This document shows positions 1 through 64,000 of a DNA stretch of 64,000 nt, in pieces. Within the stretch, counting starts at the first letter, position 1. Each line of letters opens with the position of its first letter. Where the stretch lies: contig NZ_AP027742.1 of assembly GCF_030296775.1 (NCBI RefSeq), positions 2,542,001-2,606,000 on the forward strand. Reading direction: 5' to 3'. Below the pieces are notes generated by a model. It had not been told where the DNA came from. It ran no database searches and saw nothing but the letters and a program-made list of their open reading frames with translations. A program made the translations under genes and the position numbers. The DNA comes from Claveliimonas bilis. Its GTDB lineage: Bacteria; Bacillota; Clostridia; Lachnospirales; Lachnospiraceae.

Positions 1-587
1 TCATTCACGATCCTTATTCTGCAATTCAGGAACTTATCTTCCTCTTCCAGCCAGAAATCCATCTGATAAGGCACTTTCCTTACACGCTCATATTCATACA
101 TACGCAGAACCGGACTTCCGGTTTCCGTTTCTGTCACTGCTGTATACAATGGTCCTGCCGTATAAGCATTATGACCGATGATTCCCACATTCCATTCCAC
201 GCCGCCGCTGAACCATGCATTTCGCACAGCCAGGTTGCTGAACCTGATAACATCGTTGGTGTAAAGCAGATTATTTCCGGTTTCCTTATCCCACAGTTCC
301 CAAAGCCTGCCGCCGTATTCCGGTAGAAATACAGCTTTTAAATACTGATTTTCCAGTACTGCTGTTCTGATCTCTTTTTCCTTCAGTTCTCTTGTATAAC
401 TGTTGTACTGCCGATAGGGATACGCATTTTTTCTCCGTCCGTATCCTTCATAGATCTCATCCCATTCATCCAAATGGAACTCCAGATCATTCTGAAGGAT
501 ATGTTCCCCCAGAAGATCCGGCACGCTGGCCTCTTCCCCCAGATCGGCTCCCTTTATCATCCTGTCTTCAAATCTTAATTCCGGCAT
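1..587 (-). CDS. DUF5107 domain protein, N-terminal part
   Basis: Partial gene; the reading frame runs off the left edge, leaving 195 N-terminal codons. The ATG at 587 is preceded by AGGAGG at 595-600, which fixes the start. The visible part contains EYGGRLWELWDK, a pattern typical of the beta-sandwich found in DUF5107 proteins (aldose-epimerase/glycosidase-like fold, often with TPR repeats further on), and later NAWFSGGVEWNVGIIGH, also typical. Function is inferred as carbohydrate-related; the substrate cannot be told from this half. It is divergent from the regulator gene at 761 and shares a 173-bp control region with it. Confidence 0.75.
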   Translation of the reverse strand, partial: MPELRFEDRMIKGADLGEEASVPDLLGEHILQNDLEFHLDEWDEIYEGYGRRKNAYPYRQYNSYTRELKEKEIRTAVLENQYLKAVFLPEYGGRLWELWDKETGNNLLYTNDVIRFSNLAVRNAWFSGGVEWNVGIIGHNAYTAGPLYTAVTETETGSPVLRMYEYERVRKVPYQMDFWLEEEDKFLNCRIRIVN

Positions 588-623
588 TTTGTTTCCTCCT
601 GTGCACCCTCTGATTCTGTTTTC

Positions 624-652
624 ATAATATTTGTTTTCATATGGCTTTTCAA
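624..652 (-). promoter_or_regulatory. Putative promoter for the DUF5107 gene
   Basis: On the minus strand TTGAAA (652-647) and TATTAT (629-624) are separated by 17 bases, a reasonable sigma-A promoter about 40 bases upstream of the start at 587. The nonamer TGTTTTCAT occurs at 617-625, 632-640 and 694-702 on the plus strand, overlapping this promoter, and could be a regulator site. Confidence 0.45.
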
Positions 653-701
653 GCTGATATCTTGCCATATTTTTTCAAAAAATTGCTTCTATCTGTTTTC
701 A

Positions 702-730
702 TTGTGTTTTTCCGTTCTCTTCGTTATAAT
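702..730 (+). promoter_or_regulatory. Putative promoter for the 761-2522 two-component operon
   Basis: TTGTGT (702-707) and TATAAT (725-730) are spaced by 17 bases, 31 bases before the ATG at 761. The -10 is consensus and the -35 is weak, which fits a regulated promoter. Confidence 0.55.
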
Positions 731-760
731 AAATGAAAATATACAAAGGAGAAAATTTTT

Positions 761-1459
761 ATGGCAGATCATCCTGTTAAAATACTGATTGCTGATGATG
801 AAAAGGAAATCCGCGACATTCTGACTCTTCTGCTGCGAGGCGAAGGTTATGAAGTTACCGCCGCCAAAAGCGGAGAAGAAGCTGTGCATCTGGCTGATCC
901 TTCCATCGGCATGTACATCTTGGATATTAATATGCCCGGCATGTCCGGCTATGAAACAGCGGTTAAAATCCGTGAAAAATTTTATGCTCCCATTATTTTC
1001 CTGACTGCTTATTCAGGCGAATCGGATAAGACTATGGGATTTTCCGCCGGAGCGGACGACTATATTGTCAAACCTTTTTCCAACACAGAGCTTTTGCTCC
1101 GGGTCCGTTCTCTACTACGCCGCGCCTATGATTACAGCCCCGCCCAGGGCTCCTCTTCGTCTGAAAATAAAATTTCCTACAAGGATCTGGTCCTTGATCT
1201 TGACAGCCAGTCTGTTCAAAAAGACGGACAGACCATTTCTCTTACATGGACCGAATTTCAGATATTAGAGCTTTTTATTTCCAACCGCGGCAGGATCTAT
1301 TCCCTGGATCATATCTACCAGTCTATCTGGCAGGAAGACGCCGTGGGGGACGGTACTATCATGGTACATATTAAAAACTTAAGAAAAAAACTGGGGGACA
1401 ATTCCAGGAATCCCATATATATAAAGACTGCCTGGGGAAAGGGATATTATGTGGATTAA
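761..1459 (+). CDS. OmpR/PhoB-family response regulator (VanR-like)
   Basis: A 232-residue response regulator. The receiver domain (about 1-120) has the acidic pair D12-D13, the phospho-acceptor D55 in YILDINMPG, T in FLTAY and K in VKPFS. The C-terminal half (about 133-232) is a winged-helix DNA-binding domain ending in WGKGYYVD. The start is supported by AAAGGAG at 748-754. The gene overlaps the next, a histidine kinase, by 11 bp, so the two are probably translated together and form a pair. The sequence style resembles VanR-type regulators, but no vancomycin-resistance ligase genes are nearby, so a glycopeptide role is not supported. Confidence 0.9.
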   Translation: MADHPVKILIADDEKEIRDILTLLLRGEGYEVTAAKSGEEAVHLADPSIGMYILDINMPGMSGYETAVKIREKFYAPIIFLTAYSGESDKTMGFSAGADDYIVKPFSNTELLLRVRSLLRRAYDYSPAQGSSSSENKISYKDLVLDLDSQSVQKDGQTISLTWTEFQILELFISNRGRIYSLDHIYQSIWQEDAVGDGTIMVHIKNLRKKLGDNSRNPIYIKTAWGKGYYVD

Positions 1460-2522
1460 GAAGAAAAATAAGATTTTCAAAGGGAAATCCTTTGCCAGAG
1501 AAGTGCTGGAATATCTTTTTCTGTCTTTTCTGGTATCCGCCTTTCTTTTTTACTTCCTGTATCATACGTGCATTTCCATTGCCGAAACCTATGTACTGGA
1601 CAGAGCGATCCGGGTGACTTCAGAGCAGGCGGCCGCCTTTTATATGTGGCTTCGCAGCGCCTGTATACTGGCAGCAGTTTTCCTCTTTCTTGTTCTGTTT
1701 CTCTTCCTTCTGGGTCAGAGACTTAGTTACCTTCTCGTCCTTATCAAGGGCGTGGAATCTCTCCGGGAACATCCGGGGGACTTTTCCATCCCTGTAGAGG
1801 GACAGGATGAATTTGCCGCTCTGGCAGAAGGGATTAATTTTCTTGCTGCCACGCAGGCAGAACTGAATCACCGGGAAAAAGAAATTTCCAGGAAGCGGGA
1901 GGAGCTGATCCGCTCCCTCTCCCACGATATCCGCACGCCCCTCACCTCCCTTCTGTCCTACTCGGAATATCTGGAGCAAAAAGAACAGCTGGAGTCTGAA
2001 GAGGTTCGAAGTTTTATCAGCCTTGTCCACAGCAAAGCGGGACAGATGAAACTTTTGACGGAACAGCTGCTTGAGACAGGGAAGTCCGCCGAGGAACCCG
2101 GAACACCTCTGGATGAAATTTCCGATCTTCATCTTCTGTTCCGGCAGTTTCTTGACGAGTGGGAAAGCCTTTTGGAGGATCAGTTTGTATGCCATACAAC
2201 GCTCACCTGCCCCAGAGAGTTTTCCTGTTTCCTTTCCGTCAGTGATCTGCACCGTATTTTTGATAATCTGATCTCCAATATTGAAAAATATGCAGACCCA
2301 GATCATCTGGTAGAGTTTTCTATAGAAGCAGATGAAACTTCGGTTATTATGATCCAGAAAAACAAAATCCGTTCTCTGAATGGAAATATACCCGAAAGTT
2401 CAAAAATAGGTCTGGAAAATATACAGAAAACAGCTGACAAATACCGGGGCAGCGCAGATGCTTTACAGAATGACGATATATTTGAGATACAGATTCAACT
2501 GTATTTTCCTTCCTTTCTTTAG
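1449..2522 (+). CDS. Membrane sensor histidine kinase with a degenerate ATP-binding domain
   Basis: A 357-residue kinase, partner of the regulator at 761. Two membrane helices (about 20-45 and 74-100) enclose only a short outside loop, followed by a HAMP-like linker. The H-box RSLSHDIRTPLTSLLSY carries the phospho-accepting histidine, and the N-box is DNLISNIEKYAD. The usual DxGxG box is absent and is replaced by a short stretch around QKNKIRSLNGN, although a GLENI segment like the G2 box remains. This points to an atypical or weak ATPase domain, perhaps HPK10-like. The short sensor loop suggests detection inside the membrane or through a partner, possibly the small membrane protein at 2617. 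Confidence 0.85.
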   Translation: MWIKKKNKIFKGKSFAREVLEYLFLSFLVSAFLFYFLYHTCISIAETYVLDRAIRVTSEQAAAFYMWLRSACILAAVFLFLVLFLFLLGQRLSYLLVLIKGVESLREHPGDFSIPVEGQDEFAALAEGINFLAATQAELNHREKEISRKREELIRSLSHDIRTPLTSLLSYSEYLEQKEQLESEEVRSFISLVHSKAGQMKLLTEQLLETGKSAEEPGTPLDEISDLHLLFRQFLDEWESLLEDQFVCHTTLTCPREFSCFLSVSDLHRIFDNLISNIEKYADPDHLVEFSIEADETSVIMIQKNKIRSLNGNIPESSKIGLENIQKTADKYRGSADALQNDDIFEIQIQLYFPSFL

Positions 2523-2616
2523 AATTCTTCAGAATTACCTGCATTTTTTCTTTAGAACACTGTCGTATAATAAACGCATAACAACGAAGGAAACAAAGAA
2601 AGAGAGGAAATATTTT

Positions 2617-2949
2617 ATGACACTTGGATTATTATTTATTGCATTTATTGTATTCAGCGTAATTAGCGTTCTGGGAATTTTATTACTTTTTCTCACAAAA
2701 GATGAACGAAAGAAAAAAGGTATCTTTTACTTTCTGGCAGTCTGGGGAATGTTGATCGCCGTTTTCAGCGCAACAAGCCAGCCAAGTAATTATATCGTAT
2801 CACAACTGATTGCATGGGCTTTTGGATTTCTCAGTATTGCAGGCCTTGTCGTACACTATAAAGCAAAAGTAAAAGCCCGCTGCTACGCAGCATATCTGCT
2901 GGTCAGTGCATCTTCCATTCTGGGCGTCCTGCATCTGTTTGTACTATAA
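2617..2949 (+). CDS. Small four-helix membrane protein of unknown function
   Basis: A 110-residue, very hydrophobic protein with about four predicted membrane helices (residues 3-26, 36-50, 60-80, 88-108) and a basic loop TKDERKKKG. The ATG at 2617 is chosen over an in-frame start at 2458 because GAGAGGAAA precedes it at 2602-2610 and the upstream extension runs back into the kinase gene. It lies 94 bp after the kinase and before a strong terminator, so it may be part of the same unit. The family is not recognised. Confidence 0.65.
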   Translation: MTLGLLFIAFIVFSVISVLGILLLFLTKDERKKKGIFYFLAVWGMLIAVFSATSQPSNYIVSQLIAWAFGFLSIAGLVVHYKAKVKARCYAAYLLVSASSILGVLHLFVL

Positions 2950-2979
2950 TTATTTTGAAAATAAAATTTTCCATATTAC

Positions 2980-3038
2980 AAAGATCAGCAGACGGTTTCT
3001 TTTTCACAACATCTAAAAGAAACCGTCTGCTGATCTTT
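2980..3038. terminator. Bidirectional terminator between convergent genes
   Basis: A perfect 24-bp inverted repeat (arms 2980-3003 and 3015-3038, 11-base loop) with flanking A and T runs lies between the membrane protein gene and the convergent diguanylate cyclase gene. It can end transcription from both sides. The right arm slightly overlaps the stop of the cyclase gene. Confidence 0.85.
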
Positions 3039-3972
3039 ATCTTTTTTCACTGGAATCTTCTTTTAATTCACATCTGCCTTTTCCATTTTGTTTGATAGCA
3101 TACAAAATTTGATCTGCCATATGATATATTTTACGAAAGCTTTCCGGCTCTTTTCCGTAGATTCCTCCTACCGATACCGATGTCCTGCTAAGCGGATATC
3201 TCCTCTTCGCCTCTTCTGTATAAGAAAAAACCAGCTGATCGACTTTTTCTTTAACGGCGCTGATATCCAGGCACGGCTGGGCAAAAACCGCAAATTCATC
3301 ACCACCCAGGCGTACAATAATGTCTGTCTTCCGAAAACATTCCTTTAGTTTTTCTCCCATATAACAAAGCATACTGTCGCCTGCTCCATGGCCATATATA
3401 TCGTTGACCTTCTTAAAATCATCCAAATCCAGCATGAGGAATACAAAAGGAACTCCTTTTTGCATTACCTCTACGATCCTCTCTTCTCCTCCTTTTCGGT
3501 TATATACGCCTGTAAGAAAATCTCTGCTCGATTCCCGGATCAGATCATGAATATACCCGGCCATCTCAACCACAGCATCGTCTACTCTGGATATATGGAG
3601 CATAGATATCACATCTTTCTCTTTCTTCTTATATACCAACGCTGTAAAAATAAAGCAGCTTGGCGGTTCCTTACGCTCTGCTTTACACAGGCATCTTCGG
3701 CTTTCTTCTCCTATTTTCTCCTCATGATAAGACACGATTTCATATCCGGAACGGATTGGCATCATTTCTTCATTTTCCCTTTCCATCAGTCTTTGAAATT
3801 GTCCCCGATTCACTGCCGTATAATCTCTGCCTGCTCCCACAAAATACATATTCTCGTCAACCATGGATATGATTTTTGTAATATCCCTGTCCCTGAAATA
3901 AAAGTCCAGGAAACTGACCATCACCGGGTACGCTTCTTTTATCGCATTTTTTCCTGTAACCTTTTCTTCCAT
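3037..3972 (-). CDS. Diguanylate cyclase (GGDEF domain)
   Basis: A 311-residue protein predicted to make cyclic di-GMP from GTP. The C-terminal half (about 155-305) holds a GGDEF domain with an intact RLGGDEFAVF active site, preceded by DFLTGVYNRKG and the metal-binding LDLDDFKKVND. The N-terminal 130 residues resemble a SnoaL/PAS-like sensory fold (for example FYFRDRDITKII and VGAGRDYTAV) with no membrane helix, so it is probably cytoplasmic. The start at 3972 is preferred because AAGGA lies at 3985-3989; a longer frame to 4023 has no visible ribosome binding site. No RxxD inhibitory site is obvious. No PilZ or EAL gene is nearby. Confidence 0.88.
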   Translation of the reverse strand: MEEKVTGKNAIKEAYPVMVSFLDFYFRDRDITKIISMVDENMYFVGAGRDYTAVNRGQFQRLMERENEEMMPIRSGYEIVSYHEEKIGEESRRCLCKAERKEPPSCFIFTALVYKKKEKDVISMLHISRVDDAVVEMAGYIHDLIRESSRDFLTGVYNRKGGEERIVEVMQKGVPFVFLMLDLDDFKKVNDIYGHGAGDSMLCYMGEKLKECFRKTDIIVRLGGDEFAVFAQPCLDISAVKEKVDQLVFSYTEEAKRRYPLSRTSVSVGGIYGKEPESFRKIYHMADQILYAIKQNGKGRCELKEDSSEKR

Positions 3973-4170
3973 TCTGCATACAGTCCTTTCTGCACTCTGC
4001 CTCTGCCAAACGCTTCTTACCATATCTTTTATTAACTTTATATTAGCATATTATGACACTGAAATGGGCATTTCCAATTCAATTTGACTGTTTTTTGATT
4101 TTTTTCTGTTTTTCTCTTTTCTTCTTTTTCTCAGGGCATGGTATAATAAATTATACCTGTGCATAAGGTA

Positions 4171-4192
4171 GTTTCTGCGGAACCGCAGAAAC
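4171..4192 (+). promoter_or_regulatory. 22-bp palindrome upstream of the response regulator
   Basis: GTTTCTGCGG-aa-CCGCAGAAAC is a perfect inverted repeat with 10-bp arms. It sits between a TATAAT at 4142-4147 and the ribosome binding site at 4211, that is, in the probable 5' leader. It lacks a following T run, so an operator or a leader hairpin fits better than a terminator. Confidence 0.5.
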
Positions 4193-4224
4193 CGCTTTAC
4201 ATGATACGCTAGAAGGAGAAGGAT

Positions 4225-4974
4225 ATGGAAAAACTTCTGTTTATTGATGATGATTTGGATTTTCTGGAAAGCAATCGGATTTATTTCACCCGAAAGGGAT
4301 ATAAAGTCTATCAGTGCAGTTCTCCGAAGGAAGCCTGGGAACTTCTTCAAAATACAGCCTTTGACTGTGTGATCCTTGATATTGATATGCCTGAAATCGA
4401 CGGCTTTTCTCTCTGCCGCCATTTTCGCGAACAAAGCCGGGCTCCTGTCATTTTCTTATCTGGATTTTCAGATACAGAAAGCCGGATTCAAAGTTTTCAA
4501 TCCGGCGGTGACGATTTTCTGGCCAAACCTTATGACATTCTGGAATTAGAATACCGGATCCGGGCAAGAATCCGACGAAGTGAATCCGTATTTTACAATG
4601 ATGTGCTCACCTTTGGTCCGCTTGTTATTGATATGGATCGACGGATAGTAAGCTATAATGGAAAAGAAGAATACTTTTCTGCTCTGCAGTTTGATATTCT
4701 TTCCTTTCTGGCTCAAAATCCCGGAAAGGTCTTTTCCTATGAACAGCTTTACGACCGCATCTGGAAAACTCCTATTGTGGGCAGCAGACACAATCTTCAG
4801 GTTACCGTTTCTACTATACGTCACAAACTTACTGCCCTTTGCAATGAAAAACAATATATAAAAACAGTATCCCGAAAAGGATACTGCTTTTCACCGCCTA
4901 AGGACCAGGATTTCTCACCGTCTTTTCCTTCTGAACAGGAAAACCAGAAGGATTCCTCCCACCACACAAACTGA
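4225..4974 (+). CDS. OmpR/PhoB-family response regulator
   Basis: A 249-residue response regulator with start set by AGAAGGAGAAGG just upstream. The receiver (about 1-115) shows DDD near residue 10, the phospho-acceptor in VILDIDMPEID, FLSGFSD and the conserved lysine in AKPYD. The winged helix (about 128-226) ends in KGYCF. After this the protein has an unusual hydrophilic tail of about 25 residues, encoded in the stretch antisense to the end of the surface-protein gene. No kinase follows directly; the kinase at 6442 on the same strand is the likely partner, with the surface-protein gene inserted between them in the opposite direction. Confidence 0.88.
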   Translation: MEKLLFIDDDLDFLESNRIYFTRKGYKVYQCSSPKEAWELLQNTAFDCVILDIDMPEIDGFSLCRHFREQSRAPVIFLSGFSDTESRIQSFQSGGDDFLAKPYDILELEYRIRARIRRSESVFYNDVLTFGPLVIDMDRRIVSYNGKEEYFSALQFDILSFLAQNPGKVFSYEQLYDRIWKTPIVGSRHNLQVTVSTIRHKLTALCNEKQYIKTVSRKGYCFSPPKDQDFSPSFPSEQENQKDSSHHTN

Positions 4975-6414
4975 AAGCACTATACCGACTCCTATCTGCA
5001 GTGACTCGGAGGGATAATTCGTATCCTCTTCTGGATTTTCCTCCCTGTCCGGGGTTTTTAGGCCTGCTTCTTTATTTTCTTCTTTGTTTTCTTCTTTTTT
5101 ACCGGAAGACACACTGGAAGAGCCGGTTCCGGCGGATGCAGCATCGGAAGCGGAAGCATTGTCACTATCCGAGGCCGATGACGCTGAAACATTCCCCATT
5201 CCACTGCTTCCTCCCGGCACCTGCGTCAGCGGCGGCAACACATCCTCTCCCTCTGTAGGTCTTGTCTCTCCGCCTCTGCTGCCTTCGATACCGGTTCCCT
5301 CCATCGTGTATTCCTCTGTCAGCTCCAGGATGTCTGAATCCAGAGTTGTCCCATCCGACAGTCTTTGGCTCATTTTATAATAAGTATAACTTTCCTCTTC
5401 CAGAAGATTATATGCAGGATACCAGCTTATCTGCTCTCCTTCAGATACTTCCTGGCTTTCCAGATCGCTCCATGTTCTTTTATCATCGGAGCCTTGCAGC
5501 GTAACTGTTCCCTCCTGCGGAACAAATGCGTCCATATGAAGGATAAGGCCGCTGTTCTGATAAGTTTCTGCAAAGGCCAGGAGAAAGTAGGGATTCGTAC
5601 TGGAGCCATACACCACCAGGCACCTCGGATTCTGATCTCTGAAAACAACATAATCATCCGGATAAGTACCCGTTATAACTGTGCGGACTCTTTCTTTCGG
5701 GAAGTCCGTATCTTGCCAGATCACCGGAATTGCTGTACTATCTGTCTTCCCGCTTTGATTGATCGTCACATCATCTTCAGCAGGCAGACAGGAAACCGAA
5801 AAATTTTCTTCTTCCGGAATCACAATGACCGGCATATCCTGATAGTTCTCCGCTGATGCCGCTGATACAACAGGCTTATCTGCCAGAATCATCCGGCCCT
5901 GACAGAAAAATTCGGGAAGCCCCATTCCTGTTTCTTCCCCATAGACAAAGAAAGAACCTTCTTCCTGTACAACTGCAGTATCTTCTGCCGAACCCGCCAA
6001 AATGCTGACGGAAATTAATGTCAGACTGCCCCCGGGACAAACATGGAAAATCCCTTCACTTCCTCCGGTTCCTTCCAGAGACAAAAAGGGCCACAGTTCC
6101 ATCTGTCCTTTCACATAAATTGTATGTCCGGCTGTTTTCACTGTAATATTTTTCCTGTATTTTCCGTTATCATAAAGATAATTCTCATCTTCCGGTACTA
6201 TAATGTCATCTGTCAATACAACAGTTCCGCCTTCGCTTCTGTGACTCTCAAGCCACTTCTTCCATTCTTCGTATGTAGCTACTGTATCATTGTCCTCCGT
6301 TTCAGAGGCATGAACATAGGCAAAATTCAGGAAAAATAATATTGTCGCAAAAACTATGACTTCTGCTATAATAACTATAACTAAATGTGGACGTTTGGCT
6401 TTCATCAATGCCAT
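4915..6414 (-). CDS. Serine-rich membrane-anchored surface protein
   Basis: A 499-residue exported protein. It has an N-terminal signal/anchor helix (about 10-33, then HASE), an outside region from 40 to 370 with beta-rich stretches and no family I recognise, a low-complexity linker (about 385-455) rich in Ser, Asp, Ala, Gly and Glu, and a C-terminal helix (about 472-493) ending RRKRR. The tail looks like a sortase signal but no LPXTG is present before the helix, so it is probably membrane-anchored. The start is supported by GGAAAGGA. It is divergent from the kinase gene at 6442 by 27 bp and overlaps the regulator gene end by 60 bp, suggesting it belongs to the same system, as sensor partner or target. 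Confidence 0.75.
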   Translation of the reverse strand: MALMKAKRPHLVIVIIAEVIVFATILFFLNFAYVHASETEDNDTVATYEEWKKWLESHRSEGGTVVLTDDIIVPEDENYLYDNGKYRKNITVKTAGHTIYVKGQMELWPFLSLEGTGGSEGIFHVCPGGSLTLISVSILAGSAEDTAVVQEEGSFFVYGEETGMGLPEFFCQGRMILADKPVVSAASAENYQDMPVIVIPEEENFSVSCLPAEDDVTINQSGKTDSTAIPVIWQDTDFPKERVRTVITGTYPDDYVVFRDQNPRCLVVYGSSTNPYFLLAFAETYQNSGLILHMDAFVPQEGTVTLQGSDDKRTWSDLESQEVSEGEQISWYPAYNLLEEESYTYYKMSQRLSDGTTLDSDILELTEEYTMEGTGIEGSRGGETRPTEGEDVLPPLTQVPGGSSGMGNVSASSASDSDNASASDAASAGTGSSSVSSGKKEENKEENKEAGLKTPDREENPEEDTNYPSESLQIGVGIVLSVCVVGGILLVFLFRRKRR

Positions 6415-6441
6415 TCTTCCTTTCCAGAGAGGTAAACTGCT

Positions 6442-8442
6442 ATGTACACAAAAAAAGTTTCTATACTGACCTGTCTGCTCCTGCTTACAGGGTTATGTGC
6501 TATCGGACTCTTTTCTCTTCTATATCGCTTTGACAACAAGTATATCATGAGGGCTTCCTTGTCACAAGAAGGTTTTTCAGTCATAAAAGGGGACTCTTCT
6601 GATCCTCACAAAATCACCTACCTGGCAGAAGGCTGGGAATTTTATCCGGATGTGGAAGCCTCTCCAGATGAACTGTCGGACTATACTTCAAAAGAAATCT
6701 ATATTGGCCAATATTTTAGTTTTTCTTCCTTCCATAAGAACCATTCTCCCTATGGATCCGGTACATACCGTATTGTCCTGACCGGTAAGTCAGGTAGCTA
6801 TTCTCTCCTCCTTCCGGAGGTTTTTTCAGCCTGTAATGTTTATGTAAATGGAGAACTTACTGCTTCTGCCGGCTCACTGTCCCCCTATCGTCCCTTAATC
6901 AAAGATACCATCGTAACTGTTCCCCTTGAAAACAGGCAGGCAGAAGTTGTGGTCCAGACAGCAAATCACAGTCATTATTATAGCGGCGTCACTTATCCCC
7001 CTGCTGTTGGAAGTTCGGAAGCAGTCAGCCGTCTTATCTCAGAACGCATGATCTTTTACGGCTTTCTGTGCTTTACTTCTCTGACGCTGGCTCTTTTCTC
7101 CTCCGCCGTATGGATCGGCCTGCGTCATGACCCCCGCTCCCGGGAAAACTTCTTCCTCGGTATCCTTGCGCTCTCCTTTTCTATCCGCATCTGTTATCCG
7201 TTCCTTCGGCTGGCGGGAGTCCCCCTGATCCGTCCCCTGTATGCACTGGAGGATGCCATGGCTGCTCTTGGCATCTTCTGCATCATACGGATCGTCTCTT
7301 TAGTCTGTCTGAAAAGAGGGCTTCTGTCAGATCGTATTCTTCCAGGCATCTCCCTTGGATTTGTTGCCTTAAGCGCTGCTGCTCCTATGGTAATTCTTCC
7401 TCTTCTCCCGGCCTTTGCTGCTGTTTACGGACAACTGCTTTTCTGGTATAAACTGATTATTTCCCTGTTTCTTTTCTTCCTTGTCCTTAAACATTTAACC
7501 GGCAAAAGCAGCGAAAATTTCCCTCTTCTTGCCGGAATTGGATTTTATGCCCTTTCCCTGTGTGCGCACATGCTCTGCCTTGGACGCTATGAACCTGCCC
7601 GCACCGGATGGTATGATGAGTGGGGTATTTATGGATTGATCCTGCTTTTTTCCGTCCGTATGGTTATCCACAATATTCGGATCGTCCGGGAAAATATCCG
7701 GCTGAACCGCCACCTTCAAGAAGAAGTGGAGCATAAAACCGCCTCTTTAAATTCTCTTCTGGAGGAGCGGCGTCAGCTTCTTCTGGGATTTGCCCATGAT
7801 TTAAAAACTCCGATCACATCCATCACTACCTTTACGCGGCTGGTACAGATGGAGCAGCCGGATCTCAGCGACGAAACAAAACAGTATCTTGATACCATAC
7901 GGCAAAAAGCAGGAGAAATGAGGGATCGGCTGGTACTGCTCCAGGAATTTTCCTATCAGGATACACCTTCCGACTTTTCTGTCATAAATCTCACGGACCT
8001 GATCCGGGAATTTTATGAGCAGAATCTGCCTGACATGGATGTATCAGGCATTCGTTTTCTGCTGCATATCTCCCCCAAAGAACCGCTTTTCGTTTATGGC
8101 GACCACATTAAACTGATCAGTCTTCTTCAGAACTTAGTTTATAATGCGGTAGGATTTGTACCTGCAGAAGGAAAGATTGAACTTTTCCTGTCCCTGAAGG
8201 ATAACAATGCCTGTATCATAGTCAGGGACAATGGCAGCGGCATTGCGCCTGAAAATCTCCCCCATATATTTGAACAGTTCTTTACCCGCCGTAAAGGCGG
8301 CGAAAATGGCGGCATGGGCCTTTATATCGCCAAATCCATCACAATTGAACATGGAGGAAACATTTCTGCTTCCTCCATGCCTGACAGCGGCACTTCCTTC
8401 ACTGTGTCGCTCCCTATTTTTCATAAAACAGACCAAATCTAA
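6442..8442 (+). CDS. 7TM-type sensor histidine kinase with extracellular jelly-roll domain
   Basis: A 666-residue kinase. After an N-terminal helix (about 8-28) comes an outside domain (about 35-200) with WEFYP, YGSGTYRIVL and VYVNGE, typical of the galactose-binding-like jelly-roll domain seen in 7TMR-DISM sensors. Seven or so helices (about 204-410) follow, then a coiled coil, the H-box GFAHDLKTPITS, the N-box LLQNLVYNAVG, DNGSGI and GGMGLYIAKS, so the catalytic core is complete. The jelly-roll domain suggests recognition of a carbohydrate or wall fragment. The likely partner is the regulator at 4225. Its stop overlaps the stop of the convergent peptidase gene. Confidence 0.87.
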   Translation: MYTKKVSILTCLLLLTGLCAIGLFSLLYRFDNKYIMRASLSQEGFSVIKGDSSDPHKITYLAEGWEFYPDVEASPDELSDYTSKEIYIGQYFSFSSFHKNHSPYGSGTYRIVLTGKSGSYSLLLPEVFSACNVYVNGELTASAGSLSPYRPLIKDTIVTVPLENRQAEVVVQTANHSHYYSGVTYPPAVGSSEAVSRLISERMIFYGFLCFTSLTLALFSSAVWIGLRHDPRSRENFFLGILALSFSIRICYPFLRLAGVPLIRPLYALEDAMAALGIFCIIRIVSLVCLKRGLLSDRILPGISLGFVALSAAAPMVILPLLPAFAAVYGQLLFWYKLIISLFLFFLVLKHLTGKSSENFPLLAGIGFYALSLCAHMLCLGRYEPARTGWYDEWGIYGLILLFSVRMVIHNIRIVRENIRLNRHLQEEVEHKTASLNSLLEERRQLLLGFAHDLKTPITSITTFTRLVQMEQPDLSDETKQYLDTIRQKAGEMRDRLVLLQEFSYQDTPSDFSVINLTDLIREFYEQNLPDMDVSGIRFLLHISPKEPLFVYGDHIKLISLLQNLVYNAVGFVPAEGKIELFLSLKDNNACIIVRDNGSGIAPENLPHIFEQFFTRRKGGENGGMGLYIAKSITIEHGGNISASSMPDSGTSFTVSLPIFHKTDQI

Positions 8443-9371
8443 GATGGTAGTGAAAATACCCACATCTGCCGGATTTGATCCTGAATGTCCGCAAACACCC
8501 ACTCCTTTTCCGAATTTGCCTTGCTGAAAGGATCGTTTAGGGTTACTTTTCCATCTTTATATCCTGTCAGCACAAGAAAATGACCTACGTCTGTAAAATC
8601 GCCCGGCAGCATGCTGCAGACTACCGGATGACCTGCCTGCAGTTCTGCCGCCAGCGAGCTTTCATCCAGCATGGTTTCCTGACAGCGAAGGCCCCAGTCT
8701 GACGCCGCGCTCTCCAGCATCGCCCAGTATGTATTATTACTTTCATCGATATAGCCCCGCTCTTCGCTGTATTTTGCCATCCTGTAGGGCGTTGCCGTTA
8801 CATCGCCGGTCAATCCTACGATCACCATGGACATACAGGTGGGCCCGCATCCGCTGGAAGCGATAATACTCGTTCCGTAGGAAGCATATCCCCATCTTTC
8901 ATCCCATTGCAGGTAATGGGGAATCTGTCCCTCTTCCGTCGGGCCTTCTACCGTATCCGGAATTTCTTTATCTTTATTCTGGGCATAATCTTTTACAAAA
9001 TCAATCAGCTCATCATTTTTATCTACCAGGCTTATGATCTCATCCGGACAACCTTCCTCTTTTGCTTCTTCCTTTGCCGCCGCAATCTGTTCTGCTTTCT
9101 TTTCCTCCGGCGTCTTGGACGCTTCCTCTTCTTCCATGGCTTTCCTTTGTTCGTCTGCCGCCTTTTCGCGTTCCGCCTGCTCTCTGGCTTCCGCCTGCGC
9201 CTTTTCCCTCTCTGCTTTCACTTCGTTTAAGGCATACCCGCCTGCTGCCCCTCCTGCCAGAATCAAGGCTGCTCCTATACACATCGCCTTTATTTCTACA
9301 ATTCTGCTGTTCTTCTCTCTTTCCTTTTTGCTGTCCTGATTCTCTCGGATATTCTTCTGTATATCTGTCAC
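8439..9371 (-). CDS. Membrane-anchored C39-like cysteine peptidase
   Basis: A 310-residue protein with a short cytoplasmic N-terminus, one membrane helix (about 29-49), a highly charged Glu/Lys/Ala coiled coil (about 50-115) and a Peptidase_C39_2 domain (about 145-305). The expected catalytic parts are visible: the cysteine in SSGCGPTCMSMV, histidine in VGHFLVLTGY and aspartate in LNDPFSK. The catalytic domain is predicted to be outside the cell; C39-like enzymes cleave peptides, but no leader-peptide substrate or ABC exporter is adjacent. The GTG start lies two bases after the lspA stop with no good ribosome binding site, so translation is probably coupled to lspA; a later start is possible. 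Confidence 0.8.
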   Translation of the reverse strand: MTDIQKNIRENQDSKKEREKNSRIVEIKAMCIGAALILAGGAAGGYALNEVKAEREKAQAEAREQAEREKAADEQRKAMEEEEASKTPEEKKAEQIAAAKEEAKEEGCPDEIISLVDKNDELIDFVKDYAQNKDKEIPDTVEGPTEEGQIPHYLQWDERWGYASYGTSIIASSGCGPTCMSMVIVGLTGDVTATPYRMAKYSEERGYIDESNNTYWAMLESAASDWGLRCQETMLDESSLAAELQAGHPVVCSMLPGDFTDVGHFLVLTGYKDGKVTLNDPFSKANSEKEWVFADIQDQIRQMWVFSLPS

Positions 9372-9373
9372 CT

Positions 9374-9847
9374 CTATCGTTTTTTTCTTTTATACAGGAG
9401 TCTTCCGGCCAGCACAGACAATGCCCCGGCAAAAATACACAGATCTCCTATATTGAATGTTACAGCCTGCGCCTTCTTCCATTTTGTCTTTACTGCAAGA
9501 TAGTCCACAACTCTCCCGCGGACAGCGCGGTCAAAAAAATTGCTCCATGCGCCTCCTGATGCAAGCATGATCCCCGTTTTTTCAAGAACTCTTTTCTTCT
9601 GTGTCATAAGAAACTGTCCATAAAGAAAAACAGCGGCGCCCACTGCACAGGAAACGCCTGTTACAATTTTCGGCCGTTTTTCCAAAATATTGAAAGCAAA
9701 CCCTTCATTGTAAACCTTCCGAAGGATCACGCGGCCTCCCATGATCTCTTTTTCGTCTGACTCGCCCAGATTCCGCTCTACAGACTGTTTGATCAAAATA
9801 TCCGCCGTTGCTGTCAAAATCGGAATAGACTGCAGAAATACCGTCAT
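9374..9847 (-). CDS. lspA: Signal peptidase II-like membrane aspartic protease
   Basis: A 157-residue LspA-family protein, which removes signal peptides from prolipoproteins in the membrane. The catalytic aspartates are in NFFDRAVRGRVVDYL and FNIGD, matching the family motifs. About four helices are visible. The ATG at 9847 gives the usual family length; a frame extending to 9943 would overlap the neighbouring gene and adds a basic stretch not expected in LspA. The sequence is rather divergent and very basic at the C-terminus, so it may be a second LspA. The lipoproteins at 52-58 kb are possible clients of this activity. Confidence 0.8.
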   Translation of the reverse strand: MTVFLQSIPILTATADILIKQSVERNLGESDEKEIMGGRVILRKVYNEGFAFNILEKRPKIVTGVSCAVGAAVFLYGQFLMTQKKRVLEKTGIMLASGGAWSNFFDRAVRGRVVDYLAVKTKWKKAQAVTFNIGDLCIFAGALSVLAGRLLYKRKKR

Positions 9848-9866
9848 ATGTTTCTTTCTGTTAATT

Positions 9867-10157
9867 TCAGATTTCTTCTTTAATGCGTACAATCTGTTCT
9901 TCGTATTTTTCAATTTCCTCTTCCCGTTTCTCAATAGCTTCACACAATGCGATCATATCCATATCCTGGATCTCATTCTTTGTAAATTTCTCGTATATCG
10001 ATCTGCCGATATCTTCAAAATCCCTTCTGTTTCCTCTCTTCAAAGAACGGATTTCCCCTTTCAGTCTCTGTATCTCCAGGGAATCTCCGGCACGTCTGCT
10101 TAAATCACTTGCCACATCAGATACTCTTTTTCCAAATTCATCAAAAAAATCTGCCAT
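9867..10157 (-). CDS. Small coiled-coil protein
   Basis: A 96-residue charged protein with an N-terminal amphipathic segment (MADFFDEFGKRVSDVAS) and two coiled-coil helices. It resembles the front part of zinc-ribbon proteins common in Lachnospiraceae but lacks the ribbon cysteines; only one cysteine is present. The start is supported by GGAGAG ten bases upstream. It is 19 bp downstream of the protease gene and 19 bp upstream of lspA, so it probably shares their transcript. No function can be assigned. Confidence 0.65.
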   Translation of the reverse strand: MADFFDEFGKRVSDVASDLSRRAGDSLEIQRLKGEIRSLKRGNRRDFEDIGRSIYEKFTKNEIQDMDMIALCEAIEKREEEIEKYEEQIVRIKEEI

Positions 10158-10176
10158 TTATCATCTCTCCTTTGTC

Positions 10177-11883
10177 TCATATCTGTCTTAACCGATCCAG
10201 AGTATGGTACAGATCCAGGGTTCCGTATCCCCATTCCCTGTTCGGATATGGTTCTCCCGGTCTCTGCCTGGCTCCCAGGATAAACAGGTTTTTAAGCTGC
10301 AGCGTATCTACTCCGCTGCTTCCCACATGATAGCGGAGCCACTCTGTCATCAGCGCGGCGGCTCCCGCGGTAATGGCTGCGGCAGCGCTGGAGCCTGATC
10401 TTTCCTGGAATCTTCCTCCCGGAACGGCACCTATAATGCCGACACCCGGCGCTGCAAGATCCGGTTTTATCTCTCCAGTTCTAGTATATCCTCTACCGGA
10501 ATTAATATCAATACTATTCTCTGTTCCATTATAAAAGCCACAGGAAATGGCAGAACTTACGGCTGATGGCGCCGTCAGCGTTGTATTGGGATCAGACCTG
10601 AGAAAAAACACCTCACCGTTCAGAAAATTTTCTACAGGGAGCCAGAGATGAAACTCACCTCCTGCCAGCTGTACCGGCTCTACGATTACTTTCCATATTC
10701 CCGGTGAGGGATGCCCGAACCTGAAAAAAATCAACTGGGAATTATTCCTCTCTACCAAAAGACGGTAATCTACCGAGACTTCTGTTTGGTCAAACACAAA
10801 CTGAAACACTGCGTTTCCTCCAGGCTGCACTCCGATTCCCTGCTTCACTTCCCCGGAGGGAGACACAAGAGAAATTGTCAGGATATTGGGAATGTCAGAC
10901 CAGAGCTCTGTCACAAAACCTCCCACTCCTTCCCCGACCCGTATCTCTACCTCGCTTCTGTCATCCCTGTCCGCAAGCCTGTCAGAAAAATGCCTCCGTC
11001 CCGCCGCTTCATTTCCTGTCCCTGTCACGATCCCGCGGTTGATGATGTTGGAATAATATTCCAAAAGAACAGCAAGGGGCAGTGTCCCGTTATGTCCGCC
11101 CATACTGGTTCCAAGAGCAATACACAGGATCAACGGCATATTTTTCCGCTCTGCCAGATCCGCAAGGTACTGTACTCCCAGCATAATATCATTTTCCTGG
11201 TAACATACAGCTTCCGGAGCAATATAATAAAATTCTTTCAGATACTGCTTGGCTTCCTTCAGCTTTACCACAGCCAGCGTGGCTTCCGGAGCTGCTCCCA
11301 GAAATTTACCGGATTCATCTGCTCCTCCTGCAGCCACGCTGGCAATAAATGTTCCGTGTCCGTTTCTATCCATGCTTGGAACGATCTGAAAAGGATCCTC
11401 TGATGCCAGAGCCCGGTTGATTTCTTCCTCTGTATATTCTGTACCGTAGAGAAATCCTTCCGGAGTCATTCCATCCTGTATGGTCTGATCCCAGATGGCT
11501 GCAATCCTTGTGCCTCCATCCAGAGCACGGAACACCGGATGGGTATAATCGATCCCGGTATCTACGAAACCGATCATCACGTTTTCTCCCATCAGCTCTA
11601 AAGTAGGATAATTCTGTACCTGTGTGATCCCGGCCTGATTCATGGCTTCCATATCAAGGAGAGCATAGCATTTGGGGACAGAACTGTATGGAAACCGTTC
11701 AAATCCTATAGGATCCGCAAGAGGCTGATCAATATAGATCACATCATACCCCGCCTGTGTCCTCTGGCGGCAAAGCTTTTCCTCCGGAACCTGAAAATCA
11801 ATTCTTCCCCCTCTGGATGATACGATAAAATCCCGATACTCCTCTGACAAGATTCTCTGACGGCAAAGTTTAAAATCAGGCAT
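10177..11883 (-). CDS. Subtilisin-family (S8) serine protease, Csp-like
   Basis: A 568-residue S8 protease without a signal peptide, resembling the Csp germination proteases of clostridia in having a short prodomain and a large jelly-roll insert (about 300-430). The catalytic triad appears intact: D108 in FVDTGIDYTHP, H176 in RNGHGTFIAS and S498 in SGSSAAAA, with oxyanion N290 in GTGNEAA. Csp proteases activate spore cortex hydrolases, but no sleC or spore gene is seen here, so the role is open; a general cytoplasmic or spore-associated subtilase is an alternative. Its ribosome binding site lies inside a predicted hairpin (see 11888-11925). Confidence 0.87.
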   Translation of the reverse strand: MPDFKLCRQRILSEEYRDFIVSSRGGRIDFQVPEEKLCRQRTQAGYDVIYIDQPLADPIGFERFPYSSVPKCYALLDMEAMNQAGITQVQNYPTLELMGENVMIGFVDTGIDYTHPVFRALDGGTRIAAIWDQTIQDGMTPEGFLYGTEYTEEEINRALASEDPFQIVPSMDRNGHGTFIASVAAGGADESGKFLGAAPEATLAVVKLKEAKQYLKEFYYIAPEAVCYQENDIMLGVQYLADLAERKNMPLILCIALGTSMGGHNGTLPLAVLLEYYSNIINRGIVTGTGNEAAGRRHFSDRLADRDDRSEVEIRVGEGVGGFVTELWSDIPNILTISLVSPSGEVKQGIGVQPGGNAVFQFVFDQTEVSVDYRLLVERNNSQLIFFRFGHPSPGIWKVIVEPVQLAGGEFHLWLPVENFLNGEVFFLRSDPNTTLTAPSAVSSAISCGFYNGTENSIDINSGRGYTRTGEIKPDLAAPGVGIIGAVPGGRFQERSGSSAAAAITAGAAALMTEWLRYHVGSSGVDTLQLKNLFILGARQRPGEPYPNREWGYGTLDLYHTLDRLRQI

Positions 11884-11887
11884 AAAA

Positions 11888-11925
11888 ATACCTCATATGC
11901 TTTTTCAATTAAGTATATGAGGTAT
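11888..11925 (-). promoter_or_regulatory. Hairpin masking the ribosome binding site of the Csp-like protease
   Basis: An 11-bp perfect inverted repeat, ATACCTCATAT (11888-11898) and ATATGAGGTAT (11915-11925), has a 16-base loop. In the minus-strand message the downstream arm contains the GAGGT sequence (11890-11894) that pairs with ribosomes six bases before the ATG at 11883. Closing the hairpin would hide this site. Confidence 0.5.
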
Positions 11926-11966
11926 CAAAAACTCTATTCCTGCAGTCAAAGATTTCCGCCTGTATT

Positions 11967-13214
11967 TCACTGTTTTTTCTCGCCCATATTTTCGTAGAAA
12001 CTGGAAATCTCCTGCTCTTTCGGCACTGGCAGATCCGGTCCCTTCCGGAAAATAATCTTTAAGAGCACCGGGGTTACGATAGTCGTCAGGACGACCATAA
12101 TAATGACAGGCCCGAGGAATACGGACCCCAGAAGTCCTAAAGCCATACCTTTGTTTGCCACGATGAGAGCCACCTCACCTCTGGAGATCATACCCACGCC
12201 GATCCTTCTGCACTGATAATTCTTATAATGGCAGATCTTTGCGCCAAATCCGCAGCCGATGATCTTCGTCACAACAGCAACGATCACGAGCAGAACGGAA
12301 AAAATCACAATGGTGGAATCCATTTTCGGAAGGACAACTTTCAGCCCGATACTGGCAAAAAACACCGGTGACAGAAGCAGATAGGAAATGGTGTTAAATC
12401 TTTCCTGCAGATACTCTGCTTTCTCGGTATTGGCGATGATCAGACCTGCAAAAAAGGCTCCGGTAATATCCGCCACACCGAAAAATTCTTCTGCACAGTA
12501 AGACATGACAAGGCAGAATACAAAAGCAAGGATCACATGTCTTCTCAATCCTTTTTCTGCATGATCTACCCAGGAATGGTACCATCTGTACACCACAACT
12601 CCAACCACTGCGGCAAAAACAAAAAATCCCAGAATCTTCAGCAGGACTACCGCTATACTGACAGAAGAATCTGCCATGCTGGTTACAATGGTAAGCCCGA
12701 TGATACCTAAAATATCATCTATGATAGCCGCGCCAAGGATCGCATTTCCGGAGCGGGTCTTTAATTTCCCCAGCTCTTTTAAAGTCTCTACCGAGATACT
12801 CACCGATGTGGCTGTCAGTATGATACCGATAAATATATTCTGCAGCATAAGGCTGGCTGCTGCATCTGACTCGATCACGCCAGGCCTGTTAAAAAGATAG
12901 GACAGGGCAAAACCGCCTGCAAGAGGGACAAGCACCCCGCACATGGCAATGACAAAAGACGCCTTGCCGCTGGCTTTCAGTTCATTAATATCTGTTTCCA
13001 TTCCCGCACAGAACATCAGCACGATCACTCCCAGCTCTGCCACGGAAGTAATAAAGGCCGTCTCTTCAAGAATCCCGAATACAGCCGGGCCAAGGATAAG
13101 CCCCGCAAGAAGCGCCCCTACTACCTGAGGCATCTGCACTCTTCTCGTTGCAAGCCCTAAAAGTTTGGTACAAAGTAAAATAATCGCCAAATCCAGCAAA
13201 TAACTATAATCCAT
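11967..13214 (-). CDS. Monovalent cation:proton antiporter, CPA2 family
   Basis: A 415-residue membrane protein with about 12-13 helices and no C-terminal RCK/TrkA domain. The core of the Na+/H+ exchanger family is recognisable: GLILGPAVFGIL, ELGVIVLMFCAGMETD and the paired aspartates in IIDDILGIIGLT, which mark electrogenic NapA/GerN-like antiporters. It exchanges Na+ or K+ for protons across the cytoplasmic membrane. It is the last gene of the rluF-ligA-clpX run, 28 bp after clpX. Some family members act in spore germination, which is of interest beside the Csp-like protease, but this is inference. Confidence 0.87.
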   Translation of the reverse strand: MDYSYLLDLAIILLCTKLLGLATRRVQMPQVVGALLAGLILGPAVFGILEETAFITSVAELGVIVLMFCAGMETDINELKASGKASFVIAMCGVLVPLAGGFALSYLFNRPGVIESDAAASLMLQNIFIGIILTATSVSISVETLKELGKLKTRSGNAILGAAIIDDILGIIGLTIVTSMADSSVSIAVVLLKILGFFVFAAVVGVVVYRWYHSWVDHAEKGLRRHVILAFVFCLVMSYCAEEFFGVADITGAFFAGLIIANTEKAEYLQERFNTISYLLLSPVFFASIGLKVVLPKMDSTIVIFSVLLVIVAVVTKIIGCGFGAKICHYKNYQCRRIGVGMISRGEVALIVANKGMALGLLGSVFLGPVIIMVVLTTIVTPVLLKIIFRKGPDLPVPKEQEISSFYENMGEKKQ

Positions 13215-13242
13215 TTCCTGTCCCCTCGTAATCTCTAATATT

Positions 13243-14670
13243 TTATCCTTCCAGAAGTGCTGGTTCCTGACCTCTCAAAGTAATGATCGGTCCTCCGGTC
13301 CCCTGTATGTAACTTTCTGTAATCGTCACCTGTCCGATAGAATCATCTTTTGGTATCTCATACATGATATCCAGCATAAATTCCTCAATGATTGCCCGAA
13401 GCGCTCTGGCCCCTGTATCCTTCTCCATCGCTTTTCTTGCAATAGCCCTCAATGCGGAATCATCAAATTCCAGCTTCACCTCATCCAGAGCAAGCAATTT
13501 CTGATACTGCTTCAAAATCGCATTTTTCGGCTCTTTCAGTATCTTTACATACATATCTTCATCCAGTCCCTGCAAAGTAAAGACGATAGGAAGACGCCCG
13601 AGAAATTCCGGGATCATACCAAAATTTCTTAAGTCTTCTGTTGTCACTTTTCCAAGGATATTTTTATCATGATCATATTTATCCTTCAGATCTGCATTAA
13701 ATCCAATGGCAGCCTGTTTTGTAAGACGTTCCTTTATAATATTTTCCAGATCCGGGAAAGCTCCTCCGCATATAAAGAGAATATTCCGGGTATTAACCGT
13801 GGTCAGCGGAACCATGGCATTTTTGCTGTTGGCTCCAACCGGAACTTCCACCTCGCTCCCTTCCAGAAGCTTCAGCATTCCCTGCTGTACGGATTCTCCG
13901 CTTACATCCCTCTGATTGGTGTTTTTCTTTTTCGCGATCTTATCGATTTCATCGATAAAAATGATTCCCTGTTCTGCTTTCTCCACATCATTGTCCGCCG
14001 CTGCCAGAAGCTTTGACACGACACTTTCTATGTCGTCGCCGATATAACCGGCCTCTGTAAGAGATGTGGCATCCGTAATGGCAAGAGGTACATCCAGAAG
14101 CCGCGCCAGCGTCTTTACAAGATAGGTTTTTCCGGATCCTGTCGGTCCGATCATCAGCATATTGGACTTCTCAATCTCAATATCATCCATAGTATCTGTA
14201 GCTACCCGCTTATAGTGGTTGTATACAGCCACGGACATAACCTTTTTGGCATATTCCTGCCCTACCACATACTCATCAAGTTTTGCTTTGATCTTATGAG
14301 GCGCTGGAATGTTGTTAATATCAAGAAGGGGCTTCTTCTCCTCGCCCTCTTTTCTCTTCTTGATCTTCTGCTGTTTTGGCACTGCATTTTCCAGATCAGA
14401 CATGTTGAAGATCTGAACGCCCGGTATATTCATCAGCTTGCTGTAATCAATCTGCCCGTTTGTCATGGCGTCAAAACTCTTCTGCATACAGTCGGAGCAG
14501 ACAGAAATATTGTTGGGAAGATCGATCATTTTTCCTGCTGTGCTCTCCGGGCGGTGACAAATGAAACAGATCTTCTCATATTCGTCTTCTTTCTTGGTTT
14601 TTTCTACTTCTACTTCTGAGTCATTTACTTTTTCAATCTCATTTTCATTGTTCTGATCTCTTTCTGACAT
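13243..14670 (-). CDS. clpX: ATP-dependent unfoldase ClpX (divergent copy)
   Basis: A 475-residue AAA+ ATPase that unfolds proteins for the ClpP peptidase. It has a zinc-binding domain (C35, C38, C58, C61), Walker A GPTGSGKT, Walker B IIFIDEIDKIA, the pore loop with GYIG in place of GYVG, a ClpP-binding IGF loop (AAIGFNAD) and the C-terminal small domain. It is longer than typical ClpX (about 420-430) because of an acidic N-terminal 30 residues and a Lys/Glu-rich insert after residue 95. No clpP, tig or lon is adjacent, unlike the usual clpX locus, so this may be a second copy. RBS AAAGGAG. Confidence 0.88.
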   Translation of the reverse strand: MSERDQNNENEIEKVNDSEVEVEKTKKEDEYEKICFICHRPESTAGKMIDLPNNISVCSDCMQKSFDAMTNGQIDYSKLMNIPGVQIFNMSDLENAVPKQQKIKKRKEGEEKKPLLDINNIPAPHKIKAKLDEYVVGQEYAKKVMSVAVYNHYKRVATDTMDDIEIEKSNMLMIGPTGSGKTYLVKTLARLLDVPLAITDATSLTEAGYIGDDIESVVSKLLAAADNDVEKAEQGIIFIDEIDKIAKKKNTNQRDVSGESVQQGMLKLLEGSEVEVPVGANSKNAMVPLTTVNTRNILFICGGAFPDLENIIKERLTKQAAIGFNADLKDKYDHDKNILGKVTTEDLRNFGMIPEFLGRLPIVFTLQGLDEDMYVKILKEPKNAILKQYQKLLALDEVKLEFDDSALRAIARKAMEKDTGARALRAIIEEFMLDIMYEIPKDDSIGQVTITESYIQGTGGPIITLRGQEPALLEG

Positions 14671-14682
14671 GATGACTCCTTT

Positions 14683-16662
14683 CTATTTCTTTCTCTCTTC
14701 TATCATCTGAAGGAAGGCTTCCTCCGACAAAATCGGAATCCCAAGCTCCCTTGCCTTTTTGTTTTTGGACGATGTGGATGCTGTATCATTGTTGATCAGA
14801 TATGTCGTTTTAGATGTGACAGATCCGGTCACCTTGCCTCCCATGCTTTCGATCAGTTCCTTTACTTCTCCCCGGTTGGCAAAATGTTCTACGCTTCCGG
14901 TGATCACGAAGGTAATTCCCTTAAGGATCTCTCCGTTCTCCTTCTCCTCTTCCTCCGGAAGGATCACCTCTTTTAAAAGCTTTTTATACTGTTCTCTATG
15001 CTGCTCATTCTGAAAATAATCCACAAAAGCCCCGGCGATCACTTCCCCAACTCCTGCGATTGAACTTAACTGCTCTTTGTCAAGTTCCAGGATCCGTTCG
15101 GGATCATTTCCCACTTCCTGGCATATCATTTTTGCATTTGCCAGACCAATATTGGAAATCCCAAGGCTGTAGATCAGTCTCGGCAAAGTAGTAACTCTTG
15201 CCTTCCTGGCACTCTCGATCAGATTGCGGTAAGATTTCTCTCCAAAACCTTCCATATTCCGGATCTCATCCTGATAGCGGTCCAGATGAAAAATATCTGT
15301 ATATTCGCGGATAAATCCTCTGGCTATAAATTTTTCCAGCGTCGCCTCCGAAAGGCCTTCTATATTCATGGCGTCCCTGCTGACAAACAGGGCGTAGGAT
15401 TTGATCTGCTTCGCCTGACATTCGGGGTTGGTACAGTAAAGCGCCTTTGCATTGCTGATTTGCCGTATCTCCGTCTTTCCCTGGCATACCGGACAGACCT
15501 TGGGAATATCTTTCACCCCGCTTCCGGTCAGATTCCGGGCAATCTGGGGAATGATCATATTTGCTTTATATACTTCAATGGTATCTCCTATCCCCAGCTT
15601 CAGTTCTTCCATAATGCTGATATTGTGAACGCTTGCTCTGCTGACCGTGGTACCCTCCAGCTCCACAGGATCAAAAATGGCAACCGGGTTAATAAGACCT
15701 GTTCTGGAAGGACTCCATTCGATTTCTTCCAGCACAGTCTCCTTTGTCTCGTCCGCCCATTTAAATGCGAAAGAATCCCGTGGAAATTTAGAAGTTCTCC
15801 CTAAAGACTGACCATATCCTATATCATCATATATTAGCACAAGTCCATCTGATGGAAAATCATTTTGACTGATTTTTTCTGAAAATTTAATAACTTCTTC
15901 TTCTACTTTTTCCCTGGTTACAACATGGTGTTCTACTACGTCAAATCCCTGCTGTTTCAGCCAGTCCAGCTGGTATGATCTCGAATTATGGAAATCTACT
16001 CCGTCCGCCTTTACAAGCGCAAAAGCAAAAAAGTTTACGTTCCTTTTTGCTGTGATTTCATTGTTGAGCTGACGCACTGAACCACTGCAGAGATTACGGG
16101 GATTTTTATATTTTGCATCCGCATCGGGAATTTCTTCATTGATCCTCTCAAAATCCCGGTATCCGATGACTGCCTCTCCCCGAAGGATCAGCTCCCCCTG
16201 GTAGGCTATCCTTAAAGGAATATTTTTAAAAACTCTGGCATTGTTGGTGATTACTTCCCCCACTTCTCCAGTTCCGCGGGTAACTGCCTTTACAAGTTCC
16301 CCGTTCCGGTAAGTGAGCACAACAGTAAGGCCGTCCATTTTCCAGGACATCACCACTTTCTGATCCCCGGCAAACTCTTTCAGTTCCTCAATATCTTTTG
16401 TCTTATCGAGGGAAAGCATCGGGCTTTCGTGCCTCTCCTTGGGAAGTTCACTTAACACCTCATATCCCACATTGACAGTGGGACTGTTTGACAATACCAT
16501 ACCAAGCTCTTTTTCCAGCGCTTCAAGCTCGTCATACAGGGCATCATATTCGTAATTGCTCATGATCTCCTCTGCATCCTGATAATACGCCTTTCCGGCC
16601 CGGTTAAGAAGATCTGTCAGTTCCTTCAGTCTCTTTTTCTTCTCTGTCTGATGATCTGCCAT
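14683..16662 (-). CDS. ligA: NAD+-dependent DNA ligase (divergent)
   Basis: A 659-residue DNA ligase that seals nicks using NAD+. The domains are in normal order: Ia domain (1-70), adenylation domain with K108 in WKMDG, OB fold, a Cys4 zinc finger (CPVC, then YC and EC), helix-hairpin-helix repeats and a C-terminal BRCT domain (about 580-659). Some positions differ from the common consensus: RGTGEVGEVIT where RGDGxxGEDVT is usual, and NPRNLCSGSVRQL where NPRNAAAGSLRQL is usual. It may therefore be a second ligase lineage. It lies 12 bp upstream of clpX and 15 bp after rluF. Confidence 0.92.
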   Translation of the reverse strand: MADHQTEKKKRLKELTDLLNRAGKAYYQDAEEIMSNYEYDALYDELEALEKELGMVLSNSPTVNVGYEVLSELPKERHESPMLSLDKTKDIEELKEFAGDQKVVMSWKMDGLTVVLTYRNGELVKAVTRGTGEVGEVITNNARVFKNIPLRIAYQGELILRGEAVIGYRDFERINEEIPDADAKYKNPRNLCSGSVRQLNNEITAKRNVNFFAFALVKADGVDFHNSRSYQLDWLKQQGFDVVEHHVVTREKVEEEVIKFSEKISQNDFPSDGLVLIYDDIGYGQSLGRTSKFPRDSFAFKWADETKETVLEEIEWSPSRTGLINPVAIFDPVELEGTTVSRASVHNISIMEELKLGIGDTIEVYKANMIIPQIARNLTGSGVKDIPKVCPVCQGKTEIRQISNAKALYCTNPECQAKQIKSYALFVSRDAMNIEGLSEATLEKFIARGFIREYTDIFHLDRYQDEIRNMEGFGEKSYRNLIESARKARVTTLPRLIYSLGISNIGLANAKMICQEVGNDPERILELDKEQLSSIAGVGEVIAGAFVDYFQNEQHREQYKKLLKEVILPEEEEKENGEILKGITFVITGSVEHFANRGEVKELIESMGGKVTGSVTSKTTYLINNDTASTSSKNKKARELGIPILSEEAFLQMIEERKK

Positions 16663-16677
16663 TTTCCTGCTATTCTC

Positions 16678-17430
16678 CTATTCCTTTTTTTCTCCGGACT
16701 TTGTACTGTGTTCCTCAATCTGACGGTGCAGTCCGGCCAGCTCCTGATCCGTCAAAGGCCTGCTCTGTCCCGGCTTCATATTGCCGAGTTCTATATTCAT
16801 AATACGGATCCTTTTCAGCATTCTCACCTGATATCCAAGGGCATCGCACATTCTTCGTATCTGACGGTTCAGCCCCTGTGTAAGGATGATCCGAAAAGTA
16901 TAAGGTCCTTCCTGATATACACGGCAGGGCCTGGTTACAGCGTCAAGATTTTTTTCTTTATCTGTAATATGGACTCCTTCGGACATTTCCCTGATAAATC
17001 CTTCTGTAATCCGGCGATCTACCGTTACCTTGTACTCTTTTTCATGGAAATTGGCCGCCCGCATAATACTGTTGATCATATCTCCGTCATTTGTCATGAG
17101 AAGAAGACCTTCGGAATCTTTATCCAGCCTGCCGGCATAGGTGATCCGTACCGGATAGTTTAAAAAACGGACAATATTATTCCGTGTCCTTGGATCTTCT
17201 GTACAGACAATGCCTACCGGCTTATAAACTGCCAGGACAACCTTTTCTTCCTTACCGCTGATTACTTTTTTTCCAACCTGTACTTTCTGACCTTTTCGTA
17301 TCTTCATTCCAAGAACTGCCCTCTGGCCGTCCACATAGACCTTTCCGGATTCGATCAGGCGGTCTGCCTCACGGCGGGAACAGATTCCTGCTTCTGTAAT
17401 ATATTTATTTAAACGGATTTCTTCTTTCAC
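16678..17430 (-). CDS. rluF: 23S rRNA pseudouridine synthase, RluF-like
   Basis: A 250-residue enzyme of the RsuA/RluB/E/F family that converts a uridine in 23S rRNA to pseudouridine. An S4 RNA-binding domain (LNKYITEAGICSRREADRLI) is followed by the catalytic domain with the active aspartate in GRLDKDSEGLLLMTNDGD and the family tail GLNRQIRRMCDALGY. The pattern is closest to RluF, which acts at position 2604 in E. coli. The GTG at 17430 is chosen because AGGAGC lies seven bases upstream; the longer frame to 17493 would start in a region with a promoter-like TATACT. First gene of the ligA-clpX operon. Confidence 0.88.
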   Translation of the reverse strand: MKEEIRLNKYITEAGICSRREADRLIESGKVYVDGQRAVLGMKIRKGQKVQVGKKVISGKEEKVVLAVYKPVGIVCTEDPRTRNNIVRFLNYPVRITYAGRLDKDSEGLLLMTNDGDMINSIMRAANFHEKEYKVTVDRRITEGFIREMSEGVHITDKEKNLDAVTRPCRVYQEGPYTFRIILTQGLNRQIRRMCDALGYQVRMLKRIRIMNIELGNMKPGQSRPLTDQELAGLHRQIEEHSTKSGEKKE

Positions 17431-17590
17431 ATCAATTGCTCCTAGTATAACATCTGTGTTCTGGTTTCGACAACTTTTCGTTTGTAAAAACATCCTGTCT
17501 GTATTAAAATGAATTTAGCGTCGGTGTATGCTTGTTAATATACCTGTTGTGCACCGACGCTATACATCCTTAAAAGAAAGGACTTTTTGT

Positions 17591-18073
17591 ATGATCATTC
17601 TGACACCTGAGACAAAGACCTGCATGTCTCATCTGCTGGCTCATGAGACATTCGATCATTTTTCTTTTATAGAAGGTGAAATTATAACCTTTGGGAAATT
17701 TACTATGAGCGGCTTTCTCCAAAAGAGTTTTTTTGACGAACCTCCCAAAGAAGAATATGCTCTCTGGAAACTTTTCAGAGACTACTGCTATTCTATTATC
17801 CGTGGAAAACGTACCCCTTTGAGCTTTCGCCTGATCTTTTCTCTCGCCCCGGAAGAAATCGGGAGATTTCTCTCTGACAGCAGACTGGATTTTCCTTTGT
17901 CTGATGTCCAGGGACTTTATCTGAATTTCCGGTATGACGGTTCCAAACTCACCTGCACTACCGGAACCTCCTTCCGTCAGTTTATCATGGACAAATCTGT
18001 GGAGCAGGCGTGGGATAAAAAAGTCCAGGAACTTTTCTTCCAAAACGGGATTCCCTATGAACTGGACAGTTGA
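17591..18073 (+). CDS. DUF5721 family protein
   Basis: A 160-residue soluble protein matching the DUF5721 family of Lachnospiraceae (SHLLAHETFDHF, IIRGKRTPLSFRLIFSL, DVQGLYLNFRYDG and TGTSFRQF are the parts I recognise). The role of the family is unknown. The ATG at 17591 follows AAAGAAAGGA; an in-frame start at 17528 lacks a ribosome binding site. It stands alone on the plus strand, divergent from the rluF operon, and ends at a strong terminator. Confidence 0.8.
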   Translation: MIILTPETKTCMSHLLAHETFDHFSFIEGEIITFGKFTMSGFLQKSFFDEPPKEEYALWKLFRDYCYSIIRGKRTPLSFRLIFSLAPEEIGRFLSDSRLDFPLSDVQGLYLNFRYDGSKLTCTTGTSFRQFIMDKSVEQAWDKKVQELFFQNGIPYELDS

Positions 18074-18100
18074 AGTAACCTGATACTTATAGCAGGCAAA

Positions 18101-18130
18101 GCAGGCGGATATCACATCCGCCTGCTTTTT
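18101..18130 (+). terminator. Intrinsic terminator after the DUF5721 gene
   Basis: GCAGGCGGAT (18101-18110) and ATCCGCCTGC (18116-18125) form a perfect 10-bp stem with a 5-base loop, followed by TTTTT. It is a GC-rich, standard plus-strand terminator, and also lies just past the end of the convergent gene at 18144. Confidence 0.85.
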
Positions 18131-18143
18131 ATATCCTCTATTC

Positions 18144-18572
18144 TTACTTTCCGGCCGCAAGCCTTTTCAACGTCTGCCGAATTACTTCCCAGGCCTTTTC
18201 AGGGCTCTCAATATCTTTTGTTGCTTCCTCCATGGGACAATTTCCTGTTCCCTGACGATTGCGGATCCTGTCAACCTTTTGCCCGCAGAAGCCGTCAATA
18301 CCGTAATCAGACAATAGAGCGGCTGCCTTCTCACTCATAACCGACGCGTAGACTTCCTTTACTCCTGCCATCACGTAAAGAAACGCTGCCCCTTTGCCTA
18401 CTACCTTATCCGCTGCAGAGAACCCTTTCAGATCCTCCCCGGCTTCCAGCCATTCAACTAACGGCAGAACTCCCCGTTTTTCTGTTGTCAGTATCTGTTC
18501 CCCTCTGCAGAGAACGCAGGTGTATCTGCTCTTGTCAAGAATTTCTACCGCTCTTCTAAGATCACTGCTCAT
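18144..18572 (-). CDS. DUF1893 family protein (deaminase-like fold)
   Basis: A 142-residue soluble protein of the DUF1893 family, which has a cytidine-deaminase-like fold. The conserved core is visible in LPLVEWLEAGEDLKGFSAADKVVGKGAAFLYV and ASVMSEKAAALLSDYGI; a cysteine pair typical of zinc-binding active deaminases is not evident, so catalysis is uncertain. The ATG at 18572 overlaps the end of the upstream transporter gene by 11 bp, which points to translational coupling and a joint function with that ECF S component. Confidence 0.72.
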   Translation of the reverse strand: MSSDLRRAVEILDKSRYTCVLCRGEQILTTEKRGVLPLVEWLEAGEDLKGFSAADKVVGKGAAFLYVMAGVKEVYASVMSEKAAALLSDYGIDGFCGQKVDRIRNRQGTGNCPMEEATKDIESPEKAWEVIRQTLKRLAAGK

Positions 18573-19134
18573 TTTTTGCCCTGTTATTGATCCAGAATAC
18601 AAGCAGCGGCAGCAGAGTCCACTGCAGGATCAATCCCGGAAGCCCTGTAACAATGCTGTTCCAGATAACAGGCATCTGGATTCCCTGTACACCCAGCAGA
18701 GAAACCCCGGCTACAATTGCAGCTGCACGCACCAGACGTCCTGCAATCTGCACAAGAACTACTTTTGCCAGTACAGGCATACTTACATTTCTAAGAAGAC
18801 CTGCCGCCAGTCCGTAAACTGCCAGCTCGATCATCATAAACGGAAGCATAGCTGCTCCCGGCATTCCTGACAGCGCAAAGCTTACAAGGGGACCAAACAC
18901 TCCGGCAACTGCTCCCGCATAAGGTCCTGCCATCAGTCCTGCCAGAATGATCGGAAGATGCATGGGAAGAAATGTCTCTCCAAGTGCTGTACCAAGTCCC
19001 GATACCGCTCCCATTACATGAAATAACTGTGGAATTACAACTGCTCCTGCTACCGCTGCAAATGCGGCAAGAGCCTGTGTTTTGAAAGCCAGTTTCGGAA
19101 GATCCTTTTGTTTTGTAATAATCGTGTTTGCCAT
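18562..19134 (-). CDS. ECF transporter substrate-binding (S) component
   Basis: A 190-residue membrane protein with about six helices. The stretch ETFLPMHLPIILAGLMAGPYAG, followed by GVFGPLVSFALSGMP, is characteristic of ECF S components, which capture vitamins or other small molecules and pass them to the shared EcfAAT module. No EcfA or EcfT gene is adjacent, as in group II systems. The substrate cannot be deduced. The ATG at 19134 is set by AAAGGAGAG. The DUF1893 gene overlaps its end, suggesting that the imported compound is handled by that protein. Confidence 0.8.
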   Translation of the reverse strand: MANTIITKQKDLPKLAFKTQALAAFAAVAGAVVIPQLFHVMGAVSGLGTALGETFLPMHLPIILAGLMAGPYAGAVAGVFGPLVSFALSGMPGAAMLPFMMIELAVYGLAAGLLRNVSMPVLAKVVLVQIAGRLVRAAAIVAGVSLLGVQGIQMPVIWNSIVTGLPGLILQWTLLPLLVFWINNRAKNEQ

Positions 19135-19172
19135 ACTTTCTCTCCTTTCCATTTTTGTTCTGTCATCCTCTT

Positions 19173-19189
19173 CTCTTGTCAAAAGAGTG
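19173..19189 (-). repeat. Partial copy of the CIRCE element
   Basis: CACTCTTTTGACAAGAG on the minus strand is identical over 17 bases to the core of the perfect CIRCE at 21339-21365, including the whole 9-base spacer, but the outer parts of both arms are lost. It lies between the htpG stop and the ECF S-component gene. It may be a decayed operator or a chance/duplication remnant; HrcA binding is not expected with arms this short. Confidence 0.45.
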
Positions 19190-19201
19190 TCCCATCCGCT
19201 T

Positions 19202-21259
19202 TTATTTTGTCAGCAGCATCATAATGTCATTGCTTCTCTGTACAAAAGCTGTCATCTCTTCCGGGCTTAAAGGCTTATGAGCCAGCATTGCCAGATCATA
19301 AAGCTGTCTGCAGATCACCGGAACCTTCTCATTATCTTTGTTTTCAACTACAAACTGGACCAGTGGATGGTTGGCATTCAGAGTCAGCGTACTGTCTGTA
19401 CCGAACATGGACGGATCCATTCCCGTCATGCCGTACATTTTCATCATTTCCTGCATACGTCTGCTCTGCTCTGACAGAGTGATCATAGAAGCCACCTTGT
19501 CATCTTTCAGTTTTTCAACCTTTACATTCAGTTTATCATTATCCAGAGCTTTTTTAAAGACCTCTGTTAAAGTATCCGCTGTTTTCTGGAAGTTTTCTTT
19601 TTCTTCTTCCTTCACTTCTTCCTTTGCAGATTCTGTAATGTCAGCATCGATGCGCTGGAACTGTATATTTTGGTTCCTCTGTTCCAGTTGTGTGATAAAC
19701 GGAGAGTCGATATTGTGGTTCAGGATCACCGCATCCAGTCCCTGAGTGCGGAACATATTGATATACTGGCTCTGCTGCTGTTCATCTGTCACATAATAGA
19801 TAGTAGTCTTCGGCTCTTCCTTCTTCTCTTCACCCTCTGTCTCCTCTTTCTGATCCTTCGGATCGATTAAAGTTCCGCCGTTTTCCTCTACACACTCTTT
19901 CAGAGTCATATATTTATGGTCGATATTCTTGAAGAGAATGTAATCCATCATCTTGTCACAGAATTTTTCGTCCTTCAGGCAGCCGAATTTAATAAACGGA
20001 CTGATATCATCCCAGTATTTCTCATAATTTTCCTTGTCAGTCTTACACATGCCGCTCAGTTTATCAGCTACCTTTTTGGAGATATAATCTGCAATCTTTG
20101 TCACAAATCCATCGTTCTGAAGCGCGCTTCTTGATACATTCAACGGAAGATCCGGACAGTCGATCACTCCTTTTAATACCATCAGGAACTCCGGAATCAC
20201 TTCTTTGATGTTATCAGCAATAAATACCTGGTTGTTATACAGCTTAATGGTTCCCTCAATGGAATCGTACTCTGTGTTGATCTTCGGGAAATAAAGGATA
20301 CCCTTTAAATTGAAAGGATAATCCATATTTAAATGAATCCAGAAGAGCGGCTCCTTGTAGTCCAGGAACACCTTTCTGTAAAATTCTATATAATCCTCCT
20401 TGGAACATTCATTCGGATGTTTTGTCCAGAGAGGATGGATGTCATTGATCGCAACCGGACGCTTGTTGATCTTTACTTTGTCCTTTGCCGGGGATACTTC
20501 TACCATTTCTTTCTCCCCGTTTTCATTTTCCTTCTCTTCCATCTTGGCTTCCTCATGGATCCGTTCTACAACAACGTCATCCTCTTTCAGGTCAGCCTCA
20601 TCGATCGTCTCATATTCCTGCTCCGCATTGGCTTTGGACAGGAAAATTTCCACCGGCATAAAAGAGCAGTACTTCTCCAGAACTTCTCTTACACGATACT
20701 CATTTGCAAATTCCAGGCTGTCATCATTCAGGAAAAGAGTAATTTCCGTTCCGACTCCTTCTTTATTTCCGTCTGACATCTCATATTCTGTCCCGCCATT
20801 GCTGACCCAGTGCACCGGCGCGGATCCTTCCTTATAGGAAAGAGTATCGATATGAACTTCATCAGCCACCATAAACGCTGAATAAAATCCAAGTCCGAAA
20901 TGTCCGATCATGTCATCTTCCGTTGTTTTGTCCTTGTACTTTTCCAAAAATTCTGTTGCTCCTGAAAAGGCGATCTGAGTAATGTACTCTTCCACCTCAT
21001 CTGCTGTCATACCGATACCATTATCGATAAATTTCAGTGTCTTTTCTTCCGGATTTACGATCACCTGGATCTGCGGTTTATAATCATCCGCCATCTGATA
21101 TTCTCCCATCATATCAAGCTTTTTCAGCTTTGTGATGGCGTCGCACCCATTTGAGATCATCTCACGGACGAAGATGTCGTGATCAGAATACACCCACTTC
21201 TTAATGATTGGGAAAATATTCTCACTGCTGATAGATAAATTTCCTTTTTTTGCTGCCAT
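19202..21259 (-). CDS. htpG: Hsp90-family chaperone HtpG
   Basis: A 685-residue Hsp90 chaperone acting on client proteins in the cytoplasm with ATP. The N-terminal ATPase domain shows REMISNGCDAITKLKK with the catalytic glutamate, DNGIGMTADE and GHFGLGFYSAFMVAD. Middle-domain signatures LNVSRSALQND and the C-terminal dimerisation part are present. Two charged Glu/Lys-rich inserts (about 230-260 and 475-490) make it longer than E. coli HtpG. The start is normal. It is preceded by a perfect CIRCE element, so HrcA repression is likely, unlike B. subtilis htpG. Confidence 0.95.
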   Translation of the reverse strand: MAAKKGNLSISSENIFPIIKKWVYSDHDIFVREMISNGCDAITKLKKLDMMGEYQMADDYKPQIQVIVNPEEKTLKFIDNGIGMTADEVEEYITQIAFSGATEFLEKYKDKTTEDDMIGHFGLGFYSAFMVADEVHIDTLSYKEGSAPVHWVSNGGTEYEMSDGNKEGVGTEITLFLNDDSLEFANEYRVREVLEKYCSFMPVEIFLSKANAEQEYETIDEADLKEDDVVVERIHEEAKMEEKENENGEKEMVEVSPAKDKVKINKRPVAINDIHPLWTKHPNECSKEDYIEFYRKVFLDYKEPLFWIHLNMDYPFNLKGILYFPKINTEYDSIEGTIKLYNNQVFIADNIKEVIPEFLMVLKGVIDCPDLPLNVSRSALQNDGFVTKIADYISKKVADKLSGMCKTDKENYEKYWDDISPFIKFGCLKDEKFCDKMMDYILFKNIDHKYMTLKECVEENGGTLIDPKDQKEETEGEEKKEEPKTTIYYVTDEQQQSQYINMFRTQGLDAVILNHNIDSPFITQLEQRNQNIQFQRIDADITESAKEEVKEEEKENFQKTADTLTEVFKKALDNDKLNVKVEKLKDDKVASMITLSEQSRRMQEMMKMYGMTGMDPSMFGTDSTLTLNANHPLVQFVVENKDNEKVPVICRQLYDLAMLAHKPLSPEEMTAFVQRSNDIMMLLTK

Positions 21260-21302
21260 TTATATCACTCCTTATAAATTCTCTTTTTCTCGTCTAAAAA
21301 AT

Positions 21303-21331
21303 ATGATAATACCCTCTGTTTTAAATGTCAA
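21303..21331 (-). promoter_or_regulatory. Promoter of htpG
   Basis: On the minus strand TTGACA (21331-21326) and TATCAT (21308-21303) are 17 bases apart and lie 44 bases before the htpG start. This is a near-consensus vegetative promoter. The CIRCE operator lies just upstream of the -35 instead of downstream of the start site. Confidence 0.7.
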
Positions 21332-21338
21332 TAAAAAA

Positions 21339-21365
21339 TTAGCACTCTTTTGACAAGAGTGCTAA
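21339..21365 (-). promoter_or_regulatory. CIRCE operator (HrcA binding site)
   Basis: TTAGCACTC-N9-GAGTGCTAA, an exact match to the CIRCE consensus, with arms 21339-21347 and 21357-21365. It is bound by the heat-shock repressor HrcA in Firmicutes. It is seven bases upstream of the htpG -35 element and 33 bases beyond the end of the upstream permease gene, so htpG is the only gene it can serve. Confidence 0.93.
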
Positions 21366-21398
21366 TAATTCCCTTAAAAATATAAAAATTTCATAAAT

Positions 21399-24300
21399 TT
21401 ATTCCACGCTCTTTAAGGATTCTACCATATCAATGCGCTTCAGTTTAAAATACATTACCCAGTTTACGAACATGGAAAATCCCAATGTAAAGAGAAGGCT
21501 GTACAGATAACTCGGGAAATGGATCACTCTGCCGAACATGATCTCGTCTACCTCCACAGTGACAATAATAAACTGAAGCAGAAGCCGTCCAAGCCCCATT
21601 CCCGCAAGGGCTCCTATCAATGTGAGAAGAATATTCTCCCGGTATACATAGGAAGCCACCTCTATGTCATAAAATCCCAGTACTTTGATGGTTGCAAGTT
21701 CCCGTTTTCTTTCTGTAATATTAATGGTATTCAGATTATAAAGTACTACAAAAGCCAGCATTCCGGCCGATATGATCAGTACAACAATGACCAGATTTAA
21801 ACTTTGAAGCATATCATCCAGCCTGCCTTCTATACTGGTAGTGTAACTGATATTCAGCACATTTTCATTGTCCAGAAGACGGCTTCCGATCTGTTCCGCC
21901 TGATCTTCTTTTCCATCCTGCAGTTTCACAAGGACTCCATTATATTTTGCCTGTGCTCCAAATAGCTCCTCATAATATTCCGGTGACAGATAAATGTAAT
22001 GTCCTATATAATTTTCACAGATAGCCTCTACCGTCACTTCCTTTTCACCAAGACCGTTATCTTCCAGCTTCACGGTATCTCCGGTTTCCACGCCAAGGGC
22101 TTCCGCCGCTTTTTCTGTCAGGATAGCTCCCTCGCCTTCCAGCGTATAGGATTCTGATGAGGTTCTGCTTCGGAATGTAAGGAAATCCTCAATATGTTCT
22201 GTACTTTCCGGTACTGTAAGATAGACATCCAGAGTTTCACTGTCTGATTTCACCTCCAGATTCTGCATCCGGACCTGGAGTTCTCCGTCTACAGCCTTTT
22301 CGTCCTTTACCGCATTTACGATCTCATCTTTTTCCTCTGCAGATAATCCATCATCATAGTAAACTGCGGCATCATAATGCTGAATCTCCTGATATTGCAG
22401 ATCCGGGACCTCAAAAATGCTGTCCTTCAGCCCAAAGCCCACTACCATCAGAGCCATGCAGCCTCCTATACCAAACACTGTCATAAAAAACCGTTTTTTA
22501 TAGCGGACCAGATTTCGTATAGAAGATTTCCACGTAAAATTCAAATGCCGCCAGATCAGTCCCACTCTCTCCAGAAGAATCCTCTGCCCCTGTTTTGGCG
22601 CCGGAGGACGCATCAGCTGGGCCGGAACACTTGCCAGTTCTTTATAACAGGCCATAAGTGTTGCCGCAAGAGTACAGAGCACAGCGATCAAAATTGCCTG
22701 CAATGCATAGCTCATGTGATAGGGCACAAGCATATCGGGAATATGCTGATACATGATCTTATAAGCATATATGATGATCCACGGAAAGATCTTTTCTCCT
22801 AAAAGTACACCGACAATGCTTCCGCCCAGAGTAGCTGTTAGAGCATATGTAATATATTTCCCCGCAATAGCCAATTTGCTGTATCCAAGAGCTTTCAGCG
22901 TTCCGATCTGGATTCTCTGCTCCTCCACCATTCTTGTCATAGCAGTAAGGCTGATAAGCGCCGCTACCAGAAAGAATACAGCCGGAAATACCTGCCCGAT
23001 AGCTCTCATCCTGTCGGCGTTGTCCCCGTATCCGTCATACTCCGCCAGTGCGCTGCTCCTGTCCTGCACATACCATTCAGGGTTTTCGATCTTTTCTATT
23101 TCTGCTCTGGCATCGGCGATTTCCTGCTTTGCCTCCTCAAGCTGTCTCTCACCGTCCGCAATCTTTGCTTCTCCGTCTGCGATCTGCTGCGCTGCCTCAG
23201 CTGCCGCCTTCTCATATTCGGACCATCCGTCCTGAATTTCTTTTTCACCGGATGCCAGTTCGTTTTTCCCTGACTGAAGAGTTTTTTCCTGACCGTTTAG
23301 CATCTCCCACGCTGCATCAATCTGGGCCTGCCCGGCATCGATCTGTCTTTTCGATGCATCCAGCTCCTCTCTTGCCTGCTTAAGCTGAGCCTCGCCATCC
23401 CGGATCTGCTTCCCGGCTTCTATAAGCGCCTGTTCGCCGGCTGTCAGCTGCTGTTCTTTTTCAAGAAGCTGCTGTTCTCCCGCTTCCAGCTCCTGTTCCT
23501 TCTTCTCAAGATCTGCAAGCTGACTTTCCAGAGCCGCGATCATTGTATTGAGAGCCTCTTCACTTTCAATGCCCTGTCCCTGCATCTGTGCGGTCAGAGC
23601 ATCTTTTTGCTGATTCCATCCGGCAAGGCTTTCTTCCAGTCCGGCCTTTACAGAATCCCACTGTTCCAGAAATTCTGTCTCCTCCTGTGTCCTTTCCTCC
23701 TCCGGAATCTTCAGGATTTCTTCATAATGCACCGCGCCTTCTTCCATCTGTCCTGTAACCTGGTCAATATTATCCTGGCAGGTTTGAAAAGCAGCCTGCA
23801 GCTGCTTCAACGGTTCCAGAGATGAGTTGATCTCGCCCTTTCCCTGTTCCAGCAATTCTTTCTGCTCATCCAGCTCCTGTTTTTGCCTGGCAATTTCCTG
23901 CTTCGCCCCGGTGATCAGAGGCATTTTCTGATTGTATTCTACAAGATAAGCTGCCCTTGCGCTCTGCAGCTCGCTTTCTTTTTGCTCCAGCTGTGCCGCA
24001 CCGCTTTCATATTGTTGTTTCCCCTCATCCAGCGAAGCCTGTTGGGAAATCAGTTCCTGCTTTCCTGACTTAAGCTGGGCTTCCCCATCTGCAATCTGCT
24101 GCCTGGACTGCTCGAGAAGCTCCTGGGAATCCTCCAACTGTTTTCTGGCGTCTGCAAGCTCTTTTGCAGCCGTGCTTTTAGAATCTTCCAGTTCCTTCCG
24201 TGCATCTGCAAGGGTTTTTGATTCCTCGTCTACCGTCTGCTGTGCGTCGTCCACTTCTTCGTAGGCCTCATCCATAATATCCTGTCGCCGCACTTCGCAC

Positions 24301-25049
24301 CTGGCGTCGGCAATTTCTTCCAGACGGTCTGCCGTTTCAGAAACAACTGATTCATATTCGTCGGTAAATGCCGTCTCATCGGCCGCTCCTTCCACCCGGA
24401 CATAAGCCTCCGAGTAGACATCCATACAAAAACTCTCTTCCGGCACCGCAATAAAACCACTGACTTCGCCGTTTCCTACCGTACTGCTGCCTCTCCCGAA
24501 GGAAATATAAAGAGGGCTGTTTCCGATTCCCACAATTTCATAAGTATCTGTTGTGAGAGTATCCGAAAGAGAGTCGCCGCTTCCGGAGGAAACTGTGATG
24601 GTATCCCCCACTTTGTACCCTTCGCTGGCTGCAAAGTCCTCATCTAAAAGACACTCTCCCTCTTTTTGAGGGAGCTGCCCTTCCGCTACCTGCACATCAT
24701 TAAAATTTTCCTGTATGGACATGACATGGACAACCTTTTCCGTATCTCCCACGGAACAGAGCACATCCGTACTGTAGGCTCCTTCTGCCGCCTCAACGCC
24801 TTCCGTCTTTTCTATTTCTTCAATATCATCTTCCGTAAGCCCCATCGTTCCCATGACTTTAATGTCCATCAGATGTTCCTTGTCAAAATAGGCATCACCG
24901 GAAACTCTCATACTGGGTTCGGAAGATCGGATTCCCGCATAGAAAGCAACTCCCAGCGCTACAATGAAAAAGATAGAAATAAAACGGCCCCGGGACTTTT
25001 TGATCTCCATGAAGAAGTCCTTATGTAACATATTCCTTTTTTTCTTCAT
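21399..25049 (-). CDS. MacB/FtsX-type ABC transporter permease with giant extracellular coiled coil
   Basis: A 1216-residue permease with two FtsX domains. An N-terminal helix (about 21-42) is followed by a large outside region: a MacB-like periplasmic-type domain (about 45-250), then some 430 residues (about 260-695) of nearly continuous heptad-rich coiled coil, full of Gln, Glu, Lys and Ala with repeated ADG, QLxxG and EL units. Four-helix membrane blocks lie near 705-850 and at the C-terminus (about 1100-1200), with a second outside domain (about 900-1080) between. MacB-like proteins use ATP to drive movements outside the membrane. The target is unknown; the coiled coil could reach a cell-wall enzyme, as FtsEX does. 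Confidence 0.85.
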   Translation of the reverse strand: MKKKRNMLHKDFFMEIKKSRGRFISIFFIVALGVAFYAGIRSSEPSMRVSGDAYFDKEHLMDIKVMGTMGLTEDDIEEIEKTEGVEAAEGAYSTDVLCSVGDTEKVVHVMSIQENFNDVQVAEGQLPQKEGECLLDEDFAASEGYKVGDTITVSSGSGDSLSDTLTTDTYEIVGIGNSPLYISFGRGSSTVGNGEVSGFIAVPEESFCMDVYSEAYVRVEGAADETAFTDEYESVVSETADRLEEIADARCEVRRQDIMDEAYEEVDDAQQTVDEESKTLADARKELEDSKSTAAKELADARKQLEDSQELLEQSRQQIADGEAQLKSGKQELISQQASLDEGKQQYESGAAQLEQKESELQSARAAYLVEYNQKMPLITGAKQEIARQKQELDEQKELLEQGKGEINSSLEPLKQLQAAFQTCQDNIDQVTGQMEEGAVHYEEILKIPEEERTQEETEFLEQWDSVKAGLEESLAGWNQQKDALTAQMQGQGIESEEALNTMIAALESQLADLEKKEQELEAGEQQLLEKEQQLTAGEQALIEAGKQIRDGEAQLKQAREELDASKRQIDAGQAQIDAAWEMLNGQEKTLQSGKNELASGEKEIQDGWSEYEKAAAEAAQQIADGEAKIADGERQLEEAKQEIADARAEIEKIENPEWYVQDRSSALAEYDGYGDNADRMRAIGQVFPAVFFLVAALISLTAMTRMVEEQRIQIGTLKALGYSKLAIAGKYITYALTATLGGSIVGVLLGEKIFPWIIIYAYKIMYQHIPDMLVPYHMSYALQAILIAVLCTLAATLMACYKELASVPAQLMRPPAPKQGQRILLERVGLIWRHLNFTWKSSIRNLVRYKKRFFMTVFGIGGCMALMVVGFGLKDSIFEVPDLQYQEIQHYDAAVYYDDGLSAEEKDEIVNAVKDEKAVDGELQVRMQNLEVKSDSETLDVYLTVPESTEHIEDFLTFRSRTSSESYTLEGEGAILTEKAAEALGVETGDTVKLEDNGLGEKEVTVEAICENYIGHYIYLSPEYYEELFGAQAKYNGVLVKLQDGKEDQAEQIGSRLLDNENVLNISYTTSIEGRLDDMLQSLNLVIVVLIISAGMLAFVVLYNLNTINITERKRELATIKVLGFYDIEVASYVYRENILLTLIGALAGMGLGRLLLQFIIVTVEVDEIMFGRVIHFPSYLYSLLFTLGFSMFVNWVMYFKLKRIDMVESLKSVE

Positions 25050-25056
25050 ACAATCC

Positions 25057-25761
25057 CTACCATTCTATCGTTTCTACCGGAACCGGATGGGGGTTTTCCA
25101 CGATTTCTTTTGTCTTTCCGTTTTTAATCTTGATCACGCGATCCGCCATAGGCGCAATTGCCGAATTATGCGTGATAAGAATCACTGTCATTCCTCTTTG
25201 GCGGCAGGTATCCTGCAGTAATTTTAAAATCGCCTTTCCTGTATTGTAATCCAGAGCACCTGTAGGCTCATCGCACAGCAAAAGTTTGGGATTTTTAGCA
25301 AGCGCCCGGGCGATGGAAACTCTCTGCTGTTCTCCTCCGGAAAGCTGCGCCGGAAAATTATCCACCCGCTCTCCTAAGCCTACATGCTGCAGCACTTCTC
25401 TTGCATCCAAAGGGTCTTTGCAGATCTGCAGCGCCAGCTCCACATTTTCCAATGCGGTAAGATTGGGGATCAGATTATAAAATTGAAAAACAAATCCAAT
25501 ATCATCTCTTCTATAGGAGATCAGTTCCTTTCCGCTGTATTTTGTAATATCATTTCCGTCGATCCACACCTCGCCCCCGGTGGCTGTATCCATTCCGCCC
25601 AGTATGTTCAGCACCGTGGTCTTTCCGGCACCACTTGGTCCAACTACAACTGCAAATTCGCCTTTTTTTATCTGGAAGGAGATCCCATCTGCTGCTGCAA
25701 TATCTACTTCTCCCATATGGTATATTTTTTTTACGTCTTTCAAAGAGACAAATTCAGGCAT
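25057..25761 (-). CDS. ABC transporter ATP-binding protein (LolD/MacB type)
   Basis: A 234-residue ATPase with Walker [11 protein letters not shown]-loop [14 protein letters not shown], signature LSGGEQQR, Walker [13 protein letters not shown] and the switch histidine in LITHN. The [11 protein letters not shown] pattern marks the MacB/LolD class that works with FtsX permeases. It is seven bases upstream of the 1216-residue permease gene and is its obvious partner. The start has AGGAGG in front. Confidence 0.92.
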
Positions 25762-25818
25762 AAAGTACCTCCTGTGGATAATGTTCTCCCGAACTGAAAT
25801 TTTACATTGTATGCAATT

Positions 25819-25846
25819 ATTATATCACTTATAATAGAAATTGTAA
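25819..25846 (-). promoter_or_regulatory. Putative promoter of the ABC exporter operon
   Basis: On the minus strand TTACAA (25846-25841) and TATAAT (25824-25819) are 16 bases apart, about 58 bases before the ATPase start at 25761. Confidence 0.5.
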
Positions 25847-25892
25847 TGTTCTGTATTGGAAGTTTATAAGATTTTAAGAATGGAGTGGTATA

Positions 25893-26396
25893 ATGGAAAA
25901 AGTAGAATTTGTGAAAGCACAAAGTGACGAAGACATCCGCCGGGTTGCGGTTCTTGCTGAAGAAATCTGGCATGAACATTTCACAGATATTATCGGAGAA
26001 GCACAAGTGAATTATATGGTAGAAAAATTTCAGTCCTATCCGGCACTTAAAGCGCAGATTGCCGACGGGTATGAATATTATCAGATCATGTATGGCGGGC
26101 AGCTGGCAGGCTATACCGGGGTACATCCGGAAGATGGCAGACTCTTTTTAAGCAAGCTTTATCTGCACAAAGATTTTCGCGGAAAACATTTAAGTACAAA
26201 AGCCTTTCATTTTCTCACAGAACTCTGCCGTAAAAGAAATCTTTCTTCGATTTGGCTCACCTGTAACAAACATAATGATCATACACTAAAAGTATATGAT
26301 CATCTCGGTTTTCATACTATCCGCTCCGAAAAGAATGACATTGGAAACGGTTTCTATATGGATGACTATATTATGGAATATTCCGTGACAGGATAA
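25893..26396 (+). CDS. GNAT-family N-acetyltransferase
   Basis: A 167-residue acetyltransferase using acetyl-CoA. The core shows LFLSKLYLHKDFRGKHLSTKAF, where the RGKHLS stretch forms the acetyl-CoA pyrophosphate loop, and later TCNKHNDHTLKVYDHLGF, a typical GNAT motif. The substrate is unknown; spermidine or small amines are possible. The ATG is preceded by GGAG. It is divergent from the ABC exporter operon with 131 bases between. Confidence 0.85.
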   Translation: MEKVEFVKAQSDEDIRRVAVLAEEIWHEHFTDIIGEAQVNYMVEKFQSYPALKAQIADGYEYYQIMYGGQLAGYTGVHPEDGRLFLSKLYLHKDFRGKHLSTKAFHFLTELCRKRNLSSIWLTCNKHNDHTLKVYDHLGFHTIRSEKNDIGNGFYMDDYIMEYSVTG

Positions 26397-26408
26397 ATGA
26401 AAAATAAA

Positions 26409-26624
26409 TTACTGTGCCTCTCTTCCGATCAGATGATCAAGGCTGATCTCAAAAACATCAGCAATGCGGCACAGCATAAAAATATCCGGAACACGTTTGT
26501 TATTTTCATAAGATGACAGGGAAGTACGGTCCACACCTATCTTTTCTGCCATCTCTTTTTGTTTCAGACCGTGCTCTGTTCTGAATTTACGGATCCTGTT
26601 TCCGATTTTATATGGTTCTGTCAT
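26409..26624 (-). CDS. XRE-family transcriptional regulator (small)
   Basis: A 71-residue single-domain helix-turn-helix protein (IGNRIRKFRTEHGLKQKEMAEKIGVDRTSLSSYENNKRVPD). It has no effector domain. It is 23 bp downstream of a second XRE gene in the same direction, so the two may be co-transcribed and act together. Targets are unknown. Confidence 0.82.
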   Translation of the reverse strand: MTEPYKIGNRIRKFRTEHGLKQKEMAEKIGVDRTSLSSYENNKRVPDIFMLCRIADVFEISLDHLIGREAQ

Positions 26625-26647
26625 TTTTACTGGTTCCTTTGTCCGTC

Positions 26648-26980
26648 TTACAGATTTTCTTTCAGATTTGACTTCATATCAGCAATCATCCGGTTAATGA
26701 TCTTCAATTCCCTTCCGTTGCAATTCTCCAACTGTTCCATGATCTCACTCTGATAAATCTTCGCCGATTCTGTCAGGCTGTCACATAAAAGACAGTCCGT
26801 TGTGACCTGGAGTGCATTGGCTGTTTTAACCAGAAAATCTACGCTGAGTTTCCTGCTGCCATTTTCCACATGGCTGATATGGGGAACAGAGTACTCTATC
26901 TCATAAGATAATTCCTGCTGTGACATATTCCGCTGCTTCCGCGTTTCTTTGATCCGCTGTCCAAGCTTTGCATAATCCAT
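26648..26980 (-). CDS. XRE-family transcriptional regulator
   Basis: A 110-residue helix-turn-helix protein (LGQRIKETRKQRNMSQQELSYEI, then VENGSRKLS) with a C-terminal extension of about 40 residues carrying charged helices. It has a ribosome binding site (GGAGG) near the start. With the gene at 26409 it makes a tandem regulator pair. No phage or toxin gene is adjacent, so a specific role is not clear. Confidence 0.82.
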   Translation of the reverse strand: MDYAKLGQRIKETRKQRNMSQQELSYEIEYSVPHISHVENGSRKLSVDFLVKTANALQVTTDCLLCDSLTESAKIYQSEIMEQLENCNGRELKIINRMIADMKSNLKENL

Positions 26981-27090
26981 AGCACTACCTCCGTCAGTCG
27001 TATTCTTATTTTATTGGAAAGTCTTCATTTTTAACATGCACTGTAAGGATAATGCTATGCTTATAGTTTAAATATTGTAAAATTTTTTTC

Positions 27091-27142
27091 GTTTAAAAAT
27101 TAACGGGAGACGTAGTAAAGTTAAACTTTGCTACGTCCCCCG
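27091..27142 (-). terminator. Terminator of the CsbB/YfhO-like operon
   Basis: A 19-bp stem (27104-27122 and 27124-27142, two G-U type mismatches) with almost no loop is followed on the minus strand by a T-rich tract. The right arm includes the stop codon of the 27131 gene, so termination and the end of translation coincide. Confidence 0.75.
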
Positions 27143-29665
27143 TTTACGTTTTAACAATCTGTCCAGCAAAAGCAGAAGGGCTGCCGCTGCTGTCACCGCC
27201 GCTCCTGCTCTTTTTCCCGGCGCATGATAGATCAGCTCTATCTCATGTTGTCCGGCTGTCACTTTGGCTCCGGTGAATCCTTCATTTACTTTCTGAACAG
27301 TTGTTTCTTTGCCGTCTATGCGTATTTCAAAATTTTCGTCATACGGAATGGATGTGATCAGCCATCCGTCTTTCTCTGTATGAAAACTCCCTTTCAGAGT
27401 GTCGCCGTCCTTTTGAAGCTGTAATCCTGCATCTTTCCACCAGGCCGTATCCTCTTCTTTTGGGCTGGCATACCATGCCCGGATATCAGAAATCTCATAA
27501 TCTCCCTTGCCTAATTCAATTTCCAAGCTGTCGGTCTCCTCTGTCAGACTGCAGGTGTAACAAAATGTTGTATTTCCATTATAATAAACAGCGCTTTTCG
27601 CTGTAAGTTTATTTTTCTCACCCTGTACTGTAACCGAAACATCAGAAGACCGGCGGTTATTTTTTACATCAAAAGAAATAAAAAGAAGGCTGTCATTCTT
27701 TTCTCTTTCCGTCAGGGGAAGGGTAATTTTCTCTGTCTTATCTGACTGTATGTGAAAGCTGTCCTGAAATCCTGTCAGATCAGCTTCCCGCATAGTTCCT
27801 GCCATTTCTTTTGCATCGGTATCCTCAGACCCCTCTCCTGCCACAGCGCAGTTTTGGAGCGCCATCTGTTTTTCCTGCCAGGAAAGATTGTGAAAGTCCT
27901 CTTCTGATATAACCTGGTCTGTTACATAGCCCACCGGAAGCACATCTTCATTTTCATAAATGCAGGTGCCGTTTATGGTATCGATCAGCTGATATCCCTC
28001 CGGTGCCTCCGCACCGCTCCCTTCTCTTACGATCAGGTACCGTACTCCCATTATTTTCAAAAATAACGGATTATTTGATAATTCCTGCATAAGAAGATTT
28101 CTTGTGGGCCTGCTTAACTGAAGTTCTTCTTCCCGAAATGCCTTGTAATCAGGATTTGTCACCGACGAATAGCAGGAAGTTACATTCTGTCCCGGGACCA
28201 GGATATCATTGTCCGCCGCCTTATTCTGTTCTGCGGTTCCTCTTGTCTCTGTCCGGTAAAGCCCGTCCTCTTTTTCCAGCACCTTCTTCACTGCTTCTGT
28301 CACATCATCGCTCTCATATTTTTCCATCCACGCTTCTGTCACAAGTTCTTTCTTCGTCAGAGAAATCTGCAAAAAACAGCTGCAGCACATTGTCAGAAGA
28401 ATCCCGGTACACACAGCCCTTTTCCAGATTTTCCATCCTGCCAGCAGCGCCGCCCCCATCAGGATCATATCCGACAAAAGCACATATATTTCATAAGTAT
28501 CATATTTTGATGATCTGACATATTGTACTCCTATGATAAGAAAAATTGCCGCCGCCCCGAATCCTGCCGCCAGTTTTCTCGGCGCTATCACTCCTTTTTT
28601 GAACCGGACAAGGAAAGATGCTGTCAGATAACTGACCAGTGGAAGGAAGGGAATAAACGCCTTTTCTCTAAGATAGAGAGTACCGTTCAAAATCCAGTCA
28701 AAAACCGGAAACAGCAGCAGAACGGTAAGTGACACTGCCATATATTTCTCCCGGCTTCTCCGGTAAAACAGACTTATCGCGACCACGATCACCGCTGCCG
28801 CTGTAAGTCCCATTCCGTAAGGATGGTATAGAATCTTGTCCAATTCGATCTCCGGCAGGAAAAGCTCCTTCCAGGATACGCTGCTGCCTTCGCTCCTGCC
28901 TGCCAGCATGGCACAGCAGGTAGGGACAAGATAAAAAAAGGACAAAAGACCCCCAAAAAACGCCGGATAAAACTGATGCCACAAAGATTTTATCAAAACT
29001 GCCGGGGAGGATGCCCACTCCTTTTTCCATCCGCACAGTCCGTAAAGAACCAGAGCGGCTACACCTCCCAGGGCAAAATAAAAATTGTTCAGCACCATCC
29101 CCAATACGCCCAGCGTCACAAAGGCATACTTTCCGGTACGGCAGTATCTGTCATATCCAATCAGTGCAAGAAACAAAAAAGGCAGATAACTGACAAACAT
29201 AAACTGCATGGAGGAATGATAAATAACCGGTCCCGCAAGAACAACTGCAATGGAAGCAAAAAAACTTTCCTCTTCCTTAAACTGATTCCCCTTCAGCCAG
29301 ACATAACACAAAATCCCGTCTGCAATCTGTTCCAGGACCGCCAGGATCTGAAGGTAATCTGTCATTTCAATAAAGGGCAGCAGGTAGGACAAAAGATACA
29401 ATGGGTTATAAAGGCCGTAGTAAGCGAAATTGTAAATATTCTGCCCGCCGCCAAGCTCCATGGAAAAATCCGGAAAAAGATTTCCCGTCTCGTAAAATCT
29501 CTGTCGGAAATATTCCGGAAATACACTGTGCTGTGAAAGCCAGTCTACTTTAGATCCGGCCAGGTATCCGCCGTTTATTTTCAGAAGGTATACTATGACT
29601 GGTATCGCTGTAAGTATCAAGGGAAATAAGATTTTCCTTTTGTCCCTGCATCTGATCTTCTTCAT
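27131..29665 (-). CDS. YfhO-family membrane glycosyltransferase
   Basis: An 844-residue membrane protein with about 12-13 helices in the first 420 residues (beginning KILFPLILTAIPVIVYLL), an extracellular domain (about 430-810) and a last helix (about 815-835). The early GGYLAGSKVDWLSQH and YNFAYYGLYNPLYLLSY patterns fit the YfhO family of GT-C type enzymes. In B. subtilis and related species YfhO works with the CsbB glycosyltransferase to add GlcNAc to lipoteichoic acid outside the cell; the neighbouring GT-A gene makes the same role likely here. The ATG at 29665 is eight bases after AAGGAG. It overlaps the upstream gene by 116 bp. Confidence 0.85.
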   Translation of the reverse strand: MKKIRCRDKRKILFPLILTAIPVIVYLLKINGGYLAGSKVDWLSQHSVFPEYFRQRFYETGNLFPDFSMELGGGQNIYNFAYYGLYNPLYLLSYLLPFIEMTDYLQILAVLEQIADGILCYVWLKGNQFKEEESFFASIAVVLAGPVIYHSSMQFMFVSYLPFLFLALIGYDRYCRTGKYAFVTLGVLGMVLNNFYFALGGVAALVLYGLCGWKKEWASSPAVLIKSLWHQFYPAFFGGLLSFFYLVPTCCAMLAGRSEGSSVSWKELFLPEIELDKILYHPYGMGLTAAAVIVVAISLFYRRSREKYMAVSLTVLLLFPVFDWILNGTLYLREKAFIPFLPLVSYLTASFLVRFKKGVIAPRKLAAGFGAAAIFLIIGVQYVRSSKYDTYEIYVLLSDMILMGAALLAGWKIWKRAVCTGILLTMCCSCFLQISLTKKELVTEAWMEKYESDDVTEAVKKVLEKEDGLYRTETRGTAEQNKAADNDILVPGQNVTSCYSSVTNPDYKAFREEELQLSRPTRNLLMQELSNNPLFLKIMGVRYLIVREGSGAEAPEGYQLIDTINGTCIYENEDVLPVGYVTDQVISEEDFHNLSWQEKQMALQNCAVAGEGSEDTDAKEMAGTMREADLTGFQDSFHIQSDKTEKITLPLTEREKNDSLLFISFDVKNNRRSSDVSVTVQGEKNKLTAKSAVYYNGNTTFCYTCSLTEETDSLEIELGKGDYEISDIRAWYASPKEEDTAWWKDAGLQLQKDGDTLKGSFHTEKDGWLITSIPYDENFEIRIDGKETTVQKVNEGFTGAKVTAGQHEIELIYHAPGKRAGAAVTAAAALLLLLDRLLKRKRGT

Positions 29666-30605
29666 CACTGGAACTCCTTAATAAATAAATTGGCCGGTGC
29701 TTGATCTCCATGTAGGCCCTGGCAAGATATTGACCGATAATTCCCAGGCACAGAAGCTGTATACCCCCGATCAGAAAGATCACGCACATCATAGCCGGCC
29801 AGCCTGCCACCGGATCGTGCCAGAACAGGTTCTTGATGACAAGGAATACGATCATAAAAAACGCAATACCGCAGAACAGAATGCCGCCGTAAGACGCCGC
29901 TGACAAAGGAAGAGTGGAAAAGCCCAGTATCCCATCCAGGGAATATTTAAACAACTTAAAAATAGACCACTTTGTGTCTCCGGCTGCTCTCTCCACATTG
30001 TGATAAGGCAGCCACTTTGTCTTAAATCCCACCCAGCCGAACAATCCTTTTGAGAAGCGGTTGCACTCGCTTAAAGCCAGGACCGCATCCGTCATCTTTC
30101 TTGTCATCATACGGAAATCTCTGGCTCCTTCTTCTATTTTTACTTTTGAAATCCGATTGATACATTTATAAAAAGAGGCCGACAAAAAGGAACGGATTTT
30201 TTTCTCACCTTTTCTGTCCTCTCTCCGGGTGGCCACACAGTCATACTCCCCTTTTCTCAAAGTCTGATACATTAAGGGAATATATTCCGGCGGATCCTGC
30301 AGGTCTGCATCCATCACAGCCACATAATCTCCCCTTGCCGCCTGAAAGCCTGCATACATTGCCGCTTCTTTGCCGAAATTTCTGGAAAAGGACAGGTAGC
30401 GCCATTTTTCATTTCTTTTGTGAAATTCCATAAGCAGCGAAAGCGTCCTGTCAGTAGAGCCGTCGTCCACAAAAATAAGCTCTACTTCAGCCCTCTGCAT
30501 TTTATCTATGATCTTTCCCATTTCTTCTATATAAACAGGAAGCACCTCTTCTTCGTTAAAGCAGGGAACAACGATGCTGATTAAAGGTTTGTTTTCCTCA
30601 CGCAT
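29550..30605 (-). CDS. Undecaprenyl-phosphate glycosyltransferase, CsbB/GtrB-like
   Basis: A 351-residue family 2 glycosyltransferase that loads a sugar from a nucleotide donor onto undecaprenyl phosphate at the inner face of the membrane. The GT-A domain (about 8-230) shows SIVVPCFNEEEVLPV, VDDGSTDRT, VMDADLQDPPE and a QxxRW-like RFSKGLFGWVG region; two helices follow (about 235-300). The enzyme normally ends near RPIYLL, but here 40 extra hydrophilic residues follow, read in a second frame over the start of the yfhO-like gene. RBS AAAGGAG. It probably supplies the YfhO-like protein. Confidence 0.88.
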   Translation of the reverse strand: MREENKPLISIVVPCFNEEEVLPVYIEEMGKIIDKMQRAEVELIFVDDGSTDRTLSLLMEFHKRNEKWRYLSFSRNFGKEAAMYAGFQAARGDYVAVMDADLQDPPEYIPLMYQTLRKGEYDCVATRREDRKGEKKIRSFLSASFYKCINRISKVKIEEGARDFRMMTRKMTDAVLALSECNRFSKGLFGWVGFKTKWLPYHNVERAAGDTKWSIFKLFKYSLDGILGFSTLPLSAASYGGILFCGIAFFMIVFLVIKNLFWHDPVAGWPAMMCVIFLIGGIQLLCLGIIGQYLARAYMEIKHRPIYLLRSSSDEEDQMQGQKENLISLDTYSDTSHSIPSENKRRIPGRI

Positions 30606-30635
30606 AAAAAAGACTCCTTTCCATGAATATCTGTT

Positions 30636-30653
30636 ATTAAGTGTACACTTAAT
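30636..30653 (-). promoter_or_regulatory. 18-bp perfect palindrome upstream of the glycosyltransferase
   Basis: ATTAAGTGTACACTTAAT is a perfect palindrome 31 bases before the start of the CsbB-like gene, in the probable promoter region between it and galT. The size and symmetry fit a dimeric repressor operator; the regulator is unknown. Confidence 0.5.
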
Positions 30654-30700
30654 TTGTGATAATTAATGAAAAGAAGTCTTAAAAATTTTTAAAGATTTAT

Positions 30701-32191
30701 TTATAAGCTGTTTATAAATTTCAGGAAGGCCTTTCGTCCTTCTTCTGTGCACTTGTAGACGCCCGCATCCTCCAGAACATGAGTAAATACAATGCCAACT
30801 TCCTCTTTCAGGATATCCATTACATTGTCTCTGGAAATATTTTCATATTTCGGAAGGAAGGATTTTACCCAATTAGCATGTTTTTCAATCTTCTCATTGC
30901 TCTGGATTTCTTTGCCTTCTACAATATACTCTGCCAGAATCTCCAACTCTTCCTTCAGTCTGGACGGAAGGACCGCAAGTCCCATTACCTCAATAAGACC
31001 GATATTTTCTTTCTTGATATTATGGTACTGTGCATGAGGATGATATACGCCGAGAGGATGCTCCTCTGTGGTAATATTGTTCCTCAATGTCAGATCCAGC
31101 TCGAACATCTCCCCATGTTTTCTTGCAATCGGAGTGATCGTATTGTGAGGAGTCCCCTCTGTATGCGCATAGATAAAGGCTTCCTCATCCGTATAATTTC
31201 TCCATGCCTGAAGCACATGATCCGCCAGGTCGATCAGGCGTTTCTCATATTTACTGCGGATACGAAGTACGGAAAGAGGCCATTTCACGATCCCGACCTC
31301 CACATCCTCATATCCCGGTATGGAAACCGGTATTTCAATAGGTGCCTTTGCCATTGCGAAAGTATAGTTACCGCCCTGGAAATGGTCGTGGCTTAAAATG
31401 GAACCTCCAACGATCGGCAGATCCGCATTCGATCCGAGGAAATAATGAGGAAACTGTTTTACAAAGTCAAACAGTTTGACAAACGCATCCCTGTCTATCT
31501 TCATCGGCACATGCTGACCGTTAAATACGATACAGTGCTCATTATAATATACATAAGGAGAATACTGAAATCCCCAGCGGGTTCCGTTGATAGTCAGAGG
31601 AATGATGCGGTGTGTCTCCCTTGCCGGATGATCCGCGCGTCCTGCATATCCTTCATTTTCCATACAGAGCTGACATTTCGGATAACTGACTGCCTTTGCT
31701 GCCCCTGCTGCCGCAATTGCCTTTGGATCTTTCTCTGGCTTGGACAGATTGATGGTAATATCGATCTCTCCATAAGGGGAATCCACTTTCCACTTCATAT
31801 CCTTTTTAACCCGGTATCTCCGTATATAATCACTGTCCTGACTGAATTTGTAGAAAAATTCTGTCGCAGCCTCCGGTGACTTTTCATATTCCTTCCAAAA
31901 TTCCTGCTGTACCTGTGCCGGTCTTGGAAGCAGACAGTTCATAAGCTTCGTGTCAAACAGATCCCGGAAAACAACGCTGTCTTCTACAAGTCCTCTTTCT
32001 TTCGCTTCCTCAAGAAGCCCTGCCAGGATTTCTTCCAGATCCAGGTTTTCCATATCTGTTTCCACATCTTCATAATTGTTCTCCCCAAAAAGATCAAGAA
32101 GCAGATTTGTTGTGTAAACCCTCTCACATTCCGGAGTCAGTCCGGTTTTTATTCCATATTCTACTAATTTTTTTATATTCTCATAAAGCAT
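30701..32191 (-). CDS. galT: UDP-glucose--hexose-1-phosphate uridylyltransferase, class II
   Basis: A 496-residue enzyme of the Leloir pathway that exchanges UMP between UDP-glucose and galactose 1-phosphate. The size, GSILSHDHFQGG and YPKCQLCMENEGYAGRADHPARETHR place it in the class II GalT family of Firmicutes, not the shorter E. coli type. It lies 33 bp after galK in one operon. galE is not present in the window. RBS AGGAGG. Confidence 0.93.
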   Translation of the reverse strand: MLYENIKKLVEYGIKTGLTPECERVYTTNLLLDLFGENNYEDVETDMENLDLEEILAGLLEEAKERGLVEDSVVFRDLFDTKLMNCLLPRPAQVQQEFWKEYEKSPEAATEFFYKFSQDSDYIRRYRVKKDMKWKVDSPYGEIDITINLSKPEKDPKAIAAAGAAKAVSYPKCQLCMENEGYAGRADHPARETHRIIPLTINGTRWGFQYSPYVYYNEHCIVFNGQHVPMKIDRDAFVKLFDFVKQFPHYFLGSNADLPIVGGSILSHDHFQGGNYTFAMAKAPIEIPVSIPGYEDVEVGIVKWPLSVLRIRSKYEKRLIDLADHVLQAWRNYTDEEAFIYAHTEGTPHNTITPIARKHGEMFELDLTLRNNITTEEHPLGVYHPHAQYHNIKKENIGLIEVMGLAVLPSRLKEELEILAEYIVEGKEIQSNEKIEKHANWVKSFLPKYENISRDNVMDILKEEVGIVFTHVLEDAGVYKCTEEGRKAFLKFINSL

Positions 32192-32224
32192 AACTCTTTC
32201 CTCCTAAATTGCTCTGCCTCTTCC

Positions 32225-33391
32225 CTATGACAGGCGGTGTGCGCCATCTCCGATATCTACCACGTAAATTTCTGCTTTCTTATGGCATTTTTCCTGATAG
32301 CCTTTCTGCACTTCTTCGATAAAAGTATCCACTGCCTCATTTTTCACAATGCTGACTGTACATCCGCCGAATCCGCCTCCGGTAATACGGGATCCGATCA
32401 CTCCCGGTATCTTCCACGCCAGCTCTACCAGCACATCGATCTCCTCGCATGAAACTTCATAATCATCTCTTAAAGAAACGTGGGATTCATTCATATATTT
32501 TCCAAACTGCTCTACATTTCCTGCTTTCAAAGCTGCTTCTGCATGAATGGTACGCTGATTTTCGTATACCGCATGTTTCGCTCTCCGGCGGCACACATCA
32601 TCTTTGATCGCTTCCTTATATTTTTCAAATTCTTCCTCTGTCAGATCACCCAGAGCCTGAATGTCTGTCACCTCTTTCAGCTCTTTTAAAGCCCTCTCGC
32701 ACTCATTTCTCCTGTCGTTATACGCGGAGTCTACCAGGCTGTGCTTTACCTTGCTGTTAGTGATCACGATCTTGGCGTCTTCCAGTTTCACCGGAGCATA
32801 TTCATATTCCAGTGTGTTGGTATCAAGAAAGATCGCATGGTCTTTCTTTCCCATTGCACTTGCGAACTGATCCATGATTCCGCAGTTGCATCCATTGAAA
32901 TTGTTTTCGGAATACTGTCCGATCAGCGCAATGTCCGGAAGGGAAACCTCAAATCCATACAGATCCTTCAGCATTACCCCTGTCAGCACCTCCAAAGATG
33001 CAGAAGAAGAAAGCCCTGAACCGTTTGGAATATCTCCGTAGATCAACACATCCATCCCGCAGTCCATCTGGTATCCTCTTTCCTTAAAAGCCCACAAAAC
33101 TCCTTTTGGATAATTGGTCCATCCTGCTTTTTTGTCAGGTACCAGATCATTTAAGTCTGACTCCACAATCCCTATGCTCTCAAAATTCATGGAATAAAAC
33201 CGCAGTTTACTGTCCTGTCTCTTCCTTGCCACTCCATAGGTTCCCAGTGTCAGGGCACATGGAAATACATGACCTCCATTGTAATCCGTATGCTCTCCAA
33301 TCAGATTGACACGTCCGGGTGCAAAATACATGCGGATATCTCCGCCGTCTCCATATTTCCCGATAAATGCACTGTACAATTTCTCTTTCAT
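32225..33391 (-). CDS. galK: Galactokinase
   Basis: A 388-residue GHMP kinase phosphorylating galactose at C1 with ATP. All motifs are visible: the galactokinase signature GRVNLIGEHTDYNGGHVFP, the ATP-binding PNGSGLSSSASLEVL and the C-terminal GGGFGGCTVSIV. First gene of the galK-galT operon, with AGAGGTG before the ATG. A carbohydrate-linked glycosyltransferase pair follows downstream, but on a separate promoter region. Confidence 0.94.
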   Translation of the reverse strand: MKEKLYSAFIGKYGDGGDIRMYFAPGRVNLIGEHTDYNGGHVFPCALTLGTYGVARKRQDSKLRFYSMNFESIGIVESDLNDLVPDKKAGWTNYPKGVLWAFKERGYQMDCGMDVLIYGDIPNGSGLSSSASLEVLTGVMLKDLYGFEVSLPDIALIGQYSENNFNGCNCGIMDQFASAMGKKDHAIFLDTNTLEYEYAPVKLEDAKIVITNSKVKHSLVDSAYNDRRNECERALKELKEVTDIQALGDLTEEEFEKYKEAIKDDVCRRRAKHAVYENQRTIHAEAALKAGNVEQFGKYMNESHVSLRDDYEVSCEEIDVLVELAWKIPGVIGSRITGGGFGGCTVSIVKNEAVDTFIEEVQKGYQEKCHKKAEIYVVDIGDGAHRLS

Positions 33392-33515
33392 TTTTCACAC
33401 ACCTCTCTCATTGCTTGGCCCACAATACCCTTGCTTTTACGTTGCTACCATTATAAATTTTTCCCGCCGGAAATACTATAAACATCATGGTCAAAACTAT
33501 AAAAATATTGCGTTT

Positions 33516-34310
33516 TTACAGAATAAGCCCATAATGTTTCATTGACTGCCAGATAGCCTCCTCTTCCACTGCAGGCGCAATGTATTCTGCATAGGGATCA
33601 AGAACCGGATCATGAACGCCCATGGCAATTCCATGTCCTGCGTACCGGAACATAGCCAGATCATTGCTGCTGTCTCCGAATGCATAGGAATCTTCCCTGC
33701 CGATTCCGAATTTTTTTAAGACCACTTCCATGATCGTTGCTTTGGAATACCCTTTCATAATACATTCATAAGTGTGATTCCCCCGGTCCAGGATTTCCAG
33801 ATAATCTGACAGAAAATCAAAGAACTCTCTGCTGTTGCTGTGCTCATCCTCATAGGCAAAAAGCTTATCGTAAGCACAGCCGCCCTGCTCAATACAGCGT
33901 TCCAGACCAAGTCCTCTGTTATTCATATATTTCCTTGTATTTTCCAGGCTGTCAAAGCGGGAGATACGTGAAGAAAAATACACATCGTCCTTTCCTTCAT
34001 ACAAAGCGTCTACCCTGCATTCCTGCGCTTTTTTCACAATCGCATCCGCAGACTTTCCATCCAGGTGCTTTTCAAAGAAAATCTCCTCTTCAAATTCTCC
34101 ATAAATCCCGCATCCGCATAAAAATCCGTGCACCGGAAGTCTCTTCAGTTCTTCCGGAATACTGCAGATCGTGCGCCCGGTATTAACAAAGATCAAATGC
34201 CCCTTTTTCTTTGCCTCCTCCAGTGCGTGTACTGCACTCTCCGGGATCTGGTGCGTCACTTCACTCAACAGAGTTCCATCTATATCAAAAAACAATGCTG
34301 CTCTTTTCAT
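33516..34310 (-). CDS. Cof-type HAD-superfamily phosphatase
   Basis: A 264-residue HAD hydrolase of subclass IIB. The nucleophile aspartate lies in FFDIDGTLLS and motif IV in SYAFGDSSNDLAMFRYAGHGIAMG. Such enzymes dephosphorylate sugar phosphates or flavin intermediates; the substrate is not known. It is upstream of galK by 124 bases on the same strand and may be expressed separately. Ribosome binding site weak (AAGG). Confidence 0.88.
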   Translation of the reverse strand: MKRAALFFDIDGTLLSEVTHQIPESAVHALEEAKKKGHLIFVNTGRTICSIPEELKRLPVHGFLCGCGIYGEFEEEIFFEKHLDGKSADAIVKKAQECRVDALYEGKDDVYFSSRISRFDSLENTRKYMNNRGLGLERCIEQGGCAYDKLFAYEDEHSNSREFFDFLSDYLEILDRGNHTYECIMKGYSKATIMEVVLKKFGIGREDSYAFGDSSNDLAMFRYAGHGIAMGVHDPVLDPYAEYIAPAVEEEAIWQSMKHYGLIL

Positions 34311-34501
34311 CTTGCCTTTTCAGTTCCTTTCTCCCATTTCCACATATCATATCCGGCGGTCCACAGATAAAACTTCTCCGTTTTCACAAGTGTACCATGA
34401 GAGCCTTATATTGACAACTGTTCAAAGGAGTGAAGCAAAGGAGACATGCAATAATATTGTTTATAATGCTGCAAATGAAAAACCTTTTTTAACTACACAA
34501 G

Positions 34502-34530
34502 TTTACTTTCCCCGGTACATTGGATATAAT
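34502..34530 (+). promoter_or_regulatory. Promoter of the AbrB/PIN toxin-antitoxin operon
   Basis: TTTACT (34502-34507) and TATAAT (34525-34530) are 17 bases apart, about 54 bases before the antitoxin start. The remaining 34311-34501 holds no gene I can support. Confidence 0.55.
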
Positions 34531-34583
34531 ATAAGCAAAGATAAAGAAAACTTGAGTTCTAAAGAATAGAAAGGGTGAATTAT

Positions 34584-34841
34584 ATGAATTTGGCAAAAAT
34601 CTCTGCAAACGGTCAAATCACTGTGCCGGTAGAAATCAGACGGCAACTTGGTCTAAAATCCGGCGATAAAATTCTGTTCCTCCAAAATCAAAATGGAGAG
34701 ATCGTTGTCAGCAACGCCTCCGCTGCGGCTATCCGCAAAGCGCAAGCGGCCTTTACCGGAGCCGCCGAAGCGATAGGTGTATCCAATGAAGATGATATTC
34801 AAACGCTTGTAGACAAAGCACGTTACGGAAAGGAAGGGTAA
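34584..34841 (+). CDS. AbrB/SpoVT-type antitoxin
   Basis: An 85-residue DNA-binding antitoxin. The swapped-hairpin AbrB domain is clear in AKISANGQITVPVEIRRQLGLKSGDKILFL. The ATG at 34584 is eight bases after AGAAAGGG; the in-frame GTG at 34575 lies within that site and is less likely. It is one base away from the PIN toxin gene and would neutralise it and repress the operon. Confidence 0.85.
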   Translation: MNLAKISANGQITVPVEIRRQLGLKSGDKILFLQNQNGEIVVSNASAAAIRKAQAAFTGAAEAIGVSNEDDIQTLVDKARYGKEG

Positions 34842-34842
34842 A

Positions 34843-35241
34843 ATGCGGATATTGATAGATACAAACATTTTGTTTTCCGCATTGGTTTTTCCCCGTTCCA
34901 AACCCGCGCGGGCTTTGCTCTACATCGCAGACAATCACGAAATCGTCTTGTGCGATCGCAATATTGCGGAGCTGCGGAATATCCTCGGACGGAAAGCGCC
35001 AAAGTATCTCCCGGATGCGGAAGTGCTGCTGGCAGAGATGTCCTATGAGTTAATTCCTGCGGTAGACCACGCGGAAAAGCTGATACGCGACGCAAAAGAC
35101 CAACCGATCTTAAACGCGGCCATTGTGTCGGATGTGGACATCATCGTCACCGGTGACAAAGATTTCCTTAGTCTGGACATGGAACATCCAAAGTGCATGA
35201 CTGCGGCACAATTTCTTGAAAACGAGGGCATAGAGGAATAA
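34843..35241 (+). CDS. PIN-domain ribonuclease toxin
   Basis: A 132-residue PIN-family toxin predicted to cut RNA. Acidic active-site residues are visible: D6 in ILIDTNIL, the glutamate in NIAELRNIL, and aspartates in VSDVDIIVTGDKDFLSL. It starts one base after the antitoxin stop and uses the GGAAGGG at the antitoxin end as its ribosome binding site. The pair borders the kinase/ABC module on its right and may help keep this accessory segment. Confidence 0.87.
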   Translation: MRILIDTNILFSALVFPRSKPARALLYIADNHEIVLCDRNIAELRNILGRKAPKYLPDAEVLLAEMSYELIPAVDHAEKLIRDAKDQPILNAAIVSDVDIIVTGDKDFLSLDMEHPKCMTAAQFLENEGIEE

Positions 35242-35288
35242 CCCCTGCACCCTATTTCCCGACATATCCTATTTTGAACGTGACAATT

Positions 35289-35329
35289 GCCTTCCGGATG
35301 ACAGTAAAAGAATCCGTCGTCCGGAAGGC
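35289..35329. terminator. Terminator between convergent toxin and permease genes
   Basis: A 14-bp stem with one mismatch (35289-35302 and 35316-35329) with GCCTTCCGG arms lies between the PIN gene and the convergent permease gene. T-runs are short, so strength is moderate. Confidence 0.6.
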
Positions 35330-35345
35330 TAGTATTTGTGCGTAT

Positions 35346-37553
35346 TTATCCCATATAATCACTTTGTAGTGCTTCTGCCAAATTGCATTTCAGAATTTTT
35401 TTGCTCCCTATATAATATGCCAGTGTAACAAAGCCAAAAATCGCCGCGATAAAAATTACGATAGGAACAATCGGAGCCACTGACAAAAACTCCATTGGGT
35501 TCAGGTAACTTGCCGTTATCATAAACCAGACAAACAATACAGTGACCGGCAACGTAATCAGAACAGGACGCCCTGCAATAACAAGAGCCTCAATTCGAAA
35601 TATTTTACGCATACCTTCCGGCGTCATACCGATAGACATATACCTCGCAAACTCTCTTTTCCGTTGCCGGATAAAACCCAATGTATTGGAAAAGACATTG
35701 GCAATTCCAATCAGAGCAAGTAATGCACACACTGCCCCAATAATCAGCTTATAGCCATTTAGCATAGCGTCATTGTCTATTTTTTCCTGGACACGGTTTT
35801 CTATCTCAAGCATAAATTCATGCTCCAGGATATTTGTCAGTTCCATTTCTATCTTATTCAATTCAGTTAAGGTTCTATCTTTCGTGTCCAGTACGCGAAT
35901 ATATGCGTCTTGCTCTGCATTCCCAATCACTTCTTTGATCTGTTTCCACGTTGAAACCGAAAGGAACTGAACCAATACATAGTTACCGTATTCTTCTCTT
36001 AAAACCGGCGGCTCCTGTGTATAGCCCAAAACAGAGACTGTGACAGCAGTTGACGCGTCATCACAATTTTGTAAGATGATGGTGTCCTGTTCCTCAGTTA
36101 AAAACGGAACGTATTCTTTGTACCTAAAATTGCTGTTTACGCTGTCCCAGATACGGTTCAGAATCACACTCCCTGTCCCTGACGGAGAAACGCCGATCTG
36201 CTCACAGTATGCAGCAAAGCTGCTGTCATCCATAATGACAATAGGGACCTGGATAGTATAGGTGTCATCGGCAGCACTGACAGAGTTTCCGGCCAACTCC
36301 TCTATCCCTCCCAGACTTTCCACTTTCTTGCTGATGGCCTCCGTGGGAACAGAACTATAAGCCTCCGCCTTTTGATAAATCACGCTGTCTGTACCATCCA
36401 GCGCATGGATTTCATCTTCGTAAGTAAAATCCTCTATCGGAGTGTCTTTTACGGTTGCCATGACATCCCAAGCGTCCTGATATCGTTCAAAATACGTATG
36501 ATTCGTGCTGATTCCTGAAAGAGTAAAGAAGCACAGCATGAGTGTAAAGCCCAGGAAGGAAAGGGTTAAGGACAACGTAGAGGTTCTTAAGGCTTTCTTC
36601 TGCGCCTTCAGCGCATTACCGGCCAATTCGCCTTCTACTCCAAACAGCCGTGCAAGGATACGAGACTTTTTCCTACGTTTTAGCTGCAACTCGTCTATAT
36701 TTTTAATAGCTTCCAGCGGAGTCAGCTTGCTTAGTTTTCTGGCTGGCAGCCATGCGGAAATCAACACTGTCAGAACAGATACCAGGATTGTGATGACAAA
36801 TACAAGAGGATGATAAGTAAATACCGCATCACGCCTGCCCACAATGCCATCTGCAAGGACATTTACAATCTGTATAGTTCCGAAAGTCAAGGCAATCCCG
36901 ATAAAACTTCCGAGCAAAATTGGGATGGCACTAAGAACAGCCACCTCCTGCAAAAGGCAGGTACGAATTTGTCCCGGCGTTGCCCCTATACTGGAAAAAA
37001 TACCAAATTGATGAACACGGGCGTTCATGGATACGGCAAAGGAGTTATGAATAATCAAAACCAAAGATACCGATACAAGCAGAAGCAGAGCCAAATAAAA
37101 GGCCAGCAATAAGGGAGGGCTGGCATCCTGTGGATCATGGATAAAATATGTTGACAACAGCGATTCATGATACGCCACGGAACTGTCAGGGACTCCCAGT
37201 TTCTGTGCAATCAAGGGCATATCCTGATATACTGTCCTCATGTTGTAAAAGCAAATATCAATTACAAGGGTTTGCCCATCCGATAATTCTTCATTGACAG
37301 CAGCGGTTTTCACATTGGCAAAGTGTTCAATGTCGAATACCGCATTTTCTTTATATGTTCCTGTAATACGACCTTGCCAGTTTCCTTCTTCCAGGACAAT
37401 GGATTCTATCTCGTAATTCCAGAAATTGTAGAACAAGCCACACAGCAAAGACAGAAACAAAGCCGAAATAAACGCGGCAACAAGGACGGATAAGCTGGAG
37501 GCACGATTCTTTTTTATAAATCCGATTGAATAGTCTTTCCACATATCCTTCAC
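35346..37553 (-). CDS. FtsX-type ABC transporter permease
   Basis: A 735-residue permease with two FtsX domains: helix 1 (about 20-45), an outside domain (about 50-145), three helices to about 275, a second single helix (about 322-345), an outside domain (about 350-595) and three final helices. It forms an exporter or peptide-sensing transporter with the ATPase that overlaps it by four bases (GTGA). Together with the adjacent kinase and regulator it resembles antimicrobial-peptide response modules, though it has two outside domains, unlike BceB. The start is GTG. Confidence 0.85.
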   Translation of the reverse strand: MKDMWKDYSIGFIKKNRASSLSVLVAAFISALFLSLLCGLFYNFWNYEIESIVLEEGNWQGRITGTYKENAVFDIEHFANVKTAAVNEELSDGQTLVIDICFYNMRTVYQDMPLIAQKLGVPDSSVAYHESLLSTYFIHDPQDASPPLLLAFYLALLLLVSVSLVLIIHNSFAVSMNARVHQFGIFSSIGATPGQIRTCLLQEVAVLSAIPILLGSFIGIALTFGTIQIVNVLADGIVGRRDAVFTYHPLVFVITILVSVLTVLISAWLPARKLSKLTPLEAIKNIDELQLKRRKKSRILARLFGVEGELAGNALKAQKKALRTSTLSLTLSFLGFTLMLCFFTLSGISTNHTYFERYQDAWDVMATVKDTPIEDFTYEDEIHALDGTDSVIYQKAEAYSSVPTEAISKKVESLGGIEELAGNSVSAADDTYTIQVPIVIMDDSSFAAYCEQIGVSPSGTGSVILNRIWDSVNSNFRYKEYVPFLTEEQDTIILQNCDDASTAVTVSVLGYTQEPPVLREEYGNYVLVQFLSVSTWKQIKEVIGNAEQDAYIRVLDTKDRTLTELNKIEMELTNILEHEFMLEIENRVQEKIDNDAMLNGYKLIIGAVCALLALIGIANVFSNTLGFIRQRKREFARYMSIGMTPEGMRKIFRIEALVIAGRPVLITLPVTVLFVWFMITASYLNPMEFLSVAPIVPIVIFIAAIFGFVTLAYYIGSKKILKCNLAEALQSDYMG

Positions 37554-38230
37554 CGACCTTTCTGATCGCTGATGATTTTCCCATCCTCTATGGTTATAAT
37601 GCGATCTGCTTCTAAAGCAACCTTTTCGTCATGGGTAATCAACAGAATAGTCTGGTTCAGGTTGCGGTTTGACAATTTCAATAGATCAATAATTTCTTCT
37701 CCGTTTTTCCGATCAAGGTTCCCTGTTGGCTCATCAGCAAGTAAGAGGGCAGGACGATAGATCAAAGAACGGGCAATGGCCGCGCGCTGTTGCTGCCCGC
37801 CCGATAATTGGTTGGGAAGAAAATCCAGCTTATCTTCAATACCTAGCGAACGGACAATCTGGTCAAAATATTCCTGGTTGGGTTTCCGTTTATCTAACAT
37901 GAGCGGCATAAGGATATTTTTTCGGACGGTAAGCGTTGGAATCAAATTATAAAACTGATAGACCAGCCCCACTTTTCTACGCCTGAAAATCGCTGCCTGT
38001 GTTCGGTTCATCTTGGATATATCTGTTCCTTCTATCACTACTTTTCCCTCTGTGGGCTTATCCACACTGCCTAAAATATGCAGCAAGGTAGATTTTCCTG
38101 AGCCAGACGCACCCACGATTGCCACAAATTCTCCTTTTTGGATGGAAATGTCAATATGATCCAGAGCCACGACCTGATTATTTCCAGCGCCATATACCTT
38201 TCGTAAATTTTCACACTTTAGTATTTCCAC
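37550..38230 (-). CDS. ABC transporter ATP-binding protein
   Basis: A 226-residue MacB/LolD-class ATPase with [32 protein letters not shown] and LLLADEPTGNLD. It powers the permease at 35346. The start is GTG, eight or nine bases after AAGGAG. Located 64 bp after the kinase gene. Confidence 0.92.
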   Translation of the reverse strand: MEILKCENLRKVYGAGNNQVVALDHIDISIQKGEFVAIVGASGSGKSTLLHILGSVDKPTEGKVVIEGTDISKMNRTQAAIFRRRKVGLVYQFYNLIPTLTVRKNILMPLMLDKRKPNQEYFDQIVRSLGIEDKLDFLPNQLSGGQQQRAAIARSLIYRPALLLADEPTGNLDRKNGEEIIDLLKLSNRNLNQTILLITHDEKVALEADRIITIEDGKIISDQKGR

Positions 38231-38294
38231 GTCGCTTTCTCCTTTCTGTACTGCAGTTTATCTTGCGTACAGTATAGCAAAGTAAAGTGACATT

Positions 38295-39482
38295 TCAGTG
38301 ACTGTACAGCCTTATTTCAAAACATGCACCGCCGTTTCGTCGATTATAGGCAATAATCGTCCCGTTCTGTAACTCAAAGATAGAACGGGCAAGCGCCAGA
38401 CCAATTCCGATACCATTTCCTACTGCACGCTTGCCACGATAAAAGCGATCAAAAAGATGTGGTAAGTCCTCCTCATCAAAACCTGTCCCTTCATCCCATA
38501 TCCGAATTTCTGCATAAAGAGGATTACCTGAATACTCACAATAGACAATCCCGCCAGGCTGTGAATGCTCCATACAGTTTTTCATTAAATTGATGAAGGC
38601 TTCCATTGTCCATTCCAGATCACCGAAAAATTCAATACAGCCGTTTTCTAGTATCTCGATAAAAATATGACTATCTTGCAATATATCATTCAGATTTTCC
38701 GCTGCCAGATTAAGTGCTGTATAAAGATCAACTTTTTCGTGCTTTAACAGTAGCGTTCCTGCGTCAATCTTAGAAAGCATAAGCACGGATTCTTCCAGAC
38801 GGTTCAGCCTATCCAACTGCCTTTCAATCCGATCGGCATATTCATTGGCTGCTTCCTTCTTCATAAGCTGTAAAGACAAGAATGCTGCGGTAATCGGTGT
38901 TTTTAGCTGGTGTGCGATATTTGCCAGGTTTTCGGCGAAGTTTTTCCTTGCAGAAACGGCTGCTTCTCTGGTCTGATAGAGCGTTGTAACGGTTTTGTAT
39001 ATCTCGTCCTGTAATCTGGAAAAATCGTCTTCCTGTGTCTGTATCAGGGTTTCCCCAGCCCCTATGTTGACCCGCTCCAAATACTCCGTCAAATCAACAA
39101 TACGTTTTTGACTACGCCTGTGAAACAACCATGCTGCTAAGACAAATGCTCCAGAAACCATAAAAAATAACATGACAGGAAGAATAAAAGTATACGTTGG
39201 AATCCCTTTGCAAAACTCCTCTGCACGATAACCATATTTCCCCAAATAATTATTTTTTACTATCTCTTGTTCGCTCATTGAGTAATACCCTTTCAAACCA
39301 GACAACAACTGTGGCTCGGCTTCGGGGGAAGTTTCCAGAATGATTTCGCTGAATGCGGAAATATGTTGATAGGCTATCTGTCGATAGGTATGATAAAACA
39401 ACGCGGTTGTGAAAATTATCCCCATCAAGAGAACCGCGACTGGAAAAAGCAGTAGGATTCCCTGTTTTCTTCTTTCATTCAT
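38295..39482 (-). CDS. Sensor histidine kinase
   Basis: A 395-residue kinase with two helices (about 10-32 and 95-118) around an outside loop of about 60 residues, a HAMP-like linker, the H-box IAHQLKTPITAAFLS, the N-box LMKNCMEHS, DEGTGF and GIGIGLALARS. The catalytic parts are complete. The loop is larger than in BceS-type intramembrane kinases. Its ATG overlaps the stop of the regulator gene (ATGA). It likely reads an envelope stress and controls the transporter next to it. Confidence 0.9.
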   Translation of the reverse strand: MNERRKQGILLLFPVAVLLMGIIFTTALFYHTYRQIAYQHISAFSEIILETSPEAEPQLLSGLKGYYSMSEQEIVKNNYLGKYGYRAEEFCKGIPTYTFILPVMLFFMVSGAFVLAAWLFHRRSQKRIVDLTEYLERVNIGAGETLIQTQEDDFSRLQDEIYKTVTTLYQTREAAVSARKNFAENLANIAHQLKTPITAAFLSLQLMKKEAANEYADRIERQLDRLNRLEESVLMLSKIDAGTLLLKHEKVDLYTALNLAAENLNDILQDSHIFIEILENGCIEFFGDLEWTMEAFINLMKNCMEHSQPGGIVYCEYSGNPLYAEIRIWDEGTGFDEEDLPHLFDRFYRGKRAVGNGIGIGLALARSIFELQNGTIIAYNRRNGGACFEIRLYSH

Positions 39483-40150
39483 TTCGTATCCTCCATGCGG
39501 TAGCCAAAGCTACGGATTGTTTTTAAACAGAGCGGATGATGCAGCTTTTCTCTTAACCGTTTCATGCTAACCGTCAGCGTATTGTCATTGACATAGTTCC
39601 CGCTGTTATCCCAGATCTGTTCCAAAAGTTGTCTCCTAGTGACAGTTTTTCCCTTGTTTTCCAAAAGCAGCTGAAGAAGCTGATATTCCAACTGGCTAAC
39701 AATAACTTCTTGCTGCTGATAATAGACGGCAGCTTTTTCTTTATCCAACATCAGGTCATCGCAAAACAATTTCATTGCTTCTGCACCCTTTGCTCTGCGA
39801 AGCAGTGCCAGAATACGCGAATGAAGAACGGCAAGATCGAAAGGCTTTACCACATAATCGTCTGCACCATTCTGAAAACCGCTGACAATATCGCCGGAGT
39901 CGCCGCGAACCGTCAGATAGATAACGGGTAAATCATCCCATCTATCCCGAATCCAACGGCACAATTCGTTTCCGTGACCATCCGGCATATTCCAATCCAG
40001 CAAAATAACAGCAGGCAAATGGCTGATCAGTGCTTTTTTTATATCGGTAATAGCGCCAAAGATGGTTACCTTGCAGTTTTTCTGTTCCAGATATTCTTTT
40101 ACGGATTTAGCAATGATTTCATCATCTTCCGCGTAATAAACCTCAATCAC
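39479..40150 (-). CDS. OmpR/PhoB-family response regulator
   Basis: A 223-residue regulator: receiver with YYAEDDE, phospho-acceptor in ILLDWNMPDGHG and lysine in VKPFD; winged helix ending in RSFGYRMED. The GTG start at 40150 follows GGGAGAAG. It overlaps its kinase by four bases, heads the module, and is preceded by a 10-codon mini-ORF (40221-40253). Confidence 0.9.
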   Translation of the reverse strand: MIEVYYAEDDEIIAKSVKEYLEQKNCKVTIFGAITDIKKALISHLPAVILLDWNMPDGHGNELCRWIRDRWDDLPVIYLTVRGDSGDIVSGFQNGADDYVVKPFDLAVLHSRILALLRRAKGAEAMKLFCDDLMLDKEKAAVYYQQQEVIVSQLEYQLLQLLLENKGKTVTRRQLLEQIWDNSGNYVNDNTLTVSMKRLREKLHHPLCLKTIRSFGYRMEDTK

Positions 40151-40220
40151 AATGATTCTTCTCCCTTCTGACGATCAGATTTTCGTCTGCCATCTAATGG
40201 TTTTTTCGCACTTTGGGGAA

Positions 40221-40253
40221 TCAGTCAAATTCTTTCCGTGTTATATAGCCCAT
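40221..40253 (-). CDS. Possible leader peptide upstream of the response regulator
   Basis: A 10-codon ORF, reading MGYITRKEFD, has an excellent ribosome binding site (TTGGAGG, 40261-40267) seven bases upstream. It lies 70 bases before the regulator gene. It could be an attenuating leader or the start of a truncated gene. The bases between contain a small GACGA/TCGTC hairpin. Confidence 0.35.
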   Translation of the reverse strand: MGYITRKEFD

Positions 40254-40310
40254 GATTATACCTCCAACTTTTACATTCATTATATTTTGAGCGAACGAAA
40301 GACGCAACAA

Positions 40311-40360
40311 AGAAAGCTGCAGCATCTATGATTTCTTAATCATTGATACTGCAGCTTTCT
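40311..40360 (-). terminator. Terminator of the hydrogenase operon
   Basis: AGAAAGCTGCAG (40311-40322) and CTGCAGCTTTCT (40349-40360) form a perfect 12-bp stem just after the hydA stop, with a longish inner loop. It is followed on the minus strand by a short T-rich tract. Confidence 0.6.
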
Positions 40361-40371
40361 TCTATTTTCCT

Positions 40372-42093
40372 TTAATGCTCGGTATGCAAAAGCATATGCG
40401 CCTTATGCGACATCGGTTTTTCCATATATTCATCATACAATTTCTGAATATCCGGATTTTCATGTGAGAAACGTAAATCTGCATTCTTATCAAGTGCATA
40501 CAGCGTCTTTCCTCTTTCAAATGCCAGCTCTTCACCATCATGGATCGGCTGTCCGCCGCCGCCGACACATCCTCCCGGACATGCCATAACTTCTACAAAG
40601 TCATACTTGACTTCTCCCTTTTCCATCTTATCCAGAAGGTTTCTCGTATTTCCAAGCCCGCTGACAACTGCAGTGCGAACTTTTATTCCGTTGATATTAA
40701 GCTCTGCTTCCATCACACCGTCATTTGCGTTAAACCCGGAGCTTCTCACTGCCTTAAATGCATCCGCCTCCGGATTTTCTCCGGTAATAATAGCGTAAGC
40801 GGTACGAAGAGCAGCCTCCATAACTCCACCGGTTGCACCGAAGATAACGCCGGCGCCAGTTCCGTCGTGCATTGGTGAATCGCTCTCAATGTCCTGAAGG
40901 GTATCCGGACTGATATGAGCAGAGCGCATCATCTTCACAAGCTCTCTTGTAGTAATAACAGTATCTACACCATGTCCTGCATATTCATTATAGAAAAGTT
41001 CTTTCTCCCGTTCTGCCTTTTTTGCCACACATGGCATAACGGAAACGGTATAAATCTCCTCCGGAGATTTTCCAATTTTTTCTGCAAAATAAGTCTTCAT
41101 AACTGCCCCGAACATTTCCTGTGGAGATTTTGCCGTGGACAGATATTTTACAAGATGCGGATACTGGGATTTTGCAAATCTCACCCATCCCGGACAGCAG
41201 GATGTAAACATCGGGCGGTCTTTGAGTTCTCCGGACGTAAATCTTTGCACAAACTCGTTGGCTTCCTCCATAATGGTCAGATCAGCGGAAAACACAGTAT
41301 CAAATACATAATCTACTCCCATTCTCTTCAAGGAGTCCATAATCTTTCCAATAGTTGCCTCTTCCGGTTTCAGACCGATCTGCTCGCCCCAGGATGTTCT
41401 GACAGCCGGAGCCACCTGAACCACAACGGTTTTCTTCTCATCGGCAATGGCATCCCATACTTTCTCTGTATCATCTCTTTCACGAAGCGCGCCCACCGGA
41501 CAGTGCGTAATACATTGTCCGCACAAAGAACAGGGGGCATCCTCGATCTTTCCATGTCCGGCTACATTTACAGTTGTTCTGGAACCTGTCCCTTCTACAT
41601 CCCACACGGAAAGTTTCTGTACTTTGTCACAGACCTGAATACATCTCATACATTTAATACATTTTGCAGAGTCTCTGATCAGCGGGAAATCCTGATTCCA
41701 CGGCTGACGCTCAATCTCCTTTTCAAATGGAATATCCAAAATATTCAGATCATTTGCGATTTTCTGCAGGCTGCAGTTTCCGCTTCTTGCACAGGTCACA
41801 CACTGACAGTCATGCTGCGACAGGATCAGTTCCACATTCGTTCTCCTGTCTTTACGCACTTTGGGACTGTTTGTGTGGATCACCATCCCTTCCTCTGCCA
41901 CATTATTGCAGGAGGTGATCAGACGATTTTTCCCTTCCAGTTCCACCACACAAACACGACAGGCTGCAATCTCATTAATCCCTTTCAGGTAGCACAGCTT
42001 TGGGATTGGTATCCCATTTTGCCTTGCAGCTTCCATAATCGTTGTATTTTCTTTTACGGAAATCTGTTTTCCATCTATTGTCAGGTTTACCAT
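40372..42093 (-). CDS. hydA: [FeFe]-hydrogenase catalytic subunit
   Basis: A 573-residue cytoplasmic [FeFe]-hydrogenase that makes or takes up H2. The N-terminus has a [2Fe-2S] domain (CYLKGINEIAACRVC), a His-Cys3 cluster (HDCQCVTCARSGNC) and two [4Fe-4S] clusters (CIKCMRCIQVC and CSLCGQCITHCPVGA). The H-cluster motifs are TSCCPGW, MPCVAKK and ACPGGCVGGGG. The C-terminal 60 residues form the small-subunit domain. This M3 layout matches NAD(P)-linked hydrogenases. It overlaps the flavoprotein gene by seven bases, so the two make a functional pair. Confidence 0.95.
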   Translation of the reverse strand: MVNLTIDGKQISVKENTTIMEAARQNGIPIPKLCYLKGINEIAACRVCVVELEGKNRLITSCNNVAEEGMVIHTNSPKVRKDRRTNVELILSQHDCQCVTCARSGNCSLQKIANDLNILDIPFEKEIERQPWNQDFPLIRDSAKCIKCMRCIQVCDKVQKLSVWDVEGTGSRTTVNVAGHGKIEDAPCSLCGQCITHCPVGALRERDDTEKVWDAIADEKKTVVVQVAPAVRTSWGEQIGLKPEEATIGKIMDSLKRMGVDYVFDTVFSADLTIMEEANEFVQRFTSGELKDRPMFTSCCPGWVRFAKSQYPHLVKYLSTAKSPQEMFGAVMKTYFAEKIGKSPEEIYTVSVMPCVAKKAEREKELFYNEYAGHGVDTVITTRELVKMMRSAHISPDTLQDIESDSPMHDGTGAGVIFGATGGVMEAALRTAYAIITGENPEADAFKAVRSSGFNANDGVMEAELNINGIKVRTAVVSGLGNTRNLLDKMEKGEVKYDFVEVMACPGGCVGGGGQPIHDGEELAFERGKTLYALDKNADLRFSHENPDIQKLYDEYMEKPMSHKAHMLLHTEH

Positions 42094-43919
42094 AATCTCT
42101 CACGCCCTCCTTTGAATATTCCATAGCCGAAGTGGTCGCAGCGCAGACAGCGTCCCGCTTCCTGCTTTGCTTCCTTTTCTGTCATGCAGTTTTCCACTCC
42201 CTCGAAATCGCATACACGTTCGCATGCTTCCCTCTCTGTCAGGTTTACCCTTCCGCAAGGAGAACGGTCGGAAAGATTGGCCTCCGGGATCTCCACATCA
42301 CAGGAAATCTCATGGTGATAGCCAAGGTATTCATCAATATTTGCCGCAACAACTTTTGCTGCCGCAATAGCAGTGATTACAGAAGCCGGGCCACTGGCAC
42401 AGTCGCCTCCTGCAAATACACCAGGCATATTTTCAAAGGTTCCGGTACTCTTCGTACGGATCTTCCCTCTCTCTACCGGGATTCCCGCCTCCTCAAAATG
42501 CCGCGTTTCAATATTCTGCCCGATGGCTACGATCAGCACATCGCAAGGGATGTATACATCCGGCTCTCCGGTAGGACGGATACTGGCTCTTCCATCTTTG
42601 ATGGCGCTTACCATCTGCGGCGTTACATAGATACCTTTTACATGATGGTTTTCATCTACATCGATTGCTGCCGGAGCTTTCAGAGTCTGCAATTCAATTC
42701 CCTCTGCCACTGCTCCTTCAATTTCCTGTGGCAGTGCTGTCATGTCTGCCACACGGCGGCGGTAAACAATGCTGACCTTCTTTGCACCAAGGCGTTTTGC
42801 AGTACGCACTGCATCCATAGATACATTTCCGCCTCCAATAACAGCAACTTCCTTGCCGGTCAGATCCATGATCATATTTTTGCCCACGTTTCTAAGGAAC
42901 TGTACTGCAGAGAGAACTCCGTCAGCATCTTCTCCTTCCAGCCCCAGTTTTTTATCCGTACTTGCTCCGATCGTAATCAGCACAGCGTCATACTCTTTAC
43001 GAAGCTGCTGGATTGTAATATCCTGTCCGATCTTCAGGCCGTATTTTACCTGTACGCCAGTCTTCAAAATGCAGTTGATATCATCTTCCAGTCTTTCTTT
43101 CGGCAGACGGTAATTAGGGATTCCATATCGCAGCATACCTCCAAGTTTTGGAAGCATCTCATATACAACTGCCTGATGTCCCATCAGCTGCAGGTAATAA
43201 GCGGCACTCAATCCTCCAGGTCCTCCTCCAAGAACCGCTATCTTTTTACCGGTAGACGGCGCACATTCCGGCGGATCCACCTCTCCTGCAAAGTCTGCTG
43301 CCACTCGCTTCAGTCCCCTGATATTAATGGAATCATCCACCATATTTCTCCGGCATCTCGCCTCACATGGATGTTCACAGATAAATCCGCATGTAGTAGG
43401 GAACGGATTATCCTTCCGGATCAGCCGTACGGCATCTGCATATCGTCCCTCTCCTACCAGCGCTATGTAACCCGGAACGTCCACGTGAGCCGGACATAAG
43501 GCCACACAGGGAACCGGCTGATTGTAGGTGCAGGTACAGCGTCCGTTCTGGATATGTTCAATATAGTCATCCCGGTATCCGATCAGTCCTTTATAAACCA
43601 TATTGGCTGCCTCATAGCCAATGGCACAGTCTGCTGATTCCATAATGGAGAGTGCTGTCTCTTCCATATAGTCCAGCGTTTTCATTGTTGCTTTTCCGTC
43701 CAGCACATCTTTGATAAAACGATTAAGCTGGCCAAGTCCGATTCTGCACGGCACACATTTTCCGCACGTCTGTGCATGGCACAGTTCCAGAAAGGCTCTT
43801 GCCATATCTACCGGACATAAGCCCGGAGGACTGGATTCAATTCTTCTTTCCAGATCCTTGTAGAGACCTTCCATGACGATCCGCGCTCTGTTTGGAGATA
43901 CAATCTCTAATCTGCTCAT
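42087..43919 (-). CDS. Hydrogenase flavoprotein subunit: NuoF iron-sulfur domain fused to GltD-type NADPH oxidoreductase
   Basis: A 610-residue protein. The N-terminal 125 residues match only the end of NuoF, the [4Fe-4S] domain with CGKCVPCRIGLGQL and a fourth cysteine in SADCAIG. A GltD-like part follows: cysteine motifs around CTCTYNQPVPCVALCP and CGFICEHPCEARC, an FAD site VLGGGPGGLSAAYY and an NADPH site VIGGGNVSMDAVR with VYRRR. The NADH/FMN domain of NuoF is missing. It probably carries electrons between NADPH and HydA. The start at 43919 follows AAGGAAAAGAA; a longer frame to 44117 only translates the hairpin-rich leader. Confidence 0.88.
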   Translation of the reverse strand: MSRLEIVSPNRARIVMEGLYKDLERRIESSPPGLCPVDMARAFLELCHAQTCGKCVPCRIGLGQLNRFIKDVLDGKATMKTLDYMEETALSIMESADCAIGYEAANMVYKGLIGYRDDYIEHIQNGRCTCTYNQPVPCVALCPAHVDVPGYIALVGEGRYADAVRLIRKDNPFPTTCGFICEHPCEARCRRNMVDDSINIRGLKRVAADFAGEVDPPECAPSTGKKIAVLGGGPGGLSAAYYLQLMGHQAVVYEMLPKLGGMLRYGIPNYRLPKERLEDDINCILKTGVQVKYGLKIGQDITIQQLRKEYDAVLITIGASTDKKLGLEGEDADGVLSAVQFLRNVGKNMIMDLTGKEVAVIGGGNVSMDAVRTAKRLGAKKVSIVYRRRVADMTALPQEIEGAVAEGIELQTLKAPAAIDVDENHHVKGIYVTPQMVSAIKDGRASIRPTGEPDVYIPCDVLIVAIGQNIETRHFEEAGIPVERGKIRTKSTGTFENMPGVFAGGDCASGPASVITAIAAAKVVAANIDEYLGYHHEISCDVEIPEANLSDRSPCGRVNLTEREACERVCDFEGVENCMTEKEAKQEAGRCLRCDHFGYGIFKGGRERLW

Positions 43920-43954
43920 TTCTTTTCCTTCTTTCCTCTCAATGTTATTAGTAC

Positions 43955-44092
43955 CCTGGGGAAGCCCTCCAGCAGCTTCCTGCCACGCCTTGCAAGCTCG
44001 AACCCTTCGGGTTCTCCCTCGCGGGCTTCGCCCTATAGAAATACAAGATGTCCAAATTGCATGCAAGCATGCATTTGTACCTCTTGTATTTC
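43955..44092. repeat. Hairpin-rich palindromic element in the hydrogenase leader
   Basis: Three hairpins are packed in about 140 bases: GAACCC-ttc-GGGTTC (44000-44014), GGGC-ttc-GCCC (44023-44033) and a long imperfect stem of about 26 bp (44038-44064 and 44067-44092) with TTGCATGC/GCATGCA at its tip. The content is more GC-rich than the flanks. It looks like an extragenic palindromic repeat; no second copy is seen in this window. It lies 36-170 bases upstream of the flavoprotein start, so it would be transcribed with the operon if the promoter is at the far side. The rest of 43920-44178 has no gene. Confidence 0.55.
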
Positions 44093-44178
44093 TGCACGGC
44101 TCATTGCCTATGCGCATATTATACCATTCAACTTTCCGGATGTAACCAGCTTTGCCGTAAGTAGATAATTTAACAATA

Positions 44179-45060
44179 CTATTCGGATATATCCTGCATA
44201 GAAGCGCGATACTGTGTGGGTGTCATGTGGTAACTTTTTTTAAATACCCGGTTAAAATAAGAAATATTCTGAAATCCCGTATCCAGCGCCACATCTGTCA
44301 CGCTCTGACTGCTCTCGGCTAATTTTCCGGCAGCGATCTCCATTCGATACTGGTTCAGATATTCAATGCAGGTCATATTCATATATTTTTTGAAGAAACG
44401 CATAAAATAATATTCGCTGAAATGGCATATCCCGGCAAGCTCCGATACTGTCACCTGTCTCTGATAGTTCTCTTTTATATACCGGATCACATTTTTCAGC
44501 TTTTCCAGCACTTCTTCATTCTCTGATGTGATTCTTTTATGAGGGACATATTTGTACAAGAGATAGAAAAACTGATATAAAAGCGCCTCTGACTCCAGTT
44601 CATAGCCCTCTCCCTTTCCAAGGAAACTTTTTTTCAGCTTTTCAAACACCTCTGCCAGGCCGGAGCTTTCCACCGCATCCTTTTTAATAACCGCCGGAAA
44701 GCGCACTTCTCCCGCTCTGGCAGGTCCGACGTATTTTACCCCGCATACATCCTTTCCGGTTCCTAGCATTTGAGGATGAAACACAAAACTGTCCGTTTCC
44801 AGTTCTCTGACCTGCCCTTCCGGTATACCGTGAAGCATCCCGGAAGCGAAAAACAGAAGATCTCCCTCGCCGGCATGACAGGCTTCCAGGTCAACAAGAT
44901 AGGTACAGCTCCCTTTCCTGATATATGTGATTTCAAATTCCTCATGCCAGTGAACCGGCAAGGCGGAAAGTCCCGCCGGGTACAGACAGTGATAATATTC
45001 TATGGGAAAGAGGGGACTTCCATGATTTGTCTTTTCCAAATATTCTTCTTTTTGTTCCAT
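44179..45060 (-). CDS. AraC-family transcriptional regulator
   Basis: A 293-residue regulator. The N-terminal cupin (about 20-110, with PVHWHEEFEITYIRKG) binds an effector, probably a sugar; the C-terminal pair of helix-turn-helices (about 195-290) contains HFSEYYFMRFFKKYMNM and GFQNISYFNRVFKKSYHMTP. It is divergent from the GH31 gene with 114 bases between, so it most likely controls that gene. Confidence 0.9.
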   Translation of the reverse strand: MEQKEEYLEKTNHGSPLFPIEYYHCLYPAGLSALPVHWHEEFEITYIRKGSCTYLVDLEACHAGEGDLLFFASGMLHGIPEGQVRELETDSFVFHPQMLGTGKDVCGVKYVGPARAGEVRFPAVIKKDAVESSGLAEVFEKLKKSFLGKGEGYELESEALLYQFFYLLYKYVPHKRITSENEEVLEKLKNVIRYIKENYQRQVTVSELAGICHFSEYYFMRFFKKYMNMTCIEYLNQYRMEIAAGKLAESSQSVTDVALDTGFQNISYFNRVFKKSYHMTPTQYRASMQDISE

Positions 45061-45083
45061 ATTTTCACCTCACAGCAGGATTG

Positions 45084-45125
45084 TGTTAGAATCTGTTAGA
45101 AATATGCAAGAAAATCTCATCTTGC
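45084..45125. promoter_or_regulatory. Candidate AraC-type operator in the AraC/GH31 divergent region
   Basis: TGTTAGAA occurs twice exactly 10 bases apart (45084-45091 and 45094-45101), followed by an inverted repeat GCAAGA/TCTTGC (45106-45111, 45120-45125). A TATAAT lies at 45132-45137, before the GH31 start, without a usable -35. Direct repeats one helical turn apart next to a -35-less promoter are what an AraC activator site would look like. Confidence 0.5.
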
Positions 45126-45174
45126 AGTTTATATAATATTAGCATAATCAATCGTCAGCTGAAAGGAGAAAACA

Positions 45175-47256
45175 ATGATTCGCAGATATACTTTTGGAAA
45201 ACCATTTCCTACAGAGGCAGTTGTAAAGGAGCTGCCTTATGAAACTGATGCACTGCCTTTCTTTTCTATAGAGGATAATCGTCTAAGTCTTCCGCTTGAA
45301 AATGACATCCCTGTATATGGACTTGGAGAACAGGTAAGGGGCATTAATAAAAGAGGCTGGCTCTATGTCAGCAATGCTACTGATGATCCCAATCATCTGG
45401 AACACACTCATTCCCTCTACGGCGCCCACAATTTTCTTCTGATCGGCGCTTCCCACCCCTTCGGTGTGTTTATTGACTATCCCGGTACGCTTACTTTTGA
45501 CATTGGATATACCCGCCGGGATCAAATGTACATCCAGCCTTCACAGTGGGATCTGGATATCTATATCATAGAATCCCCTGATGACCGCCTTGTCTCTATT
45601 GTACGCCTCTTCCGACAGCTCATCGGGAAAAGCTATATCCCGCCAAAGTGGGCTTTCGGTTACGGGCAGAGCCGCTGGGGTTATCAAAATGAAGCGGATA
45701 TCCGCAAAGTTGCAAAAGGACACAGGGAAGCCGGCATTCCTCTGGATGCCATCTATATGGATATCGACTATATGGTCCGCTATGAGGATTTCACTGTATC
45801 CGAAGAGAAGTTTCCGGATCTTCCCACCCTTGTACAGGATATGAAATCCCAGGGCATACACCTTGTCCCCATTATTGATGCAGGCGTAAAGATCGAAGAG
45901 GGATACAGCGTCTACGAAGAAGGCGTGCAAAACAACTATTTCTGTAAAGAAGAGGACGGCACAGATTTCGTGGGAGCTGTCTGGCCGGGAAGAGCCCATT
46001 TCCCTGACATGCTCAACCCCAAAGCCCGCCGCTGGTTCGGACTGAAGTACAAGTATCTTCTTGATATGGGAATCGACGGCTTCTGGAATGACATGAACGA
46101 ACCCGCTATTTTTTACTCTGAAAAACGTCTGCAAAAAGTATTGGATCAGGTGGCTGATTTAAAAGGCCAGAATCTTGACCTGAATAAAAATAATGAAATG
46201 CTGGGACTTGTCAATACTCTTGCCAACAACCCGGAAGACTACAGAAGCTTTTACCATGAACCGGGAAATGGTTGGGAAAAAGTCCGCCATGACAAAGTCC
46301 ATAACCTGTACGGCTTCAATATGACCCGGGCTGCCGGGGAAGCTTTCGATGAGCTGGAACCGGATAAAAGAATCCTGATGTTTTCCCGTTCTTCCTATAT
46401 TGGTATGCACCGGTACGGAGGAATCTGGCAGGGAGATAATCTGTCCTGGTGGTCCCATCTCCTTTTGAACATCAAAATGATGCCTTCCCTCAACATGTGC
46501 GGATTTCTCTATACCGGCGCAGATCTGGGCGGATTCGGGGCAGATACCACGGAAGATCTCCTGCTTCGCTGGCTGCAGTTCGGAATCTTCACTCCTTTGA
46601 TGAGAAATCATTCCGCCATGGGAACAAGGGAACAGGAAGCTTACCAGTTCGACAATATGGAAGCACTGAAAAACACCATAAAACTGCGCTACTGCCTTCT
46701 TCCTTATCTCTACAGCGAGTATATGAAGGCAGCCCTTACAGACGACATGATGTTCCGGCCCCTGGCCTTTGACTATCCGCAGGATCCTTTTGCATCCAAG
46801 GTAGAAGACCAGCTCCTTCTGGGCGACGGACTGATGCTTTGTCCCGTATATCAGCAGAATGCTTCCGGACGTTATGTTTATCTGCCGGAAGACATGCTCC
46901 TTATTACCGCCTCCGGTCCGGATGATATCCGTTTCCGGGAAATGAGCGCCGGACATCACTATATAGAAGCTTCTCTGACAGAGGTTGTCTTCTTCCTGCG
47001 CCGGGGACATCTTCTTCCGCTTGCACCGGCCGCCGAAAGTGTAAAAGATCTGGATCCTTCTCATCTGACATTAATCGGGTATCTGAACGGTCCATGTACT
47101 TACACCCTGTACGATGATGACGGAATCAGCAAAGATTTTGACCTGGATAAGCATGCAGAGCCAATCACTGTATCCCCGGACGGATCTGTGAAGTACAGCG
47201 GCAGCAGACGCCTGACTTTTGATGCAAAAATTTTCAAGGCACTTCCTTCTTTATAA
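45175..47256 (+). CDS. GH31 alpha-glucosidase
   Basis: A 693-residue intracellular glycoside hydrolase of family 31, with no signal peptide. The nucleophile is D306 in WNDMNEPAIF and the acid/base is D421 in WQGDNLSWW; PPKWAFGYGQSRWGY and RSSYIGMHRYGG are also conserved. It closely resembles in pattern the GH31 enzyme of Ruminococcus obeum that acts on short alpha-glucosides. It probably splits isomaltose-type or other alpha-linked oligosaccharides; exact linkage is not certain. RBS AAAGGAG. No sugar transporter is beside it. Confidence 0.92.
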   Translation: MIRRYTFGKPFPTEAVVKELPYETDALPFFSIEDNRLSLPLENDIPVYGLGEQVRGINKRGWLYVSNATDDPNHLEHTHSLYGAHNFLLIGASHPFGVFIDYPGTLTFDIGYTRRDQMYIQPSQWDLDIYIIESPDDRLVSIVRLFRQLIGKSYIPPKWAFGYGQSRWGYQNEADIRKVAKGHREAGIPLDAIYMDIDYMVRYEDFTVSEEKFPDLPTLVQDMKSQGIHLVPIIDAGVKIEEGYSVYEEGVQNNYFCKEEDGTDFVGAVWPGRAHFPDMLNPKARRWFGLKYKYLLDMGIDGFWNDMNEPAIFYSEKRLQKVLDQVADLKGQNLDLNKNNEMLGLVNTLANNPEDYRSFYHEPGNGWEKVRHDKVHNLYGFNMTRAAGEAFDELEPDKRILMFSRSSYIGMHRYGGIWQGDNLSWWSHLLLNIKMMPSLNMCGFLYTGADLGGFGADTTEDLLLRWLQFGIFTPLMRNHSAMGTREQEAYQFDNMEALKNTIKLRYCLLPYLYSEYMKAALTDDMMFRPLAFDYPQDPFASKVEDQLLLGDGLMLCPVYQQNASGRYVYLPEDMLLITASGPDDIRFREMSAGHHYIEASLTEVVFFLRRGHLLPLAPAAESVKDLDPSHLTLIGYLNGPCTYTLYDDDGISKDFDLDKHAEPITVSPDGSVKYSGSRRLTFDAKIFKALPSL

Positions 47257-47323
47257 AGTTTTTTGTATAATGTCTGTAAAAGAACTTTTGCGGGCGGCGC
47301 AGACCGCCATAAGGAGGGACGTT

Positions 47324-48208
47324 ATGCAGCTTGCACTTCGAGGTGACGGCCGGGAAATGAAATCTCACGGAGACTACGGGTTTCCGCTTCTTATCAGCCT
47401 GGAACATCTGTCTGCCTATGAGATGAGCAGTTTCGCCTGCCATTGGCATCCGGAGCTTGAATTTACTTTAATCCTGAAAGGTGAAATACTGTACCAGATC
47501 AATGACCACACGTATCGCCTCAAAGCCGGAGAAGGCGTATTCTGCAATTCCAACATGCTCCATACCGGCAGAAGAGCAGGCAGTTCGGACTGTACTTATC
47601 TGTCAGTCACTGTCAACCCGTCGCTCCTTTACGGTTATGAAGCCAGCCTTATACAGACAAAATACATTCAGCCGGTTACAAAAAACCCCCTCTTCCCATC
47701 TGTCCCCTTTACCGAAGGGGAAGCATGGGGAAAGGAGGTTCTCCTTTACATGCAGCAGATCTGGCAGCTCTATCAGGAACCAACATCTGACTATGAACTG
47801 GAGCTTTTGATCCGTCTGTACCAGATCTGGGCGCTTCTCTACCGTCATCTGGATTTCTCCCAGCAGCCCTCTTTGAATGATGCCAGGGAACTGGAGCGTC
47901 TCCGCATGATCATTACATTTATTCATGAACACTACATGGATCACATTACACTGGAGGATATCGCCTCATGCGCCAGCATGTGCAAAAGCGAGTGCTGCCG
48001 TCTGTTTAAACGAAACATGAAACAGTCGCTTTTTGACTATCTTCTTCACTACCGGATCCGTCAGAGCCTGCCTCTTTTAACTATGGGAAAAGACAGTATC
48101 ACTGATATTTCCATACAGTGCGGTTTTTCCAGTCCCTCCTACTATACAAAACTGTTCCGCCGCTTTATGGACTGCACTCCAAGGGAATATATGGCTTCCC
48201 ACCGATAG
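47324..48208 (+). CDS. AraC-family transcriptional regulator
   Basis: A 294-residue regulator with an N-terminal cupin (CHWHPELEFTLILKGEI) and C-terminal double helix-turn-helix (CASMCKSECCRLFKRNMKQS and CGFSSPSYYTKLFRRFMDCTP). The ATG at 47324 follows AAGGAGG; a longer frame to 47219 overlaps the GH31 gene and is not needed. It is 67 bp after GH31 and may be co-transcribed, though a TATAAT at 47266-47271 could give it its own promoter. Second AraC protein of the locus. Confidence 0.9.
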   Translation: MQLALRGDGREMKSHGDYGFPLLISLEHLSAYEMSSFACHWHPELEFTLILKGEILYQINDHTYRLKAGEGVFCNSNMLHTGRRAGSSDCTYLSVTVNPSLLYGYEASLIQTKYIQPVTKNPLFPSVPFTEGEAWGKEVLLYMQQIWQLYQEPTSDYELELLIRLYQIWALLYRHLDFSQQPSLNDARELERLRMIITFIHEHYMDHITLEDIASCASMCKSECCRLFKRNMKQSLFDYLLHYRIRQSLPLLTMGKDSITDISIQCGFSSPSYYTKLFRRFMDCTPREYMASHR

Positions 48209-48225
48209 GATGCCGGACTGATCGT

Positions 48226-48897
48226 TTAAAATTCCTTTTTGCTTAAAATTCTTGTGCTGATCCCGGCAGATACGACCAGGGCAGCTACGGCAATCAGGGC
48301 GATTACAGCTGCAACCCCTGCCGTTCCCAGCTTCTGACCTGTTTCGATCAGCCGATTCAGATTCATGATATTGGCATCCAATGCCTTTGCCAGTCCATAG
48401 ACCACTACGAATACTGCCATAAAAACTGCGATCAAGGCGATCCTTCCTTTTTCTGCTCCGAATTTTAGCTGAAAAGGAATCATCAGCGCAAGGAATCCGG
48501 CCAGACATGCCGCTCCGCTTCCAAATGTCACAAGCAGCATGGTCCAGTCTGCTGAAATATCCTGAACCCGGAAATAGGCTCCCTCAATAACCAGCATAAT
48601 AAACATCGTCAAAATTCCCATAGACAGTCCGAAAATATATTTTTCTACTGCATAAGTGCTCCTGCGGAAAGGAAGCGTAAACAGATAGGCATTTCCGTTG
48701 TCATATTCATCGTATCCAATGGTGCTCAGTACAAAAAACGAACTGACAAAACCGACATAACAAACAACATAGGAGGCGGAGGCAGCCGCTCCTCCTGTTC
48801 CGGAAATCAACAGAAAGATCGCCACAACAAATACAGCAGCAAAAAAATTCTTCTGTCCCATCAAAAGTTTAAAATCCTTGATCAATAATCCTTTCAT
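48226..48897 (-). CDS. ABC-2 type transporter permease
   Basis: A 223-residue permease with six helices, starting MKGLLIKDFKLLMGQKNFF, a common opening in ABC-2 permeases. It shares a four-base overlap (ATGA) with the ATPase gene and probably forms a drug or peptide exporter with it. It ends opposite the AraC gene with 17 bases between the convergent stops. Confidence 0.85.
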   Translation of the reverse strand: MKGLLIKDFKLLMGQKNFFAAVFVVAIFLLISGTGGAAASASYVVCYVGFVSSFFVLSTIGYDEYDNGNAYLFTLPFRRSTYAVEKYIFGLSMGILTMFIMLVIEGAYFRVQDISADWTMLLVTFGSGAACLAGFLALMIPFQLKFGAEKGRIALIAVFMAVFVVVYGLAKALDANIMNLNRLIETGQKLGTAGVAAVIALIAVAALVVSAGISTRILSKKEF

Positions 48898-49745
48898 AAC
48901 TCTTCTCCCTGAATCATCATCATAATCACGTCGTCAATTCCACTGTTCTCAATCACTGCCTTAGGGTAATTCTCGGCATAAAACTGCTTTTGATCTGTCA
49001 GAGCGCTGTATCCGAAATTTTCTTTCTTTACCCGGAGAATATATTGTTTATCCATCTGGGCAAACTCCTTGTGATCCACCTTTAAAACAGCATACCTGCT
49101 AAGCAGGATATCAGTATCCTCATGAAAAATAATCTTTCCGTCGCTGATCATATACAGATCGTCGCAGATTCCTTCCAGATCTGTGGAAATATGGGAACTG
49201 ATGAGAATGGAACGATTTTCGTCCTCCTCCATATATTCTCTCAACATATCCAAAAGTTCATCCCTTGCCACCACGTCCAGTCCGGCTGTCGGTTCGTCAA
49301 GAAGCAAAAGGTCCGTACTGTGGGAAAGAGCGATCAAAAGCTTCAGCTTCGCTTTCATTCCGGTCGAAAACTCCTTGATCTTCTTCTTTTCCGGCAGGCG
49401 GCATTTTCTGCAGCTTTCAAGAAATTTTCCCTTGTCAAAATCCGGATAGAATCCTGACAGCATTGCCGCTGTATCTTTGACGGTCAGATAACCGCTTATA
49501 CCGGAGTTAGACAGAACGACTCCTATTTTCTGTCTATCTTTCATAGTCAGGGAAGCCGCGTCTTTGCCCATAATGGTAATTTTCCCGCCGTCCGGCCGGA
49601 TCAGTCCGAGAACAGCCTTAAAGGTTGTGCTCTTTCCGGCTCCATTTTGCCCTACCAGTCCGGTAATGCATCCCGGTTCTACATGCAGAGAACAGTTCAG
49701 TGTAAAGCGGTCATAATGCTTCGTAACATTTTCCAATTTCAACAT
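48894..49745 (-). CDS. ABC transporter ATP-binding protein
   Basis: A 283-residue ATPase of the BcrA/CcmA class: GQNGAGKSTTFKAVLG, EFSTGMKAKLKLLIAL signature, LLLLDEPTAGLD and ISSHISTD. The C-terminal 60 residues are a dimerisation/regulatory extension. Preceded by GGAGG. It is in an operon with the GntR regulator and the permease, the layout of B. subtilis ytrAB-like genes. Confidence 0.92.
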   Translation of the reverse strand: MLKLENVTKHYDRFTLNCSLHVEPGCITGLVGQNGAGKSTTFKAVLGLIRPDGGKITIMGKDAASLTMKDRQKIGVVLSNSGISGYLTVKDTAAMLSGFYPDFDKGKFLESCRKCRLPEKKKIKEFSTGMKAKLKLLIALSHSTDLLLLDEPTAGLDVVARDELLDMLREYMEEDENRSILISSHISTDLEGICDDLYMISDGKIIFHEDTDILLSRYAVLKVDHKEFAQMDKQYILRVKKENFGYSALTDQKQFYAENYPKAVIENSGIDDVIMMMIQGEEL

Positions 49746-49748
49746 AGC

Positions 49749-50120
49749 CTATTCCTCCAAAATGAGTGTAAATAATTCTTTTAAATCTTCATCCTTCATT
49801 CCATATCTTCTGCCTTTTTGAATGGCCAGTTCAAAATCGGCTTCTACTTCCTTTCGCTTTTCTTCCTTCATCAGTTCTGTATTAAACGCGGCAATATAGG
49901 TACCTTTTCCGTGTACAGTAACTGTGAATCCTTCCTGCTCCAGGCTGTCATATGCTTTTTTCACCGTCAGGGCGCTGATCTTCAGCTCTTTGGACAAGGT
50001 CCGGACGGAAGGAAGCGCTGTGTTTTCTGTCAGTTCTCCTTCCATGATCAAAGCTTTGATCTGCTCGACGATCTGTTCGTAAATAGGAACCATGGATGAA
50101 TGGTTAATGATGATCTTCAT
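49749..50120 (-). CDS. GntR-family regulator, YtrA subfamily
   Basis: A 123-residue repressor with a GntR winged helix (SMVPIYEQIVEQIKALIMEG, LPSVRTLSKELKISALTVKKAYDSLEQEGF) and a short C-terminal dimerisation helix, which marks the YtrA subfamily. The ATG at 50120 is chosen because AAGGAGG (50127-50133) lies six bases away; the ATG at 50126 touches that site and the longer frame to 50291 covers the promoter. It heads the ABC operon and probably represses it. Confidence 0.9.
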   Translation of the reverse strand: MKIIINHSSMVPIYEQIVEQIKALIMEGELTENTALPSVRTLSKELKISALTVKKAYDSLEQEGFTVTVHGKGTYIAAFNTELMKEEKRKEVEADFELAIQKGRRYGMKDEDLKELFTLILEE

Positions 50121-50138
50121 ATTCATCCTCCTTGTATA

Positions 50139-50170
50139 AACAGTATATAACAGTATATTAGTGTTGTCAA
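50139..50170 (-). promoter_or_regulatory. Promoter and likely GntR operator of the ABC operon
   Basis: On the minus strand TTGACA (50170-50165) and TATACT (50147-50142) are exactly 17 bases apart. Two exact tandem copies of a 10-base unit, AACAGTATAT on the plus strand (50139-50148 and 50149-50158), cover the -10 and the spacer, and an inverted ACTGTTATAC lies at 50170-50179. The predicted message leader is only about 15 bases. Confidence 0.75.
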
Positions 50171-50229
50171 CTGTTATACGGTGTTTATTTAAATTATTCG
50201 TACATCTCTTTGATTCTTCGGACGCAAAA

Positions 50230-50274
50230 AAGCAGATGCACGAAGCTTTGTTGCCTTTCTTCGTATATCTGCTT
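50230..50274 (-). terminator. Terminator after the 117-residue protein gene
   Basis: Arms 50230-50245 and 50259-50274 pair over 16 bp with two central mismatches and are followed on the minus strand by TTTTTT. This separates the gene at 50293 from the GntR operon. Confidence 0.7.
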
Positions 50275-50292
50275 CCCATTCCATCTCTCACC

Positions 50293-50646
50293 TTATATTA
50301 CCGACATTTGCAAACCTTTATATGGCTCCCTTTGTCTGCAAAAAATGTTCCCTCCCGTCACCTCTACTGTGATCTTTTTCTGCCAGCTTTGAGGAATATA
50401 AATAATAATTTTTTTCTTTTTCCCCTTTTCCATATAATGCTGAATAACAAGGTTATTATTAAATCCATCCTGGATTTCGATTGCAACATCTTTCTCACGG
50501 ATATAACAGTCTCTTGCTTCCTGTTCTTTCATAACAAAGCTGCTGATATCCCTTGAATCCTTCCTCAATAGTTCTTTTGTAAATCTGGAAATAATATGTT
50601 CTATGATTCTGACTTTTGTGTTTGGGGCATCATATAAAGCATCCAT
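50293..50646 (-). CDS. Hypothetical protein
   Basis: A 117-residue soluble protein with no family I recognise. It is mixed alpha/beta with a basic stretch MEKGKKKKIIIYIPQSWQKK. The start is well supported by AGGAGG six bases before ATG. It lies between the GntR operon and small membrane protein genes on the same strand, with its own terminator. Confidence 0.6.
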   Translation of the reverse strand: MDALYDAPNTKVRIIEHIISRFTKELLRKDSRDISSFVMKEQEARDCYIREKDVAIEIQDGFNNNLVIQHYMEKGKKKKIIIYIPQSWQKKITVEVTGGNIFCRQREPYKGLQMSVI

Positions 50647-50748
50647 TTATTTTCCTCCTGGTATTTTGGCGCAGATCACTGTTCCTGGAATTATATAGCA
50701 AAATATTGTTCTGATTTTTTCAAAATAAACATTCCTCCCCTGCCATTC

Positions 50749-50844
50749 CTAATAACCGCATTTTTCTTCATGGCCCTTCATTGCAGTAATAACTGCAGCT
50801 GCTCCGGCAACTAATGCTAAAATGGCAACAATCACTTTTTTCAT
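50749..50844 (-). CDS. 31-residue single-helix membrane microprotein
   Basis: A short ORF of 31 codons starting MKKVIVAILALVAGAAAV, a basic N-terminus plus one hydrophobic helix, and ending in a charged tail with EEKCGY. GAGGAAGG precedes the ATG at a fitting distance. It sits between the 117-residue gene and the four-helix gene on the same strand. The helix with small residues could insert in the membrane and modulate a partner, for example a transporter. It is not proven to be expressed. Confidence 0.55.
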   Translation of the reverse strand: MKKVIVAILALVAGAAAVITAMKGHEEKCGY

Positions 50845-50876
50845 TTTGCCTTCCTCTTTTTTGATAATGTCTATGC

Positions 50877-51245
50877 TTATTTCAAACCTTTACATAATGG
50901 AATCAGACAAAGCAGTATGATGATACCGACCATACCGACAACAATACCTAAGATCATATTTCCCCATACCATTGTCAAACACATGCCAACTCCTAACGCC
51001 AAAGTTCCTGCAATCCCGACAATCGCTGTCACCACTGCTTTTCCGCTGATCTTTATTGGCTGCTTATGCTCCATTTTTCGCCATACAAACACAGTGAGCA
51101 ATGCAAATACAATTCCTACGCACCCCACGATAACTCCCGGTCTGAATACATTCCACTCCGGGATCATAGCCATACACATTCCCATTGCAAAAAACAGACA
51201 GCTGATAGCTCCTAAAATCAATGTAACAAAACTACTTTTCTTCAT
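50877..51245 (-). CDS. Small four-helix membrane protein with internal duplication
   Basis: A 122-residue membrane protein of four helices. The two halves resemble each other: GMCMAMIPEWN...GVIVGCVGIV against GMCLTMVWGN...GIVVGMVGII. The ATG at 51245 is eight bases after GAGGAGG, so the longer frame to 51308 is not used. The function is not known; proteins of this type recur in Lachnospiraceae. It is 32 bp upstream of the microprotein gene and may share its transcript. Confidence 0.65.
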   Translation of the reverse strand: MKKSSFVTLILGAISCLFFAMGMCMAMIPEWNVFRPGVIVGCVGIVFALLTVFVWRKMEHKQPIKISGKAVVTAIVGIAGTLALGVGMCLTMVWGNMILGIVVGMVGIIILLCLIPLCKGLK

Positions 51246-51340
51246 TTTGAAATCCTCCTCTTTTCTTTGTTTGATTACAGAAGGTAGCATATATCTTGTT
51301 TGTTTCACTTTTGTTCTATTTTTGTTTTTAAAATATTAAA

Positions 51341-51373
51341 AACGAGATACAGGATATTCTCCCATATCTCGTT
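51341..51373 (-). terminator. Hairpin with minus-strand T-run
   Basis: AACGAGATA (51341-51349) and TATCTCGTT (51365-51373) form a 9-bp stem followed on the minus strand by TTTAAT-type T-rich sequence. It would end a minus-strand transcript coming from the gene-free region, where no gene is seen. Confidence 0.45.
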
Positions 51374-51770
51374 CATTCACCATTTCTCTATTTTTTATTC
51401 AAGAGATTATTGGCCCTTAAAACAAGGAAATTGTTTTCATAACCTGTATTACCTCATTCAACTGATTCATGCGGTTATGATTTACAGCATATCCTTTTCA
51501 TTTCCCATAAGTTTCTTTCCCCATAGTTTTATTCCAGTCCACTGGCGCGATTATTTTCAAACTAATAGCGTAGAATAAATCTCAGATGGCCTATTAACCG
51601 AATCATTTACTTTGTTTTTTTGTTCATTTTATATACCTTATGTTATCGCATCCTTTTAATTATGTAAACTATTTTGCACCTCATATTTAAAATAAGTTCC
51701 TTCCAATGACTGCAGATTCATTGAAAATTTGTCAAGGGAGAATTTTTTGCCAGATCTATTCTATTTCATC

Positions 51771-51831
51771 TTGACAAAACCGTCAGTTCTCATTAGTATA
51801 AAGGAGAGAAATGGGTTTGTACCAAGTATGA
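51771..51831 (+). pseudogene. Orphan promoter and start region of a truncated gene
   Basis: TTGACA (51771-51776), 17 bases, TAGTAT (51794-51799), AAGGAGAG (51801-51808) and ATG at 51811 form a full expression start, but the frame stops after six codons (MGLYQV). The following base belongs almost directly to the convergent gene's stop region, so the rest of the gene seems to have been lost. Confidence 0.4.
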
Positions 51832-51833
51832 TT

Positions 51834-52376
51834 TTAAAATCTGAACGGGTTGCTCGTTTCTTTTTTTATACCTAAAATATCATACAGATAATATTTCCCA
51901 TTTTTTGCATGACGGATCAACATGGAAACATGATATACATTATACCGTTCCAACATTCCCTGTTCGTTATAAACAGGCAATGCGAATCTGGAATCATACC
52001 GATACCATCCAAAAGCTGCATCTCGCAAATGCTTATTTCCAGAATTCTCTCGGAAATGTTTTCCTTCTGCAATCTCAATCATCTCTGGAATTCCTTGCAC
52101 AGCATTTGCCTTTGCTTTAGCATTGGCTCCTTTCAAAGAATAAGTGTATTTCGATCCTGCATATTCGTCTGGAAAATCACTCCCAATATAAACTGTATCT
52201 TTTGTATCTTCAACCATATAGGAATCACCTACATACTGTCTCAAATACTCTTTTACTTCGTCCCAGCAAATCCACCGTTTCCCTTTAAACAAAATTCTAG
52301 AAATTACAACGAGTCTCCTGCCATCTTTGTCTGTAATGATTTTCACGGTTTTTTCCATGAGCTGATCCCTCTTCAT
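51834..52376 (-). CDS. Protein with PBECR-like (phage/conjugative element-linked nuclease) domain
   Basis: A 180-residue soluble protein. The C-terminal half (GWYRYDSRFALPVY, RYNVYHVSMLIRHAKNGKYYLYDILGIKKETSNP) resembles the barnase/EndoU-like PBECR domains found at the ends of phage head proteins and in conjugative elements of gut Firmicutes. The N-terminal half (WDEVKEYLRQYVG, YIGSDFPDEYAGS) is less familiar. Here it stands alone. The ATG at 52376 follows AGGA; an ATG at 52358 with GAGGG is an equally good start. It might be a toxin-like remnant; no immunity gene is apparent. Confidence 0.5.
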   Translation of the reverse strand: MKRDQLMEKTVKIITDKDGRRLVVISRILFKGKRWICWDEVKEYLRQYVGDSYMVEDTKDTVYIGSDFPDEYAGSKYTYSLKGANAKAKANAVQGIPEMIEIAEGKHFRENSGNKHLRDAAFGWYRYDSRFALPVYNEQGMLERYNVYHVSMLIRHAKNGKYYLYDILGIKKETSNPFRF

Positions 52377-52584
52377 TTGATTCCTAATTTTTATCGTATA
52401 TAGGTTATAATATGGCATCCGATAAAATATGTCAACCAGTTTTCTTTCTCACATTTGCGCCCTATGAATCTCCTATTAAACACAATTTTGAAATTAAAAA
52501 ATACTTTCTGGCACTTTAAATGGCACATAAAAAGACAGGATGCCATACACCCTGCCCACATTTCTACATATTCTATTCCAGTAA

Positions 52585-53268
52585 TTACAATCCCAGTCCA
52601 TTCACCCATTCCTGCACATCTGCCTCATCAGCGCCGGAACGGAATCTCTCTCCTTCCTGCCAGTCGCCGGTTCCTGCCATTTCCTCTAACAGCTGTCCGC
52701 TGTCTCCTATTCCGGAGGATGCTGACGTACAGAACGGAATAACGGTCTTTCCTGTAAAGTCATTGTTTTCTACAAAGCTGTCAACCGGCCATGCAGCGAT
52801 CCCCCACCAGATAGGGTATCCGATAAAGACTGTGTCATAGGAATCCCAATTTTCTACATCTGTTGAAACCAGCTCTACATCTCTTAAACTCTCATCTTCA
52901 TGTTCCTGGGATACCCGGCTGTTGTCATCAGACCAGTTCAGGTCATCGTCTGTGTATGGTTCTACTGGTTCCAATTCAAAAAGATCTCCTCCTGTAGTAT
53001 CGGCAATATAGTTTGCAACTTCCTCAGTGTTTCCCGTTGCCGAATAATAAACAACAAGTACATTTCCGGATCCTGAAGAAGAATCCTCATTATCCTCTGC
53101 GCTTTCCTGCTCATCTGCCTGTGCAGTATTGTCCGAAGATTCTGTCTGTGCGGCATCCTCACTGTCGGCCTGTGTGTCCGATGTATTAGAGCCGCATCCT
53201 GCCAGCAGGCTTACTGATGCTGCTCCAATCAGTATTATAGAGAGTAATTTCTCTGCTTTCATAATCAT
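52585..53268 (-). CDS. Flavodoxin-like lipoprotein
   Basis: A 227-residue lipoprotein: signal peptide ending LLAGC (lipobox), a Ser/Asp/Glu/Gln-rich linker (about 28-65) and a flavodoxin_4 domain (about 68-227) with the FMN phosphate-loop VYYSATGNTEEVA and FIGYPIWWGIAAWPVDSF. It would carry FMN at the outer face of the membrane. The ATG at 53268 follows GAAAGGAAA; the longer frame to 53409 overlaps the next gene. It is the last gene of a redox cluster and may exchange electrons with neighbours or a membrane quinone. Confidence 0.85.
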   Translation of the reverse strand: MIMKAEKLLSIILIGAASVSLLAGCGSNTSDTQADSEDAAQTESSDNTAQADEQESAEDNEDSSSGSGNVLVVYYSATGNTEEVANYIADTTGGDLFELEPVEPYTDDDLNWSDDNSRVSQEHEDESLRDVELVSTDVENWDSYDTVFIGYPIWWGIAAWPVDSFVENNDFTGKTVIPFCTSASSGIGDSGQLLEEMAGTGDWQEGERFRSGADEADVQEWVNGLGL

Positions 53269-53293
53269 CACTTTCCTTTCTGTTTTCTTATTG

Positions 53294-54322
53294 TCATTCT
53301 GTCTGTCCCATGTTTCTTTCCCAAAAATCAACTGCATTGTTAATCCAACCTTCAGCCACCATTCCTTCTCCCAGTCCGAAGCCATGTTGGAGACCATCGA
53401 ACACTTCAATCTCAGTATCTGTCCCGTTGTTTTTTATCCATCTGATGTAGTTTTCCACAGATCGATAGGAAGCAATCCCATCATTGGTCCCCACACATGC
53501 ATAGGTGGGAGGTTCATTACCTGTGACTTCCGACAGTCCGGTGTACTGCATGATCACTGACGCCGGTGCTGGATAGTCATCTTCTCCAAATGCCGCTGTT
53601 CCATATGAGCCAAGCCATGCCGCCATACGTGCTCCGGCCGAGCCGCCCCATAAAGAGTAGTCTGTCATATCAATCTGCAGTTCCTCTGCATTTTCATGAA
53701 GAAAGGCAATGGCTCTTGCCAGATCTTCGCATGCAGTATCTGCACCGGGACGATAGATCAGCGCAAAGGCATTATAGCCTTTTTCGGACAGTTCCATAGC
53801 CTGGGGAAAACTGTCATGCATAGCAGCTACATAAACAAAGCCGCCGCCTGCATTGAGAACAGCTGTTTTCGCCCCTGGTTCTCCCCGGAAGAAAAAAAGC
53901 CCTGTATTCTCTTTTTCCGGATCCTCCGCCTTTTCTTCCTCTGTATAAATATCGTAGAAAATCTGCTCTCCCGATGCCGCCTGATCCTTCAGGTAATTTA
54001 CAATCTCCACTGTACGGTTCGGATTTACATTATGATACCATACCAGGATTTCTCCAACATCCTGCAGTGTGAGATTATCATCAATCGTCCGGTCTACCGG
54101 GAAAATCAGTCTTCCATAGTCTTCAAACACAGGATCGTTTATCACATCTGTTACTTTTGTCTCCAAAGTATAGTCTCCTCCGCCTCCTGAAGGCTGTCCT
54201 TCGGTCTGAAGATTTTCTTCTTCCTGCCTGCCGCATCCTGAAAGGACCAGGACACAGATGAAAATAAAGAAACAAATAACCGACAGGATTCCTTTTTCTT
54301 TCATATTTAATAACATCTCCAT
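53294..54322 (-). CDS. Alpha/beta hydrolase lipoprotein (esterase-like)
   Basis: A 342-residue lipoprotein: helix and lipobox VLSGC (about residue 29), a linker, then an alpha/beta hydrolase domain (about 110-340). The nucleophile serine is in GGSAGA (family GxSxG), the histidine in GLQHGFG and an acid near TNDG. The NAGGGFVYVAAMHD stretch forms the oxyanion hole, like esterases of the BD-FAE/acetyl-xylan group. It acts on esters outside the cell; substrate unknown. The ATG at 54322 follows AAGGAG. It is 37 bp after the aldo/keto reductase gene. Confidence 0.82.
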   Translation of the reverse strand: MEMLLNMKEKGILSVICFFIFICVLVLSGCGRQEEENLQTEGQPSGGGGDYTLETKVTDVINDPVFEDYGRLIFPVDRTIDDNLTLQDVGEILVWYHNVNPNRTVEIVNYLKDQAASGEQIFYDIYTEEEKAEDPEKENTGLFFFRGEPGAKTAVLNAGGGFVYVAAMHDSFPQAMELSEKGYNAFALIYRPGADTACEDLARAIAFLHENAEELQIDMTDYSLWGGSAGARMAAWLGSYGTAAFGEDDYPAPASVIMQYTGLSEVTGNEPPTYACVGTNDGIASYRSVENYIRWIKNNGTDTEIEVFDGLQHGFGLGEGMVAEGWINNAVDFWERNMGQTE

Positions 54323-54359
54323 CTGAAGCTTCTCCTTATTGCGGATACAGCGGCCGGTT

Positions 54360-55205
54360 TTACTTTTGCTCGTCAACAGGAGGAACCATAGATACATACT
54401 GTTTCAGCAGTTCCGGCGTACTGGTATAGTATCTCTTGTTCTGATCCAAAGCGCGGATATCTGCCATCTCTTCTTCTGTCAGAGCAAAATCAAATAAATC
54501 AAAATTATCGCGGATATGATCCGGATTCTTGGAACCTGGAATTACAATATTGCCGTCCTGAATATGCCAGCGCAGAATGATCTGGGCCGGACTCTTTTTG
54601 TACTTTTCTCCCAGTTTTGCAAATACCGGTTCCTGCAGAAGTGCGGCATCTCCATGTCCCAGAGGATACCATGCCTGGATCACAATATCAGATTTTTCAA
54701 GAAATTCTTTCAGCTTTTTCTCCTGATCGTAGGGGTGTACTTCTGTCTGAAGAACCGCCGGCTTCACCTCACACATATCCAGGATTTCCCGAATCTGCTC
54801 TTCGTTAAAGTTGGAAAGACCGATCGCCTTTACTTTTCCTTCTTTATACGCCTTTTCCATCAAGCGGTATCCTGCTGTATAGTTTCCTGCCGGCTGATGG
54901 ATCAAAAGCAGGTCAATATAATCTGTATCTAATCTCTCCAGCGTCTTCTCTACGGCGTCCTCCTGCTCATAAAAGGACGGCCACAGTTTTGTCTCCAGGA
55001 AGATCTCTCCTCGGTCAATACCGGATTTCTTTATGGCGCGTCCCACTGCTTTTTCATTTACATAAGCGTTGGCGGTATCAATCAGACGGTATCCGTCCTT
55101 CAGCGCATGTGCAACGGCGCTTTCTGCTTCATCCGGTGTCAGCAGAAATGTACCGATTCCTGCCATTGGCATTTTCACTCCATTGTTTAATACTGCATAT
55201 TCCAT
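54360..55205 (-). CDS. Aldo/keto reductase (2,5-diketo-gluconate reductase-like)
   Basis: A 281-residue NADPH-dependent aldo/keto reductase. The active site tetrad is visible: D in RLIDTANAYVNEKAVG with its tyrosine, K in LETKLWP and H in LLLIHQP. The end SKNPDHIRDNFDLFDF is the cofactor-binding part. It reduces aldehydes and ketones to alcohols. RBS AGGAGG. It is in a minus-strand run with another aldo/keto reductase and an alcohol dehydrogenase. Confidence 0.92.
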   Translation of the reverse strand: MEYAVLNNGVKMPMAGIGTFLLTPDEAESAVAHALKDGYRLIDTANAYVNEKAVGRAIKKSGIDRGEIFLETKLWPSFYEQEDAVEKTLERLDTDYIDLLLIHQPAGNYTAGYRLMEKAYKEGKVKAIGLSNFNEEQIREILDMCEVKPAVLQTEVHPYDQEKKLKEFLEKSDIVIQAWYPLGHGDAALLQEPVFAKLGEKYKKSPAQIILRWHIQDGNIVIPGSKNPDHIRDNFDLFDFALTEEEMADIRALDQNKRYYTSTPELLKQYVSMVPPVDEQK

Positions 55206-55316
55206 GATAATTCCTCCTTATATCGCTTACTTCTTTACAATTTCAGTATAGCCCTTCTTTTTACATACCAGAAGTTCCATTTCGTTAAACAGTATATACC
55301 TTTTAGTTTCGATATC

Positions 55317-56312
55317 TTACTCTACTTTTGACCCGCCGAATACTCCGGACATTGGCAGGATGTCAAGCATCCGGTCAATCTCTTTTACTTCCTCTTTTGT
55401 GAGTTCCACATCCGCTGATCTTCCGTTCTCGATCAGCCTGTCATATTTCCTGGTTCCGGGAATCGGTACGATCCACGGCTTCTTTGCCAGCATCCACGCC
55501 AGAGAAATCTGCGCCGGTGTTGCATTTTTCTTATCTGCCATTTCCTCCAAGTATCGGATCAGTTTTTCATTTTTATCAAATGCGCGGGCAGTAAACTGCG
55601 GCATTGCGCTCCGGTAATCTGTCTGTGCATCAAACTTTGAATTTTTATTATATTTTGCAGACAGAAGGCCGTTTGCCAGCGGAGAGAAAGCCACAAATCC
55701 GATATTCAGTTCCTCCAGCACCGGAAACAATTTCTCATAGTCCCGATACATCATAGAATAACGATTCTGTACTGCTGTCACCGGGCAGACTGCATGGGCG
55801 CGTCTTAACGTATCTTCATCTGCCTCGGAAATCCCCCAATGAGTAATCTTACCCGCCTCAATCAACTCTTTCATGGCTCCTGCAGTCTCCTCGATGGGAA
55901 CCTTGCGGTCTATCCGATGAATATAATATAGATCCAAATGGTCTGTCTGGAGGCGCTTCAAAGACCCTTCCAGAGATGTCCGGATCGTCTCCGGTCTTCC
56001 GTCCGGAATCAACGGTTTATTCACTTCTTTTGATTCCTCATCAAAACGGATACCGCACTTGGAAGCCAGAACGACCCGGTTACGGCAAGATTTCAGGGCT
56101 TCTCCCAGAAGTTCTTCATTATCGTGGGGATTTTCAGCTGTTCCGTAAACCTCTGCTGTATCAAAAAATGTATACCCTTCTTCTACTGCCTTTAAAAGCA
56201 GATCTGTCATTTCTTTTTTGTCCGCCGCCGGACCGTAAGCATGGCTCATCCCCATACAGCCAAGACCAATGGCCGATACTTCCAAATCTTTTCCTAAAAT
56301 ACGTGTTTTCAT
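55317..56312 (-). CDS. Aldo/keto reductase (YajO/AKR11-13-like)
   Basis: A 331-residue aldo/keto reductase starting MKTRILGKDLEVSAIGLGCMGMS. The catalytic aspartate, tyrosine, lysine and histidine occur in FFDTAEVYG, ASKCGIR and YYIHRID. The C-terminal IPGTRKYDRLIENGRS is the NADPH site. The ATG at 56312 follows AGGAGG; an upstream extension to 56396 overlaps the alcohol dehydrogenase gene and has no site. It differs in family from the reductase at 54360. Confidence 0.92.
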   Translation of the reverse strand: MKTRILGKDLEVSAIGLGCMGMSHAYGPAADKKEMTDLLLKAVEEGYTFFDTAEVYGTAENPHDNEELLGEALKSCRNRVVLASKCGIRFDEESKEVNKPLIPDGRPETIRTSLEGSLKRLQTDHLDLYYIHRIDRKVPIEETAGAMKELIEAGKITHWGISEADEDTLRRAHAVCPVTAVQNRYSMMYRDYEKLFPVLEELNIGFVAFSPLANGLLSAKYNKNSKFDAQTDYRSAMPQFTARAFDKNEKLIRYLEEMADKKNATPAQISLAWMLAKKPWIVPIPGTRKYDRLIENGRSADVELTKEEVKEIDRMLDILPMSGVFGGSKVE

Positions 56313-56386
56313 ATTTTGTTTCCTCCTTTCTATATGATGACCAATTAATATTGAATCATTTTTCCTGTCTCCATTTATCTGTCTGT

Positions 56387-57553
56387 TTAAAAACACTCCA
56401 GAAATATTTTCAGGATTTCATCCGGCAGGATTCTTCGGTAGCTTCCAGGAGAATAATGGCAGGAATCCGCAATCTCCTTCAGCTCTTTTTGGTCTTCTAT
56501 TCCAAGTTCTCTTAAAGTCGTGGGAAGTCCTGTCACTTTGATGAAAGATTCAAGTGCATCGATCCCGTCTTTTGCCAGCTCCGCATCTGTTTTCCCTTGT
56601 TCCCGGATTTTCCACACATTCCTGGCAAATCTTGAAAATTTTTCAACACCGCTTTTGTATATATGCCTGTAGTAGACCGGATGCAGTACGGCCATTGCCT
56701 GCCCGTGACTGCAGTCCGTATAAGCGCCGATCTGATGAGCCATCAGATGACAGGCAAAATCACACTGTTTTCCCAGTTTAATAAGACGGTTTTCAGATAG
56801 GGAAGACTCCCACAGAAGATTGCTCCTGGCCCCATAGTCTTGGGGATCCTTCAGTATCATCCTGATATTTCTTATAATACTTTGCATAAGTGTTTCCGAA
56901 ATCTCATCGGATACATTCCGTTCATCCGGAGCGCTGAAATATGTTTCCATGACATGGGACAAACTGTCAAAAGCTCCGGATATCATTTGTTCTTTCGGCA
57001 CGGTAAATGTATAGGTAGGATCCATCAGTGCAAACCGGGGATTACATGCCGGATAATCATATCCTGTCTTTCGCCTTTTTTCTTCATTGGTAATAATGGC
57101 TGCTCCATTGCATTCGCTTCCGGTTCCCGCCGCTGTGACAACCACTCCCACAGGAATGGGTTCAAAATGAATGACCCCTTTTCTTTCCCAGTAATTCTCC
57201 CACGGATCTCCCTTACAATATGCCACAAGGGCAACCGCCTTACAGCAATCCATAACAGAGCCGCCGCCAATTCCAAGAATGATCTGGGCTCCGCTGCTTC
57301 TTGCCAGTCTGGCTCCCTCCATCACTTTTCTATAAGTGGGATTTGGCATGATACCGGAAAATTCCACTACGTTTTTTCCGGATTTTATCAGAATCCCCAG
57401 AATCTCGTCGTAGATGCCGTTTTTTTTAACGGATCCCATTCCATAAGCCAGCATCACAGTATCGTAATCTTTTATCAGGCTGACAAGAAATTCTTTTACA
57501 CATCCCGGTCCAAAATAAACTTTTGTCCTGTTTTCATAGATGAAGTTATTCAT
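56387..57553 (-). CDS. Iron-containing alcohol dehydrogenase (YqhD/BdhA-like)
   Basis: A 388-residue group III alcohol dehydrogenase that converts aldehydes to alcohols with NADPH. The cofactor loop is GIGGGSVMDCCKAVAL. Iron ligands are in AFDSLSHVMETYF, CHLMAHQIGAYTDCSHGQAMAVLHP. It belongs to the YqhD/butanol-dehydrogenase branch. RBS GGAGG. It lies between the truncated lipoprotein gene and the aldo/keto reductases, which supports an aldehyde-detoxifying role for the cluster. Confidence 0.93.
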   Translation of the reverse strand: MNNFIYENRTKVYFGPGCVKEFLVSLIKDYDTVMLAYGMGSVKKNGIYDEILGILIKSGKNVVEFSGIMPNPTYRKVMEGARLARSSGAQIILGIGGGSVMDCCKAVALVAYCKGDPWENYWERKGVIHFEPIPVGVVVTAAGTGSECNGAAIITNEEKRRKTGYDYPACNPRFALMDPTYTFTVPKEQMISGAFDSLSHVMETYFSAPDERNVSDEISETLMQSIIRNIRMILKDPQDYGARSNLLWESSLSENRLIKLGKQCDFACHLMAHQIGAYTDCSHGQAMAVLHPVYYRHIYKSGVEKFSRFARNVWKIREQGKTDAELAKDGIDALESFIKVTGLPTTLRELGIEDQKELKEIADSCHYSPGSYRRILPDEILKIFLECF

Positions 57554-57607
57554 GCTCTGAAAAACCTCCCTGCATCCACTTTTTGAATAAATTGTAAAAA
57601 AGAAAAC

Positions 57608-57937
57608 CTACTGCCAGATCCAGCACAATCCGTTGTAAAAATATTCCATTGCATACTCTCCGCTGTGAGTGCCTCCTTCCTGCTCTTCGTAACTCATTGA
57701 TTCATAAGTATCGTACTCCAGCTCCACAAGTGTGCCCGGACGCTCTGACTCTCCAAAATATTCCTCCGGAATTTGTGACAGTTCTTCAGGGAATGCAGCG
57801 GTCGTCTCCTCCGTGGTTGCCCCCTCCTCGGATGCTTTCTCCTCTCCGATGCTCTCATCTGTTCCGTCCCGTCCGCAGCCTGTTGTTATCGCTATGACCG
57901 TCAGAAATATTGCAAACAGTCTGGATTTTTTCACCAT
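57608..57937 (-). pseudogene. Truncated lipoprotein, probably the start of an esterase
   Basis: A 109-residue ORF with a lipobox (ITTGC), an acidic Thr/Glu-rich linker and then GTLVELEYDTYESMSYEEQ. That opening is like the start of secreted esterase domains in Lachnospiraceae lipoproteins, but the frame then turns into an unrelated tail of about 23 residues and stops. The 54 bases left before the next gene cannot hold the rest. RBS AAGGAGG. It may still be secreted as a short lipoprotein, or be a broken gene. Confidence 0.5.
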
Positions 57938-58054
57938 TTTTTACCTCCTTATGTATCCGATCTAAACACAGTATAATTGAAAAAAATGAACCGGAGAAGC
58001 CATGTATTGGTTGCGGAATATATACCTTAAAGTTTTGACTCTCCTATATAGGAC

Positions 58055-58132
58055 AAAGAATTCCGCTTCGCGCGAGTGCGCATCCCGCAGAGCATTTTAT
58101 TTAAGGGGAACAAAGTTTCCCCTTAAATAAAA
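58055..58132. repeat. Hairpin-bearing repeat-like element
   Basis: A GC-rich block (GCTTCGCGCGAGTGCGCATC) is followed by a perfect 16-bp stem TTTTATTTAAGGGGAA/TTCCCCTTAAATAAAA (58095-58110, 58117-58132, 6-base loop). The stem ends are T then A on the plus strand, so it is not a normal terminator. It resembles mobile palindromic repeats of Lachnospiraceae. The rest of 57938-58174 carries no gene. Confidence 0.45.
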
Positions 58133-58136
58133 AAGA

Positions 58137-58155
58137 CTGCAGGTTTTCCCTGCAG
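58137..58155 (-). terminator. Terminator of the YitT-family gene
   Basis: CTGCAGG (58137-58143) and CCTGCAG (58149-58155) pair and are followed on the minus strand by TTTTTTATTT. It is 19 bases after the stop of the gene at 58175. Confidence 0.8.
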
Positions 58156-58174
58156 CCTTTCCGGTCTGTTCACA

Positions 58175-59050
58175 TTATTCAATATTTTCATCATCCAGCC
58201 TGTGAAAATCCCGATTCTGTCCAAATACATGGATCAGAGGCAGTACTTTAATAAAACACTCAAAATTCCCTTCTTTTATAAATTCTCGAAGCTGCACATA
58301 TTCCCGGGAGTTGCACACACAGCTCATTTGTATCTTCGGCTCTTTTGAGTAGCCGCCCATAGCGTCATGATAAATCGTCACACTCTTATGAATCTTGTGA
58401 ATAATAAAATCTTCAATCTTTTCCATATTTTTCCCGATCATCTGCACATCATACAGTTTGGGGCCCAGATTGAATACAACATAATTCATACTGTTCACAT
58501 AAATGAGCTGTCCCGCAAATGCATAAGCCAGCTGATCCAGGCTGAATGCCAGAGTCATAATAAGGAGGATCAAAACTTCTTCAAAATAGTAAATCTTCTT
58601 CAGCTCTGTTGACTTCCAGATTGTCTTTTTCAATATTTTAGCCACCGTATCATCTCCGCCATAGGAAAATCCGATACGATACGGGATTCCCACTCCAATT
58701 CCATAAAGGACAGCGAACGCGGCCAGTGCGATCAGCTTTTCCTCAAAAATAATCTGTATATCAATAAAACTTAGCACCCACAATACCATGGGATACAGGA
58801 TAGACAGGATAACAATATTGGACACATCTCTCTTCCCCAGAGTCATCCATGTAACAATCAAAATAAGGATCGTAATGACATAGTAAATAAGCGCATAATT
58901 AATTCCCGTAAATTTTTCTACAGTCATAGATATACCAGTAATACCGGGCGTAGCCAGTCCGTTGGGAATCATGATCCAGTTGGTTGCAATACTACAGCAT
59001 AAACAGCCAATAACCAAAAGAAATCCTTTAAAAACCGGTGATTTTTTCAT
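58175..59050 (-). CDS. YitT family membrane protein (DUF161/DUF2179)
   Basis: A 291-residue protein with five to six helices in the first 190 residues (NWIMIPNGLATPGITGIS is the family hallmark) and a cytoplasmic DUF2179 domain (about 205-285). The family is common in Firmicutes but has no settled function. Its ATG is joined to a 14-codon mini-ORF in front (59047-59091). A GGATG/ATCCTGC hairpin lies between the strong GAGGAGG and the start. Confidence 0.87.
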   Translation of the reverse strand: MKKSPVFKGFLLVIGCLCCSIATNWIMIPNGLATPGITGISMTVEKFTGINYALIYYVITILILIVTWMTLGKRDVSNIVILSILYPMVLWVLSFIDIQIIFEEKLIALAAFAVLYGIGVGIPYRIGFSYGGDDTVAKILKKTIWKSTELKKIYYFEEVLILLIMTLAFSLDQLAYAFAGQLIYVNSMNYVVFNLGPKLYDVQMIGKNMEKIEDFIIHKIHKSVTIYHDAMGGYSKEPKIQMSCVCNSREYVQLREFIKEGNFECFIKVLPLIHVFGQNRDFHRLDDENIE

Positions 59051-59091
59051 GGTGCTTTCCGCAGGATCTCACATCCTGCTTTCCTCCTCAT
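59047..59091 (-). CDS. Upstream mini-ORF overlapping the YitT-family start
   Basis: A 14-codon ORF (MRRKAGCEILRKAP) starts after AAGGAA and ends in TGA that overlaps the ATG of the YitT gene (ATGA). It includes the GAGGAGG site and a 7-bp hairpin GCAGGAT/ATCCTGC. Translation of the large gene may depend on this peptide being read. Confidence 0.35.
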   Translation of the reverse strand: MRRKAGCEILRKAP

Positions 59092-59166
59092 ACAGTTCCT
59101 TTTTGTATCTGCTGATACTTCTAACTCCTAGTATAACGAATCAATCTCCGGCCTGCAATATGGCAA

Positions 59167-61854
59167 TTATTTTTTTCTTTCCGCATAGCGGCAGATGACC
59201 GCCGGCATTGCTGCGCATAAAATCAGAAGACCTCCCAACACAACCGCTGCCTGAGCTACAGGCCATTGGAATACAAAATAATCCAGCCTGGACTCCATAT
59301 AGAAGGACAGCAGCAAAAGTCCCGGTATGCCAGGAACAGCAAGCAAAACCAGCGTCAGAATGAAATAAGCAACTCCTTCATTTACCAACATTCTTCTTTG
59401 CTGCCGTTTCGTCATTCCCAGACTTTCCAGAACAGCAAATTCCTTTTGCCTTGTCAGGATTCCTACCGCCATAACATTAAAATAATTCATTATCCCTGCA
59501 AGAAGCAAAATTGCTCCAAGCGCTCCGAGAAGCAGCCGGCTGCCATTCACATAGCCTTCCGCCTCCTTTTGCAGTATCTGTTTGCTGATCTGGAAAAGTC
59601 CCGTTTCCTGTTTCTCCTCTCTTATCTGGTTTTCTCTGGATAAAATCTGCTGTACTTCCTTTTCTGCCGCTGCCTCTTCCCCTTCCTGTACATTCATTTC
59701 CACGGAAAAGGTCTTCTTTTCTGTCTGAAGTTTCTCAAATCCTTTCTCGCTAATTGCAAAGTACAGAAGTCTCGGTCCATGCCATGTCTGTTTCAATTCC
59801 GGAAAACCTTCAAGTGTTGTGTCCATATAGCCGCACAGTGTCATTTCTGTCGACTCCTTTTCTCTTTCCTCTTTTGTCCGAAGAGAGGTAAACCAGACCG
59901 GCTCTCCCACTGCTTCTTCCGCCTGCTTCTGCTTTTCCTTAGACAGAATATGATCCTGCAGGAGAAGTACTCCAAAGCCCTCCTCCAAAGCTTCCATATC
60001 CAGTTTCAGCGACTGTTCTTCCGCAAATGCCTTGAGTTGTTCTATTTCTTTGCCTGTCAGAATTTGAATGGTACATCCACCTGTCTCTATAATCATCTGC
60101 TCTGTCTTCGCCTCATCCGGATCATCCACAAGCGGGCGAATGCCTGTTTGAGTAAAACAGACGTCCATATAGGCGCCTTCCGTCAGATGCACATTCTCCG
60201 GTTTATGATCTGTCACTTTCAGAAGCTGGTTCTTTACTTCTTCAGAGACAGGAGAAAATTCATCATAAGCATTTTCCGATAAAAGTCCGGTCATGCTTCC
60301 CTCTGTCAGGAAAGGATCCTCTCCCGGATCTCTTCCAAGATACTCTTTTCCCCACCCCTCTGCTTCTGCCCAGGGGGCAAATCTTCCGGCAATCACAAAA
60401 TCCGGCATATTATCAAACACGTTGCCGTAATCTGTTCCTTCAGTGATCACCACTGCCCCCATCGTCGTCTCAAGCCCAAGAAACAGTGAAAGAACCGTCC
60501 ATATCAGCCTGCCGCGGGTCCGAAAAAGATTCTGCCACGCCATACGGCGGATTTCCCGGCGTTCCTTCCATGTATTTTTCTCCGTCTTTTTCTCTGCGTT
60601 TTTCTTTCTTCTTTTTTCCGACCTTTCCCCTTTTTTTCTGCCTGTATAGTGCATAGCCTCCAGACAGGACATCTCCACTGCCCGAAATACTACTGCTCCT
60701 GCTGCCGCTGCTGTTACAATTCCAACAAAAAGAATCGCTCCTGCCAGAAGCAAAATAGAAAATACGGAAAGACCTCTGCTTCCCCCATACTGTGACAGAT
60801 ACTGCCTGCCCAGGACACGGGGCAGCCATGCAGACAAAAATATCCAGGAACTTCCGGCTCCAACTGCTGTCCCCCCTAAAAACACAATCCCTATCTGTCG
60901 AAAATAAAAACTTCGAAGCTGTTTTTTTGTTGCTCCAAGTGTATGCAAAAGACCAATCTGCCTGATATCTCCGGTCATGGAAATCCAAAGTACATTAAAA
61001 ATCAGAAAATAAACTGCAGCCAGAACAAGAAACGCCCCTAACACAGCCATTTCATATCCTCCCAGAAAACGGTTCAGTGCTTCATAAGCGTAGGTATTTC
61101 CTCCGGTAAATGTCTGTGCGTCGTCTGTCATCTTCACATCCTCGTACAGTTTTTCCTCTGCAGTATGTCCGTCTATCCGGTCATCCTGGCAGATCAGAAT
61201 ATCACTTTCTTCATCCAGGTTTCCGCCCCATGTTCTCAGTTTCTTTTCTGAAACATACCCCTGTGCCGGGTGGGAGGCGGGATTGGTGTAATCCCGATAC
61301 CACCCGCTTAAGAGGAAGGTTGCCTCTCTCTGCTCAAAAAGACCGATCTTCACAGTAAGAGAAATCTTCATCCCTGATCTTGGTTCTGTAATTCCCATCT
61401 GTTCCAGGACCCTTATCGGAAGCATTATCTCATTTTCTTCTTCCGGGTAATGTCCCTGGATATCCGTGTATGCAGGTTTCATCATCTCTTCCCATGCAAT
61501 CTGGTCCAGTACCGCAATCCCACATACCGATTCTGTTTCGTTGTAAGCATATCCGACTCTCTCCATCCGGCCTGCTTTTTCTATATATCCAAGTTCTTTT
61601 ATTTTTACATACTGCTCTTTGGTGCCATCTTCCAAAATTGTAGCAGCCGCCGTTCCATCCCGACGAACCGTCCGGAGATACTCTGCCTGCATTTTCCCTT
61701 TTGCCGTACCAAATACCATGGTAAGTGTAAGGATTCCCAAAGCCACCGCCAAAAACAGTATCATATTCCTTCCACGGCTCCCGGCCGCATTTCTCGCCGC
61801 AAGAATCCGTATCACAGAAGGATTTTTTTCTGAAACATGTCCTCTTTGCGCCAT
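59167..61854 (-). CDS. FtsX-type ABC transporter permease
   Basis: An 895-residue permease with two FtsX-like halves. Helix 1 (about 30-50), an outside domain (about 60-270), helices near 272-300, 320-345 and 365-395, a basic cytoplasmic linker rich in Arg and Lys (about 405-440), helix 5 (about 450-475), a second outside domain (about 480-770) and three final helices. The ATG at 61854 shares one base with the stop of the ATPase gene (TGATG) and is ten bases after GGGAGG. Part of the regulator-kinase-ATPase-permease module at the right edge. Confidence 0.85.
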   Translation of the reverse strand: MAQRGHVSEKNPSVIRILAARNAAGSRGRNMILFLAVALGILTLTMVFGTAKGKMQAEYLRTVRRDGTAAATILEDGTKEQYVKIKELGYIEKAGRMERVGYAYNETESVCGIAVLDQIAWEEMMKPAYTDIQGHYPEEENEIMLPIRVLEQMGITEPRSGMKISLTVKIGLFEQREATFLLSGWYRDYTNPASHPAQGYVSEKKLRTWGGNLDEESDILICQDDRIDGHTAEEKLYEDVKMTDDAQTFTGGNTYAYEALNRFLGGYEMAVLGAFLVLAAVYFLIFNVLWISMTGDIRQIGLLHTLGATKKQLRSFYFRQIGIVFLGGTAVGAGSSWIFLSAWLPRVLGRQYLSQYGGSRGLSVFSILLLAGAILFVGIVTAAAAGAVVFRAVEMSCLEAMHYTGRKKGERSEKRRKKNAEKKTEKNTWKERREIRRMAWQNLFRTRGRLIWTVLSLFLGLETTMGAVVITEGTDYGNVFDNMPDFVIAGRFAPWAEAEGWGKEYLGRDPGEDPFLTEGSMTGLLSENAYDEFSPVSEEVKNQLLKVTDHKPENVHLTEGAYMDVCFTQTGIRPLVDDPDEAKTEQMIIETGGCTIQILTGKEIEQLKAFAEEQSLKLDMEALEEGFGVLLLQDHILSKEKQKQAEEAVGEPVWFTSLRTKEEREKESTEMTLCGYMDTTLEGFPELKQTWHGPRLLYFAISEKGFEKLQTEKKTFSVEMNVQEGEEAAAEKEVQQILSRENQIREEKQETGLFQISKQILQKEAEGYVNGSRLLLGALGAILLLAGIMNYFNVMAVGILTRQKEFAVLESLGMTKRQQRRMLVNEGVAYFILTLVLLAVPGIPGLLLLSFYMESRLDYFVFQWPVAQAAVVLGGLLILCAAMPAVICRYAERKK

Positions 61855-62555
61855 CAGAATCTTTCCTCCCATCTTTTCTCTTCGTCAGAATCCGCTGCAA
61901 GCCTTCCGTCAGACATACAAATGATCCGATCGGCCATCTGAGCCACCTCCTCCTGATGAGTGACTACAATAACGGTCTGATGAAAACGTGCAGCACATGT
62001 TCTAAGAAGTCCCATTACTTCCATCCCGGCCTCTGAATCCAGGCTTCCTGTAGGCTCATCCGCAAGGATAACCGCAGGCTTGGCAAGCAGAGCCCTGGCA
62101 ATAGCCGCTCTTTGCTGCTGGCCGCCTGATAATGTCTCCGGCATTTGATGCAGCTTTTCTTTTATCTTCAGAATTTTCAGCATTTCCTCCAAAAATGCCT
62201 CATCCAGCTTTCCCCCGTCCAGGCGTATCGGAAGCGTAATATTCTCATACACATCCAGCATGGGAACCAGGTTATACTGCTGAAAGATAAATCCGATATT
62301 TCGTCTCCGAAAGACAGTCCTTTCCTCTGCCGTCATATCCTTTAAGCTTATGTTTCGTATCCATACTCCTCCTTCTGTAGGCTCATCCAAGGCCCCAAGA
62401 AGATTCAGAAGTGTAGTTTTTCCGCTTCCCGATGTTCCTACAACCGCAAGAAATTCGCCCTCCTCTACAGAAAGATCAATACCGTCCAGGGCATGTACCT
62501 CATAGTCTTCTGTAACAAAATATTTTTTCAGTCCAACTGCCTTTACAATTTTCAT
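61854..62555 (-). CDS. ABC transporter ATP-binding protein
   Basis: A 233-residue MacB/LolD-class ATPase with [45 protein letters not shown] and VVTHQEE. It powers the permease at 59167. The ATG at 62555 follows GGAGGAA; an upstream frame to 62603 has no ribosome binding site. Confidence 0.92.
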
Positions 62556-62648
62556 CTTTTCTTCCTCCGGTAATTTCCCAGTATATGCTGGTATATTTGC
62601 CATAAAAAGAGAATACTATATAAATCTTACAATCCTGTGACAAAAAAG

Positions 62649-62673
62649 GGACAGGCCGCTTTTTGTCCTGTCC
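62649..62673 (-). terminator. Terminator after the histidine kinase gene
   Basis: GGACAGG (62649-62655) and CCTGTCC (62667-62673) pair and are followed on the minus strand by CTTTTTTG. It lies between the kinase stop (62715) and the ABC genes, so these may have their own promoter. Confidence 0.6.
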
Positions 62674-62714
62674 GCTTTTTCGTTCTCACATTTCTTCCTT
62701 TGTCTGCACAGCAT

Positions 62715-63638
62715 CTATTCTTCTGTGGGAAAGAAAATCTCCATCAGCAGTCCTCTTGTTTGTCTCTTTACCCGGATAAAGCCTCCCTGCGCCAGGATGA
62801 TCTGTCTGGCAAGATAAAGGCCCACCCCAAATCCTTCCTGCACACGGACTCTCTTTCCCCTGTAAAATCTCTGGAATATTCTGTTCTCCTCCCCGGCTTC
62901 AATGCCAATTCCGTAATCTCTCACGGAAATTTTAAGAAACATTTCATTTTGCAACGCGCTTACTTCCACATGTCCGCCTTGACTGCTGTACTTTACTGCA
63001 TTATCCAGCACATTGAAAAAGGCCTCGCCAAGCCAGTTTGGATCGTGCCTAAGTTCCAGATCAGAAGGAAGCGATACCTGGAAGTCCAGTTTTTTTTCTT
63101 CTGCCTGTGCCTGTATCTGTCCCAGGGCATTCAGCAGAGTTCTTCTAATATCTTTCGATTCCTTTCTTATCTGTATCATGTCATGTTCCAATCGTGACAT
63201 TTTGATGAAACTTTCTGTGAGAAACCGGATTTTCTCTTTAGCTCCCTCTGCCGACTGGATATACTGATATGCCTCTTCATTTCTCCCTTTTGTTTCCCCT
63301 TTTGCAAGTTCCAGATAGCTTTGGATATTTGCCAGGGGAGTCCGAAGCTGATGGGCAATTTCCGTAATAAGTTTCTGAAGTTTTTCCCGGCTTTTTTCTG
63401 CCTCTTCCTGACGCCCTTTCGCCATCCTGCATATCCGAATCAGCCGGTCTTCTATCTTCGCATAGATTGTCTCTTCCCCGGCTGTTCTGTTGGTCACTTC
63501 TTTTTCTTCCAGCACAAGTTCCGTGAGCTCAAGCAATGTTTCCATTTCCCGTCTTCTTTGCTTTCTCTCTATCCAAATAGAGATCGTTCCTCCAGCTGCA
63601 ATACCTGCTGCAGCTGCCGTCACAAGCCAAATCCACAT
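62715..63638 (-). CDS. Sensor histidine kinase
   Basis: A 307-residue kinase with one N-terminal helix (WIWLVTAAAAGIAAGGTISIW) and no outside domain. The H-box ITEIAHQLRTPLANIQSYL, N-box LDNAVKYS, RDYGIGIE and GFGVGLYLARQ are complete. The ATG at 63638 follows GGGAGG six or seven bases away; a start at 63671 would overlap the regulator stop but has a poor site. It pairs with the regulator at 63668. Confidence 0.88.
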   Translation of the reverse strand: MWIWLVTAAAAGIAAGGTISIWIERKQRRREMETLLELTELVLEEKEVTNRTAGEETIYAKIEDRLIRICRMAKGRQEEAEKSREKLQKLITEIAHQLRTPLANIQSYLELAKGETKGRNEEAYQYIQSAEGAKEKIRFLTESFIKMSRLEHDMIQIRKESKDIRRTLLNALGQIQAQAEEKKLDFQVSLPSDLELRHDPNWLGEAFFNVLDNAVKYSSQGGHVEVSALQNEMFLKISVRDYGIGIEAGEENRIFQRFYRGKRVRVQEGFGVGLYLARQIILAQGGFIRVKRQTRGLLMEIFFPTEE

Positions 63639-63667
63639 TTTCTTCCTCCCGCCATTGTACTTTTTTC

Positions 63668-64000
63668 TCATTCTCCAAACCGGTAGCCCAGACCAAATAC
63701 GTTTTTGATCAGAGCTTTCTGCACTTTTTGATCTCCTATTTTTCTGCGAAGCCTTCCAATCGTGACACTGACTGTATTTTCCTCTACAAATTGTCCGTCA
63801 ATCCCCCATACGCTCTCAAGGATCATTTCTCTTGTCAGAACCTGCCCCTGATTTTTGGCAAAAAATTCGAGCAGATTATATTCCCTGGCTGTCAGCATGA
63901 TTTCTTCTCCGCCCCGGAAGACTCTTCTTTTCTCCGGCCAGACTTCCAGATCATCAAAAATGAATACTTTGTCTTTATCTGTCCTTCTAAGAACAGCCTC
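63668..64000 (-). CDS. OmpR/PhoB-family response regulator, C-terminal part
   Basis: The gene runs off the right edge; the last 110 residues are visible. They form the winged-helix DNA-binding domain (VFIFDDLEVWPEKR, LTAREYNLLEFFAKNQG, TVSVTIGRLRRKIGD, FGLGYRFGE). The receiver is outside the window. It is 29 bases upstream of the kinase start and belongs to the module that ends with the exporter genes. Confidence 0.85.
   Translation of the reverse strand, partial: EAVLRRTDKDKVFIFDDLEVWPEKRRVFRGGEEIMLTAREYNLLEFFAKNQGQVLTREMILESVWGIDGQFVEENTVSVTIGRLRRKIGDQKVQKALIKNVFGLGYRFGE

Follow-up and report, generated by a model that had tools for sequence, protein, structure and literature searches.

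A two-gene group A2 [FeFe]-hydrogenase in Claveliimonas bilis joins HydA to a GltD-type flavoprotein that may serve as an NADP(H) module

A 64,000-nucleotide stretch of the Claveliimonas bilis genome (contig NZ_AP027742.1; hereafter the window) encodes a pair of genes whose domain content assigns it to the soluble, two-subunit [FeFe]-hydrogenases of HydDB group A2. We infer, substrate and direction included and at a probability of about 0.72, that the pair would act as a non-bifurcating, FMN-free and reversible NADP(H):H+ oxidoreductase. The layout is already catalogued: since 2016 HydDB has defined it as group A2, "glutamate synthase-linked (putative)", with an undetermined role, contrary to the novelty implied by the first-pass annotation. 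According to the HydDB table text, A2 may link the oxidation of H2 to the reduction of NAD, and a 2025 gut study described the group as moderately abundant and called for its characterisation; no biochemistry of any A2 enzyme was found in the literature. What is added to HydDB here is the bicistron, its independence of HydB, the reuse of the partner with formate dehydrogenase and a Lys at the FAD-proximal cluster. The features of the locus are as follows.

40310..40361, minus strand: probable bicistron terminator, a 13-bp stem with a T-rich tail after it (read from the sequence; not in this form in the scan listing)
40372..42093, minus strand: hydA, group A [FeFe]-hydrogenase catalytic subunit, 573 aa (stop included)
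40555..41433, minus strand: H-cluster domain of HydA, with TSCCPGW, MPCVAKKAE and MACPGGCVGGGGQP
41866..42093, minus strand: N-terminal [2Fe-2S] domain of HydA (Fer2_4)
42087..42093, minus strand: 7-base overlap of partner stop and hydA start, reading ATGGTAA
42087..43919, minus strand: partner gene, NADH_4Fe-4S plus GltD-type FAD/NAD(P) protein, 610 aa (stop included)
42357..43244, minus strand: FAD/NAD(P) domains (PF07992), with GGGPGG and GGGNVSMD...VYRRR
43284..43544, minus strand: Fer4_20 region (PF14691), with C138, C142, C181, C185, C189 and K204; C591/C594 lie near the C terminus
43554..43808, minus strand: NuoF-type [4Fe-4S] tail (PF10589), ligands C52, C55, C58 and C98 (Met 1 numbering)
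44118..44146, minus strand: likely promoter, GTTACA-17-TATAAT with TG extension, 10/12 positions
44159..44174, minus strand: upstream element GTTAAATTATCTACTT, conserved among close relatives

The partner ORF runs from an ATG at 43919, preceded by aggaaagaaggaaaag, to a stop ending at 42087, and hydA follows immediately downstream. Coordinates, overlap and domains of the pair had been annotated exactly to the base, and the statement that no hydB or hydC is adjacent also stands, as neither was seen among the ORFs of at least 80 aa listed at 36000-50000. No Rfam family reached its gathering score over the same interval. Such promoter-like sites number 5, against a mean of 7.5 in shuffled sequences, and are thus not enriched. 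In a genome-wide search for a shared regulon, GTTAAATTATCTACTT has seven other matches, each with a mismatch, four of them copies of an unrelated repeat, and a reversed control pattern gave two.

The pair recurs as a unit in other genomes. Among the loci listed, a catalytic subunit gene lies directly downstream of the module in 91 of 93, and the remaining two are contig ends without a visible downstream gene; this count partly retains duplicates, some contigs being entered both by G handle and by public name (e.g. L042/L081, L052/L056). The 91 downstream genes listed comprise 88 hydA and three formate dehydrogenase genes. Chance is excluded as an explanation of the pairing because the window's offset, measured between BLAST ends rather than stop codons of each locus, recurs in 85 of the 91 listed loci with a visible downstream gene. 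The contig scan gives at least 80 module loci and is not a measure of prevalence; in a class-wide search, hydA was next in 16/16 short-type loci, the window's own included. No third gene recurs beside the pair in the 80 named loci and the window (ORFs of at least 90 aa, flanks up to 6 kb), where the commonest neighbour cluster after the pair, an ABC ATPase, occurs at 12 loci on either strand. The two genes form a stand-alone bicistron.

The partner had been described as retaining only the [4Fe-4S] tail of NuoF, fused to a GltD part, and Pfam bears this out: NADH_4Fe-4S (PF10589, 2.5e-22), Fer4_20 (PF14691, 3.3e-18) and Pyr_redox_2 (PF07992, 2e-31) are present, and the FMN/NADH domain Complex1_51K (PF01512) does not appear among Pfam matches with E values as high as 0.01. 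The HydB encoded in this genome, used as positive control, matches PF01512 at 2.5e-45. Correspondingly, the NCBIfam model nuoF_fam covers just residues 36-124 of the partner, with 35.5 bits where the cut-off is 558.65. The Fer4_20 region and C591/C594 are expected to hold two [4Fe-4S] clusters, with ligands assigned to clusters by reference to homologues; the predicted structure has low model confidence around C591/C594. In a comparison comprising this one predicted structure and one Foldseek search, the nearest solved chains were 9bov_A, 8oh5_C (StnC) and 9n5u_A, followed by NfnL.

HydA is the multidomain M3 form, as annotated, with Fer2_4, NADH-G_4Fe-4S_3, a Fer4 dicluster, Fe_hyd_lg_C (8e-93) and Fe_hyd_SSU. 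It scores 457.6 bits against TIGR02512 (cut-off 405.95), and its translation contains the L1-L3 motifs, as HydDB asks of a group A2 catalytic subunit; the domains of the partner were judged here by Pfam/NCBIfam, where HydDB itself uses CDD. Against the NCBIfam NADH-dependent A6 model HydA reaches 754.4 bits (cut-off 765), a score that points to a real closeness to NADH-type HydA. The H-cluster and FeS ligands are intact in 40/40 A2 HydA rows, a motif-filtered set that counts the window's HydA twice and in which C299, C355 and the 505-509 region fall within the row-selecting motifs and are conserved by selection; position 300, where C or S was allowed, lies outside that set. From the 43 distinct rows that passed the filter, 15 entered a tree in which A2 HydA stands apart from one A3 and three long-type sequences. 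HydF is also encoded (553.6 bits; cut-off 325.55).

Three paralogues of the module (L048-L050) precede a molybdopterin formate dehydrogenase of 900-930 aa in place of hydA. These dehydrogenases share the N-terminal FeS part of HydA (by Pfam, run on that of L048 only, one of the three), and their modules nest within the hydA-linked tree; Pfam coverage of the distant module proteins was two of six. The combination of PF10589, PF14691 and PF07992 without PF01512, beside a catalytic subunit of Fer2/NuoG-N type, is that of the beta module of the NADP-dependent formate dehydrogenase type. In the Moorella thermoacetica enzyme the beta subunit is described as having 4Fe-4S, ferredoxin-binding and NADP-binding domains, and NADPH is the only reductant. 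The GltD parts of the short form and of the long HydB-GltD fusion are separated by long branches, in a tree with three true long rows and one very distant outgroup; L132, labelled long there, combines a short-type module with an aldo/keto reductase-like part in one protein.

In bifurcating flavoproteins of the NfnB type the cluster nearest the FAD has Glu as a ligand, and NADPH is linked with an RR(R) motif that follows the second Rossmann strand. In the partner the ligand position is K204, invariant in 115/115 short forms and 23/23 long forms, and Glu aligns there in both P. furiosus NfnL and the NfnB-like protein encoded in this genome. R271, the equivalent of the Arg that contacts N5 in NfnB, is also conserved. 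The RR(R) motif is present, with the first two Arg of YRRR invariant in 115/115 rows; the third is Ser/Thr in six more distant proteins and mostly non-Arg in long forms, so that it is not a firm mark of NADPH. Partner rows were picked by motif, which makes C52, C55, C58, G362, G364 and N365 conserved by selection; K204, C98 and C138-C189 lie outside these motifs, and C591/C594 were seen in the 16-row and 7-row alignments, the 115-row set ending before them.

It is proposed that NADP(H) would exchange hydride with the partner FAD, making the partner an NADP(H) input/output module. Electrons would then travel one by one from FAD through the two Fer4_20 [4Fe-4S] clusters and the NuoF-type [4Fe-4S] tail to the NuoG-like clusters of HydA and the H-cluster. 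Such an enzyme would be a near-equilibrium valve between NADPH and H2, working without bifurcation and without FMN, releasing H2 from NADPH at low H2 and reducing NADP+ at high H2. The annotated entry of electrons through the GltD flavin, with use of NADPH, is retained as the best reading, and the NADP specificity of the partner is suggested by homology (StnC, NfnB, GltD), the RR(R) motif and the described domains of the Moorella enzyme.

Bifurcation or confurcation at the GltD FAD, in which NADPH and reduced ferredoxin would together drive H2 formation with ferredoxin docking on the N-terminal clusters of HydA, is unlikely. Accessory clusters accept ferredoxin electrons in single-subunit hydrogenases, and HydA retains such clusters. 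According to PMC10482914, the GltD-type FAD of NfnB does bifurcate, whereas StnC, with K170 (the K204 equivalent) beside its FAD, is reported as non-bifurcating. The partner has the Lys of StnC rather than the Glu of NfnB in all 115 short-type rows, no NfnA-like or HydBC-like gene recurs nearby, and coupling is not required because the NADPH and H2 potentials (calculated from -370 mV) are close enough. With the HydBC-type FMN core absent as well, the annotated suggestion of electron bifurcation "of another kind" was not upheld. As a sign of non-bifurcation the Lys ligand is only suggestive, and R271 is conserved; the sequence therefore leaves room for a minimal bifurcating hydrogenase, in which a single GltD-type FAD with a Lys-ligated cluster would make H2 from NADPH and ferredoxin without FMN, HydB or HydC, though we think this quite improbable. 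The same enzyme might instead be NAD(H)-specific and oxidise H2 to reduce NAD, in line with the HydDB text and the nearness of HydA to NADH-linked models; the two invariant Arg of YRRR, the binding of NADP(H) by StnC and NfnB at the equivalent site and the NADP specificity of Moorella formate dehydrogenase make this improbable.

The missing FMN domain could in principle be borrowed, the true enzyme being a HydABC variant that uses a HydB encoded elsewhere. The window's genome does have a single HydB (whole-genome search, E<=1e-60) outside the window at C1:2400813-2402651, adjoined by a separate HydA at C1:2399076-2400785, about 180 kb from the pair. However, HydB is missing at the same threshold from 13 of 32 module-carrying genomes, ten of the 13 having completeness of 90% or more and contamination of 5% or less (G033, one of the 32, has only the formate dehydrogenase form and does have HydB). 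The FMN domain is therefore not supplied from elsewhere with a conserved link, which the first-pass annotation had named as the finding that would refute it, and the separation of A2 HydA from the A3 and long-type sequences in the 15-row tree also speaks against borrowing, leaving it very improbable. Least credible is a role in glutamate synthase, to which the class name and text of HydDB and the GltD homology point: TIGR01316, TIGR01317 and TIGR01318 all score below cut-off, the pair has no recurrent third neighbour, gltB-like or otherwise, and the catalytic partner of the module is HydA or formate dehydrogenase. GltD, moreover, is not known to have an NADH_4Fe-4S tail.

If the NADP(H):H+ oxidoreductase reading is true, carriers could trade NADPH for H2 directly, and the partner can be viewed as a plug-in NADP(H) module that occurs beside either a hydrogenase or a formate dehydrogenase. 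As in HydDB group A2, a group A HydA stands beside a protein that has a GltD domain and lacks NuoF. Where HydDB suggested NAD and glutamate synthase, the present evidence speaks for NADP(H) and against glutamate synthase. HydDB further words the partner as "immediately downstream of hydA", whereas both the window and the 88 hydA-linked loci among those listed have it immediately upstream; this wording is read as an input instruction rather than a biological criterion. Moorella FdhAB (sfrB2-sfrA2-fdhF3) resembles the pair in its beta subunit domains and differs in having formate dehydrogenase as catalytic subunit; this likeness, and that of Geobacter SfrB to the partner, is drawn from the descriptions in papers. 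Group A3 HydABC shares the HydA domains, the cluster set and the NuoF [4Fe-4S] tail. A3 is defined by an FMN-bearing HydB and HydC, whereas the pair has no PF01512, FMN/NADH domain, HydC, HydB ferredoxin-like tail or recurring third gene, and carries a GltD part instead. NfnAB has the GltD-type FAD/NADPH part and Fer4_20 clusters, with Glu rather than Lys at the FAD-proximal cluster; the pair lacks NfnA and has an H-cluster subunit. The StnABC/NfnABC transhydrogenases (8oh5, 9bov, 9n5u) share the GltD part, the Lys at the FAD-proximal cluster and the FAD/NADPH sites, and differ in that StnC carries a fused NuoG-like part and supplies a bifurcating, FMN-bearing StnAB core that is absent from the pair.

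The hydrogenase pair occupies the minus strand, and its features are listed below.

Features of the pair (window coordinates)
44146–44118, minus strand: likely promoter, from a sequence scan
43919–42087, minus strand: partner gene, 610 aa, read from the sequence
42093–40372, minus strand: hydA, read from the sequence

The partner gene overlaps hydA by 7 bases (ATGGTAA); 3′ of hydA the sequence reads as a 13-bp stem and then a T-rich tail. Pfam assigned NADH_4Fe-4S, Fer4_20 and Pyr_redox_2 to the partner. Complex1_51K was absent from the domain scan of this protein; the control scan of the genome's own HydB returned it at 2.5e-45, together with a C-terminal ferredoxin-like dicluster. HydA has the M3 form, comprising [2Fe-2S], His-Cys3 [4Fe-4S], dicluster and H-cluster domains. 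The first-pass annotation was right in its coordinates, 7-base overlap, domains and missing FMN/NADH domain. A strongly folding dispersed repeat (43986–44127; leader z −6) separates promoter and partner gene. It occupies 13 genome places of at least 95 nt, its own copy counted (26 rows overall); in seven relatives checked, the 500 bases before the gene showed no copy. The element GTTAAATTATCTACTT (44159–44174), upstream of the −35, is kept with small changes in six of seven relatives; its strict pattern matched in 2 of 93 loci, and searches found no shared regulon for it.

Cluster ligands are present in all 40 motif-filtered HydA rows (39 distinct) of HydDB group A2, 'glutamate synthase-linked (putative)'. 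All 40 also carry Cys at position 300 (TSCCPGW), the proton-passing residue in CpI. Bifurcating HydA1 (8a6t_A) likewise has Cys, and four comparison rows (one A3, the HydABC type, and three long-type) have Ser. A 15-row tree separates A2 HydA from these A3 and long-type proteins with 100/100 support. HydF is encoded in the window's genome. Elsewhere in that genome, a 126-aa frame (G000:C1:2093535-2093876; locus L035, ~6536-6877) is 82% identical to A2 HydA residues 460–573 and may be what is left of a second hydA of A2 type. Downstream of this genome's separate hydA, a 448-aa frame (L034:7724-9067(-)) resembles, by eye, a group II intron reverse transcriptase.

The partner, hereafter the module, and hydA form a bicistron. 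At E ≤ 1e-100 the module occurs in 18 of the 61 genomes around the window's own; among these carriers, G049 has a long form, G033 has a formate dehydrogenase-linked form only, and G030 and G031 hold two copies each. A named-genome scan gave at least 80 module loci, with titles mostly from Clostridia; groups among those listed are Lachnospiraceae, Oscillospiraceae, Peptostreptococcus, Pseudoramibacter and also Anaerovibrio. The short-type threshold (>500 bits) was passed by 93 of 94 loci (L040–L133, some contigs counted twice), with long-type L053 below it. Directly 3′ of the module, on the same strand, 91 of the 93 have a catalytic gene (hydA in 88, formate dehydrogenase in three); the other two are contig edges. 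The window's module–hydA offset is common to 85 of the 91, all of them hydA. In a class-wide search, hydA adjoined the module in 16 of 16 short-type loci fetched, the window's own included. ORF clustering (80 loci plus the window; ORFs ≥90 aa) found no third gene recurring beside the pair. The commonest clusters were the module (73 loci) and hydA (72); the others present in at least five loci were an ABC ATPase (12, either strand), two antisense-frame groups (8 and 7) and a response regulator (5). At L132 (2514-7338(+)), an aldo/keto reductase-like N-terminus and the module are read through as a single 1026-aa frame, and hydA is broken into frames of 322 and 262 aa; either decay or an assembly error would account for this.

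The module is also found with other partners. In paralogues L048, L049 and L050 it precedes a 900–930 aa molybdopterin formate dehydrogenase, confirmed by Pfam for L048, which matches the first 207–214 HydA residues at 35–40% identity; in a 36-row tree these modules nest within the hydA-linked group with starred support. Six more distant module proteins (33–36% identical) keep the cluster ligands and K204, one gap excepted, and two of them (L197, L200) have the same three Pfam domains and lack Complex1_51K in the Pfam scan. In L199 and L200 the gene after the module encodes a protein whose N-terminal FeS domains resemble those of HydA. At L197, L198 and L201, judged by eye, a 4Fe-4S plus GltD protein of ~630–635 aa adjoins complex I-like genes (nuoA, B, C, D), on the opposite strand in L198, an arrangement suggesting that NAD(P)H feeds complex I at these loci. 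FdhB of the Moorella thermoacetica NADP-dependent formate dehydrogenase is described as having 4Fe-4S, ferredoxin-binding and NADP-binding domains (PMC5736913), a likeness to the module drawn from paper descriptions. For the purified M. thermoacetica enzyme (sfrB2, sfrA2, fdhF3), NADPH is described as the only reductant (PMC13040438).

The long form (L053 at 7079-10168(-) and 5281-7113(-); L150–L161, L203, L204) has open frames of ~1010–1140 aa that fuse a full HydB to GltD, the latter replacing the C-terminal ferredoxin-like dicluster. Its HydB part is thioredoxin-like, FMN and 4Fe-4S tail, with SLBB in L053 (Pfam on L053 and L203). It holds an FMN/NADH and a FAD/NADP site, has hydA 3′ in 13 of 13 distinct loci checked, and of the two hydrogenase types it may prove the more interesting.

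The first-pass annotation had named beforehand, as counting against its reading, an FMN domain encoded elsewhere by a co-expressed gene with a conserved link. With the genome's HydB (613-aa open frame) as query, matches at E ≤ 1e-60 were found in 19 of 32 short-module genomes. None was found in the other 13, of which 10 are ≥90% complete and ≤5% contaminated; the A2 pair is therefore independent of HydB. In the window's genome, HydB has a HydA of its own beside it, and the two lie about 180 kb from the pair. The idea of bifurcation of another kind was weakened. The solved chains nearest to the partner are 9bov_A, 8oh5_C and 9n5u_A, with NfnL next. Over the GltD part the partner's structure model agrees with those chains; its mean pLDDT is 80.7, with both ends poor. 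The FAD of StnC is reported as non-bifurcating, its neighbouring cluster being held by three Cys and K170 (PMC10482914). In the alignment, K170 corresponds to partner K204, and P. furiosus NfnL has Glu there. All 115 short and all 23 long forms have K204; in the NfnB-like protein of the window's genome the residue is Glu, the NfnB cluster ligand. R271, equivalent to the N5-contacting Arg of NfnB, is conserved in all and therefore does not discriminate between bifurcating and non-bifurcating proteins. Because the pair has neither FMN core nor NfnA, two-way electron transfer without bifurcation is more likely.

The first-pass proposal of NADPH use was strengthened by homologue evidence and by VYRRR, whose first two Arg are invariant (115/115 short and 23/23 long rows). 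At the third position Arg occurs in 112 of 115 short rows and few long rows; the six distant proteins have Ser or Thr there. Since this Arg varies and HydDB suggested that H2 oxidation by A2 may be tied to NAD reduction, the homologues point to NADP(H) rather than prove it. At pH 7, H2 has E0′ = −414 mV. Taking the cellular NADPH couple at E′ = −370 mV (PMC13040438), the calculated equilibrium lies near 0.03 atm H2; below about this pressure NADPH could drive H2 release, and above it H2 could reduce NADP+.

The electron-carrier question for the A2 pair, NADPH and bifurcation included, is directly testable. A 2024 paper, by its title, reportedly concerns a hexameric NADP+-reducing [FeFe]-hydrogenase of Moorella. 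A predicted A2 enzyme is described as adjoining cooS in Anaerobutyricum (2024; PMC11338639), A2 is grouped with fermentative hydrogenases in a rumen paper (2022; PMC9562222), and a gut paper calls for its further study (2025; PMC12578642). The literature searched, with most subscription papers outside its reach, yielded no biochemical work on a pair of the A2 type. The first-pass observation is correct, and the pair belongs to a class catalogued by HydDB in 2016 but uncharacterised: its domains follow the HydDB rule for A2, although that rule puts the partner downstream and the window's partner is upstream.
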